This document shows, in pieces, positions 1-64,000 of a stretch of 64,000 nucleotides of DNA. The translations under genes were made by a program, and so were the position numbers. The DNA lies in the NCBI GenBank assembly GCA_002102555.1, contig MCFL01000017.1, positions 1 through 64,000 on the forward strand, given 5' to 3'. This stretch comes from Catenaria anguillulae PL171. Taxonomy: Eukaryota > Blastocladiomycota > Blastocladiomycetes > Blastocladiales > Catenariaceae. Below the pieces are notes generated by a model that saw nothing but the letters and a program-made list of their open reading frames with translations, made no database searches and was not told where the DNA came from. How positions within the stretch are numbered: the stretch's first letter is position 1; every line of letters starts with the position of its first letter.

Positions 1-1537
1 CCATAACGATGTTGACCATGTCAAGGATACGGTCTGGCGACAAGTTCGGTGTTGGCGACGCAGCAGGGCCACTGGAATGGGGTGCATCAGCACCGTCCAA
101 CTCGTTCGTGATGGGATTGAGGTCTTGGTCATCGAGGCTCATACTGTTGAAAGCGTTGATGAATGTGTCGATGGCCCAGACGTCGGTGGTTGGCGCATCC
201 TCGTCAATGACCTCGGCAACAGAGGCGCGGGAGGTGGCGTGTACAATTCCTTGCCTCGTGATCGGAGCAACAGGAAGGCTGCGGTGGAACAGTAGACTAT
301 GGTGAGACACATTATATGGCACATGATGAAGATACGATGAACGTACAAGAGTAGAAAGTTTGGGACACCGCGACTGCTTGGCTCCAGAGCGACGTGGCGA
401 GCGACCTCAAGCACAAGATCCGACAAAGTTGGGCAATACTCCGCGAAAATGGGAACCGTTGACGACGCGTCCTCGTCCTCGACGTTGCTGGCGCCGTTGG
501 GGTGAGCGTTGGTGGCGCCGTTGGAGTCGGCAGGCGGCGCTTCCGCGGCCGCCTTGGTCTTCCTGCGATTGGTGCTCTTGGCATTTTCTTGTTGGCGACA
601 GGCAAAGCACTGGGCCGCAAGGAACGGTTCGTGGTACTTGACGAAGTGTGACATCGGAAGCTCGACTTTCTTGTTCTTACACTTGGAGTTCGAGCAACGC
701 TTGCCGCTGCCAGTAAGCGACGTTACCGGGGAGGAGTCACCCTAATCAGTCGTTCATTGCCAGAGGTGAAATGGTGTTTAATTTGTCGTGAGAACAATGG
801 GGAATGTCGTACATAAGTCGATGGAATGATCGGCGGCAAAACAACCTGGTTGGTGGAGGACGGAGGCGTTGGGTCGAATTCGAAAGCTTCGGCGGGCAAG
901 GTGCCTTGAGTGCTGGGCGATTGTGCAGCTGCAGCAGGTGGTGATTCCGTGGCAACATGGGACGGCGTGACCCCACCCGCCAGGGGCGCCGGACAGACGC
1001 CGTCGAAGCCTGGGACGCTTTCCGCTGGGATCGCGGCAGGCATGAAGGCTGGCGCGACGTGCGTCGGCGGGGCGCCGTCGGAGCCTGGGACATGTGGGTG
1101 CTGGACCAGTCCGGCATGTCGAGGACGCTTGGGGGCTCGCGGATCGAAGGCTTCCAGGGGTGGCCTTTTCTGAACGTTGACCGGCGGTGGGCCAAATAGG
1201 CCCTGAGGAGACTGGGGGTGTGGAACGGCAAGGATGAGCATGGCCGAGGATTGACGCCAGTGGAAGCGGCACGTACATTCAATACAGCGGTGGCGGCTGT
1301 GGCAGTCGAAGGCGACGGGGTGCTTGTGGTGGTGCCTGAGGAGGACAGGAGCAGCATCGATGCCGGCAGCATGTGCGGCACGGCGAACGGCATGGGGCCG
1401 CGACGGGACGGTGAATGAGGGGGAGACGGAACGGGACGTACCGATCGCCCTTGAAGGGCACGATCCACGTGGTGGGCCGCGGCGGCGGCAGCGCGGGCAC
1501 GTGGCGAGAGCATTTGCGACATGATGAGGGCTACCAT
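1..1537 (-). CDS. Unrecognised protein with Cys-rich putative zinc motif (3' end outside window)
   Basis: I do not recognise this gene. Four exons fit by frame and splice signals: 1537-1277, 1211-813, 741-347 and 296 to beyond base 1. The introns are 65, 71 and 50 bases, each starting GTAC. The first two exons give a low-complexity Ala/Pro/Ser-rich N-terminal half with a basic patch (PRAPKRPRHAG). Exon 3 carries a compact cysteine cluster, Cys-x4-Cys, then KVELPMSHFVKYHEPF, then Cys-x2-Cys followed by Arg, which looks like a zinc-binding motif. It then has a basic stretch (NRRKTKAAAEAPP) and an acidic one. Exon 4 is acidic (EVIDEDAPTTDVWAIDTF) and runs off the window, so the C terminus is unknown. 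It is divergent from the module array that begins at 2215. Nuclear or DNA-binding function is only a guess from the Cys cluster and basic patches. An alternative acceptor for exon 4 is 18 bases further in. Confidence 0.5.
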
Positions 1538-2214
1538 GTGCCTTGGCCGAATGTTTGGGGCGCGTGATCAGTCAGGCGCACAGACGTGTCTCGCAGACGT
1601 TCAGGAAGACGTACACAGTGCGGCGGGGTGGCGGGACGGGGTTGGACGGGCGGAGAGCGCTAGAGGTACAAACGACGGTGAGTAAGCGAGCAAAGCACCG
1701 GGGCGGGCGACGGCGGATGGCGGGCGCGGCGGGCGCGGCGGGCGCGGCGGGTGGACGGCGGCGGACCAGGACATACCGTTCTTGCGGATGAGGTCGCGTG
1801 TTGCGGCCGGTTTCGTTTCTTACTACGCAATAGCGGGCGAGCGGGCGTTCGTAATGTTTGCCGCCGGCCGCTGGCGGCGGCGTTAAATGGTTGGTCAGTG
1901 ATCTCGAGACGCCGGCCATGGGAGAAATCACGTGCCTATACCATTGTATTGGATTGTCATTGTGATCAGGAGCATTTTCTTGAAATTGTTCACTGATCGA
2001 CTGGGGGTACGGAGGGGAGCCTTCAACAACGACCGCTGGGCAGGCCCTCTGTTCAGTTTTCGCGCGAACGGGCAATATGAAATCGAAGCGACATGTTCTT
2101 TGCCCACTCTGAGCATTGACGATTTCACAGCATTATTTCACACTTTGTATCGCCGCCAATTCCACCATATCCGTTCATACCAATCCATTGTCCCTCGAGT
2201 GCCGTCTGACCATC
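1538..2214. promoter_or_regulatory. Divergent intergenic region, 677 bases
   Basis: This separates the minus-strand gene starting at 1537 from the plus-strand array gene starting at 2215, so both promoters must lie here. Its left third is very GC-rich and holds a short tandem repeat; the right third is closer to balanced composition. I see no clear TATA box or recognisable factor site. Open frames here look like chance GC-rich frames. Confidence 0.4.
1718..1752. repeat. GC-only microsatellite, about three copies of a 9-base unit
   Basis: A unit close to gcgggcgcg repeats about three times without interruption and passes into further GGC triplets to about 1770. It lies in the divergent intergenic region. 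It could be a polymorphic tract or simply GC-rich promoter sequence. Confidence 0.6.
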
Positions 2215-4539
2215 ATGATCTCCGCCGCAGCCCTTCCTCTTCCTCTGGCAACGCCATCGCACTCAGCCGATGTTGCTGCCGTTCAAATTCAAGCCAAGAA
2301 TGACCCGCGCCAGCAAACGGTCAAATTGCTCAAGAGTAGCATTGACCAAACCCACGAACTTTTGTCCCTGCTCAACCAAATTGTGCTCGCCGCGTCCGCC
2401 GCACAGCTCGCCGCGGGAACGGGCGGATTGCAGCCGCAAGCGGTTCCGGTGTCGCCGTCCTTCATGCCCATGATCGAGCTGACCATGAAGATTTTGTGCA
2501 GTCAGCAGGGAGCCTTCACGGCCGCTTGCTCGATTCCTGCTGCAGGGCACACGGCGGAGCATCATGAGACGTGTCGCCAAGAAGCCGACCAGCTACGGAT
2601 TCGTCTCGCATCAGCGCTGGCGCAAGTTGAATCATTGCGTGCGCAGTTCGGTCAGCCGTTTTATGTTCCTACCTCTCCTCCGGCCATCCCAGAGTACCGG
2701 TCTGCTGCGGCTCAAATCCGGTCGCGAAAACGTCAATTGCCCCACGATCATCAGTCGCCTCAAGCTGCATCGGCATCAGCGTTGCCCTTGCAGCAATTGG
2801 ACCACCGTATAGAGCCTGTCGAAAAGCGTCAAAAGCTGCCTATGCCGCCTCTCGCTGTTCCTCCGCCCGCCAAGCCACATGGATTCCCTCCTAAGCTGGC
2901 CATTTACTCGAAAAACTATACCAACACACGCTACACAGAGACTGGCCGGCTCGCCCTCAGCGTCCCGTCCACCACGGTTCTCGCCCATGCCCTCGTTCCA
3001 CCCCGTCAATTGCCGCCACAAACCCGGCAAAACTACGCTGCTGCAATTGTCGCATCAGTCATCACATCAAGTCAGCCCATGGCCACGGTTCTGAATGCGA
3101 TTGCAAGCAGATCATCACCTTGCACCATTCACGAACTCTTCGACAAGTGCAACCAAAACTCCGAGACGCGGCCCGCAGAGTGGTCAAAGATCGCTATGCG
3201 TTGGTCGGTGCGGCCCATGGTTCCAGTCCATGTCTTGGACCCTCGACAGTCCGAGCTGGCTGCCCCTTGGCGCTCGATGCTCGAATCGCTTTCGCCGGCA
3301 GAGGCCGAGTACGTGCAGGGCAAGAATCCTCGGATGGTGCTCATGGTGGGCGTGGAATGGGTTGGGTATCCTGAGGGCATGTTTGCGGATTCGCCCTCAC
3401 CAGATGGACAGTCAACGCGCGTGGGGCTTGTCGAGCGGTATGGGCTAGTCGTAGGTGATTTGGGCCGGTTGCCTGCGGCGGCAAAACCTGTATGTTGGTT
3501 TCGTTTCAGCACAATGGGCTAGATCCAATGGACTTGCTGACTGACGATCTGCCACTTTTATTATGGCGCTTGATGCGTTGAGCAGCCTCCTCGTACATTA
3601 CCAGTTCTTTCCTTTGGCCCGTTCCCTGCACTGCCACGACTTGGGAGTCGCCCGGCCAATCCGGTCGGACTACCAATCCCAGCCGCCGGGTCCGCGGCCA
3701 ACATTGCTTCAAGCTCGCTCTCAGATTCCGGAGGCAGTGACTTGGACGACAATGACGAGGAGGGCGGATGGGAAGTGTACGTGGACGGCGGCTACGTGCG
3801 CGTCGACTCGGCCTCGGACGACAACATTGGCGGCAGCGGGTCCGATTCCGAATCGCTCACCGATATTGACGTTGACTTGGAGTCTACGGCCATGGACGGG
3901 AACCCGCCCAGCCAGCACCAACAGCGGCAAGCGCACGGATTGCAGCCCAATGAGGCACGGACGCTTGTTGGCACCCCGAGCGCTCTGCTCACATTCATGT
4001 CCCGGCGCCGGCGCATTGGCAGGTACATTCACGGCCAGATCCGCGTGCACGGGCGCGTGACGGCCATTGTCAATGAACTGGTTGCGCCGCGCGCGTGGAC
4101 CACCGAGCAGCTCGACATTTACCTTGCTGCTGTGATTGCAGACGCGGGCAACGGGCTGGTGGCCCGCGTGTTGGCGTTTGCGTTCCGTCGCGGGCCAATG
4201 CGGCCGTTTTCGTTGAACGATTTGGTCGAAGGGGTTCCGGTGCAGGTCCAAGAGGGGAGTACGGCGAGAAAAAGGCTGAGGATTGCGTTGAGTAGATGTG
4301 TTGTGTGTCCGTTACATGTTGTGGATCGGTTGCCGCGAGAGGGCAATGGCGAGGTGTGGGATCGGTTGGTTTCGGCGGTCGCAGCGAGTGGTGGTAACGA
4401 GGTGCCGCAATCGGCAACGTTGGGCGTGATGGCAGGAGTCGAGCTGGTTGGGTTTGAGACGCCCAGGCCAGGGGATGAGATTCCGCCGTGCCATGCAAGG
4501 CGGTTTGTGGTGAGGGAGCGATACGCGATCCTCGTGTGA
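2215..4539 (+). CDS. Array gene 1: intact A-C module protein, function unknown
   Basis: Exon 1 is 2215-3489. A 96-base intron (GTATGT donor, acceptor at 3585 or 3582) leads to exon 2, 3586-4539, giving about 742 residues with no frame break. The ATG at 2215 is chosen because upstream in-frame codons include no better ATG. Residues about 35-150 look helical (IDQTHELLSLLNQIV; LRIRLASALAQVESLRAQF), then comes a basic cluster (RSRKRQL, VEKRQKL) that could be a nuclear localisation signal. Module A (about 222-415) has WSVRPMVPVHVLD and ends ERYGLVVGD. The linker is acidic (SDLDDNDEEGG). Module C (about 556-742) ends the protein with RFVVRERYAILV. This is the reference copy for the family in this window. 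Function is unknown; a nuclear role is inferred only from the basic cluster and acidic linker. Confidence 0.7.
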
Positions 4540-4829
4540 CTTTGCCAGATCCGTATGTACATGCATTTTTCCCTGCGTTTGGATGAACCACCTTATCAAG
4601 GAATCGAGACTGGTTCCGGATGTCGGCCATGACGTTCCTCCTGACTGCCCGAGCCAGTGTGATCACCCTGTCCATGAGGCCTCAACAAAAGAGAAATGTG
4701 CATTTCGACCTGTGTCCATGTTATTAATACATACGGTAAGTAATATCCATGTCAATGTCTCCAGTCTCCATGCATTGACAGCGACTCCGTTGGTCCAACA
4801 CTTGTGAATTCCTGCACACGCTCGCGATC

Positions 4830-7266
4830 ATGATTGACCACCAATCTCCCGGCGTCGGCAACCTGACGGTGCCACCGCCGCTGCAAAACGGCACCCAGCT
4901 GGCGGCTCAAGTTGGCCTGCGACGTACCAACAAGTTCCTCCAAGAAGGCATTGCTCAGACGCATCAGCTGCTGTCCTTGCTCCATCAACGGGCCGCTGCA
5001 ACTCCGTCCGACACAGTTGTGGCCGCCAATGTCGGCGGGGATCAGACCGTTCAATCACAGTCGCTGCGGCGAACACTGTCGGCCGGCACCTCCGACATGG
5101 ACATTATTCTCTTGACAACTCAGCTGCTGTGCAGCTGGCAGGCCGCGTCATCAGCCGTCCAGTCGGTTCCAGCATTTTCGGACGATGTAAGCCAGGCAGC
5201 ATCAGACTCAACAAGCTCAACATGTCAGAGCAAAGACTGCCGCGACCAAATCGGTAAGCTACGCATTCGCCTTGCTGCAGCATTGAGCGAGGTCTCCATG
5301 CTGCAAGGGCACTTGAAGCAGCCATTTGCTCTTCCGGAGCCACGCATACCAGTTTACGAGGAGCCACAGCCATCTCTTGCGCGCTTCCCGCAAGGGAGAA
5401 AAGCAGTGACCAAGGGTTCGCACGGCTCGGTGAAGCCGACATCTCATGTGACGGTCCAAGACGACTCTTTGCCCCCTCGCAAGAGGCAGCGTTCGTCCAT
5501 CTCTACTGTTCCTCCCGCAGGTCCCACTGCTTCCCAGGTAAGGTCATTCCCGACATTCGCATCTACATCAAGCTCACCAGGTTTTTTTTTCCGCTGCGTT
5601 TGTTTTGTTTTGACAGCTGCCCCCGCCGCGCAAGCCCCACGGCTTTCCTGACCGACTCGCCACTGCCGCCAAATGCTACGCCTCCTCCCGCTACACCTAC
5701 GGACGCATGTCGCTCACCACATCGCCATCCACCACCATCTTGGCACACATCCTCGTCCCGCCGCGCAAACTATCCCAATCAACCATCCAAGATTATGTTT
5801 CGACCATCACAAATTCCATGGGCTCTGTGAGCGAGCTCATGAATACCGTGCTTGCCGCGATCGCGACCTCGGACTCAACACACCCGCGCACCATTGCCGA
5901 AATATACGCGCGCCATCGACCGCCCGAATCGGCAGTCAAATTGTGGGCGCGGTACACGCTGCGCTGGTCAGTGCGGCCCATGGTTGCAGTCAAAGTGCTG
6001 GACCATAATCAACCAGAGGTTGCGCCTCATTGGAGGTCATTGCTGGATTCTCTTTCACCGGCCGAGCAGGCCTATATCCAAGGAAAGAATCCGCGCATGG
6101 TGTTGATGGTGGGCGTGGACTGGATCGGGTATCCGGAGGGCATGTTTGCAGATTCGCCCTCCCCGGATGTATATTCGACACGCGTGGCGCTCTGTGAGCG
6201 GTATGGGCTTGTGGTGGGGGATGTGGGACCAGTGCCCGATGTTGCGATTTCGATTGTACGGCCAGTTTCATCGTGTGACCGGGGTCCATGTTTGCGTTGG
6301 CTAACATGCCTTGATACGCGTTTAGGTGGACCCGCCGCACCCACCTCGGCGCCCAACTTCTGCATACGTCTTTGCCCCACCTCATGCTCCGACTCATGCT
6401 CACCCATCGTCCGGACTGCCCTCGGCCTCGACCGCCGCTTCAGCTCATGTAGCTAGCGGTTCTACGTCACGAGACTCTTTCGTCCCTCGTTCACCTGCGA
6501 GTTATTCACCAGACTTGCATGAGGAATGAGCTCAAGAAGAATCGGACCAAGACGATGGCGACGACGACTTGACTGCCGCAACGACGGAGCGATTCGGACA
6601 GCGACACGCCCCCGGCCCCAACACCGACCGCCTCCAACGCCCGCTGCACAACCCAACGAATCGCGCCGTCAAATAGCAACCCCAACCGCTCTGCTCACAT
6701 TCCGCAAACTCGACTGCCGCATCGGCCGATATGTCAACGGCCAGTTACGCGTTCGCCACAATCGCACCGCGCTTGCCAACGAACTGATTTCTCCACGCGC
6801 TTGGTTGCCGGCCCAGGTCCAAGCGCACCTTGCTGCCATCAACGCCTCGTCAGCAAGCCAATCGCTTGCCCGGCGCGTGCTCGCATTCGCATGCACGCGC
6901 GGCCCGTGTGCTCCGTTTTCCATTGCTGATCTGTTTGCACGCCAAGTGGCCGGTGCAGTCGGTCCGCGTGCGGGCAACAAGTCGGTGAGGACACAGCTGC
7001 GGCCGGCCGTGAACGCGGCGCTGGTGGGACATGTGTACGTGCTTGAACGGGTGGACCCGCGGAGGCACGCCGACGTAAGGGAACGGCTAGTGGCGGCGGC
7101 CGTGGCGAATGGTTCGGCGCTGCGCGGGGTGGCGAGCGGAGCAGATTTGGTGGTGGTTGCGGCTGTGGAGATGGTTGGATTTGAGGCGCCTAGTGCACAG
7201 GACGAGGTGCCGGCGTGGGCCGAGCGGAGGTTTGTGGTGAGGGAGAGATATGCCATAGTTGTGTGA
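4830..7266 (+). CDS. Array gene 2: A-C module protein with a disrupted linker
   Basis: Exon 1 is 4830-5537 and exon 2 is 5617-6255, joined in phase 0 across a GTAAGG/TTTTGACAG intron. A second intron (6256-6325) leads to exon 3. The N-terminal part matches array gene 1 (GIAQTHQLLSLLHQ; LRIRLAAALSEVSMLQG), followed by a basic PPRKRQRSS cluster. Module A has LRWSVRPMVAVKVLD and VGVDWIGYPEGMF, nearly the same as gene 1. The linker read from 6326 meets an in-frame TGA at 6527-6529 just before an acidic stretch (EESDQDDGDDD). At least one or two frame changes follow before module C, which reads cleanly from about 6650 to the stop at 7266 (RFVVRERYAIVV). Either the linker carries sequence errors, or the gene is a recent pseudogene with intact modules. 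A further intron spanning the linker is a third option. Confidence 0.6.
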
Positions 7267-7546
7267 TCGTGCAGTTGTCGGAGTGGCTTACGTGAAGTTG
7301 ACGTGTGGGTCTTTTTTGCTGCTCCACATGGTCCGTTTCTTCTCGGGCCAACATTTTCCGCAGTTCAAACTCGGAGAGTCAGTGGCAGGATACGAGCCTG
7401 GATCCCACGTCCGATCAACGTCCGGTTCGTGAACAGGATCGAAGGCCAATCAAGCGATGGGGTTATCGATTGGCCGCTTTCGCTCATGATGCCTGTCCTC
7501 TTGACGGTCGTTCCATGAAGTACTCACTATCTGCAATGAGCCCAGC

Positions 7547-9812
7547 ATGTCCGCCAACCCGCCATCACCATTAGCTATGTCGGCGTTGGCGTTGACATCG
7601 CCGCCATCGCCCATCAACCATTTGCGGGCCTGCATTCTCAAGACCCACCAATTGTCGGCAGGTCTGCACACTCTATGTGCGGGCACCGCCTCGCCCATGT
7701 CCTCGTCCAATGCACTGGATGACTCGACTCTCTTCGCCCTGCTGCCCATGGCAGCGTCCATTTTGGCCGAACAGCAAGCGGCCCTGCGGGCATATCATGC
7801 ACTCATGACCGAGCTGAGATCGTTGCAGTTGCGGGTTCGGGCAAAATCCGGTCAGCTCAGCATATCCAACTCCATGATTGCACGCCCGATGGCGGCTGCG
7901 AAATTAACGAAAGTCCCGTTCCCGGCGCATGCACCCAGCATCGCTCGTTCAGCAGCGGCAGCAGCACCAAGCACCTCTCGTTCAGTGGCTGGGGAAGAGC
8001 TGAAACCAGCTGCCAAACGGAGGGCAACCCCGCCAATGTCCGCAGACTCTGGTGGTCGGCCCGTTGCATCAAAGAAGCCCAAGCTCCATACCGAATCATC
8101 TGCCTCACGAGCAAGTACTGCAAGTGCCACATCGTCCACATCAGACGTAACCTTTTTCAAGAGGACTCTGTCGTCCTCGAACACAACCTCGGGCCAGCCG
8201 CGGCCTTATGCCTTACCAAAACGCTTTCTCTCGCAAGCCAACTATGCTCGCTATCGATACATGCACGGGAAACTCGCCGTCGACTCTCCAACAACCACGG
8301 TGCTCGTCCACTCGCTCTTGCCCGCACGGGACCTTGCACAGTCCAAGGCCGACGAGTACCTTGACCGCATTTCGTCCGCCTTTCCGGCAAAGGGCTCGGG
8401 CTTCATGCTGACTGTTCTCTCGGTGCTCGTCGCTGCTGGCCCCAATCGCTCGCTGTCTGCGCGCCAAATTGAGGCGCAGATCGATCCGGCGGAGTACATG
8501 CCGGCCAAGGCGTATACATATGCGGTCCGGTGGGCCATTCGGCCCATGGTGATTGCGTGTGATTTGGATGAGCGGGGCCAGTTCAGGCGTGAGTGGGAGG
8601 CGTTGGTCGCCCAGTTGACGGTCGAGGAAAGGCGCCGGGCTGAAGGGAGGGGTGCGAGATTGGTCAGGTTGGTTGGCATTGAGCTGGATGGGTACGAGGA
8701 CGGTGTGTTCGAGGATTCTATCTTGCCAAACTCTGACGTGGCGAGATTTCGGTTGAGGGAACGGGTTGCGATAGTGGTTGAGGAGACGAGCACCGAGGAC
8801 GGATATAGTTCAGAGTCAGATTCGGGGAAGTCCATGAACTCGAGCCGAGGTGATGACCAAGGTTTTGTCCGTGAATCAGACACGAGCGACTTGGACGATG
8901 GGAGCGATACTGAAGACTCGGATGCAATCAATATGGCACGTTCATTTTTGTCGCTGCTGTTCCACGTCCATTTTCTTCTCGAACTCACATTGTAGCATCA
9001 CATTTTTGTAGACCCAGCATCCTCGCATCACGGTGTCGCCGACGACACCGTTTGACCCGATCCACTCTCTTCCTGCGCTGCCCGCAACCGCCACATACTC
9101 CTACCCGCTTGCCCTCCCTCCCACACTTCTGGCGCAACTTCGCAAGTCCAAATCCAACTGCCTGGTCCGCTACTCGAACGGCCAACTTCAAGTCCAACAC
9201 TCGCACCGGCGTGTCCTCGCACACACGCTGCTCGCCCCTCGCCGACTTGATGTAGCCACGCGACTCGAGTATCTTGCCTACTTGAACGCGCAAGGCAAGT
9301 TCAAGATTGCCTCGCCAGCAATCATTAGCGCCTTGCTCCCGCTGGGATTCGGGACGCCCATGGCGCACGATGCCCTCATGGATACGTTGAGGCAATCAAG
9401 CACGTAACCAGACAATCTAATCGAGCGTGCTGTCGAGTATGCTTTCAATCGGCCCGTTTTCATTGTTGCGACGACGGCCAATCGGAGGGAACGACCCGAT
9501 TTATGGGCAGCTATGCTTGAATTTGTGGGCGAGGAAGAGGCGGTTCCGAAAGGTGCAAAGTTGGCATTGTTGCTGAGCGTGGATTGTGTTGGCTTGCAGG
9601 AACCGACGGGACGAGAGATTGTTGAGGATGCTCGGGACAGAACGTATGTGTTATCCGAGAGGTTGGCCGTGATTGCGCCAATTCCTGGTAAGCGAATTCG
9701 AAAGGAGCCGGCTGGTGACGGTGGACGCACACCTCCTCGGTTTGAGCGCGCCATCGAGTTGACGGATTCGGAAATGTCTCCGTTTTCTGACCTTGACGAG
9801 CGAACAGCCTGA
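7547..9812 (+). pseudogene. Array gene 3: A-B copy with in-frame stop, no C module
   Basis: The start ATG at 7547 opens a frame that runs to 8995. It has the family N-terminal segment (ACILKTHQLSAGLHTL), a basic cluster (VASKKPKLHTE) and module A (AVRWAIRPMVIACDLD; VGIELDGYEDGVF; LRERVAIVVEE). An acidic linker follows (SDTSDLDDGSDTEDSD). An intron probably lies between about 8940 and 9011 (acceptor TTTTTGTAG), but its donor phase does not fit cleanly. Module B begins near 9110 (VRYSNGQLQVQHSHRRVLAHTLL). It is interrupted by a TAA at 9405-9407 and continues in the same frame (YAFNRPVFIVATTAN; VLSERLAVIAP) to a stop at 9812. Unlike its neighbours it has no C module. The in-frame nonsense codon and missing module suggest a decaying copy, though a base-call error at the TAA cannot be excluded. 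Confidence 0.55.
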
Positions 9813-10100
9813 GTTATGTGGGCGAGGTGGTTGGGCAACACCAAAAGAATATTTTGCATGCTTTCGCAATCTTTCGTCTTGCCTTTGTGCATCATTCGCT
9901 GTATACCGGAATAGCAACCGACTCGCTGTGTAATGATGGGTTCCGCCTTGTAACACCTTCGTTTATCCCTGACCGAACTCAGCGAGTTACGCCCAGAAGG
10001 GCTGCGGACACGTACAGAAATCGTCCAACGCCCATGCGATGCAGGAACCCATCAAACAGCGCAACGACACCCTGAGCATTGCTATCTGCCCAGTTTCGCT

Positions 10101-13100
10101 ATGCATGCCGCAAGCCTGCACTCCATGCTCGGCGTTGCTCCGTCTGGTGCGGTTCCGCAAACACCCCGTCGTCTCGCAGCCACCGTCAACACCAACCTCC
10201 TTCAACTCCTCGCCACGCTCTATGGCCAGGCGGCAACCATCTCTGCACTTCAAGCCAATTACGATACAGCACCATGTGCACACACCCAAGCGCACCAAGC
10301 TCTGAGCCAAGGCATCGCCAGTGCCATCAAGCTCACGACGGACGCGCTGTCGGATTACCAAACGCTAGTCGCAGCTGATCCCAATCAACCATCGTCGCCA
10401 CCGCTGCCGCCAGACAAACTGTCGGAATCAAGTGGACGTGGTGCCAACCCGGAGGATGATGTGGTCACTCGACTTGAACTGGAAAGCCACCAGTTGCGGC
10501 TTCGGCTTGCGGCCGCGCAAGCTCGCACTCGCAATTTCCCGATGCTGTTGGACAGCCGGGCGTCGCTCGATACATCTGCGCCTGATGATCGGCACAAGTC
10601 TCGCAAGCGGATTCGTATGGAAGAGAGCGATTCCTCCGAAGGCGACTCAATACCTGCTTCATCGCCATCGACTCGGCAGGCCAAGCTTGTTTTCAGCTCT
10701 CAATTTGGTGACGTGCGTTGTTCTGATCCCACTCACCATTGCTGTTTGTGATTCAATCATACCTTTACTGATGGCTGTCTCATCCATATGTATAGCCACC
10801 ACTCTCCCGCAAGCGCCATGCTATGTCTGCACGCTTTGCGGGCTATGCCTGCACCTCCCGAGCGCGTGTTCACGATGGCTACCTCGCCATCGACGCACCC
10901 AACACCACCGTCCTCACGCACACTCTTGTTCCACCTCGCCCGATGCCTGCGGCCACCATGGACGCGTATGTCTCTGCAATGTTCGGCGTGACCGCAAATG
11001 CAACAGACAGGATGAAGGACGTACTCTCAATTATTGCGGCAGTGAGTCCGCTCGAGTCTGTATCCGCATCAACGATTGCCGACCGGTTTACCGGGCCCAA
11101 GTCTGATCGACATGGATTGTTGACGTGTGCGATGCGCTGGGCAATGCGGCCCATGGTTACGGCTCAGGAGCTGGATGTGAACGGTGCTTACCGAGCGGTT
11201 TGGGAGCAGCTTGCCGCGCAACTCACTGCCGACGAGCGAGACCTAGTGCAGCATTCGACATTGGTGTTGGCGGTGGGTGTAGAGATGGATCACTATCCGG
11301 ATGGATTGTTTGCCGATTGTCAAGACTTTGATGCGCAAGCAACCATGTTTCGGATTCGGGAGAGGATCGCTCTGGTGCATTTGCATCAGCCGGCGCTGAC
11401 AAGCGTGGCCGCAAGACTTCCCTTGCCGGACCCAGCGTTGCTGTCATTGGATGACGATATGGTATACATGGTCTTCTCTTTTGCTTCCCATTCTTTCCAG
11501 CCATTTTTTTAGTTCATCCTCATTTCTCGTCCCCGAATCCCCAGTCACATCGCCCGCGACCTCTTGCTCGCCATGGTCGGCTTCCGCCTCGCACGACTCG
11601 ACTTCAATGGAATCAAGAAGACGCAATGGATACGGGAAGCCAGAGTGATGATGAGGCTGATGACGAGGAAGGAATAGAGCGTCCCGAGCAAGCTTTTGCT
11701 CCAAATCCTCCACTTCAACCCGTTCATTGTCCTCCTGCACTCGATTCACATGAGTCAGGCCAACAAGAATCATCTCAAGCAAATGATAATATGACACAGC
11801 CCAAGCAAACAGCACCAGCACTCCCGACTCGCGTCGCACCCTTCGAACCCGCCGTTCTCTTCTCCACTCTGCCATTGCTTCAAGGCTCAAACCCTGCTCC
11901 TAGCCGCACTTTTGCCCTTCCCACGTCACTCGCAGAACGGGTCGCACGCCGTGCCGACTGGACACGTGGCCGCTTCGCCGACGGCTTGCTGCAAGCCCAC
12001 CAAAAGCACCAGCGCCTCCTTTCTCACCAGCTCGTTCCCCCGCGTCCCCTTGACGGCACGGCGCGCACCCAATATCTGGCCACGCTCAAGTCGCAACGCC
12101 AGCTGCACAAGTACGCGCCCGTTGTTATCGAGACACTTTTACAACACGGGTTGGGCGTGTACGTGGCACACCAAGAGTTGCTCAGCCAGATTTCGACCAC
12201 GTTGAAGGCCAAGGCGAATGATTCGTTGAGTTTTGCCATTGTGCGGCCCGTTTACGTTGTTTCGAGTGTGGATCGCGATACTCGGCCCGATTTGTGGAAT
12301 GCATTGGTGGCATTGGTGGATCCCGCGGTCTGTGTGCCTGACACTGCCCAGTTAGCGCTGACAATTGCGGTCGAGTGCCTGGGGTTGGAAGAACCAACGG
12401 CGGAAACGGAGGTGCCGCAAAGGGAGATGCGCAAGTATGCATTGCGGGAGCGAATCGGGATTGTAGTCAAGGATGTGGAAGCGAAGAAGAGTGCCAAAGC
12501 GTCCCAAAAACGTACGTCGCGTTTGGGTAGTCCAAACGATAGGACAAGTGAGGATGGTATTGAGGACAACGGCGACGACGACGCCGAGGCAGAGGTATCG
12601 TTGAGGACCGACTCCAATCAGATTCGAGCAGTTGCTGGCCCGTCTACAACGCAGCGCTTCCAACCGCATCCACGCGCACAACTTGCCTTTCCGGCCACCC
12701 TCGCCCCTGACGCGCCCAACCGCCGCATTCAACGCTTTGTATCTGGCCGACTTCAAGTGTCAGACGCCTCGATCGTGCTCGCCGACCAGCTTGCGCCGCC
12801 TCGCCCACTGCCAATCGACGAGTACATTGCACTGACGCACCAAGAAGTAACCGGGACGGTCACGCGCGAGATCTTTGCATACGCGATTACTCGTGGGCCA
12901 GGGCGCCCGTTCGCAAAGCTGGATCTGGCGAGCGCGATTGGCGGATTATGCGACGCCCACCGCTCCAGGACATTGCTCAGGGCACTTGTGTATTGTATGA
13001 TTCGGCCGCTGTTTGTTGTGAATGGGGTGTTGGATCGTGGACAGTATGCACAGGTGTATGAAGAGTTGGTTCCCGAGGCAATCGCTCGCGGGACAGTGGC

Positions 13101-13251
13101 GGATGCGCCTTCAATACCAAAGGAGGCGCGTTTGGTCCGGTTGCTGGGTTTGGAGATGTGTGGGTTCGAGTATCCCCATGCAGAGGATGCGTTGCCGGCG
13201 TGGGAGGACAGGCGGTTTGTCATCCGCGAGCGGTATGCGCTGGTTGTCTGA
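10101..13251 (+). CDS. Array gene 4: three-module A-B-C protein
   Basis: This is the longest member. Exon 1 is 10101-10712 and exon 2 is 10796-11461, both junctions phase 0 (GTGCGT/TATAG, then a GTATAC donor). Exon 3 begins near 11500-11513 and ends at 13251. Exon 1 carries the helical segment (SHQLRLRLAAAQARTRNF) and a basic RKRIRMEESDSSEGD block. Module A (AMRWAMRPMVTAQELD; VGVEMDHYPDGLF) is in exon 2. Exon 3 holds an acidic linker (SQSDDEADDEEG), module B (SFAIVRPVYVVSSVDRD; IAVECLGLEEPTAET; ALRERIGIVV), a second acidic linker and module C (YCMIRPLFVVNGVLD; LGLEMCGFEYPHAED; IRERYALVV). The start of exon 3 is uncertain: a Ser-rich frame and the main frame both look coding between 11520 and 11640, so an indel or a different acceptor is likely. 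Function is unknown. Confidence 0.65.
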
Positions 13252-13454
13252 AGCTCGTCTCGCGAGTGATGTCGTTTTGGCTGTTCGCCATCACGTCACG
13301 TCGATGCCGACACTTGTCCTCGTGTGTTGACGGCGCAGGTGTAAATAGAGTATAGAAATGCATGCCTATTTAACAATACACTCAGGACAGATACCTTTGG
13401 CAACACCACCACCATTTATCATTTATCATACTGTGACCTCACTTCAACGCTGTC
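13252..13454 (+). promoter_or_regulatory. Short intergenic region with AT-rich promoter-like stretch
   Basis: About 200 bases separate the end of array gene 4 from the next start codon. Bases 13339-13380 are unusually AT-rich for this window (gtaaatagagtatagaaatg, then ctatttaacaatac) and lie 75-115 bases before the ATG, a plausible core promoter. No specific factor site was recognised. Confidence 0.35.
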
Positions 13455-15137
13455 ATGCCCATGCTCGCCACCAAGTTGTCAGCCGCGGCTACCGCCGCTG
13501 TCCGTCAAGCGATGTCGGTTGCATCTGTTGGCAGCTGCCTCCTTCGCCACCATGTGCGATTTCCTTCCGGTCACTGTGTCGTTGCACAACCATCGTCGAA
13601 TCGGGCCGCGTTCATGTCGACGGTGGCCACAGCCAAGAATCGCAAAGCTGCTGCTGCCGATGACACAGTTCCAACCCTGATCATCAAGGACGACTGTTTG
13701 GCTTTGAACTTGCCCGGGTCTGGATCTGGATCGAGCATCTTTCACCACGTCTGGCTCCGTGACAACTGCCCGTGTCCGGCGTGCATTCACCCATCCACTC
13801 GCCAAAAGCTGCACTCGTCGGGCGACATTCCAACCGACATTCAGCCCATCCGTGTGCAATGGGTCCGCAGCAACAGTGATCCTTCCGCCGCCACCGGAGC
13901 AACGTCGAAACGGAAGGCGGAATCACACATGTTTGCGCACACCGACGCTGCCGACCAGTGGGTTCTTGAAGTCGAGTGGCCGGCGTTTGCGTTCCCGTCC
14001 CGTGGCGAGCGGGCCGGTAACGATAACGCACAGGCGGATGCGGCCGTGTTGGGCGATACCGAGCCGCACGTGTCTCGGTACTCGGCTAGCTTTTTGCGTC
14101 GGTGGAACTATTCATCGCCAAACCGTGATGCCATCCACCCAAACTATCTGTACCCTGATCCGGAGCCGTGGTCAGGTGCCGAAGTCGATGCTCAGGGCCA
14201 TTTGCACGTTGACTACAACTCGTTGCCGCCCATTGAGCAACTGCTTCCCATTGCGGCTTCTTCACCAGCCGCGGCACCTGCTAGCAGTGTTGCTGACCGC
14301 ACTCGCCATCTGACATTTCCACCTGTCACGTCACTGCCGCCCCACATTCTGGACCGCTTTGCAACCCACGGCCTCGTCTTTTTCCACAACGTGCCCACCA
14401 ACCGCGGCGACGACTATGTCGAAACCCTGGCCAAGCGGTTCGGCCACCAACTGCGCTGGACGTTCTACGGCTCGTCCTGGGACGTGAAATCCGTTGCGCA
14501 ATCCACCAACATTGCCTACACCAACCTGTTTCTTGGGCTGCACATGGACCTCATGTACTTTGAGGCCCCACCCGGGCTGCAGTTCTTGCACATGCTGCGA
14601 ACCAACGTCAAGGGCGGCAGCTCGCTGTTTCTCGACATGCTGCACACGTGGCGGTCGTTTGTGAAGGCACACCCGCGAGACGTTTGGCAGCCATTGACAA
14701 GTGTGCCGACGGCATTTCACTATGCGCACGCCCACCATGCGCCGGGCGACGGGCCGCATTGGTTGGCGAGGCAGCATGCCTTGTCGACGGATGAGCACGG
14801 GTCGCAAATGTATTATGCGCCGCCATTCCAAGGACCGCTGATGCCGCTGCCGAGTGGTGACGTGAGTTGGGCGAGCGATCCCCACGTGGTCAAGGCGTGG
14901 TACAAGGGGATGCGGGCGTGGGACGAGCATGTGCGCAGGCAAAAGATGGTCATGATTGATCTCAAGCCGGGGGATGCGGTGCTGTTCCATAATCGGCGCG
15001 TGTTGCATGGGCGGACGGCATTTGATTCGGTGCAGGATGGGGTGGGTGCTGGAGAGAAGGCGGTCCGGCATTTACGTGGATGCTATGTGGATTGGGACGA
15101 GTTTTTGGATCGTTGGCGGGTGAGTCGGTATCGTTAG
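13455..15137 (+). CDS. Gamma-butyrobetaine dioxygenase-like enzyme (TauD/BBOX family)
   Basis: A single intact exon encodes 560 residues. The family is Fe(II)/2-oxoglutarate oxygenases of carnitine synthesis (gamma-butyrobetaine hydroxylase or trimethyllysine hydroxylase). The N-terminal domain has the typical HHVWLRDNCPCPAC motif (residues about 96-109), whose cysteines and a later His bind zinc in the known enzymes. The TauD domain follows from about residue 290 (HGLVFFHNVP). The iron ligands are visible as LHMD (His363, Asp365) and the distal His518 in VLHGRTAF, with the 2-oxoglutarate-binding Arg expected in RHLRGCYVDWDEF. The first 60 residues are rich in Ala, Ser and Arg and lack acidic residues, which would suit a mitochondrial presequence. 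A later Met (FMSTVATAKN) could be an internal start for a cytosolic form. Choosing between the two hydroxylases needs a tree. The gene is convergent with the ankyrin-like gene. Confidence 0.88.
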   Translation: MPMLATKLSAAATAAVRQAMSVASVGSCLLRHHVRFPSGHCVVAQPSSNRAAFMSTVATAKNRKAAAADDTVPTLIIKDDCLALNLPGSGSGSSIFHHVWLRDNCPCPACIHPSTRQKLHSSGDIPTDIQPIRVQWVRSNSDPSAATGATSKRKAESHMFAHTDAADQWVLEVEWPAFAFPSRGERAGNDNAQADAAVLGDTEPHVSRYSASFLRRWNYSSPNRDAIHPNYLYPDPEPWSGAEVDAQGHLHVDYNSLPPIEQLLPIAASSPAAAPASSVADRTRHLTFPPVTSLPPHILDRFATHGLVFFHNVPTNRGDDYVETLAKRFGHQLRWTFYGSSWDVKSVAQSTNIAYTNLFLGLHMDLMYFEAPPGLQFLHMLRTNVKGGSSLFLDMLHTWRSFVKAHPRDVWQPLTSVPTAFHYAHAHHAPGDGPHWLARQHALSTDEHGSQMYYAPPFQGPLMPLPSGDVSWASDPHVVKAWYKGMRAWDEHVRRQKMVMIDLKPGDAVLFHNRRVLHGRTAFDSVQDGVGAGEKAVRHLRGCYVDWDEFLDRWRVSRYR

Positions 15138-15249
15138 ATGAATGGGCTCAAGGTGTAGGGACTGTCGATTCTGCCCTATCGTCGATGACGAGAGGCTGTG
15201 TTGTGTGCATTGTACATGGCTCTACATTGAAATTCATTAACACTCGCAA

Positions 15250-17364
15250 TCACAACGACAACAAATCAGGCCGAGCGTCGCACCACCATCTGAGCACAGC
15301 CCGCCTCGCCTCGTCCACGCACTCGGCGTCGGCGCTCTCGTTTTCATTCCACTCCGACGCCGGATTCCAACCCGGCGGCACCTTGATCTTGAGGCCAGAT
15401 ACAGCAGCCCACCATTCCAAGAGATGGACTCGTTTCAGCCGAGAGCAGGTCTTGAAAGCCTCCTCGCTCCACTCGAATGGATGATCCGATGTGAGCAGCC
15501 AATCTAATGTCGCAATCGGCCACACCCAGTCATCTGTCTCGTCGTCACCACCGCCGTAAATCTCCGACTCGTCCATACGATCCAGGTTGATTACCTCTGG
15601 CAACAAGCCAAGGTGGCGTAGCTGCTCCAAAACCACCGTGTCGCCACGGTTCGCCAGAAGGCCAAAGTAATACTCGGTCAACACCGGTACAGCGGCAGGC
15701 TCATGTGCCAGAAACACGGTCAGAACTGCTGGGTAGGCCGAGTGAAAATCTTCGGAAATCACGCTCGCGACAGAGGCATGGGCAAGTATGGCCGGATCAT
15801 GGTGCCGCCTGAACCATTCAATGATGGTCCACTGGTTGCAGCATGTCAACAGACTCCTGAGCTTTTCCAAATCATTGTGGGTTGCCCGAGTCGCCCTGAG
15901 CCACCACTCAAACACTTGATACGACGACAGCCATTCGCCCATCTGTCCAAAGCTCGCCCACTTTCTCTTGCGCGTAAAGATGCCCGACTTGTCCCACCAA
16001 TCAAGCACCTCAAGGTTTCCTGTCGTGCATGCCTTCTTGATTGCTCGACCCGAGTACTTGTAATCCAACCCAGAATCAAGCCACCATTGCAGGACGTCCG
16101 TGTGCCCTTGCCTGCTTGCCTCGTCCATGGCGTCCTTGGCGTACAAGTCGCCGAACTGTTGGGGATCGAGGCGACGCCGAAACCAATCCAAAAGGGCGAT
16201 ATGGCCCATTGCAGAAACGAGATCGAGCAACAGTACACAGCTGGAAGTCTCGATGCCGGGACAAATGGACTGCCAAGCGCCAACCAAGTACTCCCAGTGT
16301 GAGTAACTGTACATGAACGCGTCCAGAGTGGGGCAAGGGAGACTGTGGCCGTTAAGAGGGAAACCGGTCTTGTACAGCCAATCGAGGACATGAACATGAC
16401 CAAGTGCGGCGGCAAAGCTGTGCAGATGGCTCGCATAGTCCTTGAATGAAGCACGTGTAAGCCGTGAAGGGTGGCCAAAGTAGTATTGGGCCAACTCGAT
16501 CTGTCCGTTTGCGCACGCCAAGACAAGGAACATGTCCAATTCGCCCTGCACAGCCGCCGTCGCTATGAATGCGTCCACCACCCTTTTCGCAAACACGAGC
16601 GAGTGATCCGAATCGAGGAAGTCAAACTCGGCTGTTGTGAGCTCAGCGACAACAGCGCTGCTCAAATCTGGGCAGAGTTCATTCTTAATCCACCAGTGAG
16701 CCACCTTGAAATGGCCACAGCACAGGGCAACCAGCATGCACCTCGTGCCATCTACTTGAGTTTCCAAACCAATCCCATAGTCCTTGAGCCACCATTCCAG
16801 AGCAAACAAGCGGCCATTGGCCGACAGATCCAGAGCGCAAGCTTGCTTGGCCGTCAAATCCGGAGTCCAGTCCATATCTGTCGCCGACATGCCCTTCTTT
16901 TCAGTGTCGGGAAAAAACAAAAACCCGTGATCCACACACCAATTGCGCACTTGGTCCGACCCAAAATTGGGCATCTGCGAGTACGAAACGATCTTGCTAC
17001 CGAGCGGCAACCCCTTTGCGACCCACCAGTCCAGCACATGAATGAATCCCCGCTCGATGGCCAGCCTTATCACCTTATCCTGCTTGTATTGCAGAGGTCG
17101 ATTGAACGGCGGTTGCGTCATGGTAAGCAACAGGTCAAGCAAGTGCACGCTGCCGATGCGTGCGCCGATTTCCATGCGCATGTGCGGCGTTTTCGTGATG
17201 CCAATGTGCGAAGCCTCGGGAGCGACATGGTGTGGGACGACGTTGAGGAGCGAGGCGAGTGTGACTTGGTCTGGTGGGAGCAACAGAGTCGGAAGCGACC
17301 GGGCGAGCAGAATGATGATTGGCCGCACGAGCTCATCTGGCAAGTTGCACGAGGTTTCATTCAT
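15250..17364 (-). CDS. Ankyrin-like repeat protein, 704 residues
   Basis: One uninterrupted frame. I take the ATG at 17364 (MNETSCNLPDELVRPI) rather than the more upstream one at 17481, because the basic, low-quality leader before it looks non-coding. The N-terminal part resembles the short F-box-like or helical leader seen in fungal repeat proteins (LPDELVRPIIILLARSLPTL). The rest is a series of degenerate ankyrin-type units of about 30-50 residues. They are recognisable by recurring segments such as GHVHVLDWLYKTGFPL, GHIALLDWFRRRL, GHTDVLQWWLDSGLDY and GNLEVLDWWDKSG. The repeated (L/V)xWW pattern is typical of a large repeat-protein class in zoosporic fungi and oomycetes. No enzymatic domain is visible, so a protein-binding role is the only reasonable inference. 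The 3' end is 112 bases from the convergent oxygenase gene. Confidence 0.75.
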   Translation of the reverse strand: MNETSCNLPDELVRPIIILLARSLPTLLLPPDQVTLASLLNVVPHHVAPEASHIGITKTPHMRMEIGARIGSVHLLDLLLTMTQPPFNRPLQYKQDKVIRLAIERGFIHVLDWWVAKGLPLGSKIVSYSQMPNFGSDQVRNWCVDHGFLFFPDTEKKGMSATDMDWTPDLTAKQACALDLSANGRLFALEWWLKDYGIGLETQVDGTRCMLVALCCGHFKVAHWWIKNELCPDLSSAVVAELTTAEFDFLDSDHSLVFAKRVVDAFIATAAVQGELDMFLVLACANGQIELAQYYFGHPSRLTRASFKDYASHLHSFAAALGHVHVLDWLYKTGFPLNGHSLPCPTLDAFMYSYSHWEYLVGAWQSICPGIETSSCVLLLDLVSAMGHIALLDWFRRRLDPQQFGDLYAKDAMDEASRQGHTDVLQWWLDSGLDYKYSGRAIKKACTTGNLEVLDWWDKSGIFTRKRKWASFGQMGEWLSSYQVFEWWLRATRATHNDLEKLRSLLTCCNQWTIIEWFRRHHDPAILAHASVASVISEDFHSAYPAVLTVFLAHEPAAVPVLTEYYFGLLANRGDTVVLEQLRHLGLLPEVINLDRMDESEIYGGGDDETDDWVWPIATLDWLLTSDHPFEWSEEAFKTCSRLKRVHLLEWWAAVSGLKIKVPPGWNPASEWNENESADAECVDEARRAVLRWWCDARPDLLSL

Positions 17365-17586
17365 TTTTGGAGGATTTTCATAGGGTAATCTGTGTGCAGA
17401 GGTTCGAGAACGCTTGAGACAATGTCTTGGTCGAGTGTTGTGTCCCTTCGTGTTCGCACCAGTCACTCTATGGTGTGCCACAAAGGAGACTCCAAACCCA
17501 TGAATAGACGAGTCATTTTATAAAGAGTTTGGAAGTGAAAGTGGAAAACAAAGGCGAAAGGGAACGGATCGATAAGTCCCTGCAAG

Positions 17587-18687
17587 CTAGGCGCTCACAT
17601 TCTTTTCAATCTCGGCCGCCACCTCATCGCCCAGCACCTTCTTGGTAATCTCCATGCTAATGCTCCACAGCTTGTCAGCCAATGCCGGATCCCGCGCAAA
17701 CCTTGTGGGTGTCTCGGGCTTACCCTGCGGCACAAAGTAGGTACCATTGGGCACGCCGAGCTCGGGGAACGTGGCAGCCGCTAGCGACGTACGGGATCCG
17801 TTCTCGGGCGAAATGGACACGTAAGGATACATGAACTTTGCAATGCCGCCAATGATGGGCCCAAGACCCGCAGGCAAGTTGCGATCGAGTTCCGTGTTGA
17901 CCACACCGGGGTGCACGGCGTATGATTGGATTGGGGCAGTTTGGCCGCGAGCGCCTTGGTAAAGAGCAAATTGGACAGTTTGGATTGCCGTACGATTTGC
18001 TGGCAGAGTAGACCTTTTCGGCTTCCGATTTGGTACCCTCAGGCGGTGGGTTGGGACAAACAGTTGGTCGAGGTTGAGCAGGCCAACGGAATAAGGCGAC
18101 TTGTGGGCAATCGACGACAGGTTGATAATGCGACCTGACCCGTCGCGCGGAATCAGCGGCAACAGCAGCGTGGTAAACACAAAATGGCCCATGTGGTTGG
18201 TTCCAAACTGCGATTCGATCCCGTCCTTGGTGAGCGCGAATGGGACGGCCATGATGCCAGCATTGTTGATGAGAACGTCAATGCGTTGCTTCTTTTGGCG
18301 AATGGCGCGAGCAGCCGCCTCGGCGCTCTTGAGCGATTGCAGGTCGAGCTGGATGAATTCCAGCTTGCCTGCGGATTCCACATTGGCTTGCTTGAATTCA
18401 GATTGGATCTTTTGGATCGCCTCGGTGGCCTACGATCCGTAACAACGCAGTGGGAACACGTGTGTGGGTGAGCGTCGAGGAACTGACCTATGTATGCCAG
18501 AAATGACCCACAGACAACCACGAGAACTTGCTACCTTGGCTTCCGAGCGACAGCACAAGATCACATCGCCACCTTTGCGGGCCAATTCCTTGGCCGTGAT
18601 GAGTCCAATGCCCGTGTTGGCGCCAGTGACGACAAATGTCTTGCCGACGAGAGAGGGAATCTGAGCGATCGTAAAGCCTGCGGACAT
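17587..18687 (-). CDS. Short-chain dehydrogenase/reductase (SDR copy 1), frame-broken
   Basis: Exon 1 is 18687-18535 and exon 2 is 18429-17587, with a 105-base intron (GTAGCA donor, ATCGTAG acceptor). The fold is a classical NAD(P)-binding [11 protein letters not shown] near residue 20, NNAG near 110 and LSS further on. It is closest to the retinol-dehydrogenase/WWOX-like group. Between about 18055 and 17935 the long frame runs through nonsense residues. Shifting frame restores VYSASKSYG, then [15 protein letters not shown], then back to SYAVHPG. Three single missing bases explain this exactly, and the catalytic Tyr-x3-Lys lies in that stretch. Either the sequence has consensus errors or the gene has lost its active site. 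Substrate is unknown. Two further copies lie at 26.0 and 27.9 kb. Confidence 0.7.
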
Positions 18688-19172
18688 GATTGTGTGTGGA
18701 ATATATAAATGTTTGCGAATTTGCATGGGGTAACGAGGTGGAAAAGTCACTCTTTCAAGTGGTTGAATGAGTCGGGTTCGAAGCAAAGGCGACGGGGCAT
18801 GCACCGCTTTTGAACCCTGCCCTCAAGTCTGCGACAACGCCGTATGCATCATCTCCAGCAAACTCTACGCATGTTTACATCAAGCATCGTTTTCACAATC
18901 CTGCCAATCGCCAGCAGGGGCAATTGAGGATTGATGTGTGCCACATGTCTCAGGTTGTGGCTGTGATCAGTCAGCCGTTTGAATGCGAGCCATTTGTCAG
19001 TTGATCCGAGATCCGTGGTTCCACCGCGGTCGTTTCTCGTTCTGAGCCTCGTTTTCAAGGTACAAATCGTCCGCACAAAGAAAGCAGATGCCATACAACT
19101 CATGTGAAGTAATATGTACACTTTATCGAAGAAGTCAAAACGGGGGCCAATGCGGAAAAAGTAAGCCTGATC
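18688..19172. other. Intergenic, 485 bases, nothing recognised
   Basis: Upstream of SDR copy 1 and downstream of the Yar1-like gene, both minus-strand. It should contain the SDR promoter. A short AT-rich stretch (gaatatataaatg) lies at about 18700-18712, some 15-25 bases before the start codon. That is closer than a TATA box would usually be. Nothing else was recognised. Confidence 0.4.
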
Positions 19173-19900
19173 TCATGAAGAAGCAGATGCCAGACGACGA
19201 CGATGAAGCAGCAGCCTGCGCAGATGTTTCTCTTCTGTCGCATCCTCGGCATCCTCATCCATATCGGGATCCATGTGCTTGAGCAACTCCACCGCTACCT
19301 TCTCGTGTCCCGCGTCTTGTGCCTCGATGAGCGGTGTCTTCTTTGCCGCGTTCGTCAGCTGCGTCAGGGAGAGACAAGCGGGTCAACATGGACATGAGTG
19401 CGGAAGCAGGTCAGTGTCGTAGTCGAAGAGAGGAGCGCCAACATATGTAAAAACATACAAGCAAGTCTGCGCCAGCCTTGATGAGCAGCGAAACAATCTC
19501 CTCGTGTCCGTTGACGGCACCCCAGTGCAACGGCGTGTTACCCTGGGCATTGGCCGCGTTCACATGCATGGCGAGTAGGTGCTCGAGGAGGTATGAAACA
19601 ATGTCTGCAATAAACGGGAATAGGACGTGGAATGTCGGACATGGTGGGAGTGAGCTTTTCATTGCCAGGGTTCGGCCGACCAGCGCCCATCGGTGAATCG
19701 CCCATACCAGCATGTCCATTGGCCGACGCCATATGCAATGCCGTATTCCCACTGTCGTTTGCACGGGCAAGAATGGCCTGTGGTGTTGATCCGGAATGCT
19801 GCTCGATGAGGCGCTGCACTTCGGTCTTGAGTTCGTCCAGCTCGCCGTAGCGGGCGCACAGGAGCACTTCGGAAATGTCGATTGACTCGGATTGGGTCAT
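19173..19900 (-). CDS. Small ankyrin-repeat protein, Yar1-like
   Basis: Three exons, 19900-19708, 19604-19459 and 19358-19173, join in phase to give 174 residues. The donors are GTATGG and GTATGT. The order is: an N-terminal helix (SEVLLCARYGELDELKTEV), one ankyrin unit (SGNTALHMASANGHADIVSY), a second (QGNTPLHWGAVNGHEEIVSL), a third (KKTPLIEAQDAGHEKVAVE), then a very acidic tail (DPDMDEDAEDATEE) followed by a basic end. Layout, length and the TALHMA / GNTPLHWG signatures match yeast Yar1, the ankyrin chaperone of ribosomal protein uS3 (Rps3). The acidic tail fits such a role. Other small ankyrin proteins share this fold, so orthology is likely but not proven. Confidence 0.7.
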
Positions 19901-20379
19901 TGTCGGGAGCTATGATCGCAAAGAAGGCAGGAGACGAGAGCTGTCCGGTCAGCGCATTGAGTTGAGGGACATCGGGCACATGTTACATGGGAATGCATTG
20001 GGGAATCGTCGCAGGCTTACAGTGATATTGATGTGTAGTGGTTGGTTCAATACCATTTCCTATTTTCCGCTGGCACCATCGTTGGTCGGCCAATTGGACC
20101 AGCGATGAGTGTGGCGCGAGTTGGAAGTCGTGGTGGTGCAGGCGCATCCTCGATGCACGTGATCCGTATCTATGGCTTCGTTTTCCTTTTCGCTTCACGA
20201 GCCTCCGCCCGCTTCCAAGAAAAGTACGAGAGACCATGCACATACAAAACAAAGACTCAAGACAAGAATGAAATCATACAAGAGCGACCTGTAAACTTGG
20301 CCAATATAGAAAAAGGACAATCAACAAAACAAATGAACTCGATTCACTGACACTCCACGACAAAAAGACGACGGTGGTT
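19901..20379. other. Intergenic, 479 bases
   Basis: Lies between the Yar1-like start and the eIF5 stop, both minus-strand. It must hold the Yar1-like promoter and the eIF5 3' end. An A-rich stretch at about 20225-20300 could belong to the eIF5 3' untranslated region. No other feature was seen. Confidence 0.4.
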
Positions 20380-21720
20380 TTACTCCTCATCATCCTCGTC
20401 ACTCTCCTCCTCCTCGTCACTCGCCTCCTCGAGCCAGTCAAGGAAGGGCTTTGCGGCCTCGCGCACAGCCTGTGCCTTTGCCTTGCTGCCCGTCCACTTC
20501 TTTGTCACCTTCTTGCCCCACGCCAAAATGGCAGCCTCATCGGCCAAATCCAGCTCGTACACATTCTTGAGCATGACGGGCACCTTCTTTGTGGCGTCTG
20601 CCTCGGCCACCATGCGCTCGAGTCCACCGAGGAAGTACTTGTGCGCACGGGCATTGCCCGCGTTCAACTTCTTGAACACGGCTGCGCGCGCCTTGAGATC
20701 AGCGCCAATCGAGTCAGGGCGCACAAGCACTTGGGCAAGCACGTGCGTGGCCAAGTGCGCCGCAATGCCGGCCTCCTTGACCTCGGCCAAAATGTCGGCC
20801 ACCGTGGCCTTTGGCTTGGTCTGCACGTAGGTGGCGAGCGAGTCGAGCGGATCGTTTTCGAGATCGTCGTCGTCGTCGGACGCAGCAGCTGCCTTCTTTG
20901 ACTTGGACTTTTTCTTGCCCTTCTTTTCCTCGTCGACGAGACCCAGCTTTTCCACGCCCTTGAGCAGCTCGGCTTGGCGCTTCTTTTGCGCCGCCTCGTC
21001 GAGATCCACCGACCAGTCGTCGTCCTTGAGGCGCGAGTCTCCCAAGGTCTTTGCTTCAGCCATGATTTGCTTGTGCAGCTCATCGCCAGAGTCGGCTTCG
21101 TCGTCCGAGCCCTTGGGCGTTTGCTCCTTGGACTTTGTGACCTTGCCCTTCTTGCTATTGTTGCAATGACATGCAAAGCAAGTGAGCAAAACACAGACAC
21201 ACACACTTACTCAACCATCAGGCATGAGGATGAGGATGACGTACCCACGGCCCTTCTTGCCAATGGCACCGACGACAGCGCCCTCGGGCGGGTTGTTCAA
21301 AATAAACGTGGTCAACTTGTGGCGCATATCAATCGGGGTGACATGCCCACACGCCAAGCAATGGCGCTCAATCATGCCATTGATGATCTTGAGATCCGTC
21401 TCGGGGTTACCGCACCCGCCGCACAAGACAAACTTTTCGATAAAAGTGCCAACAAGCTCTTGCAACCGCTGCGCGTCGTGTGCACCGTTGATGATGTACC
21501 TATCGTTCTTTGCATCGTGCTTTGTTTGCGCGCCCAGCTCGGTACCAAAGAACTTGCACGGGTACATGGGCGGGCGGTGCAGCGACCGGGCCACTTCGGT
21601 CAGGTTGGGCAACACCGTCTTGATGCCGTTACCGGAGCCCTCGATCTTGCACTGGATCGGGTCCATCTTGTAACGATAGAAGGCATCGTCCTTATCACCA
21701 CCAATGTTGATGCGCGACAT
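20380..21720 (-). CDS. TIF5: Translation initiation factor eIF5
   Basis: Exon 1 is 21720-21245. A 90-base intron (GTACGTC donor, AATAG acceptor) joins in phase 2 to exon 2, 21154-20380, giving 416 residues. eIF5 is the GTPase-activating protein for eIF2 in the 43S pre-initiation complex. The N-terminal domain is unmistakable: DAFYRYKMDPIQCKIEGSGN with the catalytic-type Arg, GTELGAQT, and a C4 zinc ribbon (CGGC ... CLAC). A Lys-rich linker (KKGRGKKGKVTKSKEQ) spans the splice junction. An acidic segment follows, then the C-terminal W2/HEAT-like domain (KYFLGGLERMVAE; WGKKVTKKW) with an acidic-aromatic end (PFLDWLEEASDEEEESDEDDEE) that in known eIF5 binds eIF2-beta and eIF3. No anomalies. Confidence 0.95.
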
Positions 21721-22374
21721 GATGAAAACGTGATGTTGAAAAGTTTGAGAGTGGGTGGGACGATTACGTGGCGGATGCACGAAAAGATCGACAGTCGATG
21801 GTACGATGGATTATGGGTGGAGTTGGTGGAGGCGCGGGCGACAAAGGCATCCAGCAGGACCTTGCGGCGGTGGTGGAGGCAGCGTGGATGGCGGGATTAC
21901 GGGGGAGGTGGGCGGCACGAAGCGATCAGAACCGGGGAAGTGGGTCGGATGCGTTCGCTGGCGAGGTTGGAGAGTCGATTGCCGTGGGTTGCAAGGCTGC
22001 GTTCGTAGATAGATCAGTCACGATCGGTGGCATACTTCATGGAATCGTGTTGGGCCGTGTGGATTGACTCAGCAAGCACACAGTGTGTGGCGATCAGGCA
22101 AAGACAATGAAAACGTGTGTTGATGGTCAACAAGAGTGTTTGGCCTGGTCAGCTGCTGTCATGTGATCGTCTCCACGCGAGTTTCGAGTCTCGTGCCCGC
22201 ATCTCATTTGTGTGCGTCTCCACCTTGGCGACAAGAGATCGGTAACAGGGCCATGAAGATGATGAAAAGTGCGGGCACTCCCTGCAGACGTCGAATCACT
22301 TTTGTCTTTGTCCATGCGACGATTCTCTCTTTGGAAGGGTATGCTTGCATGTCTGTATTTCACAAACTCACGCA
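21721..22374. other. Intergenic, 654 bases
   Basis: Contains the eIF5 promoter and the 3' region of the membrane-protein gene ending at 22375. The part near eIF5 is G-rich on the plus strand (21830-21990). Open frames here have no protein-like character. No clear regulatory motif was seen. Confidence 0.4.
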
Positions 22375-23646
22375 TCACAAGCGCGGGTCGTCCACGACGG
22401 AGCTCCCAGGCAGATGCAACTCCTCCTCCTCCACAGCACCACCATTCCTCTGCTTATCTCGCTTCCGACTTGCCTCTCCAGGTACCCCGAGATCCACCTC
22501 TCCACCCACTTGCACCGTGCTCGGAACTGGCACGAGCAAGTAAGATGGCGGGTCCAAGTCCACAGGCACAGACGACATGTCAACCATCTCAATGGCAACA
22601 CCCGCTTCTTGCTTTGCACTGTGACGTCGACGAACAAACAGCAGCACGCCAATCACGATACCCGCTAACAAAAGCGCGGTCCCGAGCCCGAGAATGAAGC
22701 CGAGAGGCACTAATCGCATCTCGGCGGCACCGTTGCCCGTAGCCGTGGTCGTTGCTGGCGAGCCTGGTTGAGTAACCACGTTGGTGATGGCTGCGCCAGT
22801 AAGTACTGAAACAAACGGCGTAGGTTGGATCACGGTTGTGATGACGCTGACATTGGCGCCGGAGCCGATGGTGATGGTCGAGGTGAATGGCGTTGGTGTG
22901 ATCGTGATGGTTGTTGCAATGGTCGGTGGGAGAGTCAGTGTTGGGCCAGGTTGTGGAAGCCCGGGTGCATTGGTTGTTGAAATGGGAGGTTGCAGAGTCG
23001 GTGGTGATGGCGATCTTGCGGGCGGTTGTGATTGTGAGCGAGGTGGTGGTGGCGACAGATTGGGATTGCAGTCGAATGTGAGGATAGCTGTTAAAACAGG
23101 TCACGTCGTCGTTGTGAGTCTGCCAGTCACTGCTGGGTCCTGGTCCTCTCCAGGCATGCCAGTGAATGAGCGAATGGATACGCCGTTCGTACCACCGTGA
23201 GCCGCTATTGAAGCATGTAACTCAACCGCCTTAAGCACGCAACCTGGCGCAAATTGCGGGCCATCTGCATCATTGTCTTGCGACCACTGGCTGTCGGCAC
23301 CGGCACTTGATCCTGCCCGCGAGTTTGGGTATTCCAACGACGCCAAGAAGAGCGAATTCCACGCTGCTCGCATGCCCGTTATCCCTGTCGGGACCGGCTG
23401 GCCCATGATTTGCGCGAATGGAAAGTGGAAAGCTTCCTTGACATTGAGGTAGTTGACGATCTGCGGCTCAGGATCCCCGGAGCAGTACACACGCAAGCCG
23501 GAAATGACGGGCGGGTCGCCAGTGAATTGGATGGTTTCAAAGTCGAGCCGAGTCACGTAGTCGTTGTTGCAGCTCGCCGGGTGCTTGACGACTTGAACGT
23601 CGGGCTGGTTCAAGTTGCCAATGGATATTCTTTTGAGCGATGACAT
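22375..23646 (-). CDS. Single-pass membrane protein with Pro/Thr stalk (paralogue 1)
   Basis: Exon 1 is 23646-23193 and exon 2 is 23087-22375, joined in phase 1 (GTACGA donor, TTTTAACAG acceptor), giving about 388 residues. The N-terminal domain of about 150 residues has DYVTRLDFETIQFTGD, ISGLRVYCSGDPEP and FAPGCVLKAVELHASIAAHG and resembles no family I can name. It ends in LTFDC, then a Pro/Ser/Thr-rich stalk (PPTIATTITITPTPFT). One clear transmembrane segment follows (LGLGTALLLAGIVIGVLLF) with RRRHS on the cytoplasmic side, then a tail ending ELHLPGSSVVDDPRL. Stalk, single helix and basic stop-transfer recall fungal wall-stress sensors. No signal peptide is visible at the chosen start, so a missing upstream exon is possible. 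The paralogue at 24139-25373 has its intron at the same place. Confidence 0.65.
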
Positions 23647-24138
23647 TGTGGTAGTGGGTGCAGTCAGCCTGTGCTGTTGTACGTGTCGTAACGAGGGAAT
23701 ACAGACCGGTAGCCGAGGAGTCGTCTGTATTTGTACGACGAAAACACCGAACGCAATTGCGCCTCAAGCGGCGGCGGGGCGCCAGGCAATGCCAAGCAGG
23801 CGGGCTATCTTCAGGGTTACAGTTTCTGCAAACATGCACAGGCTCATTTAATTCAAGGTTCCAGTGGACAACAGTCTTTGTATGCCAGCATGTGTCTGTG
23901 AAATTTTTGTCGCGCAAAACGCGGTTACGGTGAACCACGGTGTTTTGGGTCCCACACACCCGTGCTTCGCCTGAACCATACACAGGTGCTGCCGATGGCA
24001 TGGTGGTAGACCCGATTGACCTGCAGAGGTAGGTAACATGAGGGTTGGCACAAGTCAACGAACAGCATTGTGCGGGAAATGATGTAACAGATGTTGTGAG
24101 ACAAAGTGATCAATATTTCCTTACGAAATGACTATGTC
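23647..24138. other. Intergenic between the two membrane-protein paralogues
   Basis: A minus-strand frame at 23537-24058 contains several cysteines (VCRNCNPEDS, NCVRCFRRTN), but it overlaps the start of paralogue 1 in another frame and has no counterpart before paralogue 2. I therefore treat it as non-coding, or at most as an untranslated leader. If paralogue 1 has an upstream signal-peptide exon, it would lie here. Confidence 0.35.
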
Positions 24139-25373
24139 TCACAACCGCGGGTCATCCGGGATCGAGCTCCCAGGCAACTGCAACTCCTCGCCCTCGGCAC
24201 CATCAACCTTGTTCTTTGCTTTTCTGCTTTGTTCCTTAGGCATTCCATCCCCCACACTGCTCAACCTGGGCATGACGCGAATCGGTTCAGGCACATATGT
24301 CGGCGGATCCACGTCCGCCGATGCAGGAACGGATGCCATGTCGGCCATCTCGATGGCAACAACGGCTTCTTGCCTTTTACTTGGAGGTCGACGACGCACA
24401 TACAACAATGCGCCAATCACAATGCCTGCAACCAGCAAAGCAGTCGCCAGCCCGAAAACAAATCCGAGCGGAAACGCGTGCGAGTCGCGAAGCGCTGGGT
24501 CGCCCACGACAAACACATGAGTTGCGGAAACCCCAGTCTGGGTGGTAATGGCGGCACCAGCAGGAATTACGGATATGAAGGGTGTGGGCCGAATGACGGT
24601 AGTGATGAGGGTCGGCATTGAGTCGGCGCCGACCATAGTGATGGTAGATGTGAGTGGCACGGTGATGGTTGTAGGCGTTGGTTGGGAGAGAAGGGCGACA
24701 GTTTGACTGTTGGTTGGTGTCGCAGGCTGAGTTGGAAGTGCTGTTGATGATGTTGTAGGTGGTTGTGGGCTTGGGACAGGCGCCGGAGGTCTTGGAGGCG
24801 GAGGAGGAGGAGGAGGATCGCAGTCGAAAGTGAGTACGGCTGAAAACAATGGTGTGTGTTGAGCATGCGGTTGTAGTCCAGCCGGTGCAAAGCGATGGAA
24901 AAAAACCAACCCCCATGAGCAGCGACAGAGACTTGCAACTCGACACCCTTGAGCGGACAACCCGGGGCAAATGCGGGGCCAAAACCCTCCCAAGCTTGGA
25001 ACCAAGCCCCGAAATTCGGGTCTTGCCGTTGCACCTCTGTCCCGGCCACCAAGCGGCCGTATCCAATGGATGAAAGTGTGAGCCGATTCCATGTTGCACG
25101 TATGTCCGTCATCCCCGTTGCAAATGTCTCGCCCATGACCTGTGCCAACGGAAACACAAATACTTGCTTGACATTCAGGTAGTTGACGAGCTTTGGCTCA
25201 GTCTGCCCGGCACAGTACAATCGCAATCCGGAAATGACGGGGCCGGGGTCACCGGGAAGTAAGACAGTTTCAAAGTCGAGCCTGGTGGCAAACTCGTCGC
25301 AGCTCTCCGAGTGTTTGACAGCATCGGGATGGTTGATGTTGCCGACGGGGATCGTTCGTAGGGAAGAAATCAT
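24139..25373 (-). CDS. Single-pass membrane protein with Pro/Thr stalk (paralogue 2)
   Basis: Exon 1 is 25373-24911 and exon 2 is 24839-24139, joined in phase 1 (GTTGGT donor, TTTTCAG acceptor), giving about 387 residues. It aligns throughout with paralogue 1: ISSLRTIPVGNINHPD, ISGLRLYCAGQTEP, FAPGCPLKGVELQVSVAAHG, LTFDCD, a run of prolines, a Thr-rich stalk, the helix LGFVFGLATALLVAGIVIGA, RRRPPSKR and a tail ending LQLPGSSIPDDPRL. Ectodomain and tail are both conserved while the stalk has drifted, which suggests selection on the two ends. As in paralogue 1 there is no obvious signal peptide. The role is unknown; sensor or adhesin are only structural guesses. Confidence 0.65.
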
Positions 25374-26002
25374 GAAGTTACATATGTATAAAGGTCTATT
25401 GAACTTGATTCAGGTTCGAAGGAGCTGGGGCACAACCAGGTTGGTTGGTGCGGAAGGTCGCGCCGCTCCTGCAGGTATGAGGCGGGTCGGCACTGTTAGC
25501 ATGGCTCCGTCATTGCCATGAAATCGAATGGTCTTGCTGTGTGAGTGCGATGGCCGGGGACTTGGGGGGTTCCATCTCGCTATAGTTCCCTCAGCGTGGC
25601 GGAAGCATAGACAAAAGCATGCTCGGTTACAGTCAATATATTGAGACATGATTGATGGCAAGAAACGATGCGGTGAACCGCAGGTTTCAAGATACTTGCA
25701 ACATGAGACATGATGAGCACGAGGTCGAGCCTGGGTCGAGCTGACCGGAAACGCTCGGCCAGCCAGCCGACCGTTCGGGTCATGAGCCATAACATAAATA
25801 TACTTGATGAGTTTGCTTCACAGCTATGTTCGTAGCTCGCTTGGACTTCGACGCAGTCGGACAGGTACTGCACATTCGGAGCCCGCCTGTCTTTCGGGGA
25901 TCTTTGGGGGAAGGAGTGGAACGATGAACGATAATGTGCCGATGAACGCAGTGAAAGTGGAACAAAAAACGAATGGTCGGAACACAAGAAGCTCTCATTA
26001 CA
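25374..26002. other. Intergenic, 629 bases
   Basis: Between paralogue 2 and the broken SDR copy 2. Minus-strand frames (for example near 25600-25980) are short, Ser-rich and without recognisable domains. Promoter of paralogue 2 expected at the left end. Nothing else recognised. Confidence 0.35.
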
Positions 26003-27026
26003 TTACGCGGCCAAGTTTGCCTTGATCTCCTCGACGACCTTATCCCCCAACACCCGCTTGGTGATCTCCAAGCTCATGTCCCAAAGCTTGTCAGCCAACC
26101 GCTCGTCCATTGCAAACTTGGACGGCGTGCCCACTTTACCTTGGGGCACAAAGTACGTTCCACTGGGTGCCCACTTGATTCCCTCTCTGTCCCCAACTGT
26201 GGGTGGGTAGCCGCGCACAAGGTGGTCACGGCTCCACTCTCTGGTGACTTTGCCACAACAGCTGCCAATCCCTTTGCCACGGTTCCGACAACGGATCCGT
26301 ACGATGAAGACAAGTTGCGGCCCAGCTCGGTATCAACGTATCCAGGGTGCACTGCAAAGCACTGGATCGACGAGGGCAAATGACGAGCGAGATACTTCGT
26401 GAAGAGCAGGTTCGAAGCTTGGATTGGCCATAAGCACCCCAGGTCGAGTATGCGGCCTCCAACTTGGCCGAACTGCTGCCTTCGCCTTGGGGCCACACCA
26501 TGATTTGGTCCAGCTCGAGCAGACCAGTCGAGTAAGGCATGGTATGCGCAAGTGAGGATAAGTTGATGATGCGTGACTTGGCGTCGGCGCCCTTGGGGAT
26601 CAATGGCAAAAGAAGCATAGTAAAGACAAATGGCCCATATGATTGGTGCCAAACTGCGACTCGATGCCATCTTTGGTGAGCGCAAACGGCGTGGCCATAA
26701 TGCCGGCATTGTTGATGAGGACGTCGATGCGGTGGTTGCGATCACGCAGCGTGCGAGCGGCTTTGCACACGATTCGAGCGACTGCAGGTCGAGCGGGAGG
26801 AACTCGAGTGAGCCAATACCGGATGCCGAGATGGCGGCCAATTCAGACTGGATCTTGGCGATGGCGGCCTCTGCCTTTTCTTGCGAGCGACAGGCCAGGA
26901 TCACGTTGCCGCCATGCTTTGCGATTTCGCGCGCCGTGATCCATCCAATGCCTGTGTTGGCACCCGTGATGACAAAGTTGCGGCCGGTGAGGGTCGGATT
27001 TGGTCGAGAGAGAAGCCTGCGCCCAT
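26003..27026 (-). pseudogene. SDR copy 2, several one-base breaks
   Basis: A near twin of the intact SDR copy 3 (27857-28882) from start (MGAGFSLDQI) to end (ERLADKLWDMSLEITKRVLG). Compared with copy 3 by eye, the frame is lost and regained at about five places, near 26998, 26763, 26630, 26427 and 26190. At each of them one missing base is enough: a C in the first, an A in AAAA, a T, a G before CGAAC, and one near GTGGGGACAG. The motifs TGANTGIG and YGQSK are present but fall in different frames. As written it cannot encode a full dehydrogenase. The all-deletion pattern also fits consensus errors, so it may be a normal gene in the organism. Confidence 0.7.
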
Positions 27027-27856
27027 GGTTGCTGGTGATTGTGTATAAGATTTCGTTGATGCTAATGCATTGAGAGAATGACTGTGGATGTTGTCGTGTG
27101 ACAAAAAAGTGAACGTGGGGCGGCGGCGCCTTTTGCAACGCCGCCACCTGAAAATTTCTGCCGTGACATGGCACGGAGAATTTTGCCTTGCACGCACGAT
27201 GTCTCGGAGTCGCGTTTGATGTTTGTCACGGTCAACAGTCTTTGTCAGCAGAACGACACATGCCGCGCGGAGAGCTGACCAGCGTGGATTGCTCTTCGGT
27301 TCTCGATTTTCTCTTGGGTAGTTGACGGTCTTCGGGCATACATACCCTCCAGCATGATTCAGTCGTCTTCTCCTGCCTTCTTTTCGCATGGCTCTCTTGA
27401 CTGGAGCCTCACATCGGGCAGCAACTCAACCCGCGTGGACAATCCATTCCGATCCACGAGCATTGTGCTCGGAATGCGACAACTTGAGCTCGAGCTCAGC
27501 TCGCCTGATACTAATAATCAAGCGGCACATGACTCTCGCCGGCAAGTAACGCCAGAGTTGTGCGGTGCCAGCTGCTCAGTCATTCATTGTCATGGCCAAA
27601 TACAATGTCGAGGCTACATAACCGTTTGAGAACATAGCTGAGAGATGATGATCCAAGAAAGCAAGTCGTTGGCAATGTGAGACATCTTGATTCCGATTTC
27701 CACTGCATGCATCTCAAACGCACGCGAAAGCAGCAGACAAGTTAGCAAGTTTGCCGACTAGTATGTCCGCGATTGGTGAAAGGAACAATGTGGGACAAAA
27801 TTGTTTATTGTATGTGAAGGAAAGCGCTCATCAAACGAGAAGGGCAACCGTACGCT
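27027..27856. other. Intergenic between SDR copies 2 and 3, 830 bases
   Basis: Holds the copy 2 promoter and the copy 3 terminator. It is not repeated on the other side of copy 3, so the duplicated unit seems to be little more than the coding region. An inverted-looking gagctcgagctc stretch lies near 27486. No gene seen. Confidence 0.35.
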
Positions 27857-28882
27857 TCATGCCTGTATGTTTCCCTTGATCTCCTCAGATACCTTCTCTC
27901 CCAACACCCGCCTCACAATCTCCAAGCTCATCTCCCACAGCTTGTCGCCCAATCGCTCATCCATGGCAAACTTGGACGGCGTGCCCACCTTACCCTCCGG
28001 CACAAAGTATGTGCCACTCGGTGCCCACCGGATTCCCTTGCTCAGTTCCCACTTTGGGTGTGTTGCCGCGCAAAGCGTCGTGATAGCTCCACTTTCTGGT
28101 GACTTTGCAACCACCGCGGCCAATCCCTTTGCAACCGTGCCGACGATGGATCCGTGCGATGACGACAAGTTGCGTCCGAGGTCCGTGTCGACGTATCCGG
28201 GGTGAACGGCAAAGCACTGAACGGACGAGGGCAAATGGCGAGCGAGGTACTTGGCAAACAACAAATTGGCCAGTTTGGATTGCCCGTATGCAGCCCAGGT
28301 CGCATACACGGCCTCGAGCTTGGCCGAAGAACCATCTTGGCTCACCATGATTTGGTCCAGCTCGAGCAGACCAGTCGAATACGGCAATGTGTGACCGAAC
28401 GACGACAGGATGACAATACGCGACTTGGCGTCTTCATCCTTTGGAATCAGCGGCAACAGCAGCATCGTGAAAACAAAGTGGCCCATATGGTTGGTGCCAA
28501 ATTGTGACTCGATACCGTCCTTGGTGAGGGCAAACGGCGTGGCCATGATACCGGCGTTGTTGATGAGGACGTCGATGCGGTGGTTGCGGTCACGCAGGGT
28601 ACGAGCGGCTTTTGCACACGATTTGAGGGATTGAAGGTCGAGTGGGAGGAACTCGAGTGTGCCAATTTCGGATGAAGGAGTGCCTCCGGCGGCCAGTTCA
28701 GACTGGATCTTGGCGATGGCGGCCTCTGCCTTTTCTTGCGAGCGGCAGGCCAGGATCACGTTGCCGCCATGCTTTGCGATTTCGCGGGCCGTGATCCATC
28801 CAATGCCCGTATTGGCACCCGTGATGACAAAGTTGCGGCCTGTGAGGGTCGGGATTTGGTCGAGAGAGAAGCCTGCGCCCAT
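27857..28882 (-). CDS. Short-chain dehydrogenase/reductase (SDR copy 3), intact
   Basis: One intact frame of 341 residues from MGAGFSLDQIPTLTGRNFVI. The frame is open further upstream (to 29047), but the leader is Pro/Thr-rich and copies 1 and 2 start at the equivalent Met. Cofactor motif TGANTGIG at 21-28, NNAG near 110, a Ser in VILSSFGH, and the catalytic Tyr-x3-Lys as AYGQSKLANLL near 202. HPGYVDT is typical of the retinol-dehydrogenase/WWOX-like branch. Arg in ACRSQEK, just after the second strand, favours NADP. No membrane anchor is seen at the N terminus, so it is probably soluble. Substrate cannot be told. It is the template for judging the damage in copies 1 and 2. Confidence 0.88.
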   Translation of the reverse strand: MGAGFSLDQIPTLTGRNFVITGANTGIGWITAREIAKHGGNVILACRSQEKAEAAIAKIQSELAAGGTPSSEIGTLEFLPLDLQSLKSCAKAARTLRDRNHRIDVLINNAGIMATPFALTKDGIESQFGTNHMGHFVFTMLLLPLIPKDEDAKSRIVILSSFGHTLPYSTGLLELDQIMVSQDGSSAKLEAVYATWAAYGQSKLANLLFAKYLARHLPSSVQCFAVHPGYVDTDLGRNLSSSHGSIVGTVAKGLAAVVAKSPESGAITTLCAATHPKWELSKGIRWAPSGTYFVPEGKVGTPSKFAMDERLGDKLWEMSLEIVRRVLGEKVSEEIKGNIQA

Positions 28883-29526
28883 GGTTGATGATGGTTGTGC
28901 GTGTGAGGGTTGGGTTACGTCGAGTGTGGAAGATGTGGTTGATGTCGATCTGTTTGTCGGCGACATGGGAAGGGGGAACGTAGTTCCTTTTGTAGGCGTT
29001 GCTCCCAGGTCGGCCTGGCCAAGATCAGGAGCAGGTGTACCTGGCATGTCAATTGACCTGCTGGGTCAGGAATTACAGTATATCTTGCTGTGACGTCGCT
29101 TGATGCACCGCACCTGAAGCGTGTTTGTCATCTCCCTGATGTCATGGTGTCTCACGTCTGTATCTTGCGGCCAGCCGCACACCGAGCGCAGTCTTCTCCG
29201 CATAGGTGTCACCTGGCAAGAGTCCACTACATACGACCGCACCATGCTCAAGGCCGAGCTATGTTAGCAGATACACCGCACTCGTGATCATCCTCATGGC
29301 ATCAGTCGTACAAGTGCTGAATGTGGCGTTCTCGTCCCGATGCTGGGTCGATTGAGGTTGGGTTGGCACTGCCTTCACATTGCAGCGACATACCCAGGCT
29401 CGACATGCTGAGACGTGACGGCATCATCTCGGTTGACAAATGACATGTCTGCACGGATATATTCACTGGTCTCAGATTGGTCCTGTATCGGAAATTGGAC
29501 AAGGCTGGGCACACCCACACATAGGC
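28883..29526. other. Intergenic, 644 bases
   Basis: Promoter side of SDR copy 3 and the 3' side of the BTB gene. The first 160 bases are an open continuation of the SDR frame without start-like context. Beyond that, nothing protein-like and no repeat was seen. Confidence 0.35.
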
Positions 29527-32500
29527 TCAAACAACCAAATCAACAAAACGATTACACAGCTCAAGAAGAAGGGTATCAAAATGGCCCGAGGATGCATCAG
29601 GATCACCAGCATCCTGGTGGGCGAGATGGCAGTGAAGAGCGACAGGGTATCGGACGAGAAGCTGAGCAGCTGCTTCCATAAGCAGCGGCTGAAAAACATT
29701 GCAACACTCTGCCGGCCAGCCTTCCATTGTCACGGCAATGTAAGCGTCAAGGATGGCACGCGCGACTTGACCGACAAACTGCAACCGGTGAGCGACTTGT
29801 GGATCCGCTTTGTGCACCTGAGCCTCGTTGGCGACAGCAGTAGCGTCGGCAGTTGACGAGGGCAATGCCTCCTCATCCAGCAGCGACACGGGCGACCCGG
29901 GCGGACTCGGTGAATAGCTCGGCATGAAACAGTCTCGTCCAGAACCCACGCCGGTCGACGAATCGCGGTGAAATGGAGACCATGCAGAGGGATATGACAC
30001 GGCAGACGGAGCCGCAACCGGTGGCGGCGTGGCCAGCGGAAACCGTTCAACAATAAAGCGACTTGTTGGGTTGAGGCATGCAAACAAGAGTTCCAAACAC
30101 GCAAGCTGAATTGTCGGCGAAACAATGCGATCGGCGAGCAAGACCATTTCGACCAGGGTTTGCACTCGGCCGTGAACATCACCATCCTCGCTTGGCCACC
30201 ATTGGCCTGCAGTCTTGCCCATGAACGCAAAATCCACCATGTCGCGCAAGAGGTCGGCGGGTAACCAATCCATGCTGATGACGCCTGCGGGTCCAGAGTG
30301 TGGATTCATTGTCGCGGACGATTCCAAGAAGCCGTCGAGGAAAAGACCAGAAAAGTAGCCCGAGGCATGTGCCAAGCACGAGCGACAAGCGAGGACCATG
30401 GCCCCGCCGGCGCAGGCAATCGACACAGTCTGAATCTCTCGTGCTTGGTGAACGCATCCGTGGGCAAACCGCGTCCACATGTCCGAGGTCGGAATCGGGT
30501 CCCGGTACGGACGTGATAGCCATTGCTCGGCAAGAAGCGCAAAGCCAACAATCGAACGTGGGTCGTGCAAAGTCGCCAGCTTGGCGATGCGGGCGAGATG
30601 CATCGCTTGCGGAGGGATGTGGGTGCTGGACGACTGTTGACTTTGTGATTGGATCCATAATGCAACCACAGACGAGAGCCAGTTGACACGCTTGGACGGC
30701 ACGACTTGAGTATGAAACGCAACAAGGATGCGGTAAAGCCAGTCTGCTCGCGAACAAAGTACGAGTTGCATGTCGAGTACAGTATTGCCGTGATGAGCTG
30801 AATCAGTAAATCCACTGGGCTGGGCGACCGCTGAAACCACAGCGAGACGAGACGTGCGGCATAGTGCGGCACGCGAATCAGGGAAGGCAAGAGTTGCACG
30901 GCAAGGTCGGGTGTGCGTGAAAAGGTGGGGCCGTGGCTGACAGAAAAGACGAGCCAGGCGAGCGGTTGATGTTGATCCAAGTCGGCATCCGCGGGAAGGC
31001 AGGGTGTGAGGGACATGTATTGCTGAAAGTGTCGTGCGACAAGCGGGCCAATGGTTTCAGAAAGTGGGTCAATCAGCCGAATGTCGGAACGAAACAGGTT
31101 GACGGCGACGGCAAGCTGTTTGACGGGGAAACGGCCAACTGCCCACTTTCCAGAGTGAAGGTGGTGAGGTTGCCCACCAAAAGCGACCACAATCGTGTGA
31201 GCTCGGCCGAGTCCCGAACACGGAGTCGGAGTAGAGATGATTCGGCGAGGTGGCGTGCGCACAAGCAACACAAGTAGACTTCGGTCGGATCTGGAACCAC
31301 CTCTTGCTCGTTGGGATATCGAGAGAGACGGAGGACAAGCGGAACTAATCCATGTTGAATAATTGGGGTTGTCAGTTCCCATTTGCAGAGTAAAAGAGAC
31401 AAGAGCTTGAGGCACTTGCTAAAGAGCGCGCGCTTGTGTTCCGTTGGTGGCGCCGTGGATGACCGACGGACGACAATGACGGGAGGAGCGGGCAGCCTGA
31501 TTGCTTTGGTTGCGATTGTGGCGGATTGGATACGACAGGAAGGCACACGGAATCGACAAGACGCCTGGCAAACAGATAGATGGCTGACTGTGGTGCGGCT
31601 GTGACTTGTGAGGACCAATGGCAGGGTGTTGACACAGGTGGACGAGGATGCGAGCGAGTTGCACAGCGAGATCGTAGTCGGCGAGGTAAAGCGAGGAGGT
31701 CGCAAAGTGGGAGTCGTCGGCTTCGATGTCGTCCAAATGTGGGGGTTCGCTTGTTGTGGAATCAATAAAAAGCGTTGAAAAGAGCCACGTGAGTTGCGGA
31801 ATCAAGCCTGCATCTCGAACATGTGATGGTCCATTTGCTGATTTTGGCAAGAGTGGCGCGAGGACTTGCAGAAACGGAAGGAAGAGTGGACGGAACAGTG
31901 CCAGGCCACCTGGGTTGAAGGGTAAGGTCGGCAAGATGACAGAGCCAAGCGCACAAACATCGCGGACGAAAGATGATGAATTTCATCCGCCAAGCAGTCA
32001 GTCCACCGAGGTTGGAGTTGCTTGCACAGCGCAAGACAGCGTCCAAGAGCGGATGTGTGATGAGAGCAGTTGGCCAAGTCACATTCACTGAGCGATCGGG
32101 CACGTCCAGCAAGGAATCGATGGAGAGAGCGAATAAATGTCGGAGAGCTCAGGGATGGAGGAAGGGCAGGCGGCTGTGAGGAAGCTTGTTGAGCATGGCG
32201 GACAATTAGCCAAATGGCTGACAGAACATCAGTTGCAATCGGCGAATCGGCTGGCAATCTGGCAAAAAAGTGCGTGAGGTAAGCGCACAATGCCTCGAAT
32301 GTAGCACGACGGTAAACAATCGCCTTGAGTCCGGAATTTCGTTGAACAACGAGAAATGTTATTCGAAAAACGGTGTTCTGCCCATTGACATGATTGGCTT
32401 GTGGAAAGCAGGTCCAGTGAGCTTGCAAATGGTCAACCAATACTTGCAGAGCAGGGGAAGGTGGCGGGAAGCGCATGCAAAACATGATACAAGAGCTCGA

Positions 32501-32954
32501 GTTGGTTGCCGCTCATGAGCGAGTTCCACACATCAACAGGCGGCGATGCAAAATGGAACATGGTCGATTCGCGCCACGATGGCATACTGCGAAAGAGATT
32601 GAGCGCAAGAGCACGGCTCGGTTCGCTTAACGTTGGGTTCTTGAGCAAATGCGAAAGAATAGTGCGAATCCCGTGCTTGACAGTCGACGACGGTGAGGTT
32701 GCAGTTGCAGGCAGGTTCGACAGAGGCAGCGAAAGGTGTTGAAGGACATCCTGGCAAGATGCTGCGATGGAAGCTATAGGTAGAGGAAATGAAAGACAAG
32801 TGGGTGCGTGGCGAAGGAATGAGAATGAAGACGAGACACCACTCCCTCGGTCGAACATGCGTAGCGCTGAAAACGGACCAATTGTGATGGTGCGGGCTGC
32901 CTTGGATGGAGGGATTGGGCCATCATCCTGCGAAGGTGTGCCGGAACGCTTCAT
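29527..32954 (-). CDS. Helical-repeat protein with C-terminal BTB domain, frame-broken
   Basis: The start at 32954 (MKRSGTPSQDDGP) opens a protein of about 1,130 residues if the breaks are bridged. Six blocks in alternating frames look coding, with changes near 32470, 31925, 31620, 31095 and 30780. None looks like an intron. The first two thirds are leucine-rich helices without a sharp motif (for example KCLKLLSLLLCKWEL and PLVARHFQQYMSL), compatible with armadillo/HEAT repeats. The C-terminal third has a BTB-like core: LACRSCLAHASGYFSGLF, then ADLLRDMVDFAFMGKTAG, then VEMVLLADRI. Armadillo-type repeats followed by BTB is the architecture of ARMC5-type proteins, Cullin-3 adaptors in animals. 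That similarity is of layout only. The breaks mean either consensus errors or a pseudogene. Confidence 0.5.
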
Positions 32955-33407
32955 ACTTACGGATGTCACGGGCAGCCTAGGAGCCAAAATATTGTAAAAC
33001 TCGAGAGTCGAATAATAGGTACACGGCAGATTTCAATGCGCAGGGATACTTTGTCATATTCATTGCCAAACATTGTCGTTTTGCAGATGTATTGAAGCGG
33101 CGCCGGGGCTCCGTCAACAGGGAGCAATGAACGGAGCGGAGGGCCGCCGATCCATGTCCACTCCTCACACCCACACTCCGACTTGCCATGTGCAGAACGA
33201 CGCAGCTTACGACGCGACGGCCGTGGATGTATCGTGTTGTTGCTTTCACCACTGAAACGGATCCTTATGACTCAGTGCAATGCAATGCAATCCCGAGCGA
33301 ATGAATATCTGCACCATCTAGGTTGACACCCGGCACTCTCCAGCCCCTCGGCTCCTCTACTCCTTCGCTCCTTGAATCCAACCCACCCATCGCACAATCG
33401 CGCCAAA
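32955..33407. promoter_or_regulatory. Divergent intergenic region, 453 bases
   Basis: Lies between two head-to-head starts, the BTB gene (minus, 32954) and the SNF2-like gene (plus, 33408), so it should contain both promoters. A balanced-composition stretch (33000-33060) next to the BTB gene has several AT-rich words. The 40 bases before 33408 are rich in short CCAACCCACC-like words. No specific site recognised. Confidence 0.35.
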
Positions 33408-36021
33408 ATGGCTCGTACAAAACGCTCTGCCGCAGGCACGGCCAGTTCGGACGAAAACTCGGCGGCCACACCGGCTCAGCCGACCAAGCGCACTCGCAAG
33501 TCGCAACCGTCCTCGTCACGGACCAGTTTGAAGCCCCAAGCACATCAGCTGGACCCCATTGACGACCCAATCCCTGCGCCGGATGACGAAACGGTACCGA
33601 TTGATCCCACAACAGATGTGTTGCATTTGGTACAACCATGTTTCCCCGATATCTTTCAAGGCCCCCAGTACGAAACAGTGCCGCCCTCAAAGGATCGCAG
33701 GCTTGGCCGCATGGTATTGGAAATGAGTCGGAACCGCGACTCGGGCGATTGGAGCGAGTATCCGGAAAGGGCCGACGAAGAGCAACAGGAACAACAGAAG
33801 GCTTATGATCTGGCCATCCAAAGTGGAGCCATTCCGCCACCCTCCAGCGGTACACTTGTTCTGATCTTCGCCCGTCTTGTCTAGTGGTGTTGCTACATAG
33901 GCTAACTCTGTCCCGTCAAAAAACGCCTGCGCAGACATCCTGGTCTTTGAACATGTTCTCGAATCTCCAGAATTCGTCCATCCACCACCGACCTTCACGC
34001 CATTCACAGGAAATCATGGAGTGGGCAACTATGATGGTTTTCGCCGTGCCGTTCTCGTCGAATTCACTCAAGTCCGCATCCAGCCTGTCATGTCCGCCAA
34101 ACGTGCCGTCATCTCAGCGGATTATGACGGGTTTGCTCAGTACGAGTACCTTGACGCCAACTCGACCAAACCTCGCTACGAATCCGTATCCTACGCATTG
34201 GACCATGTCGAAACCACGGCCGCATTCAACACCGTCACCGAAAAGGCATTCAAGCGCCACGAGCTTTCCGATCCGTACCATGCTCTCTCAAAAGAAACCC
34301 GACCGCGCGCGCGGTACATGCGGGCCAATCACGCCTATCCCTGCCACTTGTTGACCGCAAGATCGAGGGATTGACCGTGTGGATGATTCCAAATCCCAAG
34401 CGCCCGCAAAGTGTCGAGCGTGAACTTGATGAGTCATGATTCTCACCGACAACTCGGCCCTCGCCTGTTACGGTCTGGTATTCGACCCGAAATGATGCCG
34501 TACGTGCGTGTTGCGTTGCGACCGATGCGCGGGTGCTGCTATGACGGCTGGGCCGCCAAGTTTGCGTATCGGTGGTCGGTATATTTGCGATGGACAAGAT
34601 CAATGCCGCCTTGCGGTCCAGCGATTTCGGGGCAAGGACGGCGATTCGTGACTTGCTGAAGCGGTTGGGCGGCAGGTGGGATGGGTCACGGATTGCGAGG
34701 ACGACAATCAGGTGGTCGAGTTTATGCGACCGTGGCATCTTGCTCGGTTGCCACTCAATGCAGTGCCGCTCGCCGGCAAACTTGCCAAGGACTTGGATTC
34801 CTGGGACAACAAGCTACTGGCTTGGCTCCGTCATCGCGATTGCCAGAGCAACAACACTTGCCATTGATCCGACGCCGCTTCGCTTGCACAAGAAACTCAT
34901 TCAACTCGGACCCAACGGCATGTACTTTGAGCCGCTGACTGGTCTTTTTCACCAGTCGCTTCCCGAGCGTGTTGTTTCGCCTCGCCCGCCAATTCATTTT
35001 TCATGTACCGACAGTCTTGTTCGATTGGATTCCGAGGATAAGCGACGCAGTATCGTCCTCGGGCTCGTTGCCATTGATTTGGATCAACTTCAGCCAATCC
35101 TCGGCCACCGTCGCCACTCTCCTCTCTCAAGACCGCCCCTCGTTGCCCGCCACGTTGGTCCTCTGCCGCGAAAATCAAATCAACGCTTGGGCTCGAGATT
35201 TCGACACACACGTTCAGCCCATGCACCCAACGAGTCGCATTGTCACAATTCGCAACATTACCGACTTTGGCACCGTGACTCTTGCTCAAGTGCAGCAAGC
35301 CTCACTTGTCGTTGTCTCTGCCGAGTTCCTCCTGCACGACTACTATTCGGTACTCACCGCTGCAGCCCTCTGCACACACCATCTCCCTTGCTGGTTGTGG
35401 TCACATGCAAACACGCGCAAATACTGCGCCGACGCACAGCTTCGAGCCGCGCAAGGTGTCCGTTTTGCAGAAAGATGCCAACATCGAATCGCATCCCTGG
35501 CCATTGCGCACGATTTTCACTCGACCCTTGCCGAATGCACTGCCATCACTGTTCCAAAGCGGTCCGACGATTACATCATTCGCGATTTCGAATCAACCAA
35601 GGTGACACTTGCGCATCCGCCCGTGCTCTTGCACTTGATGCACTGGCGCCGACTCGTGTTTGACCATGGCGTGAGCCGCGTGTCGCAATGCTCGGACCAG
35701 AGCTTTGAGTTGCAGGACGGCGTTCACCGGCCCGCTAGGTCTGCAGGCATTCGACTCGAGCCTTTGCGTGAGTTGAGTGCAGACTCCGCTGTCACGTTTT
35801 TGGGCGGTCCAAATAAGTGCAAGCGTAGTTGCGGGGCGTGCTCGGAACAAACGACCAAGGTGTTTGGGTTGCTGGCACTGACGCTTGGTGATGTGCCGCT
35901 CAAGGACACGTTGTCGGTTCGGGCAAAATGGGAGCTGTTGAATGCGGTGACGGCGAATTTTTGGACCAATGTCGAGCACGCCGGTCCGAGGTGGAGGAGC
36001 GAATGTATTGGAGCCTACTAG
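33408..36021 (+). pseudogene. SNF2-like protein (copy 1), heavily frame-broken
   Basis: Exon 1 is 33408-33849 (MARTKRSAAGTASSDE, basic and acidic linkers). A GTACAC intron leads to exon 2 at 33935 (DILVFEHVLESPEFVHPPP). The frame is lost near 34360 and changes again several times up to about 35080. From about 35090 to the stop at 36021 it is clean. The clean part has the middle of a SNF2 helicase N-lobe: PATLVLCRENQINAWARDF, IRNITDFGTVTLAQVQ, ASLVVVSAEFLL and MHWRRLVFDHGVSR. In active SNF2 proteins that last block reads WxRVIxDEAH, so the DEAH box is missing here. No Walker A loop or helicase C lobe is seen. It is a paralogue of the gene at 62450-64000, which reads cleanly over the same region. 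Probably a pseudogene of a non-catalytic family, or a consensus-damaged gene. Confidence 0.55.
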
Positions 36022-36542
36022 GGTTGGCTGAAATGGGTGGGACAGGTGTGTATGTGTGAATGACGCTCTTGTATAGTTGACTCTGTAAATGTCGGTATTG
36101 ACTATTTTTATTTGCCCAAGTCTTTGTGCTTGAACGGCTTGGCAGTGACATTGAGCCTATCGAGTCGGCAAGTTTTTTCTTCCCATAAATCGCGCGAGTG
36201 TTTACCCATTTCGCTGAGGATGTCAGATGTATGTCATTTTGGCCCTCAAAGCTCGACAAGTACAGAGAGAAAAGGTGATGCTTCATGTGATTGTGAGACA
36301 AAAGAACCGGCGACAATATTGTGAAGTCGCGTTGGTGGAGAAAAAACAAGCCAGAGAAGCAAACGTCTTGGGAAAATGGTGCATGACAGTGCATGGGGGT
36401 GAACAGGAAATGGCGAGTCGGTCAACGACAGGAATATGACTATTCTCAATAGGGCGGTTGGATTGGAAAAAAAAAGAGAGTGAATCGAGTGTAAGCAAAT
36501 GTAAGGGCAATGAAACAAAAAATGCAACGCCTCCCGCTTCAC
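36022..36542. other. Convergent intergenic region, 521 bases
   Basis: Between the ends of the SNF2-like gene (plus) and the mucin-like gene (minus). AT-richer than its surroundings, with A-runs near 36465. Probably 3' untranslated regions. No gene-like frame with domain character. Confidence 0.4.
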
Positions 36543-39500
36543 CTACACGACGCGAATCCGAATGCAATCATCCTGCGCGCCGCGTTGCGCAATCGGCATG
36601 AGTACCGGTTGATGCGTTCTACTGGTCGCATGCGTACACAACCTGTACGTTCCCGGGACACTAAATGCCGACCCAGGCACATTGACCGTCAACGAGTCCA
36701 CGCCCTCCTGGTTCATGGAAATGAACACGACGCTCTTTGGGTCCGGTGGCGTCCGCCCGCCAGGCATGCGCTGAACGGCCAAGTGCAAGTGACCTTCAAT
36801 GAGGCCTTGGCCGTTGAGTGTTTGCGGGCTCATTAGGTACCGACTTGCAGGCGCTCGGTCACACCCAGGTCCAGGTTCAGCACAACGGCTTCTAGCGTGA
36901 GCGGAGTGCCTGCAGGGTGGGTGATGCCGTCTTCGGGTTGGGTGATGACGGTGGATACCATGTGGTCGGCAGAAGGGATCTGGCCCATGACCACTGGGTT
37001 GCAACGGGAAGATGGGAGCTGTGCGCCCGTATTGAGCGCGTTGGGCATACCGACGGCATCACAAATGTGGCATCGATTGGATAGCCCGTGGGTGGGGATT
37101 GGACGCCACCGGGTGGTTGCGTTGGCTGTGCAGTACCAGTTGTAGTAGTTGCGCTCGACGCAACTGTTTCGGAGCAGACGATGTCGTCGTAGCCGTGCTC
37201 GTCGTGCTGGGATCTGGAAGTTCGGTTGCCGTGGAAGTCGCAGTTGATGTGGACTCGTCGCTGGCCGTTGTTGCGGTCGCTCTTGGCTTGACGTAGCCGA
37301 CTGCGTCGTGGTGAAAGCGGGGTCTTCCGTGGTGGATTGGGCCGCCGACGTGGTCGCTGTTGTCGTGAGCTGTGTGACAGCCGTCGTCGTGGCTGCGCAA
37401 GGGCATAGGTGTCAACTCACTGCCCACCATTTCCTACTCTACAAACGCGTGCAACGGAAACATACCAGTCTCGCTCTCTGTGGTTGCTGCGGTCTCAGAT
37501 GCCGTACTCGTTTCCGCGGCAGTCGTTGTCGATACGCTGGTAAGAGTGGGAACATCAGCGGTCGTTGTCGTTGTTGTAGTTGCTGAACCTGTCGTCTGCT
37601 CGTCGCTTGACGTCGAGGATGGGCGGTGACTGTGGGCTCTTGCGTGCCGACACACTTGTCGATTGCGTTGTCGTCAACACGGGATCCTCGCTGGTCGTCG
37701 CGCTTGCAGATGTGGCTGTTGTTTCCACGGTCTCGGACGCACTCGTTGTGGTTGCAGGCTCTGTTGTCAGCGTGGGAACCTCGGTCGACGTGGTTGACTC
37801 TGAGGACGTGGTCGAGACCACAGTCGTCTGGGTGGGAGCTGTTGACGACGTTGCAGACTCCGAACCGGTTGCCGTTGCAATGTCCGAACTTTGCGTAGCC
37901 GTTGACGTACTTGAGGTTGAGTCAGATGTTTGCGTTACCGTTTCCGTCGTGTCGGTCGTTGACGTTGGCGCAGGCGTAAGACTCGTGACCACATCGGTTG
38001 TGCTTGTCTCGGCGATTGTCGTCACCGATGCGGTGCCTGTTTCGCTTGCGCTGCTTGTTCCGGTGGCCGTCGGCTCATCCGAAGTAGCCGTTTGCGAGGA
38101 CGACTCGGACGTGGACGTGGATGCGACTGACGTAAGGGTGGTGGCGTCGGTGGTAACTGTGACAATGAATCAGGGGTGAGCTTGGTGCAAAAGGATGAGC
38201 AGCGTCATGGAGCGTACCAGTGCTTGGCTCGGACGTTGTTGTCTCAGTACCTGTCGGCTCTGTTGTGGTAATCGAGATCAGAGATGTCACCGTGTCCGTC
38301 TCTGTCGCGCTCAGTGTGCTTGAGGCTGTCTCTGTCACTGCCTCCGTAGACGTTGCCGGTAGCTGTTGCCGTAGCCGTGGCTGTGGCCGTCTCATCCTGC
38401 GTCAACGTGGTCAATTGTGAGACGCTTGTTGCCGTGGTGCTTGCATCCGTCGATGTCTCCACATCCGTTGTTGTGGTCGGTTCGGGTTGCCGTTGTGGTG
38501 AATGTGACTTCAGCTATTGGAAGCAACCAAAGAAGAATGAGTCCTGACATTGAGATGGGAATCTCTAGACACAACGCACTCGCTGTTCCGCCATTGTCAT
38601 CGCTGCTGGATGTGTTGTTGACGGTGCAGGTTGCGTCAAGGTCGGCAGCTCCGTCACCGACGTTGTTGTCGTGCCTGTGGCCGTGGCCGTGTCCGAAGCC
38701 GAAGTGGACGACGACTCTTGGTCTTGTGTCGTTGTTGCAGCCACAGATGAAGAGGTGGACGTCTCGTTGTCGCTGGTGGTGGCTGTATTACGGTACAAGA
38801 CGCATTTTCAATTAGTTTCCATCGTGCCAACGCATGACACTTGACGAGCTGGAGCGTACTCGTTGTCACTGCAGGCGTCGTCCCCTCAGATGTCGTCAAC
38901 GTCTCACTTGCCGTGACGGTCTCGGTTGTTGTGCTGGTTCCTACATCGGACGACGAGGTTGCGGTCGCCTCGACCGTCGTCGTGGCCGTGCCTGTTGCAA
39001 TTTCCGAAGTCGAAAGCCTCGCTCGTGGTCGTCGGCTCAATGGATGTGCTCGTCTCGCTGGCAGCGGATGTTGTTGTTTCAATGGTCGACGAGTCGGTTG
39101 CCGTCAGCGACTCGGTTGTGGTCGTGACGAGCGTCAATGAGGGTACAGTCGTTGTGTCGGTTGTGGTGGCCGAGGATGATTCCGACGTTGACGCAACGGG
39201 GTCGGACGAAGTAGCCGACGTAGCAGTTGCGGTCTCTGACGACGAGTCTGAAGTCGTGGCCGGCTCTTAAAACGCGTTCCCAATATGTCAAACATGGTTC
39301 ATGAACGAAAGCTCAAGAAAGGCGTAGGGAATGGGAGCATACCAGTCGCTGTGCTCGCCAAAGTCGTCGACTCGGCCTCCGATGCGGTTCCTGAAGTTGT
39401 CGTCGTTCCAGGCTCTGCCGTGGTGGTTGCTCCAGGTTCAGTCGTGGTCGTCGTTACAGGCTCGGACGTGGTCGTCGCGACGGATTCGGTCGTGGTAAAC

Positions 39501-40872
39501 CCCGGGTCAGATGAGGTTGCAAGCGACGAAGCAATCGTGGATGTGCTTACCAATGTCGACTCGGTCTCAGACGCACTTGTCGCAGGCTCTGTGGTGGTTG
39601 TCGTTGCAGGCTCCGACGTCATCGTCGTCTCGGATGCACTTGTCGACTCTGCTGTCGACACTGGCAGCGACGTTACTTCTGTAGACGTGCTCGCGGCGGA
39701 CGTGGATGTGCCCGCTGAACACAAAGATCAGATCATAATACAACGCACAACGCATCAATACAAACAGAATGGACACGCACCAGGCTCAGTGGTCGTGCTT
39801 GCATCCGATGTACTCGCAGTAGCTGTTGTCTGTGCCGAAGTCGAAGTACTTCCGGGAAGCGTTTGCTCGGGTTCTGTCAAGGTCAATGAGGTACCGTGGT
39901 CGTGGTCGTGACAGTGGTCTCTGCACTGCTCGTTGTGGTCGATTCCGTGACGGTGGCCTCTGAGGCTGTTGTTGTCGACGACGAGGTGGTTGCAGTGGTA
40001 AGCGTGGTAAGCGTCGACGCTGTCAATGTCGTTTCGGATTGCGTCGTGGCTGTGTCAACCGAGGGGCATGTTAGCGTGTGGCAAGCCAGAGAGTCCAATC
40101 GCATCTGGGGGAAGACGTACTTGACGACGAAGCAGTTGCGGTGGTCGATGCAGCTGTAGATGTGGATGTCGTCGTGGGAACCGCTGACGAGCTCGTCGTT
40201 GTGGGCGCCACAGTCGTCGTGCTCGTCAATGTGAGCGTCGAAAACACAGTTGACGTGGACGTGCCTGTTGCCGTTGCGCTACTCGCTGTGGTCGACCTCG
40301 ACGTTGTGGTCGTTGGAGCCAATGTTGTTGACGACAATGCTGTTGTCTTTGTACTCGATGCCGAGCTTGACGTGACCCGAATCGACGTACTCGTGGTGGT
40401 TGTCACAGGCGGCAACGTTGGCGTTGGCCGCTGCCTGCGTCTCGTCACCGTGACAATCTTTGTAATCACAATGATCTTTGTAATGACGACCTGGCGGCCG
40501 CCACGCCCCCGCCGCCGCCGCCACGCCGCCGAGGGGGAACGCCGCGATCTTCCAGGTCCGGGAACGGATTGAACTGGTCGTCATCAAACGGTGGCGCCGC
40601 CGGAAAGTCATCGTCGACTGGAATCCCCGAATCGTCCGGTAAAATCACGGCCGCGGCATGACTGCCGCTGGTGCCGGCGGCCGGCGGGCGGTTGATCCCA
40701 CGTTGTTGTTGCGGGTGGCAAGCGGCGCAGGGAGGGCAAGCACCAGGGTGGATGTAAAGAGCGAGACAAGGTAGATTGCCAGATATGCACGCCACAGGCG
40801 CATGGCCCAGGTGGGCGGGACACGGGTGGAGGCAGGCCCACGGGCACGAGATGGCGGGGCGACCGTGATCAT
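36543..40872 (-). CDS. Mucin-like secreted protein with fungal C-terminal domain
   Basis: The start lies near 40872 or 40803. The second gives a good signal peptide (MRLWRAYLAIYLVSLF, hydrophobic to about residue 25, then PAPLATRN). A short acidic part follows (PDDSGIPVDDDFPAAPPFDD), then about 3 kb of Thr/Ser-rich sequence (TTTTTSEPATTTTTEP types) split over several exons. Exons end in donors such as GTATGC, and reading frames alternate, so exact joins are not given. The last 500 bases encode a domain known from many fungal secreted proteins: VMGQIPSADHMVSTV, LNGQGLIEGHLHLAVQ and APIAQ-like MPIAQRGAQDDCIRI at the end. One break, near 36842, fits one missing base. Expected to be heavily O-glycosylated at the surface or in the wall. 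Confidence 0.6.
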
Positions 40873-41789
40873 GGCGGGGCGAGCGAGTGATCAGAGAGTG
40901 TAAGGTGGGCGGAGAGTCTAAGCAAGAAGGTAGTTGCAAGTCGGGAGTGTTCAAGTAAGGGAGGGGCAGTAATGTGATGTGCACAAATGGCACAGTGGCC
41001 GTGCTTGCAGTATAGAAGGTAGGTTGGGTTCTCGTTGATCGGCAAGTAGAGTAGTGTGGGAAAGTACGAGGACGCGTCCAAGTACGTTGAGGGGAGGGGA
41101 AACTTAGGGAAGCCGCGAGCGAGAGAGAGAGGCGGGACAATGAGCAATCTAAAGAGCTGTCTGTCTGTATTTACTTGTCTTGAAAGAGTAAAGATCAAGT
41201 GTCAGCAGCAGGGTCGAACCAAGGACCGTCGAGGGGCGACAAGGGCAACCAGAACCGTTTCCTGCCATGGGGGGGGTGAGGTCCGCCTTTTGACAGGTTT
41301 GTTCTGTTGAGGGCGGGGATGATGAATGATATCATTTGTCATTTCCAGCTTCCGATGTCAGACCGTCAAAAGCATCAAAGCACTCGGCGCTAAAGTGTGC
41401 GGCAGCGACGGGACCAAATGCCCAATGAGACGGCGAAGATAGGCGTGATCGTGTGAGGCACGCCGGAACAAGCACGGTCATGATTTCTCTTTGTCACACA
41501 TGAATGGCCTCTCCTCCTCGCCGAACCCACTATATATATGGTACTTGGGTCGAAGAGCATTATCAAATCGAACATGTCTGACAAACCAACCGGCACAGGT
41601 GTACTTTCGGTACCCGAAACTGGAGCCGCCCACTATCTTATGTAGGATCTTGGCAACCAACTGCATGCCAACGCCTTTCGCTCAACAAGATCGAAAGAAG
41701 CGATGAATAGCGCGAGACCTATCGCCAAGAACAAACAATCGAGCGGTTGGATCCAACAAATCACACTGTATCGAGGCTATTTTGTTTGC
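40873..41789. other. Intergenic, 917 bases
   Basis: Upstream of the mucin-like gene and downstream of the QNG1-like gene. Minus-strand frames at 40869-41198 run into the mucin start but have no ATG context better than the signal-peptide Met. A stretch at 41180-41240 has a GGTTCGACCC word on the minus strand but does not fold as a tRNA. AT-rich word tatatatatgg at about 41530. No gene recognised. Confidence 0.35.
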
Positions 41790-42965
41790 TCAATAATACA
41801 CACTCCTGGTGCGATGAATCGGCACCTCGTGCATCTCCTCCTGCCTTGCCTTTGCGTAATCCCAAATGTAAAAATCGAGCATGACGGCATTCAACGGCGT
41901 CGACTTCAACTCGCTGGCCGCCTTGACCGCAGCGGGATCATCGCCTTGTGCCACCAACTCGACCATCTTGCGCCTGACCCTTTCGACGGCCCAAATACTT
42001 GCAGCGCGAATCTCGACCTCGCGCTCGTCACCATTGCGCAACAAGGTGTCGCCACGTGCCAGCGTCTCGTTGAGGGATGGCGAGTAGATCAGCAGACCCA
42101 AGTGCACGAGCGCTTGCGGGACGCGGTAATCGGCAAACATGGTGAGCGTGTCAATGTCGTCGAATCGGCCGAGGCCCGTGCAGTTGAAACAGGCCCAAAG
42201 GTCGGCAACGAGGATTTGGACGCGCTTGTACAGGTACACTGGTTTTGTGTTGATATCAAGTGGTCAGAACAATGCAAACAATCATAAATGCGCATGGAAA
42301 AGGAACATGATGAAACATACCGCGCTGCCCATGGTACGTTGCCTCGTCCCTAAACGTCGGGAAATGCGCCAACACCTCCTCCATCAATGTCTGTGCCGAC
42401 CCGTTGCACTTGTCAATGAGCGTGACAAACGACCCGTCAAAATGGTTGACGAGCATGTCGCCTGCATGTCGCACCGCACTGGCACGCTCGTCAAACAGCG
42501 GCACAGGCACGTTTGGGTCGACCCCACGAAATACATGAGCGAGCTGATCACTTGTCAATTGGCTCATGACTGAGCGTCGGTGATTTGGATGCCCTCGTCG
42601 AGTGCGCGGCGAATGGCAGCAACCAAGCTCCAGTACCCCGTGTACCGGTGGCCATTGTACTCGACCGTATAGGGATTTCCTGGGTCGTCGGGCCAAAAGG
42701 AAAAGTTGAGCAGATCGAGCAAAAAGATAAACTCGGCGGCGTGCTTGTCGGCGACTTGCGGGTGGAGAGGGTTGGCGGAGCGCCAGGTGGAGGGCGAGTA
42801 GGCGTTTGCGGCGAGGCCATCGAGGATGTGCAGGGCGGCCTGGTGGATGGCATTGTCGTTGCCGAGCTGGACGTGGCGGGCAGAGAGGACGACCTTGAGG
42901 GTGGATTCGAGGACGCGGGATGAGGGCGGGAGGGCTGCTGTTGGGAGCGGGATTGGAGTAGACAT
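41790..42965 (-). CDS. QNG1: Queuosine 5'-phosphate N-glycosylase/hydrolase (DUF2419)
   Basis: Exon 1 is 42965-42321. An 82-base intron (GTATGT donor, ACCAG acceptor) joins in phase 1 to exon 2, 42238-41790. The family releases queuine from queuosine monophosphate so that it can be reused for tRNA modification. Family signatures: FIFLLDLLNFSFWPDD, YTGYWSLVAAIRRALDEG, ITDAQ, FPTFRDEATYHGQR across the intron, YKRVQILVADLWACF and LTMFADYRVPQALVHLG. Length (about 365) is right for eukaryotic members. One break: at 42568 the frame must move by one base between ITDAQS and MSQLTSDQLAHVF. One missing base repairs both the frame and the splice phase, so a consensus error is the simplest reading. The start Met is followed by a Pro-rich leader, as in other fungi. 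It shares a divergent promoter with the TAF8-like gene. Confidence 0.85.
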
Positions 42966-43327
42966 GGCGTTGTGCTTTGTGATTTACATGGACAGTGTGA
43001 GTGGTGTGGTGTGTGTGCGGCATGGCATATTCTTATAATATATTACAGTAGTGAACATAGGAATTACAGCAATCAACAACAACGAAGAGAGGGTCGCCGA
43101 TCTGATCAGTGATCACATCAGAAAGACATTTCCAGCACACTGCGTGTGAACTGTGAAGTCATAATAAAATGGACTTGCCAGGACCAATCAAATTCAATTG
43201 GCATTTCCTTGCAAAATTTCAATGTAACCGCGGCAACCGACTCTCGGCAACATTCCCCCAGTACCCGAGGGCAGGCACAGGCACAAGCAGTCAGTCACAG
43301 TCGCAGTCGCAGTCACAGTCGCCCACA
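42966..43327. promoter_or_regulatory. Divergent promoter region of QNG1-like and TAF8-like genes
   Basis: About 360 bases between two opposite starts. An AT-rich patch with TATA-like words (tcttataatatattacagtag) lies at 43031-43051, about 70-85 bases upstream of the QNG1-like start. It is a candidate core promoter for that gene. The TAF8-like frame is open from an ATG at 43169, so part of this region may be its 5' coding or leader sequence. Confidence 0.35.
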
Positions 43328-45336
43328 ATGAACAAGCCCACGCCCATGGCCATAACATCATCTCCTCCACAACCACAACCACAACCACCACCTCTCTCTC
43401 TGCACGCAAGCACAATCCCTGACCCTCAACACTCGGCGCACCTATGGGTCTTCCGCTCCCTCGTCCACCAACTCGCCGCCGGCCCACACTTTGCCTCTGC
43501 CGACCCACACGCCGTCCACGTCCTCGCCCGCCTCTTTGCCCGATATCTCTCCGACCTCGCCTGCTTTGCTGCCTCTTATGCCGAAGCCTCGGGACGGGCA
43601 CGCGTCCAGTTCTCCGACTTGGGCCCGACCCTCGATCGCGTTGGCTTGCCCTTGGCGGATTTACACGCTCAGCTCTTGGCAAGTGCGCCGGCTGCTCGTG
43701 CTTCTCATGCCGCATACAAGTCCTCGCCGCCTGACAACGACAATGATACCCAATCGCCGTCATCGTCAATTGCTCCTTTCACACCACTCTGTGCCACATC
43801 CCCACCTTCAAATCCCCTCCCAATCCTCGCCCCAACCTATGGCCACGACACAAAACTCGTACCCGTGTCTGTACTCGATGCAGTGACAAGCACCCAATCA
43901 ATCCATCCGTCCTACCCAATTATTGTGGATCCCGAAAAGCACCCGCTCGTCGTCAAAAAGCTTCAAGCGCTCCCTTTACGACCATCTCTACCTGCCTCTT
44001 CCTCTTCCGGGTCAATGCCAGCATTCACTTCTCAGCAGCAGCCGCTGGCGACCGTCATTGTTCCACGAACCCAATTTCCGCCCCATGTGCCTGAGGCTTG
44101 CCCAAAGTTTCCTCCACCACATACATACAAGCGCACTCCAGTACCTTCTTTGCCGCTTTCTCATCATTGTTTGAGATTTTCCATAACTCACCCCATTCTA
44201 AAAACAGGTCATGCCGCTTCACGCAACACACACGTCGCGTGCCCCACTTCTGGCAGACCAGCGCAAGCTCATGGAAGCCAACCTGCGCCGCCTCATGACA
44301 GCCCACCCAAAACTCTTTTCCTCTGGAGCAACAAGCCCTTCTGCTCCGCCAGCGGAATCCAGCGAACCAAATGGCGAGCCCACACCCGCCCCAGTTTCCG
44401 CCAGTGCCGCCGGTCCACGGGGTTGCAAACCCCGGCTTTCCGTCCTCAAGGCACTCACCCTGTCTCAACCCGCCGCAATGTGGTGGAAGCATCCGCCCGC
44501 CGAGTTGCCACAAGATATCTTGGATGAGCTTGCGCCAGCACCCGAAGTCGAGCAGGAGGGCAAAGACACTGAACCCTTGGACATGGACATGGATTCCATC
44601 GCCGTTGTCGCCAACGGATCGCCTCGGCGTGCCAAATCACCCACAAAGTCTCCGCCGCCAACAACCACCGTGTCCCCCTCAAATCCCCCACGCCACGGCC
44701 AACCACCCTAAACAAGAGTCCAGCACCGCCCCTCGCCACCGTCGTCCCGCCCGCCTCTTCCTCCTCCGCAACCACGTCCCCATCAAGCAAACGGACATTG
44801 CGTTCGCCCACGCCCATACGCGCACGTTCGCCGCCACCTGCCGCGCCACAGACGGCTCCCGTGGCCACCGCCTCCTACCCACGTGCATCCAGTCCACTGG
44901 CCACGTCGTCCCCGATACAGCCCACAGCAAACACACCGAGTCGGCTCCCCATCTTGGACGGGGATCAAGCGCCCACGCAGCACTCGTTGCCGAGCGCATT
45001 GGTTGCGGCACTGGCACAAGAAGCAAGTGACAAGAATAATGCCAACGCCAACGGGGGTAAGGGCAAAGCACAGCCATGGCAACTGCGGGGCAACTGGCTC
45101 AAAGCAGCGGGTCGTCACCTGTGATGCCGGCGGCATCTTCATTGGCGTTGGTGGATGATGCTAGCAGCGAAGCAAGTAGCAGCGCAAGTGCGTCCGGGAC
45201 TGGGGCTGGCAACCGCCCGCGCGTGTCGAGCGGCGGCATTCTCAGGCTCAAGATCAAGCCGCTCGGTGCGGTCGGTCCGTTGCCGCCCGCCAACGCCAAC
45301 GCCAACGCCAACGGGGGTGGCCAAGAGCGAGGGTGA
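43328..45336 (+). CDS. TAF8-like subunit of TFIID (histone fold), 3' part frame-broken
   Basis: The start is taken at 43328 (MNKPTPMAITSS); the frame is open from an ATG at 43169, which would add 53 residues. Exon 1 ends at 44140; a 67-base intron (GTACCT to AAAACAG) leads to exon 2 at 44208. The histone-fold (Bromo_TP) domain covers LWVFRSLVHQLAAG, VHVLARLFARYLSDLACF and ARVQFSDLGPTLDRVGLPL. The short TAF8 C-terminal signature follows: TQFPPHVPEACPKFPPPHTYKRTP, read here in two pieces, PPHVPEACPKF and PPPHTYKRTP. The rest is a Pro/Ser/Ala-rich tail. Its frame changes near 44690 and 45090; the first fits one missing base. The tail ends with NANANANANGG. TAF8 pairs with TAF10 and imports it into the nucleus in other species. 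TAF3 shares the fold, but the HTYKRTP block favours TAF8. Confidence 0.72.
45292..45319 (+). repeat. Six-base tandem repeat (gccaac), about four copies
   Basis: Perfect gccaac units encode Asn-Ala-Asn-Ala at the end of the TAF8-like frame. A shorter run of the same unit, also followed by gggggt, lies at 45041-45060 in the same gene. Two separate tracts with the same flank suggest local slippage or duplication. Confidence 0.6.
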
Positions 45337-45643
45337 AATGAGAGTTTGTGGCTAGGGGTGCTCACTTGGTCGTAAATTATGCTCTTGGGAATAGGATTTT
45401 GGATATACATATTGATTATATTGCAACCTTCAACATCAATCACTTGCATGCAACATGCGAAGCTTCATACTCCTCTTTGCCACGAGACTGGTGGTCAGTA
45501 TATATGCGCGTGTAAGATCCTAATTACAAAAATCGATATGCTATGTATTCCTTTAAATCCTGGCGACGGAGCACATATGGACTCTCCGCAATCCATGATT
45601 CTCGGCCTCTTCGACTCCGGCTTCATATTGTCCCACACAAAAC
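45337..45643. other. Intergenic, about 307 bases
   Basis: Separates the TAF8-like stop from the next start on the same strand. AT-rich first half (45370-45440), probably a 3' untranslated region, then sequence leading into the next gene. The next gene's promoter must lie in the second half. No clear motif. Confidence 0.35.
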
Positions 45644-48600
45644 ATGCCCGCCCAAACCCCGTCGTCCACGGCGGCCTTGCCCGCGTCCGTGATCCGCAAC
45701 CGGCGGTCCTCGACGATTCCCACACCCACCGTTGTCCCGCGCCGATCCACCTCGTCCACACCCATGGCAAACGCATCCACCCGCCACCACCGCCAAAGCC
45801 ACCGGCCACCCGCCTCAACCAAACACGCGCGCACGTCCATTTCCCTTTCCTCATCTTCGTCCTCTAGCGACGACGACTCGCGCTTGTCCTCTCCAACCCG
45901 CAGCAGTACCAACGCCGCCTCACGTGCTCTGGGCTCCAAAATGCTCGACTTGCTCGACCAGCCCACATACGACCTGAGCAACACGCGCATCGATACCAAG
46001 CGCGAAGCCAGCGAGCTCGAAAAGGACATGGCCGCGTTGCGCGCAGCCATCTTGCGGCTCGAGCGCGACGTCAAGGACACGTTTACTACGCGGCGCGTGG
46101 TCACGGCCGCGCAGGCGTATTTTCCAGATGCACCGAGCCCGGTGGCGTCGCAGCCGGGGTCACTGGCTGGGTCGGCGGGCGGGTTGAGTGCGGGGGCAAC
46201 GGGTGCGGGCGAGGGCGGGATGGCAGCGGGTGGTGGGGATGATATGATTTTGAGGGCAAAGGCAGAGTTGGGCAGGCAGAGGGAGAGGGTTGCGTGGGAG
46301 GCGGAGGAAAAGGTATGTTTGACAAATTTTGCGCAAGGGTTGAGCCCAGCGCTGACAAAGATTCCATTCATCATTTGCAAGTCCAAGGGCAAGGAGTCGC
46401 ATCAGCGAATGATTGAGGAGATGATTCAGGCGACAAAGAAGCGGTTTGTCGAGAACAGCAATTTGACCTCAGGTACATTTTATCTCACATTCAACCAGCC
46501 GCCGCTCTTCTTGAGAAACTGACTCGTTGCATGTATTCCATTTCAAGCGGGACCTAAACACGTTCACCACTTTCACGGCTTTTTCGGCGACATTATGCAC
46601 ATTGAAATCGTTGGCACCTCGCTCGTCATTGTCTTCACCTCTCGCGGATTTATTGGTCCGTGCTCACCTTTCACAGACCTCTCTGCCAAAGATGCTGACA
46701 CTCGCACGTACCCCTCAATAGAGGTCTGGCGTCAAGACACGCTCACCTCATGGAAACTCGTCGACTACTGGCACCTTGCTCCCTACTACCCGCGCGTCAC
46801 GGTCGTCACGCCACTCACCCCGACGCCCGGGGAGCTTGCACATCTCATGCAAAACCGGATCCACTACTTGAAGCCGCCAGAGGAACTCGCGCCACCCAAA
46901 CCAGAATCCGTCCCGCCCTCACCGCCACCTGGCAACGACGGCGACGCCGTGGACGAGGAGGAGGAGGAAGAAGAAGGCGATGACATTGCTCCACTCCCGA
47001 CATCCGGCCTGTCTGGGCGTTCCGACATGCCACCGCCCGCCCCATCGTCCATATCCGCCGCCGCCGCCGCCGCATTCACCATGTCGGGCGGCGGGGGACG
47101 CCGCGGGCCTGCACCGCCGCCAAAGGACGAGCTCGTGCAAATGCTCACGAGCGCAACGTACGATATGGGCGGTATTGTTGCCGTGTCGGACGAGCAGGCC
47201 GTGCGTAGGGCAAATTATTTCGCGTTTTTGTTGGCGTGGGCAAGTAGTCGATCGGCCGCGTCGAGCGCAGCGTCCATGTTGGGATCCAACTTGGCGGCGG
47301 CAGCGTCCCCGGCGGGCCCCGCGGCGGTTCCAATGGACGGTGGATCAAAGGCGGGGAGTACTTCCAAGCTCGCAGATATGCCGCAACCAAGTAAACCTAT
47401 GGCCGTGCCCGTACAACCACAATCGGGCACGCAACAACAAGTGCTCGACCGGCAACTGTACCTGATCGGGTGCGCCAACGGCGAAGTGTCGCTTCTGGAA
47501 CTGACCATTGACTTTAGTGCGCTCGTCAGTTCCGCCGACGCTTCAACGCCCTCGGCGTCGTCATCACCCACACGCCCCGTGCGCTTCCGCATCCTCGATC
47601 GCGCCATGATTTCAGTGGCTCCCATCTTGCACGCCGTGTACTTTGCACCTGGCCACCACGCAGCTGTCGTGGTGCATTCGCGTGACGCCCACGGGCACCT
47701 GATTGCCGAACTTGTCGGCTATGCTGTGCCAAGGCTCAAGCCCGCGTTTCGCGTTGCGCTTGCTGACCTTGTGGATTCAGCAAGGGAAATGGCTGACGAT
47801 GGCGGCGGCGGATCGGCGCACATGCAAGAAGAAAACGATCCGTACACGTTTGGTGGTGGTGGATGGAACGGCGGGGCCACGCAAGCCGCCGCACAGGCTG
47901 CTGCGCTGACGGTGCCGTCGAGTGCAAAGGGAAGCGGCGCGCTTGGGCTCACAGCATTGGTTGCCGACAATGTCCAGTTGCGTATGTACTTGGGCGTAAA
48001 GGATTTGCTTGTGCAGGTGGCGTTTGCGAGCTTGCCGTTGATTACCGAGGCCACGTTTTTTAACACAGAAGAGGAAGCTGAGGGGGGCGCGGGAAAGAGG
48101 AGAGCGTCGTCGGCGTCGAGCGACGATGGTGCGGGCAAGGGTGGGAGGGGCGCAGGCGGCGGTGGCGACGATGAGATGCTCGAGTTGGTTGTGGTTGCGG
48201 CACATTCAGTGAGGGCAAGGGCGGCTGACGAGGACGACGATGCAGATGTACTCGGGAGCGAAGTTGGAGGCAGCATCACGTCAAACACCATGGCCGGTGC
48301 TGCTGGCGGATTGGGCGGGTTGGCGGGCTCAGTGCCAGAGGAACTGGTGGAGGTATGCAACAGGTAACCCGCTCATCATCATTGATTTTTTTCCTACTCA
48401 CTGCCTGGCTGACATCCGGATAGATTTCGTCGCTGTGTCCCATTACGTCGCCTTACACATTCAAACCCTATCTGCTGCTCGGCTGCACCGATGCCTCCAT
48501 CCGGTGCATTCCCGTCGATGACCCAAGCCAGGAAATCTTTTACTACTCTTCCGACATTGCCCTGCGCGGAGTGAGCGCGCCCATGACTGTGGCTGCCTTG

Positions 48601-49110
48601 TGTCCGTTCCGAGACGCACAGCTGGCACTTGCCGTGTGTGTTGACGGGACCACGTCCGTGTTGAGTATCGACCGGCGCGAGCTCTTGAACGAGCATCGCA
48701 TGTTGATGGGCCGCGGCGGCGTCCGCAACGCAGCAAGTGCTGCAGCAGCAGCCACGACGGGAGCAGTACGCGGGTCTTTGGCAAATGCTACCGGGTCCAA
48801 AGTAACCGTGTTGCCTCCAATTGGAGCAGGACCGGAGGGGGCGAGCACCAACTCGTCCGTGCCGTCGACACCAGGGTCACCCAATGGACGATCGCGTGCG
48901 CAGTCTGCGGCGGTACACACGAGAAGTGGCGCGGGGATGGTCAAGAGGCAGGTGTATGTTGGAGAGCCCGACCAATGCTTGTATGCCGTGGCTGTTGCAA
49001 ACGAGTGGGCGCTCGTCAAGGTGACCGATCTGGTCAAATGGCTGGACGCCAATCCGTTAGGGTCTGGAGTCGGGGGGATGGGTGTCGGTACTGGGCCGCC
49101 CTTGTTATGA
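45644..49110 (+). CDS. Coiled-coil plus predicted beta-propeller protein, unrecognised
   Basis: Four exons: 45644-46312, 46382-46472, 46548-48352 and 48424-49110. The donors are GTATGT, GTACAT and GTATGC, and all joins are in phase, giving about 1,083 residues. The N-terminal 115 residues are Ser/Thr/Arg-rich, then comes a heptad-like helix (ASELEKDMAALRAAILRLER). After exon 2 (QRMIEEMIQATKKRF) the protein becomes strand-rich with propeller-like units: VGTSLVIVFTSRGFIG, YLIGCANGEVSLLEL, APILHAVYFAPG, YLLLGCTDASIRCIPV and LALAVCVDGTTSVLSID. These are separated by long low-complexity insertions (Gly/Ala and acidic). The propeller units recall kaptin, a KICSTOR component, but the similarity is weak. 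Function is unknown. No frame breaks. Confidence 0.6.
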
Positions 49111-50381
49111 TTCTTTTCGGAAATTGTCAGTAGCAGGATTTTGGGCGGTTGATGTATTCAATGGTGCTTGTTAACTGGGATGTTGAGGCAGGCACATTGG
49201 GTACCTTCGACCGCGGCCGTTATGGGGCTCTGAAAATGAATTCGAGCAACAGCGTCTTCCATCACGCATACATCCTCTGATAACTAACGCCCATAAAATG
49301 GCAAGTACGTATGTACAGTACTTCCCTCAAAGGCCATTGGGGCTGGCGCGTCCAAGGCGCGAACCTCGACGCGTCGAGAAACTGAGTCGAGAACGTACGG
49401 ACGTGGCTGTGCACAAGGCTTGGGCTCAAAAACTGCCGGGTGGCGTCCACGCCTGTTTCATCTCCTTCATATGAGCGAGCCACTCGCTGTACGTGATTTG
49501 CTCCGTTGTACTCGTTTCAAATCTTTTGCTCTGGTCATCACAAGCCGCCAATCACAAGGCCGTGGTGGCGCTCGTTTCGACGAACGGGCCGTCGATGTCG
49601 ATGGAAGGCGGGACAAAGGTTTGCGGCCGAGGATGGCATCTCGCCACCATCTTTGGGGCCGGGAAAGACGGTCGCAGAGCATGCCCAAGGTGGACCCACT
49701 TCCTCCCCCGCACAGCAAGCTTTTCATTTCGCAACGGGTCCAAATCCTCTCTCCCACTTTTGGCCTCATCACTGCGCACATATACCGACTCTTTACGGAC
49801 CAACAATCCAGCTGCAGTACCTCACCACCGCCGAGCCATTGCAAAAGGGCGTGAGTCCGTATCGACATTCCGCAAATCGGCACAACGCTGGACACTTGAC
49901 ATTTCGCCTCGACCGCTGGTTCCACATACAGTCAAGTGCCCGCAACGGACTCCTTTCCAGATTCAGATAGATTGAAATAGACGAAGCGGATTCTCATCAT
50001 CCGGTCAACCCAAACCTCACTATTTGCCGAGCCCAATCTTGTTCGTCTCGTTCTGCGAAGGCTGCCTTTGTGACCAGTTCCCGCTTGTGCTCTGGTACGT
50101 GCCTTCACCGTGCTTGACTCCAGCCACTGGCGTTTCGCACTCATCCACCACTTCCCAACTGTGCCTTCATTACTCGTCCATATCCACATCACATCATCCC
50201 CCATCTGCCTTGCTCCGTCATCGTCCTCACCGCTTCCTTTTCCAACTCATCGCCGCATAGACACTTGCAACTGCTTGCACCCTTCTCTTTGCAAACCCGC
50301 CGTCTCGGCACTGAGTAGCATCGTCACTTCCCGACTTGCCCAACAATACATACGCACACCAGCAGACTTGCTGCATCCAGC
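49111..50381. other. Intergenic region of 1.27 kb with one possible minus-strand gene
   Basis: Contains the 3' end of the propeller-like gene, a doubtful small gene (49426-50000, described separately) and, from about 50000 to 50381, the pyrimidine-rich leader of the Frizzled-like gene. CT-rich words dominate 50120-50260, common in fungal leaders. No repeat or RNA gene recognised. Confidence 0.35.
49426..50000 (-). CDS. Possible small gene, unrecognised, joins uncertain
   Basis: Two minus-strand segments look like real protein. One, about 49810-49555, has WVHLGHALRPSFPAPKMVAR and PPSIDIDGPFVETSATTA. The other, about 49510-49426, has EQITYSEWLAHMKEMKQAW and then PPGSF before a stop at 49426. 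They lie in different frames; a very short intron or one missing base could link them near 49550. Upstream, an ATG at 50000 begins MMRIRFVYFNLSESGKES, but the link from there to the middle segment is unclear. A Cys-rich frame (CPALCRFAECRYGLTPFC) overlaps. All three plus-strand frames are also open here, so this could be chance. I cannot name a family. Confidence 0.25.
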
Positions 50382-52414
50382 ATGACGCCATCACCAAGTC
50401 ACCGCCAGTCGCTGTCTCGCGGCTCGCTCCGTCACCGTTCGCGTGTCCTGACTCCAGCATTCCCCTCCTTGGCCGCCAGTCTCGCGACAGTGCTCATCGT
50501 TCTTGCCCTCGTTGCATCCATTCCCGCCGCACTGGCCCAACAGTCCCCAGCACCATCACCGACGCCAACACCTGGCACAAATCAACCGCCTGCCACGGCT
50601 CCATGTACGTCCTTGGCCAAGGTTGGTTCCGGCATTGTTTGGTTGCCGAATTCCTCACTCTCGTCCTTCTCGACGTTTCTACAGCATGTGTCCCATACAG
50701 CGCTGTGACTGGTGGGCGTCCGGGCGTGTGCAGTGAAGTCGTCACTTGGTCCATTCCCTCGGCTGTTGTTGAGCGCGCCCGGGGAATTGAGCAAATTTTT
50801 GCCAAGTCCATCAATGAGTCCGAGCGGAACGCAATCCAATCCATGTACCCACAGTGTTTGGACGCCATGGTTCGTCTGACGTGCTTGAGCACGTATCCTC
50901 GCTGCGACGCCGCAACACCAACCACCCCTCGCCGTTCCTGCGTCAAGCCTTGTACCGACGTTATCCAGTTGTGCACGGTCCCTCTCACGATTGCCAAACG
51001 CATCGATCTGATTCCAAAGTGCGGCGACAGCCCCTTGGCACAAGCCCTTGACCGCTCGTCTGCATGCCACAACCCTCAGCTCGCCCAACTTGGTAAACTC
51101 AACAACGCCAGCCTGCCTTGCCCTGACGGCCTGCTCGAACATCCGTTGGGCGAACGCAACCAATTCGCCCTCGCCGCCGCTGCCAACCGTACCGACCTTG
51201 GTGCCACGTGCTTTGGCAAATGCTGCCTCCCTTGCCCTCGCATGAATTCTTTCTACGCAAAGGGCAAGATCGACACCATCAACAAGGCATCCATCATTGT
51301 GCGCGGCACTTCGTCTGTGCTTGCCCTCTACGTGCTCTTGTCGTACATGTTCCTGCCCAACAAGCGCAAGCACCCGGCCATCATTGTGCTCTTCTTTTCG
51401 CTCGCGCTCACCGCCTGGATGTCCAACATTTGGTTCAGTGTGCCCGACCCGCACGCCGTGCAATGCGCCTGGGAAACGGACCAGACGACGGGCGCCACGG
51501 TGTACTCGCAAATCCAACAAGCCAAGATGGGCAACAACACGCTTTGCGCCATCCAGGGCACTTTCCTCATGTACTTTGCGCACTTGTCGATCGTGTGGGC
51601 ATCATACTTGGTGCTCAACCTTCACTTGTCGGCTGTGTGGCGCTCAAACTTCCTCGAGCGTCACTTCCACCTCACCTCGCTCTTTTGCTGGCTGTGGCCC
51701 CTCGGCTGGACGCTTGCTGCGTACCTGACGCAATCGATCGAGTACAACACGGGCGTGACCTGTCTTGTTTCGAGCGAAAAAGCCATGCCATTCTTCTTCA
51801 TTCCGCTCATTGGCATCGTCGGCCCCTCGTTTGTGCTCCATCTCGTCACCTTCTTCTTCATTGGTCGCGCATCTATTCGCGAATCCGAATCCAAGGATGC
51901 CTCGCAAGTCACATCACAAACTGGGTCCAAGTCTGCCCACGACCACTACTATGGCTCGTCGGGTCCTTCGCAATCACAAGCATCGGCCAACATGCGCTCG
52001 GGTGGCTCCAACGGCTTGCGTCGCGGAAAGCACGTGGCCAAGGCAGTCAAGGTGCAGTGGCGTGCCCTGCTGCTGGCCTTGCAGCTGATCATTTGCTTTG
52101 GCTTGTTCTACGCGACCTATCGCACGCAGATGCAAAAACTCGAAAACGTGGCGGGTGAGAACTGGTTCCGCGAATGGATCCGATGCCTGACGACCGAGAG
52201 GGCCGGCCAGGACTTGTGTGCTGCACGGATTGTCAATGACGTGCCCAACTATGCCATCATTTTCGCAACTGATATGGTGGTCTCTGGGTCAGGCATCTTC
52301 TTGTTTGTGATTTTCGGTCTGCGCATGTCGGTCGTTTACGAGTGGCGCACCTTCTTTGCCGACTTGTGTGGCGGCCGTCGCAAGAAGCAGGAGCCGTATG
52401 CCAACTACATTTAA
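50382..52414 (+). CDS. Frizzled/Smoothened-like seven-helix receptor
   Basis: Exon 1 is 50382-50604; an 80-base intron (GTACGT donor, TTTCTACAG acceptor) joins in phase 1 to exon 2, 50685-52414, giving 650 residues. A signal peptide is clear (LAASLATVLIVLALVASIP, then ALAQQ). The ectodomain is a Frizzled-type Cys-rich domain: QCLDAMVRLTCLSTYPRC, then SCVKPCTDVIQLC, with a further Cys near the end, and CCLPCPRMNSFY just before helix 1. Seven helices follow, with a short intracellular loop 3 rich in Ser/Gly and a basic RRGKHVAKAVKVQWRALL. The tail (GGRRKKQEPYANYI) lacks the KTxxxW motif that binds Dishevelled in animal Frizzleds, so coupling is unlikely to be Wnt-like. Similar receptors are known from amoebae and early-diverging fungi. 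Intact, and convergent with a class C receptor gene. Confidence 0.88.
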
Positions 52415-52958
52415 TCAGTTGGATTGGCCTCAGGGGGGTGATGTACTGTATCCACTCAGCTGTATTTTTGCTTGTTGTCAATGCCGTTATCCTTTTTCTT
52501 TTGCGTTTCTCTCTGTCTGTCCTTGCATTCGTTTGCTCGTCATTTTTGCTCCTCCCTCATGTTTGTACGTTGCTTTTCTCGTTCCTGCTCTCGAGATGTT
52601 TCAATACCATTTAAATACACAAACCTACATTGACGAAGACTTGCTTATCTTGCAATTCGTATTTCCGTGCATCCCTTTCGCAAATCGGTCAATTCGAAAC
52701 GCCGACTGTCATCATCCAAACTAAGGCGAGCCAGTCTCGACAGTGGCAGTCCGACACGCCGCCTTGATCCACTCAACCCATACATCCAACTCCTTTTGCC
52801 CAGCAGCCATACACTCTATACACTCTCCACCAACCAACTCGACCCGCATCAAGTCCTTGTCTTGTACCTTATCCACCTTGTCACCCTGTCGAGCGGGACA
52901 CTCACCACGGCTACCGCCTCACTCACGGGCGCCAACACCAGCGACCCCTCCTTGGGCA
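52415..52958. other. Convergent intergenic region between two receptor genes
   Basis: 3' ends of the Frizzled-like gene (plus) and the class C receptor gene (minus) face each other across about 540 bases. The part next to the Frizzled-like stop is T-rich (52460-52560), as expected of a 3' untranslated region. If the class C tail really ends in another frame at 53068, the region is 110 bases longer. Confidence 0.4.
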
Positions 52959-55900
52959 TCAAGTATGCCTGCACCATCCGCCACGGCTGCAAAAACATCC
53001 ATTTTCGCGATCGCGCCCCCGAACGCTCAGCACGCCAAACCTGCCAAACCCAAATCCACAGCACCCATCAACTGGTCTTCCTGACATGCGCGAGGGTTCC
53101 TGGCCCCGACCGGCCGACGGTTGACGCGACGCGCATCCCCGATGCAAACGCCGACATGGGCAAAACAACCACGCCAGGCATGGCCGCAATCGACACGCTT
53201 TGCGACGCGCGCATGGGCGGTGCGGGCAATGCTTGGTCGCTACCGCGCTTGTTTGCTCGTGTTGAGACGCTCCCCGCCAATGGCTCCATGCCACTGTCGG
53301 AGCAATGGCCTCGTGGGTATTCAGTTTTGTTGAGGTTGCCGCAAACGAGTCGAGCCCTGAATGTGTACTTGGGAGAAAAAGAGTCATTTGTTTCCCATTG
53401 GCCCCTTGTGCTTGGTCGCCCGCCGTGCGTGGGCGCAGCACGGCCCACGCATTCGGGAGCAAGTAGGTTGCTGTAAACATGCACATGGGCATGATGATGG
53501 CGACGGCTTGCAGTACAAAGCCAGCCACTTGATCGACATAGTCCAGCAGGGCCAGTGGGACGAGAATCGTGGCAACGACCACAGCGTTGACGAGGCTGGT
53601 CAGGAGCAGGTTCAGCTCGTGTTTGCAATGCTTGGGCAGGTGCACGAGCCGTCGCGCCGAGAATGCAAAGAAGAGGGTGACGACAACTTGGATCCCGTGG
53701 TAGCCGAGAAGAAGCGAGTACAAGAGCGTGCTCGACGTTGGCGAGTGTGTTCCGCATCGGATGTAGTGGGATTCCAGCAGATCTGTGTGGATGGGCGTGG
53801 GAATGTTGGCCAGAGTGAAGCCGGCGAGGATGACAAGGTCAATCGTGATGGTAATAGAAACTAGGATGGCAAGGGTGTGGGTTGGAACCGCTTGACGCGA
53901 CATGTACGCGTTCACTGTACATGAGCGTTGGTTGTCAGTCACTTTCAAAGAACCAGAGAACGAGACTTGGGTGCATACACGATCGAGACCAAATTGAAAA
54001 TGCTCGAAGCCGAGCGTTGGCACAAAGAGAGAATATCCGAGGGCAAAGAGCCAAATCCTCACAAAGCACGTTGATGGCGTGGGAATGCCCACCAATGTGA
54101 AAACAATTCCCAACAGCACAACTTGACCCGTAATGATCATCCCAAGACTTTCAAAGCCAACACTTGCAACGGTTGGACTGGAGCGAAACGCCATGTACAC
54201 ACTTAGGGAGGCAGCTGACATGAGAATAACGAGTGCCGCAGCCGATTCGAATGCAATGGCGATGGGTGAAAGCGGAGAAATGTTGCTTGGCTCGCCAAAT
54301 ATGTCAATGTCGAGCAGCGTGCCAAGGTCGCGGTTGAGGGCCTTCAAGTGCTCACCGAGCTTGGTCGGTGGGCTGTCGAGGTCGGTTACGAGATTGGTCC
54401 AGTGCATGGAAATGAGGCGTGAGACTTCAGCATATTGGCTGCCCGCAGCACCCGACGGCCGATGGGCGATCTATGAATTGGCTCGCTCGTGAGTTGGAAA
54501 GGCTCGAATAGCTCGCACTACGGATTCGGAGGGAATGAACGCACGTTAATCGTGCGAAACAAGTCGCACTGACCTTGAAGGATGGTGCACACTTCGCTGT
54601 CTGTATCGTCATCGGGCATGTCTCGGTTATCAACATGAACAAACAGAAGAACAGCTAAAGGCGACACATACCATTGTACATGGCCTTGACCGTCGGCAAC
54701 GTGCCGGCATGCACCAACCGCAACCTCTGAAACTCGGGCGACATCAAAAACTCTGCCACTTTGACTGCTGCCTCTTGCTGTCTGGTGTACTTTGACACCC
54801 CCCACATCCACCCGCCAAGGCTGCAGCCCCACCTGGATTTTGAGCCACCTGCCACTCAAACGACACGTTTCTCTGCGCCAACTGGGCAACCACAAACGGC
54901 CAATTGCGATGAAACAGCGTGTTGCCCTTGGCAAACTCAAGCATGCCGTGCCATTCATCGAGCCCAGTAACCAGGTACCCTTTGCGGTTCCAAGCGTTCC
55001 ATCGATGGGCGACTGTCAGGACACGTTGGCCCGTGCTTGCGGTAAGGTCAGTTGACGACAAGGTGCGGTTGGATTCCAGTATCGAGCCTGCCGATTCGGC
55101 ACGCAACATTTCCATGATGTTGCACATGAAGCCTTCGTACGAGGGCGGTTTGAGTTGGCCAATGTATCCGATAAAGTTTGGGTTGGATCGACGCTCGGCT
55201 GGGACAATGGTATCGAGCATGACACCAAGTTGGTCCATCTATGCGGCCCGCGTACGCAAGTTCGGAGTACATAAGGGTTCGCAAAGTCGTGTCAAGTGAT
55301 GTCTGAGAAGAGCGTACAGTCTTTGGTGGCGAGCTAAATCCATGCTTTCGAAGCAAATCGTTCCTGACATAGAGTAGCCCGTAATCAGCTTGCTGAGGGA
55401 CTGCGATCCTAGAGATGGAAACAGCGAAATGAGGAATACATCGTGGCATCTCGGGCTCATTGGGTACTGAATATCGAAATGATACGAACAGGTTCCCCAT
55501 GACGCGTCCGGCAGCAACATTTTGCTCATTGTGCAGTGCCAACATGTTGGGGTTCAACTTGTCTTGCAACGGTAGCAGGTCATCGGCGTATTGTCCTGTC
55601 CAAACAACTGAAAAAGAAAACACGACGTCCATCATCACCCGTTAGAAACAACAGATAAATCATTCTTGAATGTTGGACGAACCATCCAGGACAACCATGT
55701 CAATTGACGGATCCCGATTGCGAAGCGTCAGGGCGATAGCGGCAGAAACAATGGACGTGTCATCTGTTCCCATGGCATCAAACTCGACCCAAATTCCAGT
55801 CTGGTTCAAGAACAGGCGGCGGAGCGGGAGTGTTGAAGCCCATGGCTCAATGTCGTAGGTGTCTTTCAAAAGAGAAAACGCTTTCTTTAGTCAAGAATCG

Positions 55901-56158
55901 CTTCTGCGACGGCGACATGGTCATTTTACCTTTGCCCACGAGGATACGGACTGTCGTTGCTTGTGCATTGTTGGTCAAGATGTCAAGAAACACAAGAAAG
56001 AGGCCAATGAACAGTGTAAGCCTTGCGTTGAAGTGAAACGAGAGTGGGAACGCAAATGCGGTGTGTGAGTGGAGTATTGCCCGGCGGCGATGAACACATG
56101 GGCACGAGGCGCAGTGCGCGCTTGCCACATGAGGTTGAGAACAGGTGGTCGTGAGCAT
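52959..56158 (-). CDS. Class C seven-helix receptor with bacterial-type solute-binding ectodomain
   Basis: Exons that join in phase: 56158-55930 (signal anchor LTLFIGLFLVFLDILTNNAQ), 55862-55683, 55607-55490, 55408-55318, 55238 to about 54672, and a 27-base exon 54600-54574. The 7TM part follows, with an intron at 53980-53915. The ectodomain reads as an ABC-type extracellular solute-binding protein: DMVVLD/VVWTGQYADDLLPL, VPQQADYGLLYVRNDLLRKH, PPKT, IGYIGQLKPPSYEGF, GNTLFHRNWPFV, WGVSKYTRQQEAAVKVAEFL, GTLPTVKAMYN/DSEVC. Then seven helices of class C type, from AIAFESAAALVILMSAASLS to QAVAIIMPMCMFTATYLL. One break near 54820 fits one missing base; the stretch 54520-54430 is unclear, with a possible RPSAVG block out of frame. 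The tail is ambiguous: this frame stops at 52959, another protein-like frame at 53068. SBP plus class C 7TM receptors are known in gut fungi. Confidence 0.75.
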
Positions 56159-56630
56159 GGTCTTGAACGGGGAGAAGTTTTCATTGAGTCTACAGATCCC
56201 ATGTCATGTTTTCCCGAGGTGCTTGAGTGCCGTGTTTGAGAGTCCAAAACGATGGTGATCATTTTTTTCCTCAAGCTTGACTGATTGAGGCCACCACCGG
56301 CACCAAAGAACGAGAAACGAAAGGACACATTTGACGTTTGACATGGGTTGACGGCCTAGCAACATCAACCAAGAAAGGTCTTGACATATGGGCATGATGT
56401 TTTCAAGAAAAACCCGTAGAATCAAAACAAAACAAGAAAATGAACGAGCAACATGAAGTGCCGGGAGCAAGACGAGTGGAGCAACGATACAACTTGAATC
56501 GACACATGCTACAAGCCACACGTCACCAACAAAACCAAAAGACAAAACCGAGCGAAAATGGAATGCAAAACACGACCCCCGACGGCCTGGCAAACTTAAC
56601 GACGACCACCACGTCCCCTGCCCCTGCCCC
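56159..56630. other. Intergenic, 472 bases
   Basis: Promoter side of the class C receptor and 3' side of the CCT-eta gene, both minus-strand. The middle (56390-56560) is A-rich on the plus strand, i.e. T-rich in the CCT-eta transcript, which suits a 3' untranslated region. No other feature. Confidence 0.4.
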
Positions 56631-58401
56631 TCATCGCCGGGCCGGCGTTGGGCTTCTCACTCTGGGGTTCTTGACCGTCTCATCCACCGACAAAATCAAG
56701 CATGCAGCCTCGGCGGCGGCCGCCAATGCGTTAATCTTGACAAGGGCCGGCTCCCAAACAAATGCAGCAAGGTTGTCGGCAATCGACTCGTTGTGCACGT
56801 CGACACCGTACCAGGTGCCCTTCGCATCCATGGCGTGCTTTTGGCGCAGCTTGTTAAGAATGTCGGTCGCGTCAAAGCCCGCATTGTCGCACAGCGTGCG
56901 CGGAATCACTTCGAGGGCCTTGGCGAAATGCGTCACAATGAGTTGTTGCTTGCCTTGGATTTTGCGTGCTTCTTCGCGAAGGTACTTGGAGAGCTCCATC
57001 TGATGGGATTGCAAGGTTTGTAAGCGGTGAGGAGATAGGAGGACAAGGACACACAGCCTTGGATAAGAGAAAAACAAAAGCAATAACAAACCTCGATGGC
57101 ACCACCGCCAGCAACCACCTCCTTATGCTTGATGGCCCTCCTGACAATCATGATGGCATCGTGCAAGGACCGCTCGACCTCGGCAATAAACTGCTCGGCA
57201 CCACCGCGCAGCACAAGCGTGCACGTCTTGGCCTTGGGGCATCCGGTGAACAAGTTGTACCGCTCGCCACCAATCTGGCGCTCATTGAACTGGTCGCACG
57301 ACCCCAAATGCTCGGGCTTCAAGTCGTTGACAGACGACTGCACCGACGCGCCCGTGGCCTTGCACACGCGCGTGAGATCGTCTTGCGCCACGCGGCCAGC
57401 GCAAAAGATGTCGCGATCCGCGAAATATTGCGTGGCCAAATCACCAATCGGCAGCTTGGACAAGACCACCTTTGCGCCGGTCGCAACAATCTTTTCAAGC
57501 TTGTCGTAAATGATGCGCCACTCGGCATCCACAATCTTTTGGTACTCGCTCACCTCCTCGACACGCACCTCGGCATTGTCGCGCTCGGCCTTGAGCTCGA
57601 GCTCCACATTGAGCGCCAAAATGGTGGGCTTTTCAAACGATTTGGGCTGCTGTTCGAATCCGGCATACGAAAACGTCTTCTTGAACGCGACACCGTCCAC
57701 CAGGAACGAGTCTTGCACGCCGCCGCCCTGGACGCGCTTCATGCCAATGAGCGCCTCGTTGAGCGAGTCGTCCGTGTCGAGCTTTTGCACGGCATCCACC
57801 ACCATGTTGGAAAAGAAGTCCTTGTGCGAGTGAATGATCTTGGACGACATGGACGTGGCGGCGCACTTGAGAAGGACATCGCGCAATCGGTACCCAGGTT
57901 GCCCGAGTCCAGCGACACGGCCAAACGGCGTGTATGTGCAACAGCAAGCACCGATGCGCGGCGAATGCCCTTGATGATGACTTGCGGGTTGACCCCCTCT
58001 TCAATCAAGCCCTTGACTTCCTTGAGCATTTCGCCTGCAAGAAGCACGACCGATGTGGTACCGTCGCCCACTTCGGCGTCCTGAGCACGGGCAATGTCGA
58101 CGAGAGTTTTGGCGGCCGGGTGAACAATGTCGAGGAGTTTCATGATGGTGGCGCCGTCGTTGGAGATGGTCACGTTGCCTGTTCAAGGAATGAGTTGAGT
58201 TCCAGGTTGCTCAAAAACTGATGCGTGAACGAGGGAAATGAACGTACCACGAGCGTCGACCATGAGCTTATCCATTCCACGGGGTCCAAGGGTCGAGCGG
58301 ACCATGTCGACGACGGCCGAGCAGGCCGTGATGTTGGACAAGAGCTGGCCACGACCCTGAGAGGTGTCGGTGCCATCCTTGAGCAGGATGATTTGGGGTT
58401 G
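56631..58401 (-). CDS. CCT7: Chaperonin TRiC/CCT subunit eta
   Basis: Exons: 58401-58248, 58178-57092 and 56999-56631. Introns have GTACGT and GTTTGT donors and join in phase. The first coding exon with the ATG is not resolved; the acceptor at 58402 (GTGTAG) shows that a short upstream exon exists. Eta-specific blocks: [157 protein letters not shown] and VDETVKNP. The ATP-site residues of group II chaperonins (GPRG, NDGAT, GDGTT, GGG) are present. One break near 57890: the frame must shift between LDSGNLG and [18 protein letters not shown], as if one base were missing. For an essential gene this strongly suggests a consensus error. Divergent from Apn2. Confidence 0.92.
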
Positions 58402-59115
58402 CTACACATGAAAGAAACAGAAAGCAAAAGAACGACGACAACGAGATTGCGCGCATTCGGATTAGCACAGGGATACATTCAACCAAGAGAGACGGGGTGG
58501 GTGATTGTAGGGATGTGCTGGTGGCGGCAGTGTCCAGTGTGATCAAGGGGAAACCGCAAGCAGATATCCGTGTCTTGAGCGCTGTTTGGGGCCGCGTTCT
58601 GCCACTCTCACGGTTTGGGTGAGAGAACATGTGGTGTGGTTGGGCGAGGGTGCGTTTTGAGGTTGATGTCCGAGCCGTGGAAATCAGCCAAAGTCGTGGG
58701 GAGAAAGTGAATCGAGTTTGGTAATACCGCGGGCGATACATGAATGCTTATGCTTTCAGTAGCGGCCGACAGCGAGCGGCAACCGGCGAGGACTTGGCGA
58801 TCACACCTGACCACCACCAACACAACACAAGGGGCGGGCGAGGCGGGGAGACGTCACACACCATCATCGGCATAGCCATCTTGAAACTGAATGATCTGGG
58901 TGCTGTACAGTTGCTGGAATCGGTTGCCTCGGGTGCGGATGCAGTGTGCGTTGATACAGTGCTGTGCAGTAACGGATCAATCACTTCATCAATATCGTGG
59001 CCAAAGCGAAATGTGTGTTGGATCGCCAGTATCGTGAAATGGATCGGCAGCCCTCGAAGCAATGTAGAAGGCGTAGGAACAGCGCAGGAAGCATTGCAGA
59101 AGCTTCTCAATCACA
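58402..59115. promoter_or_regulatory. Region between CCT-eta and Apn2, divergent promoters
   Basis: About 710 bases contain the unresolved 5' exon of CCT-eta and the promoters of both genes. The half near Apn2 has an acacaaggggcgggcgaggc stretch (58822-58845), which could be a GC-type site. Minus-strand frames here are open but have no chaperonin-like residues apart from the expected short leader. No TATA box is evident. Confidence 0.4.
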
Positions 59116-61036
59116 ATGGACGCTAGGGTAACGCAAAAAGTAACGCCAAAGACTGTGCGCATTGTGACTTGGAACGTCAATGGCATTCGCCAGCTGTGCA
59201 CTCTGCCGCTCGAAAAGGTCGTGAGCACTGCTCGCCCCCAGACCAAGCACTTGAAGCAGGCGGCAGCAGTCAGAATGACGCGAACTCGACCTTGGACCTT
59301 GGCTCCAGCCCTTCAACCGTGACGGTGACGGCAGCGGCACCACAGATCGTGTCGGTTCCGGCACTCATGCAAGCACTCGATTGCTCCATCCTCTGTGTCC
59401 AAGAAGCCAAGCTGCCACGCTCTCAGCTCACTAGCTGCGCCATTGACTGGTCGTTTCTTTCGCAATCGCCACCAACCCACGACGCATTCTTTTCCTTTTG
59501 CCGCAAGGCGCCTTCGCAGCAAGCGCAGCGCATTGGCTACTCTGGTGTCGCCACATTCAGCGACATTGCCATCCCTGCTGCCGCCAGCCAAGACGGCCTC
59601 ACGTCAGCCACACCCGATTTGCATGAGTCTCGCCCTACGTCGTCCATCTCTCACCTCGCGCCACCACATGACACTGTCCCACTCGCCTCACTGGACGCCG
59701 AAGGCCGCTCCATCATCACCGACCTAGGTGCATTTGTTCTCATCAACGTTTACTGTCCCAACGACCCCGGCGACGACCCGCAACGACTCGCATACAAGCT
59801 CGCATTCCACCACCTCGTCACGGCAACAATTGCCCAGCTCCGCACCAGCAGGCCGCCGCGCGAAATCATGCTGGTGGGCGACCTCAACGTGACGCACCAA
59901 CCTATAGACCATTGCGACCCATGTGTCAGCGACGAGCAATTCGCATCCCGACCGGCACGCAGGTGGCTCACACATTTGCTTGCCACCTACCAGCTCGTCG
60001 ACGTGTACCGCACGCTGCACCCAAAGACTCCCGGGTTTACGTGCTGGAACACAGTCATCAATGCACGCCGGTCCGATTACGGCACACGCATTGATTATGT
60101 GCTCGTGTCGCCGGGGCTGGCCGAGCTTGTTGTTGGCGCGGACCGTATGCCGCACGTGTACGGATCCGACCATTGTCCCGTGTACGTGGATCTCAAGTGT
60201 GAGGGCATGCTTGCCGAGTGGGCGGCAGATGGTGGCCATGCCCGTGTGGTGGGGTCTCCACCAATCGGATCGGCGAGAAGGTTGGTCGAGTTCAAGGGCA
60301 AGCAGGGGACCTTGGCCGAGTGGGCCAAGCGTGGCGGCATTGAGCAAGCCAGTGGTACGTCGACGAGTCGACCTTCATCACGAGCAGCAGCACCCGAAAT
60401 GCGTCCGTCTTTGGGCAAGACCATCAAGACGATCGCAATGAAAAAGCGGACAGGGCAGCAACCCAAGCTGTCCGAGTTTTTCGGAAAACCCGTGCGGGCA
60501 GCAGCCATGGAGCCCATGCCGGTGCAAGAATCAGCTCAACATGAGCTAGATCAACTTACCGCCATCTCAGAACCCGACATTGAATCCACGTCCTCGTCGT
60601 CTGCATCATCCCAGGTTCGTGGGCAAATCCAGTTTCCATGTACTTGATTCACATCCTCAACCCCGCTTACGACACACTGTCTTCACAGGTTGCTGCCAAA
60701 TCCGCGTGGTCCGCCATTTTTGCACCTGCCCCAATACCCATGTGCCACCACAACGAACTTTGCACGTCCTTTGTTGTCAACAAGTCTGGACCGACACAGG
60801 GGCGCAAGTTTTGGGTGTGCGCGCGGCCGGTTGGGCCATCAGAAAGCGGCAAGGATGGAAAGAAGCAAAAGGTCGGAGAGTGGCGGTGTGGGTTCTTTTT
60901 GGTATGTCATTAATGCGTTGGTTCGTGCGGTAGCTCGACGGATACAGAGTGCTGATCGCCCAATTCCAACAGTGGGATAAGCAGCGAAGCCGAGCGAATG
61001 CGAGTGAGAAGGGTCACGTTGGAGGACCGAAATAAG
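59116..61036 (+). CDS. APN2: AP endonuclease 2 (class II, Apn2) with PIP box and GRF zinc finger
   Basis: Four exons: 59116-59220, 59274-60614, 60689-60901 and 60974 to about 61036, all joined in phase 0, 573 residues. The protein cleaves abasic sites and trims blocked 3' ends. EEP-fold catalytic motifs are visible: TWNVNGIR, CVQEAKL, RIGYSGVATFS, LINVYCPND, VGDLNVTH, RRSDYGTRIDYVLVS and YGSDHCPVYVDL. After the catalytic domain comes a perfect PCNA-interaction motif QPKLSEFF (about 60459-60482), then the C-terminal GRF zinc finger: MCHHNELC, FVVNKSGPTQGRKFWVC and WRCGFFLW. The last Trp is encoded across the final intron. The last exon adds a basic end (WDKQRSRANASEKG). The first intron (53 bases) removes a frame that would otherwise stop early. 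No breaks. Confidence 0.92.
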
Positions 61037-61401
61037 TCTTGCAGATACTGTGACTGAATGCAATCCAGTATGTACTCGTCCAAAATTGTGATAAGTGTCT
61101 TGAATTTCGTGCATAACCGTGGTCTTGCGCCGGTGCTCGACTCACGGAATCGCGTCCGATCGAGGGGTCGTTTGTGCCCATGTAATATAACTTGACCGCA
61201 GCCAGAAATCGACTCGAGTTCCTGATCCAGCACTCTTTCTTACTTGCTGTCTCTCAGCGAAATGCAAGCATACGCATGTCTCGCGCTGCGCCCGTGCCGT
61301 CCTTGTGAAATAAAGCCCAAGCCTGATCCGCCACTCGCAAGGACACTCACATTGCCCAACGATTGATTCCTGACCTGCATACTTACCAACATTCACGTGC
61401 C
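61037..61401. other. Intergenic, about 365 bases
   Basis: Between the Apn2 stop and the C2-domain gene on the same strand. No protein-like frame. Carries the Apn2 3' end and the promoter of the next gene; no motif recognised. Confidence 0.4.
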
Positions 61402-62310
61402 ATGATGTCCACCGACCTCCCAGGCTCCTTCACGGACGCCTCGCCCGCCCCATCCACCGCGGCTGCCGCCACCACCACCACCAAGCGCGCCACTGCCGCC
61501 GCCTCGACCCCATCTGCCGACGCCCTCGCCGCTCGCCCCTCCTCGACCACCCCGTCGGCCACCTGTCCATCACCCTGATCCGTGCGCGCAACCTGCCCAA
61601 AATGGACCTGCTTTCCGACACGGACGCGTTTGTCAAGCTGTCCGTGGATCTGCCCATTGCCCACGCCGAGCGCCTGCACCAAGCACGCGCAGATGCCAAA
61701 CGTGCGGCCGAGCGTGCGGGCTTGACGGATGACGGCGCACTGGGCGCCGAGGTCCATTTCGCACGCACGGCCACCGTCACAGACTCGCGCGCACCCGTGT
61801 GGCACGAGCAATTTGATTTCGCGATTCATTCGGTTGGTGGCCCGCTGTTGGTGTATTTGGAGGTGGCCGATGAGGATAGTGTTACGAGCCATGATGTCAT
61901 TGGCCGTGGCCAGGTGGATTTGCGGTCCTTGTTTGCCGCCATGGAAGGCGAGGCGGGCCCGCTCAATGCAGATACGTTGCCGCCACCGCCCTCTGCGGCG
62001 CCGGGGTGCCGACGGATTCAAGGAGGACGAGCATGAGGACGTCACTGGGCATTACGTCAGCGCGGCCGAGGCCGGGTTGACGGGCGGCATCAAAGCCGCC
62101 AGGAGCGTGTGGGTGCCGCTCGTGGGCGAACACGGCGAGAGTGTTGGCGAAGTACTCTTGCTCGTTTACTATGAGCCAAAGACCAGGCTCGATCGGGCAA
62201 AGGCCAGGGTGTCGCAAAAGGTCAACGAGGTCAAGGAAAAGTTGACCGCGACGGTGGTTAACTGGATCACCGATTGGACCGCCGGTCAGGTCAAGGCCAG
62301 CTTCAAGTGA
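61402..62310 (+). CDS. C2-domain protein, frame-broken
   Basis: Start at 61402 (MMSTDLPGSF), followed by an Ala/Thr-rich leader. A C2 domain follows in another frame from about 61530: VGHLSITLIRARNLPKMDLL, SDTDAFVKLSVDLP, APVWHEQFDFAIH, LLVYLEVADEDSVTSHDVIG. The Asp residues in DLLSDTD and VADED sit where calcium ligands are expected, so membrane binding may be calcium-dependent. The C-terminal part is in a third frame from about 62010: GHYVSAAEAG, WVPLVGEHGESVGEVLLLVY, then an amphipathic Lys-rich helix (RAKARVSQKVNEVKEKLTAT). The breaks near 61530 and 62005 lie in C/G runs (cgcccctcctc, gccggggtgcc). The second needs either one extra or two missing bases. As written it encodes no single C2 protein; about 300 residues if bridged. 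Confidence 0.6.
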
Positions 62311-62449
62311 GATGATGATGATAACATGTGTTGTGTCTGTGCCTTTGCGCCGGTGGGTCGAGGCAGTTCGTTGACATACTTGTAAAGAATTTGTCAGAAA
62401 CGCATTACAACGACTTTCATTTTGGATATGCTTGAGCAAATGTGCGTAT

Positions 62450-64000
62450 TTAAGTATTACGACACATCACATGAGCTCGAGTCTCGGTCTTTAATGTTCT
62501 GTCCTTTAATTCTGTGGGCCGAGGACGAGGAATCAATGGCCGTGGACGCCGAGTCCGCTCCTTCTCTTGGTGTGGCTGCCACTCGAACGTAATCTGCTTG
62601 AGCAAGTCGTACTTTGCCCTCATGGACAAAGGCCTCTCGGGTGGCAAATCTCCTGGTGTCAATCCCAACATGGCATACACGTCACTCGTGCATTGCTCAG
62701 CCGAAGTCACCTTGAGAATGGTAATTGTCGCTGTCGCATGCAGCTCACGCAACGGGCCGCGCAGATTCACCGACTCACCAACCCGATCTTGCGTGCCGTT
62801 TGGTCGCGGAAACTTTGAGCTGTTGGCAGATGAACGCGAGACGCCAGAGTCAAACACGAGCCTGCGCCAGTACATCTTGTGCAAGAGAACCGGCGCCAAG
62901 AGCAGGCGAGTGCCGCCGCCCACGCGGACGGTTTCGGTGCCATGCACCACGATATTGGGCGGGTATTGTGTTGCGAGATGATCGTGTGCCGTGGCGTGGC
63001 TCGACACCCTCGTGTACCATGCCAACGGACCACGGCATTTTGGAAAAGAAGCAGATGGCGGCTTTGTGATGTAGTAGTCGCGCGTGTGCATGTTTGACCA
63101 GAGCCAAGTCCAGTCGACGCGGTTGTCAGCACAGCCGGCAATGGCGGCAAGGGCGTACTCGTAGTCGCAGAGGAGAAACTCGGACGAGACAAGGACGATG
63201 GTGGCTCGCTCGACTTGTTCAAGAGTGAGGGCTGCGTAATCGGCCAGGTTGCGAATGACGACAAGCTGCGACGTCGGGTAGGAGGTCCGGAAATCGGCCT
63301 TGAAGGCCGCAATCCATGAATCAATGTGTTGCCGTGTACACACGACAAGGGTCGCAGAGGATGGGACCAAATCACCGAGAGAGGGTGCCTCGGCTGGTTT
63401 TGATGGCGGCTGCTGATCCAACGAGGACGAGACGAGTGCAAGGACGGACAGAATCATTTGCTTGGTTGCGAAGGAAACAGGCTTCACGACACTGTCGGTA
63501 CATGTTACTGTATCGGGAGGAAGCGGTTGCATGACGTGATCCGGAGGCATCAAGTAGAAGCGGTCGGTCATGGGTTCAAAGTACATGCCATCAGGGCCGA
63601 GGCGAACCAGGGTTTGGAAGAGTCGAAGCGGCGACAGTGAGATAGGAATCGATTGGTGGGCAGGCATTTCGCGATGATGGAGCCAAGCGACAAGGCGCAG
63701 GCTGGACAGATCGAGCTTGGAGAGGAGGCCATTGGGAATAGAGCGGGGCACGCATAGATCAGCAACATTGGCCGGCTTGGTGAATTCCATGCCCTGTAAC
63801 GCCTCGTCGGCATCATGATCTGCAATCCAACCGACCTGCCGCCCAACAACAGCGAGCAAATCGCGGATGACAGAAACTTGGGCAGCGCTTCCCGAGCGGA
63901 GAGCAGCGTTGATTTCGCCCATGCGCAAGTACAAGGACCAGCGGTAAGGGTAATGGTTGTACTCTGGGCCATACGTGAATCCACGCATTGGGCGGACAAC
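62450..64000 (-). CDS. SNF2-like, probably non-catalytic protein (copy 2), 5' end outside window
   Basis: An open frame of over 510 residues runs from the window edge to a stop at 62450. It is a paralogue of the broken gene at 33408-36021. Shared blocks: YRWSLYLRMGEINAAL, IRDLL, RLGPDGMYFEPMTDRFYL, TCTDSVV, SATLVVCTRQHIDSWIAAF, VVIRNLADYAALTLEQVER, ATIVLVSSEFLLCDY, MYWRRLVFDSGVSRSS, PLRELHATATITIL and LSMRAKYDLLKQITFEW. The order and spacing match a SNF2 N-lobe from about motif Ib to the DEAH-box position, but DEAH is replaced by DSGV. No helicase C lobe follows; the protein ends in a basic Pro/Arg tail. Any Walker A would have to lie upstream of the window. Probably a binding rather than a motor protein. 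Confidence 0.65.
   Translation of the reverse strand, partial: VVRPMRGFTYGPEYNHYPYRWSLYLRMGEINAALRSGSAAQVSVIRDLLAVVGRQVGWIADHDADEALQGMEFTKPANVADLCVPRSIPNGLLSKLDLSSLRLVAWLHHREMPAHQSIPISLSPLRLFQTLVRLGPDGMYFEPMTDRFYLMPPDHVMQPLPPDTVTCTDSVVKPVSFATKQMILSVLALVSSSLDQQPPSKPAEAPSLGDLVPSSATLVVCTRQHIDSWIAAFKADFRTSYPTSQLVVIRNLADYAALTLEQVERATIVLVSSEFLLCDYEYALAAIAGCADNRVDWTWLWSNMHTRDYYITKPPSASFPKCRGPLAWYTRVSSHATAHDHLATQYPPNIVVHGTETVRVGGGTRLLLAPVLLHKMYWRRLVFDSGVSRSSANSSKFPRPNGTQDRVGESVNLRGPLRELHATATITILKVTSAEQCTSDVYAMLGLTPGDLPPERPLSMRAKYDLLKQITFEWQPHQEKERTRRPRPLIPRPRPTELKDRTLKTETRAHVMCRNT

Follow-up and report, generated by a model that had tools for sequence, protein, structure and literature searches.

The window analysed here, i.e. 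the whole stretch of 64,000 nucleotides from Catenaria anguillulae PL171, forms the start of a contig (C79) of an assembly that comprises 41.07 Mb in 457 contigs. At positions 2215-13251 open frames and pairwise module scoring reveal four genes on the forward strand that together carry nine modules of 183-193 residues (Table 1). The initial annotation had described nine related modules of about 190 residues in four same-strand genes and this holds true: all 36 of 36 module pairs score better than the best of 100 shuffles, the weakest of them (1C-2A) with 54 against a shuffle maximum of 47. The recurring sequence blocks quoted there are present in the module alignment too. The residues R14, G19, L35, R39, E182 and R183 (numbering of module 1A) are invariant in the eight aligned window modules, module 3B being omitted owing to its stop codon. 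Of the fixed module architecture claimed for the four genes all modules were found, but 3B is interrupted by a stop codon and so is the linker of gene 2.

Table 1. Features of the module array, with positions in the window.
Feature	Position	Strand	Composition or state	Basis
Gene 1	2215..4539	+	N-terminal region, module A, intron, acidic linker, module C	open frames; frame-keeping intron candidate
Basic cluster EKRQKL upstream of module 1A	2821..2840 (approximate)	+	nuclear-localisation-like	by eye
Module 1A	2890-3465	+	structure predicted	
Intron candidate between 1A and 1C	3490..3585	+	frame kept; alternative donor at 3451	script
Module 1C	3982-4536	+		
Gene 2	4830..7266	+	N-terminal region, intron candidate 5538-5616, module A, linker, module C	open frames, intron script
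Basic cluster PPRKRQR upstream of module 2A	5470..5492 (approximate)	+	nuclear-localisation-like	by eye
Module 2A	5650-6228	+		
Module 2C	6688-7263	+	open in window; C17 copy split between two frames	
Gene 3	7547..9812	+	N-terminal region, module A, acidic linker, module B	open frames, module scoring, intron script
Basic cluster SKKPKL upstream of module 3A	8070..8088 (approximate)	+	nuclear-localisation-like	by eye
Module 3A	8216-8779	+		
Module 3B	9117-9677	+	in-frame TAA at 9405-9407; C17 copy open	
Gene 4	10101..13251	+	N-terminal region, intron candidate 10713-10795, modules A, B, C	protein match, intron script
Basic cluster KSRKRIRM upstream of module 4A	10593..10620 (approximate)	+	nuclear-localisation-like	by eye
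Module 4A	10826-11380	+		
Intron between 4A and 4B	11462..11542 (approximate)	+		by eye, from exon junction of P0001
Module 4B	11920-12468	+		
Basic-then-acidic linker between 4B and 4C	12502..12620 (approximate)	+		by eye
Module 4C	12691-13248	+	structure predicted	

Introns were sought by a simple GT-AG script at six junctions and candidates were obtained at three of them (one each in genes 1, 2 and 4). The script found no intron in the A-to-C linker of gene 2 (6257-6690), which contains an acidic stretch in a different frame and an in-frame TGA. It gave no candidate at the A-to-B junction of gene 3 either, and its donor pattern had no match at the A-B intron of gene 4. The latter could be read from the protein P0001 (BCR44DRAFT_277837 of C. 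anguillulae PL171), which represents a copy of gene 4 on a 71,991-base contig, taken as C17, and is 96% identical over the B-C exon. As a model for the true N-terminus of gene 4 this protein was rejected, since its first approximately 80 residues lie in a frame other than the N-terminal frame at 10101-10712 of the window gene, in which a motif like the LRxRLAxA of genes 1 and 2 occurs; the start of P0001 is therefore probably misannotated. The N-terminal regions comprise about 200-240 residues per gene. That this region is shared is beyond doubt only for genes 1 and 2, for which none of 200 shuffles reaches the observed score and whose N-terminal frames contain an LRxRLAxA-like motif. In the remaining pairs the score was reached by 1 (genes 1 and 3), 2 (genes 2 and 4), 6 (genes 2 and 3), 24 (genes 1 and 4) and 81 (genes 3 and 4) of 200 shuffles, so that the comparison of all six pairs does not support an N-terminal domain common to all four genes. 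Inspection by eye reveals in each of the four genes a basic, nuclear-localisation-like cluster upstream of module A and acidic stretches between the modules, which suggests a nuclear location of the proteins.

Modules of the same type in different genes share 37.8% identity (n=10, range 30-59%) as compared with 22.9% for modules of different type within one gene (n=6), in agreement with what had been noticed before; modules of different type in different genes share 23.0% (n=20). In a midpoint-rooted tree of 48 modules all type A modules form one clade (support 0.999), the B modules of the window group with most other B modules (0.858) and the C modules of the window stand together (0.869). 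Five modules in C position (from contigs C112 and C390/C53) constitute a separate group beside the window C modules (0.826) and two others (C200/C53:45401) adjoin type A (0.863), which means that beyond the window array "C" is a loose type. Judged from this tree, A and B are well defined from locus to locus, and C is so only within the window array and its relatives on C17.

The array is bordered at window positions 1-2034 by a near-identical repeat that is found with 100% identity also at C235:44966-46999, C124:220074-222117 and C124:183966-186008 and that may continue beyond the contig start. Its two open frames have no Pfam match. A telomeric location of the array was rejected because exact fourfold TTAGGG, the only telomeric repeat sought, occurs nowhere in the assembly. 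On the other side, positions 13455-17481 encode a gamma-butyrobetaine-hydroxylase-like TauD dioxygenase (+) and an ankyrin-repeat protein (-), and two further copies of these stretches occur on C17. They are followed at 17590-29047 by several short-chain dehydrogenase frames, with tandem copies such as 26015-27043 and 27869-28899 (82.7% identity).

A profile scan of selected contig stretches gave 48 module-length matches, reduced to 31 after collapsing those at least 90% identical. The window array has a second copy: C79 2088-17494 matches C17 32968-48350 at 95.5%, and beyond that block C79 17600-25600 and C17 20001-28000 show only short partial matches elsewhere. C17 may be the other haplotype or a duplicated segment. 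It harbours two further family genes at 10.7-15.7 kb on the opposite strand, and its stretch 43808-49582 is an inverted duplicate of 5152-10955 (5.8 kb, 92.9%), the two flanking the array. The border of this inverted duplication falls inside a C module, which would explain the near-identical ends of P0001 and P0002 and makes a chimeric gene end likely. The suggestion that multi-module genes were duplicated as a whole is thus mostly right, with this border as the exception. Moreover, C390 196766-204270 matches C17 62481-70000 in reverse orientation (97%) and up to the end of C390, so that the arrays of C390/C53/C200 and of C17/C79 probably constitute, as far as this overlap allows the contigs to be linked, a single cluster of about 100 kb. 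It would contain at least 11 genes (copies collapsed, fragments uncounted). Hence the genes are indeed clustered, as had been stated, but the window shows only a part of the larger cluster. Further members were detected on C113, C124/C40, C79:382 kb and C112, the C112 member having a broken copy on C259; those of the first three loci branch beside B in the tree. Contigs C390, C53 and C200 all cover one stretch, with 95-98% identity in the part common to the three; in a simple two-haplotype assembly this would not be expected. A frame of 791 residues at C390:171742-174114 (-) starts with a B-type module and, judged by eye, finishes with a degenerate C-like one, the two being separated by a long linker rich in proline and serine.

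Searches for relatives yielded no family to which these modules could be assigned. Pfam gave no usable match with eight modules and 19 family frames (four weak hits with E from 0.045 to 0.39, under Pfam's cut-offs where these are shown), and with the eight modules NCBIfam gave two hits at E 0.11 and PADLOC no family at all. The single PHROGs hit (E 0.07) points to a nameless family and was not usable either. Among PDB sequences the best E-values were 0.45 for an 8-module and 0.48 for a 27-module profile, both taken as chance. Viral structures gave nothing at E<=0.001, and with one protein as query no relative was found in viral or prokaryote contigs. Searches of the protein database, each with about 7993 scored candidates, yielded two proteins, the same ones every time and both of Catenaria anguillulae. 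As a protein query with modules of other Catenaria loci did not return the proteins of those loci, this database or its candidate step misses members known from the genome, and the two-protein result is no evidence of absence elsewhere. Literature searches found no publication on this module family; "BCR44DRAFT" gave no paper, and publications that join Blastocladiomycota and winged helix seem, by their titles, to be unrelated. Together with the copies and the tree this bears out an unrecognised, clustered multi-module family expanded by duplication.

The structures of 1A and 4C were predicted. In the 1A model helices span residues 62-72, 80-87 and 95-107, with a short strand at 78-79 and later strands at 110-116, 148-157 and 177-189; in the 4C model the helices are 56-68, 76-83 and 89-104, with a short strand at 74-75 and strands at 108-111, 147-156 and 175-185. 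Both predicted models thus have the winged-helix order a1-b1-a2-a3-b2 followed by at least one later strand, and in both b2 is separated from the last strand by about 60 residues that include a helix and a strand. Foldseek found nothing significant for either model. With a second structural aligner winged-helix chains were on top for both models, which derive from different modules: Fur-type chains score 8.4 against 6.6 for RPC62 in the case of 1A, and with 4C chains of RPC62, TFIIE and RNA polymerase III are tied with Fur-type chains. We consider it probable that the module is a decorated or modified winged helix, the structural match being moderate. A match with a widespread domain, which had been named as the result that would speak against an unrecognised family, is thereby given in part: the likeness to the winged helix is of moderate strength and confined to structure.

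Helix a3, which would be the recognition helix in the proposed fold, was fixed from the model before charge and divergence were analysed. In 31 modules columns 95-108 (a3 plus the conserved Arg108) represent the most positive 14-column window (+1.94, median +0.23). Without Arg108 the charge of a3 is +1.10 (20 modules positive, five of 31 negative) and it ranks third among the elements; b4 (+1.87) and, in second place, the N-terminal stretch (+1.39) are more positive. Identity in a3 is 0.23 within types and 0.09 between them, in b4 0.60 and 0.43; a3 is thus variable, but a0, a2 and the turn vary to a comparable degree. Among 17 near-identical copy pairs a3 shows one replacement and seven silent changes, versus 70.6 and 33.4 in six paralog pairs (Fisher p=0.003; remainder of the module p=0.057), a contrast to be read with the limits that silent changes between paralogs are near saturation, that the turn before a3 aligns poorly and that several elements were tried. 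The ratio of replacements within copies to those between paralogs is lowest for 30-codon windows starting at 80-90 and for 13-codon windows starting at 89-94; the 13-codon window at 95 is 7th of 175, and its replacements among copies are tied second lowest. Among copies alone a3 versus the rest gives p=0.066, and in divergence a3 ranks 35th of 175 windows. This pattern fits specificity-determining helices but falls short of proving selection. A role in recognition, which had been offered as one option, is partly retained in the sense of DNA recognition, with the predicted a3 being basic on average, constrained in copies and divergent in paralogs.

As the most likely explanation we propose that the four genes are members of a family of nuclear multi-winged-helix DNA readers in Catenaria, a model that we consider about as likely to be right as wrong and in which nuclear location, DNA binding and regulatory role are inferred. 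Its main rival assumes that the winged-helix modules serve protein-protein contacts, as scaffolds on a polymerase or chromatin complex that do not bind DNA directly. RPC62, TFIIE and RNA polymerase III chains are among the structural neighbours of both models, one chain can carry several winged helices (four in hRPC62, according to an excerpt of PMC4495717), and the strongest conservation lies outside a2-a3. However, 1A scores lower with RPC62 than with Fur-type chains, core polymerase subunits are not generally expected to form large tandem families, and columns 95-108 are the most basic window. A scaffold function is possible but appears doubtful to us. Clearly less probable is a new alpha/beta enzyme domain with R14, R39, E156, E182 and R183 as active site and a merely superficial winged-helix likeness. 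These residues are among the best conserved columns and Foldseek had no significant match, but conserved charged residues can generally also be structural salt bridges, winged-helix chains were on top for models of two different modules, and neither Pfam nor NCBIfam gave a significant match to an enzyme family.

Over whole modules the 17 copy pairs differ by 94.5 silent and 76.5 replacement changes, i.e. by a rate ratio of about 0.29 (single pairs 0 to 0.69). By this measure the modules are under purifying selection, and the genes are thus probably real and mostly in use. Strong diversifying selection over whole modules was rejected on this ratio, and the term "fast", applied before to the family's expansion, finds no support inside the modules. 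The same ratio argues against degenerating repeats or mobile-element remains that have lost their function, as do the eight of nine window modules that are open in the C17 copy and the lack of any Pfam transposon domain in the 19 family frames. In favour of such decay are the broken members (module 3B of the window, the C17 copy of module 2C, and fragments located on C259, C390 and C17) and the near-identical repeat adjoining the array, but we regard this explanation as improbable. Least probable are effectors or recognition proteins acting on a nematode host: the title of one paper (PMC5666781) calls C. anguillulae nematophagous and clustered multi-gene families are common among effectors, but besides the purifying selection and the nuclear-type basic clusters and acidic linkers, a simple hydropathy scan, which is not a signal-peptide predictor, found no strongly hydrophobic stretch in the four predicted N-termini (maximum mean hydropathy 1.75 over 11 residues in gene 1, mildly hydrophobic). 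The defence role that had been considered likewise found no support, as PADLOC gave no family for the eight modules.

In the DNA-reader model each protein would consist of the N-terminal region, the basic nuclear-localisation-like cluster and two or three tandem winged-helix-like modules. The predicted module has a core of helix a1, a short strand, a2, a3 and strand b2, an insert of about 60 residues (with a helix and the long strand b3) that separates b2 from b4, the last conserved strand (RERYA), and an extra N-terminal strand that corresponds to the LAHxLxPPR block. Helix a3 would probably contact DNA, the two or three modules of one chain may together recognise a composite site, and partners may be contacted by the acidic linkers or by the N-terminal region. 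Tandem and inverted duplication in the cluster of about 100 kb would have given rise to new genes whose a3 helices diverged towards different target sites.

Among known systems both models structurally resemble the DNA-binding winged helices of Fur, Zur and PerR. The Catenaria module differs from them by its insertion of about 60 residues, its N-terminal strand and the tandem arrangement on one chain; no sequence similarity was detected, and there was no Fur match in Pfam (nine frames, eight modules) or NCBIfam (eight modules). The extended winged helices of RPC62 (C82) and TFIIE-alpha, neighbours of both models, belong to subunits that are eukaryotic and nuclear. Here again the Catenaria module has an extra strand and the insertion, with no PDB sequence match (8- and 27-module profiles) and no Pfam match. 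The genes of RPC62 and TFIIE-alpha are not known to form a clustered family. In gene arrangement and pattern of change, and only by analogy, the array recalls the KRAB zinc-finger clusters of mammals, which are likewise clustered, duplicating and multi-module and whose DNA-reading element presumably diverges; excerpts of two papers describe the rapid evolution of these genes (PMC12575710, PMC10547256). Their fold is different, and the Catenaria family has no KRAB or C2H2 domain (Pfam) and far fewer genes. It would be a bold and in our opinion unlikely extension to see here a fungal counterpart of the vertebrate KRAB zinc-finger clusters, that is a duplicating and recombining multi-winged-helix cluster in which selection diversified a3 after each duplication, each gene acquired its own composite site, possibly in mobile elements of this genome, and the domain represents a new class of decorated winged helix.

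If the DNA-reader model is true, an undescribed domain family would be added to a very common fold, and a fungal case would be at hand in which a DNA-reading element can be traced through tandem duplication and diversification, module by module, with near-identical copies as well as paralogs in one genome. If the fold alone is true, hypothetical proteins of an early-diverging fungal genome would leave its dark part.
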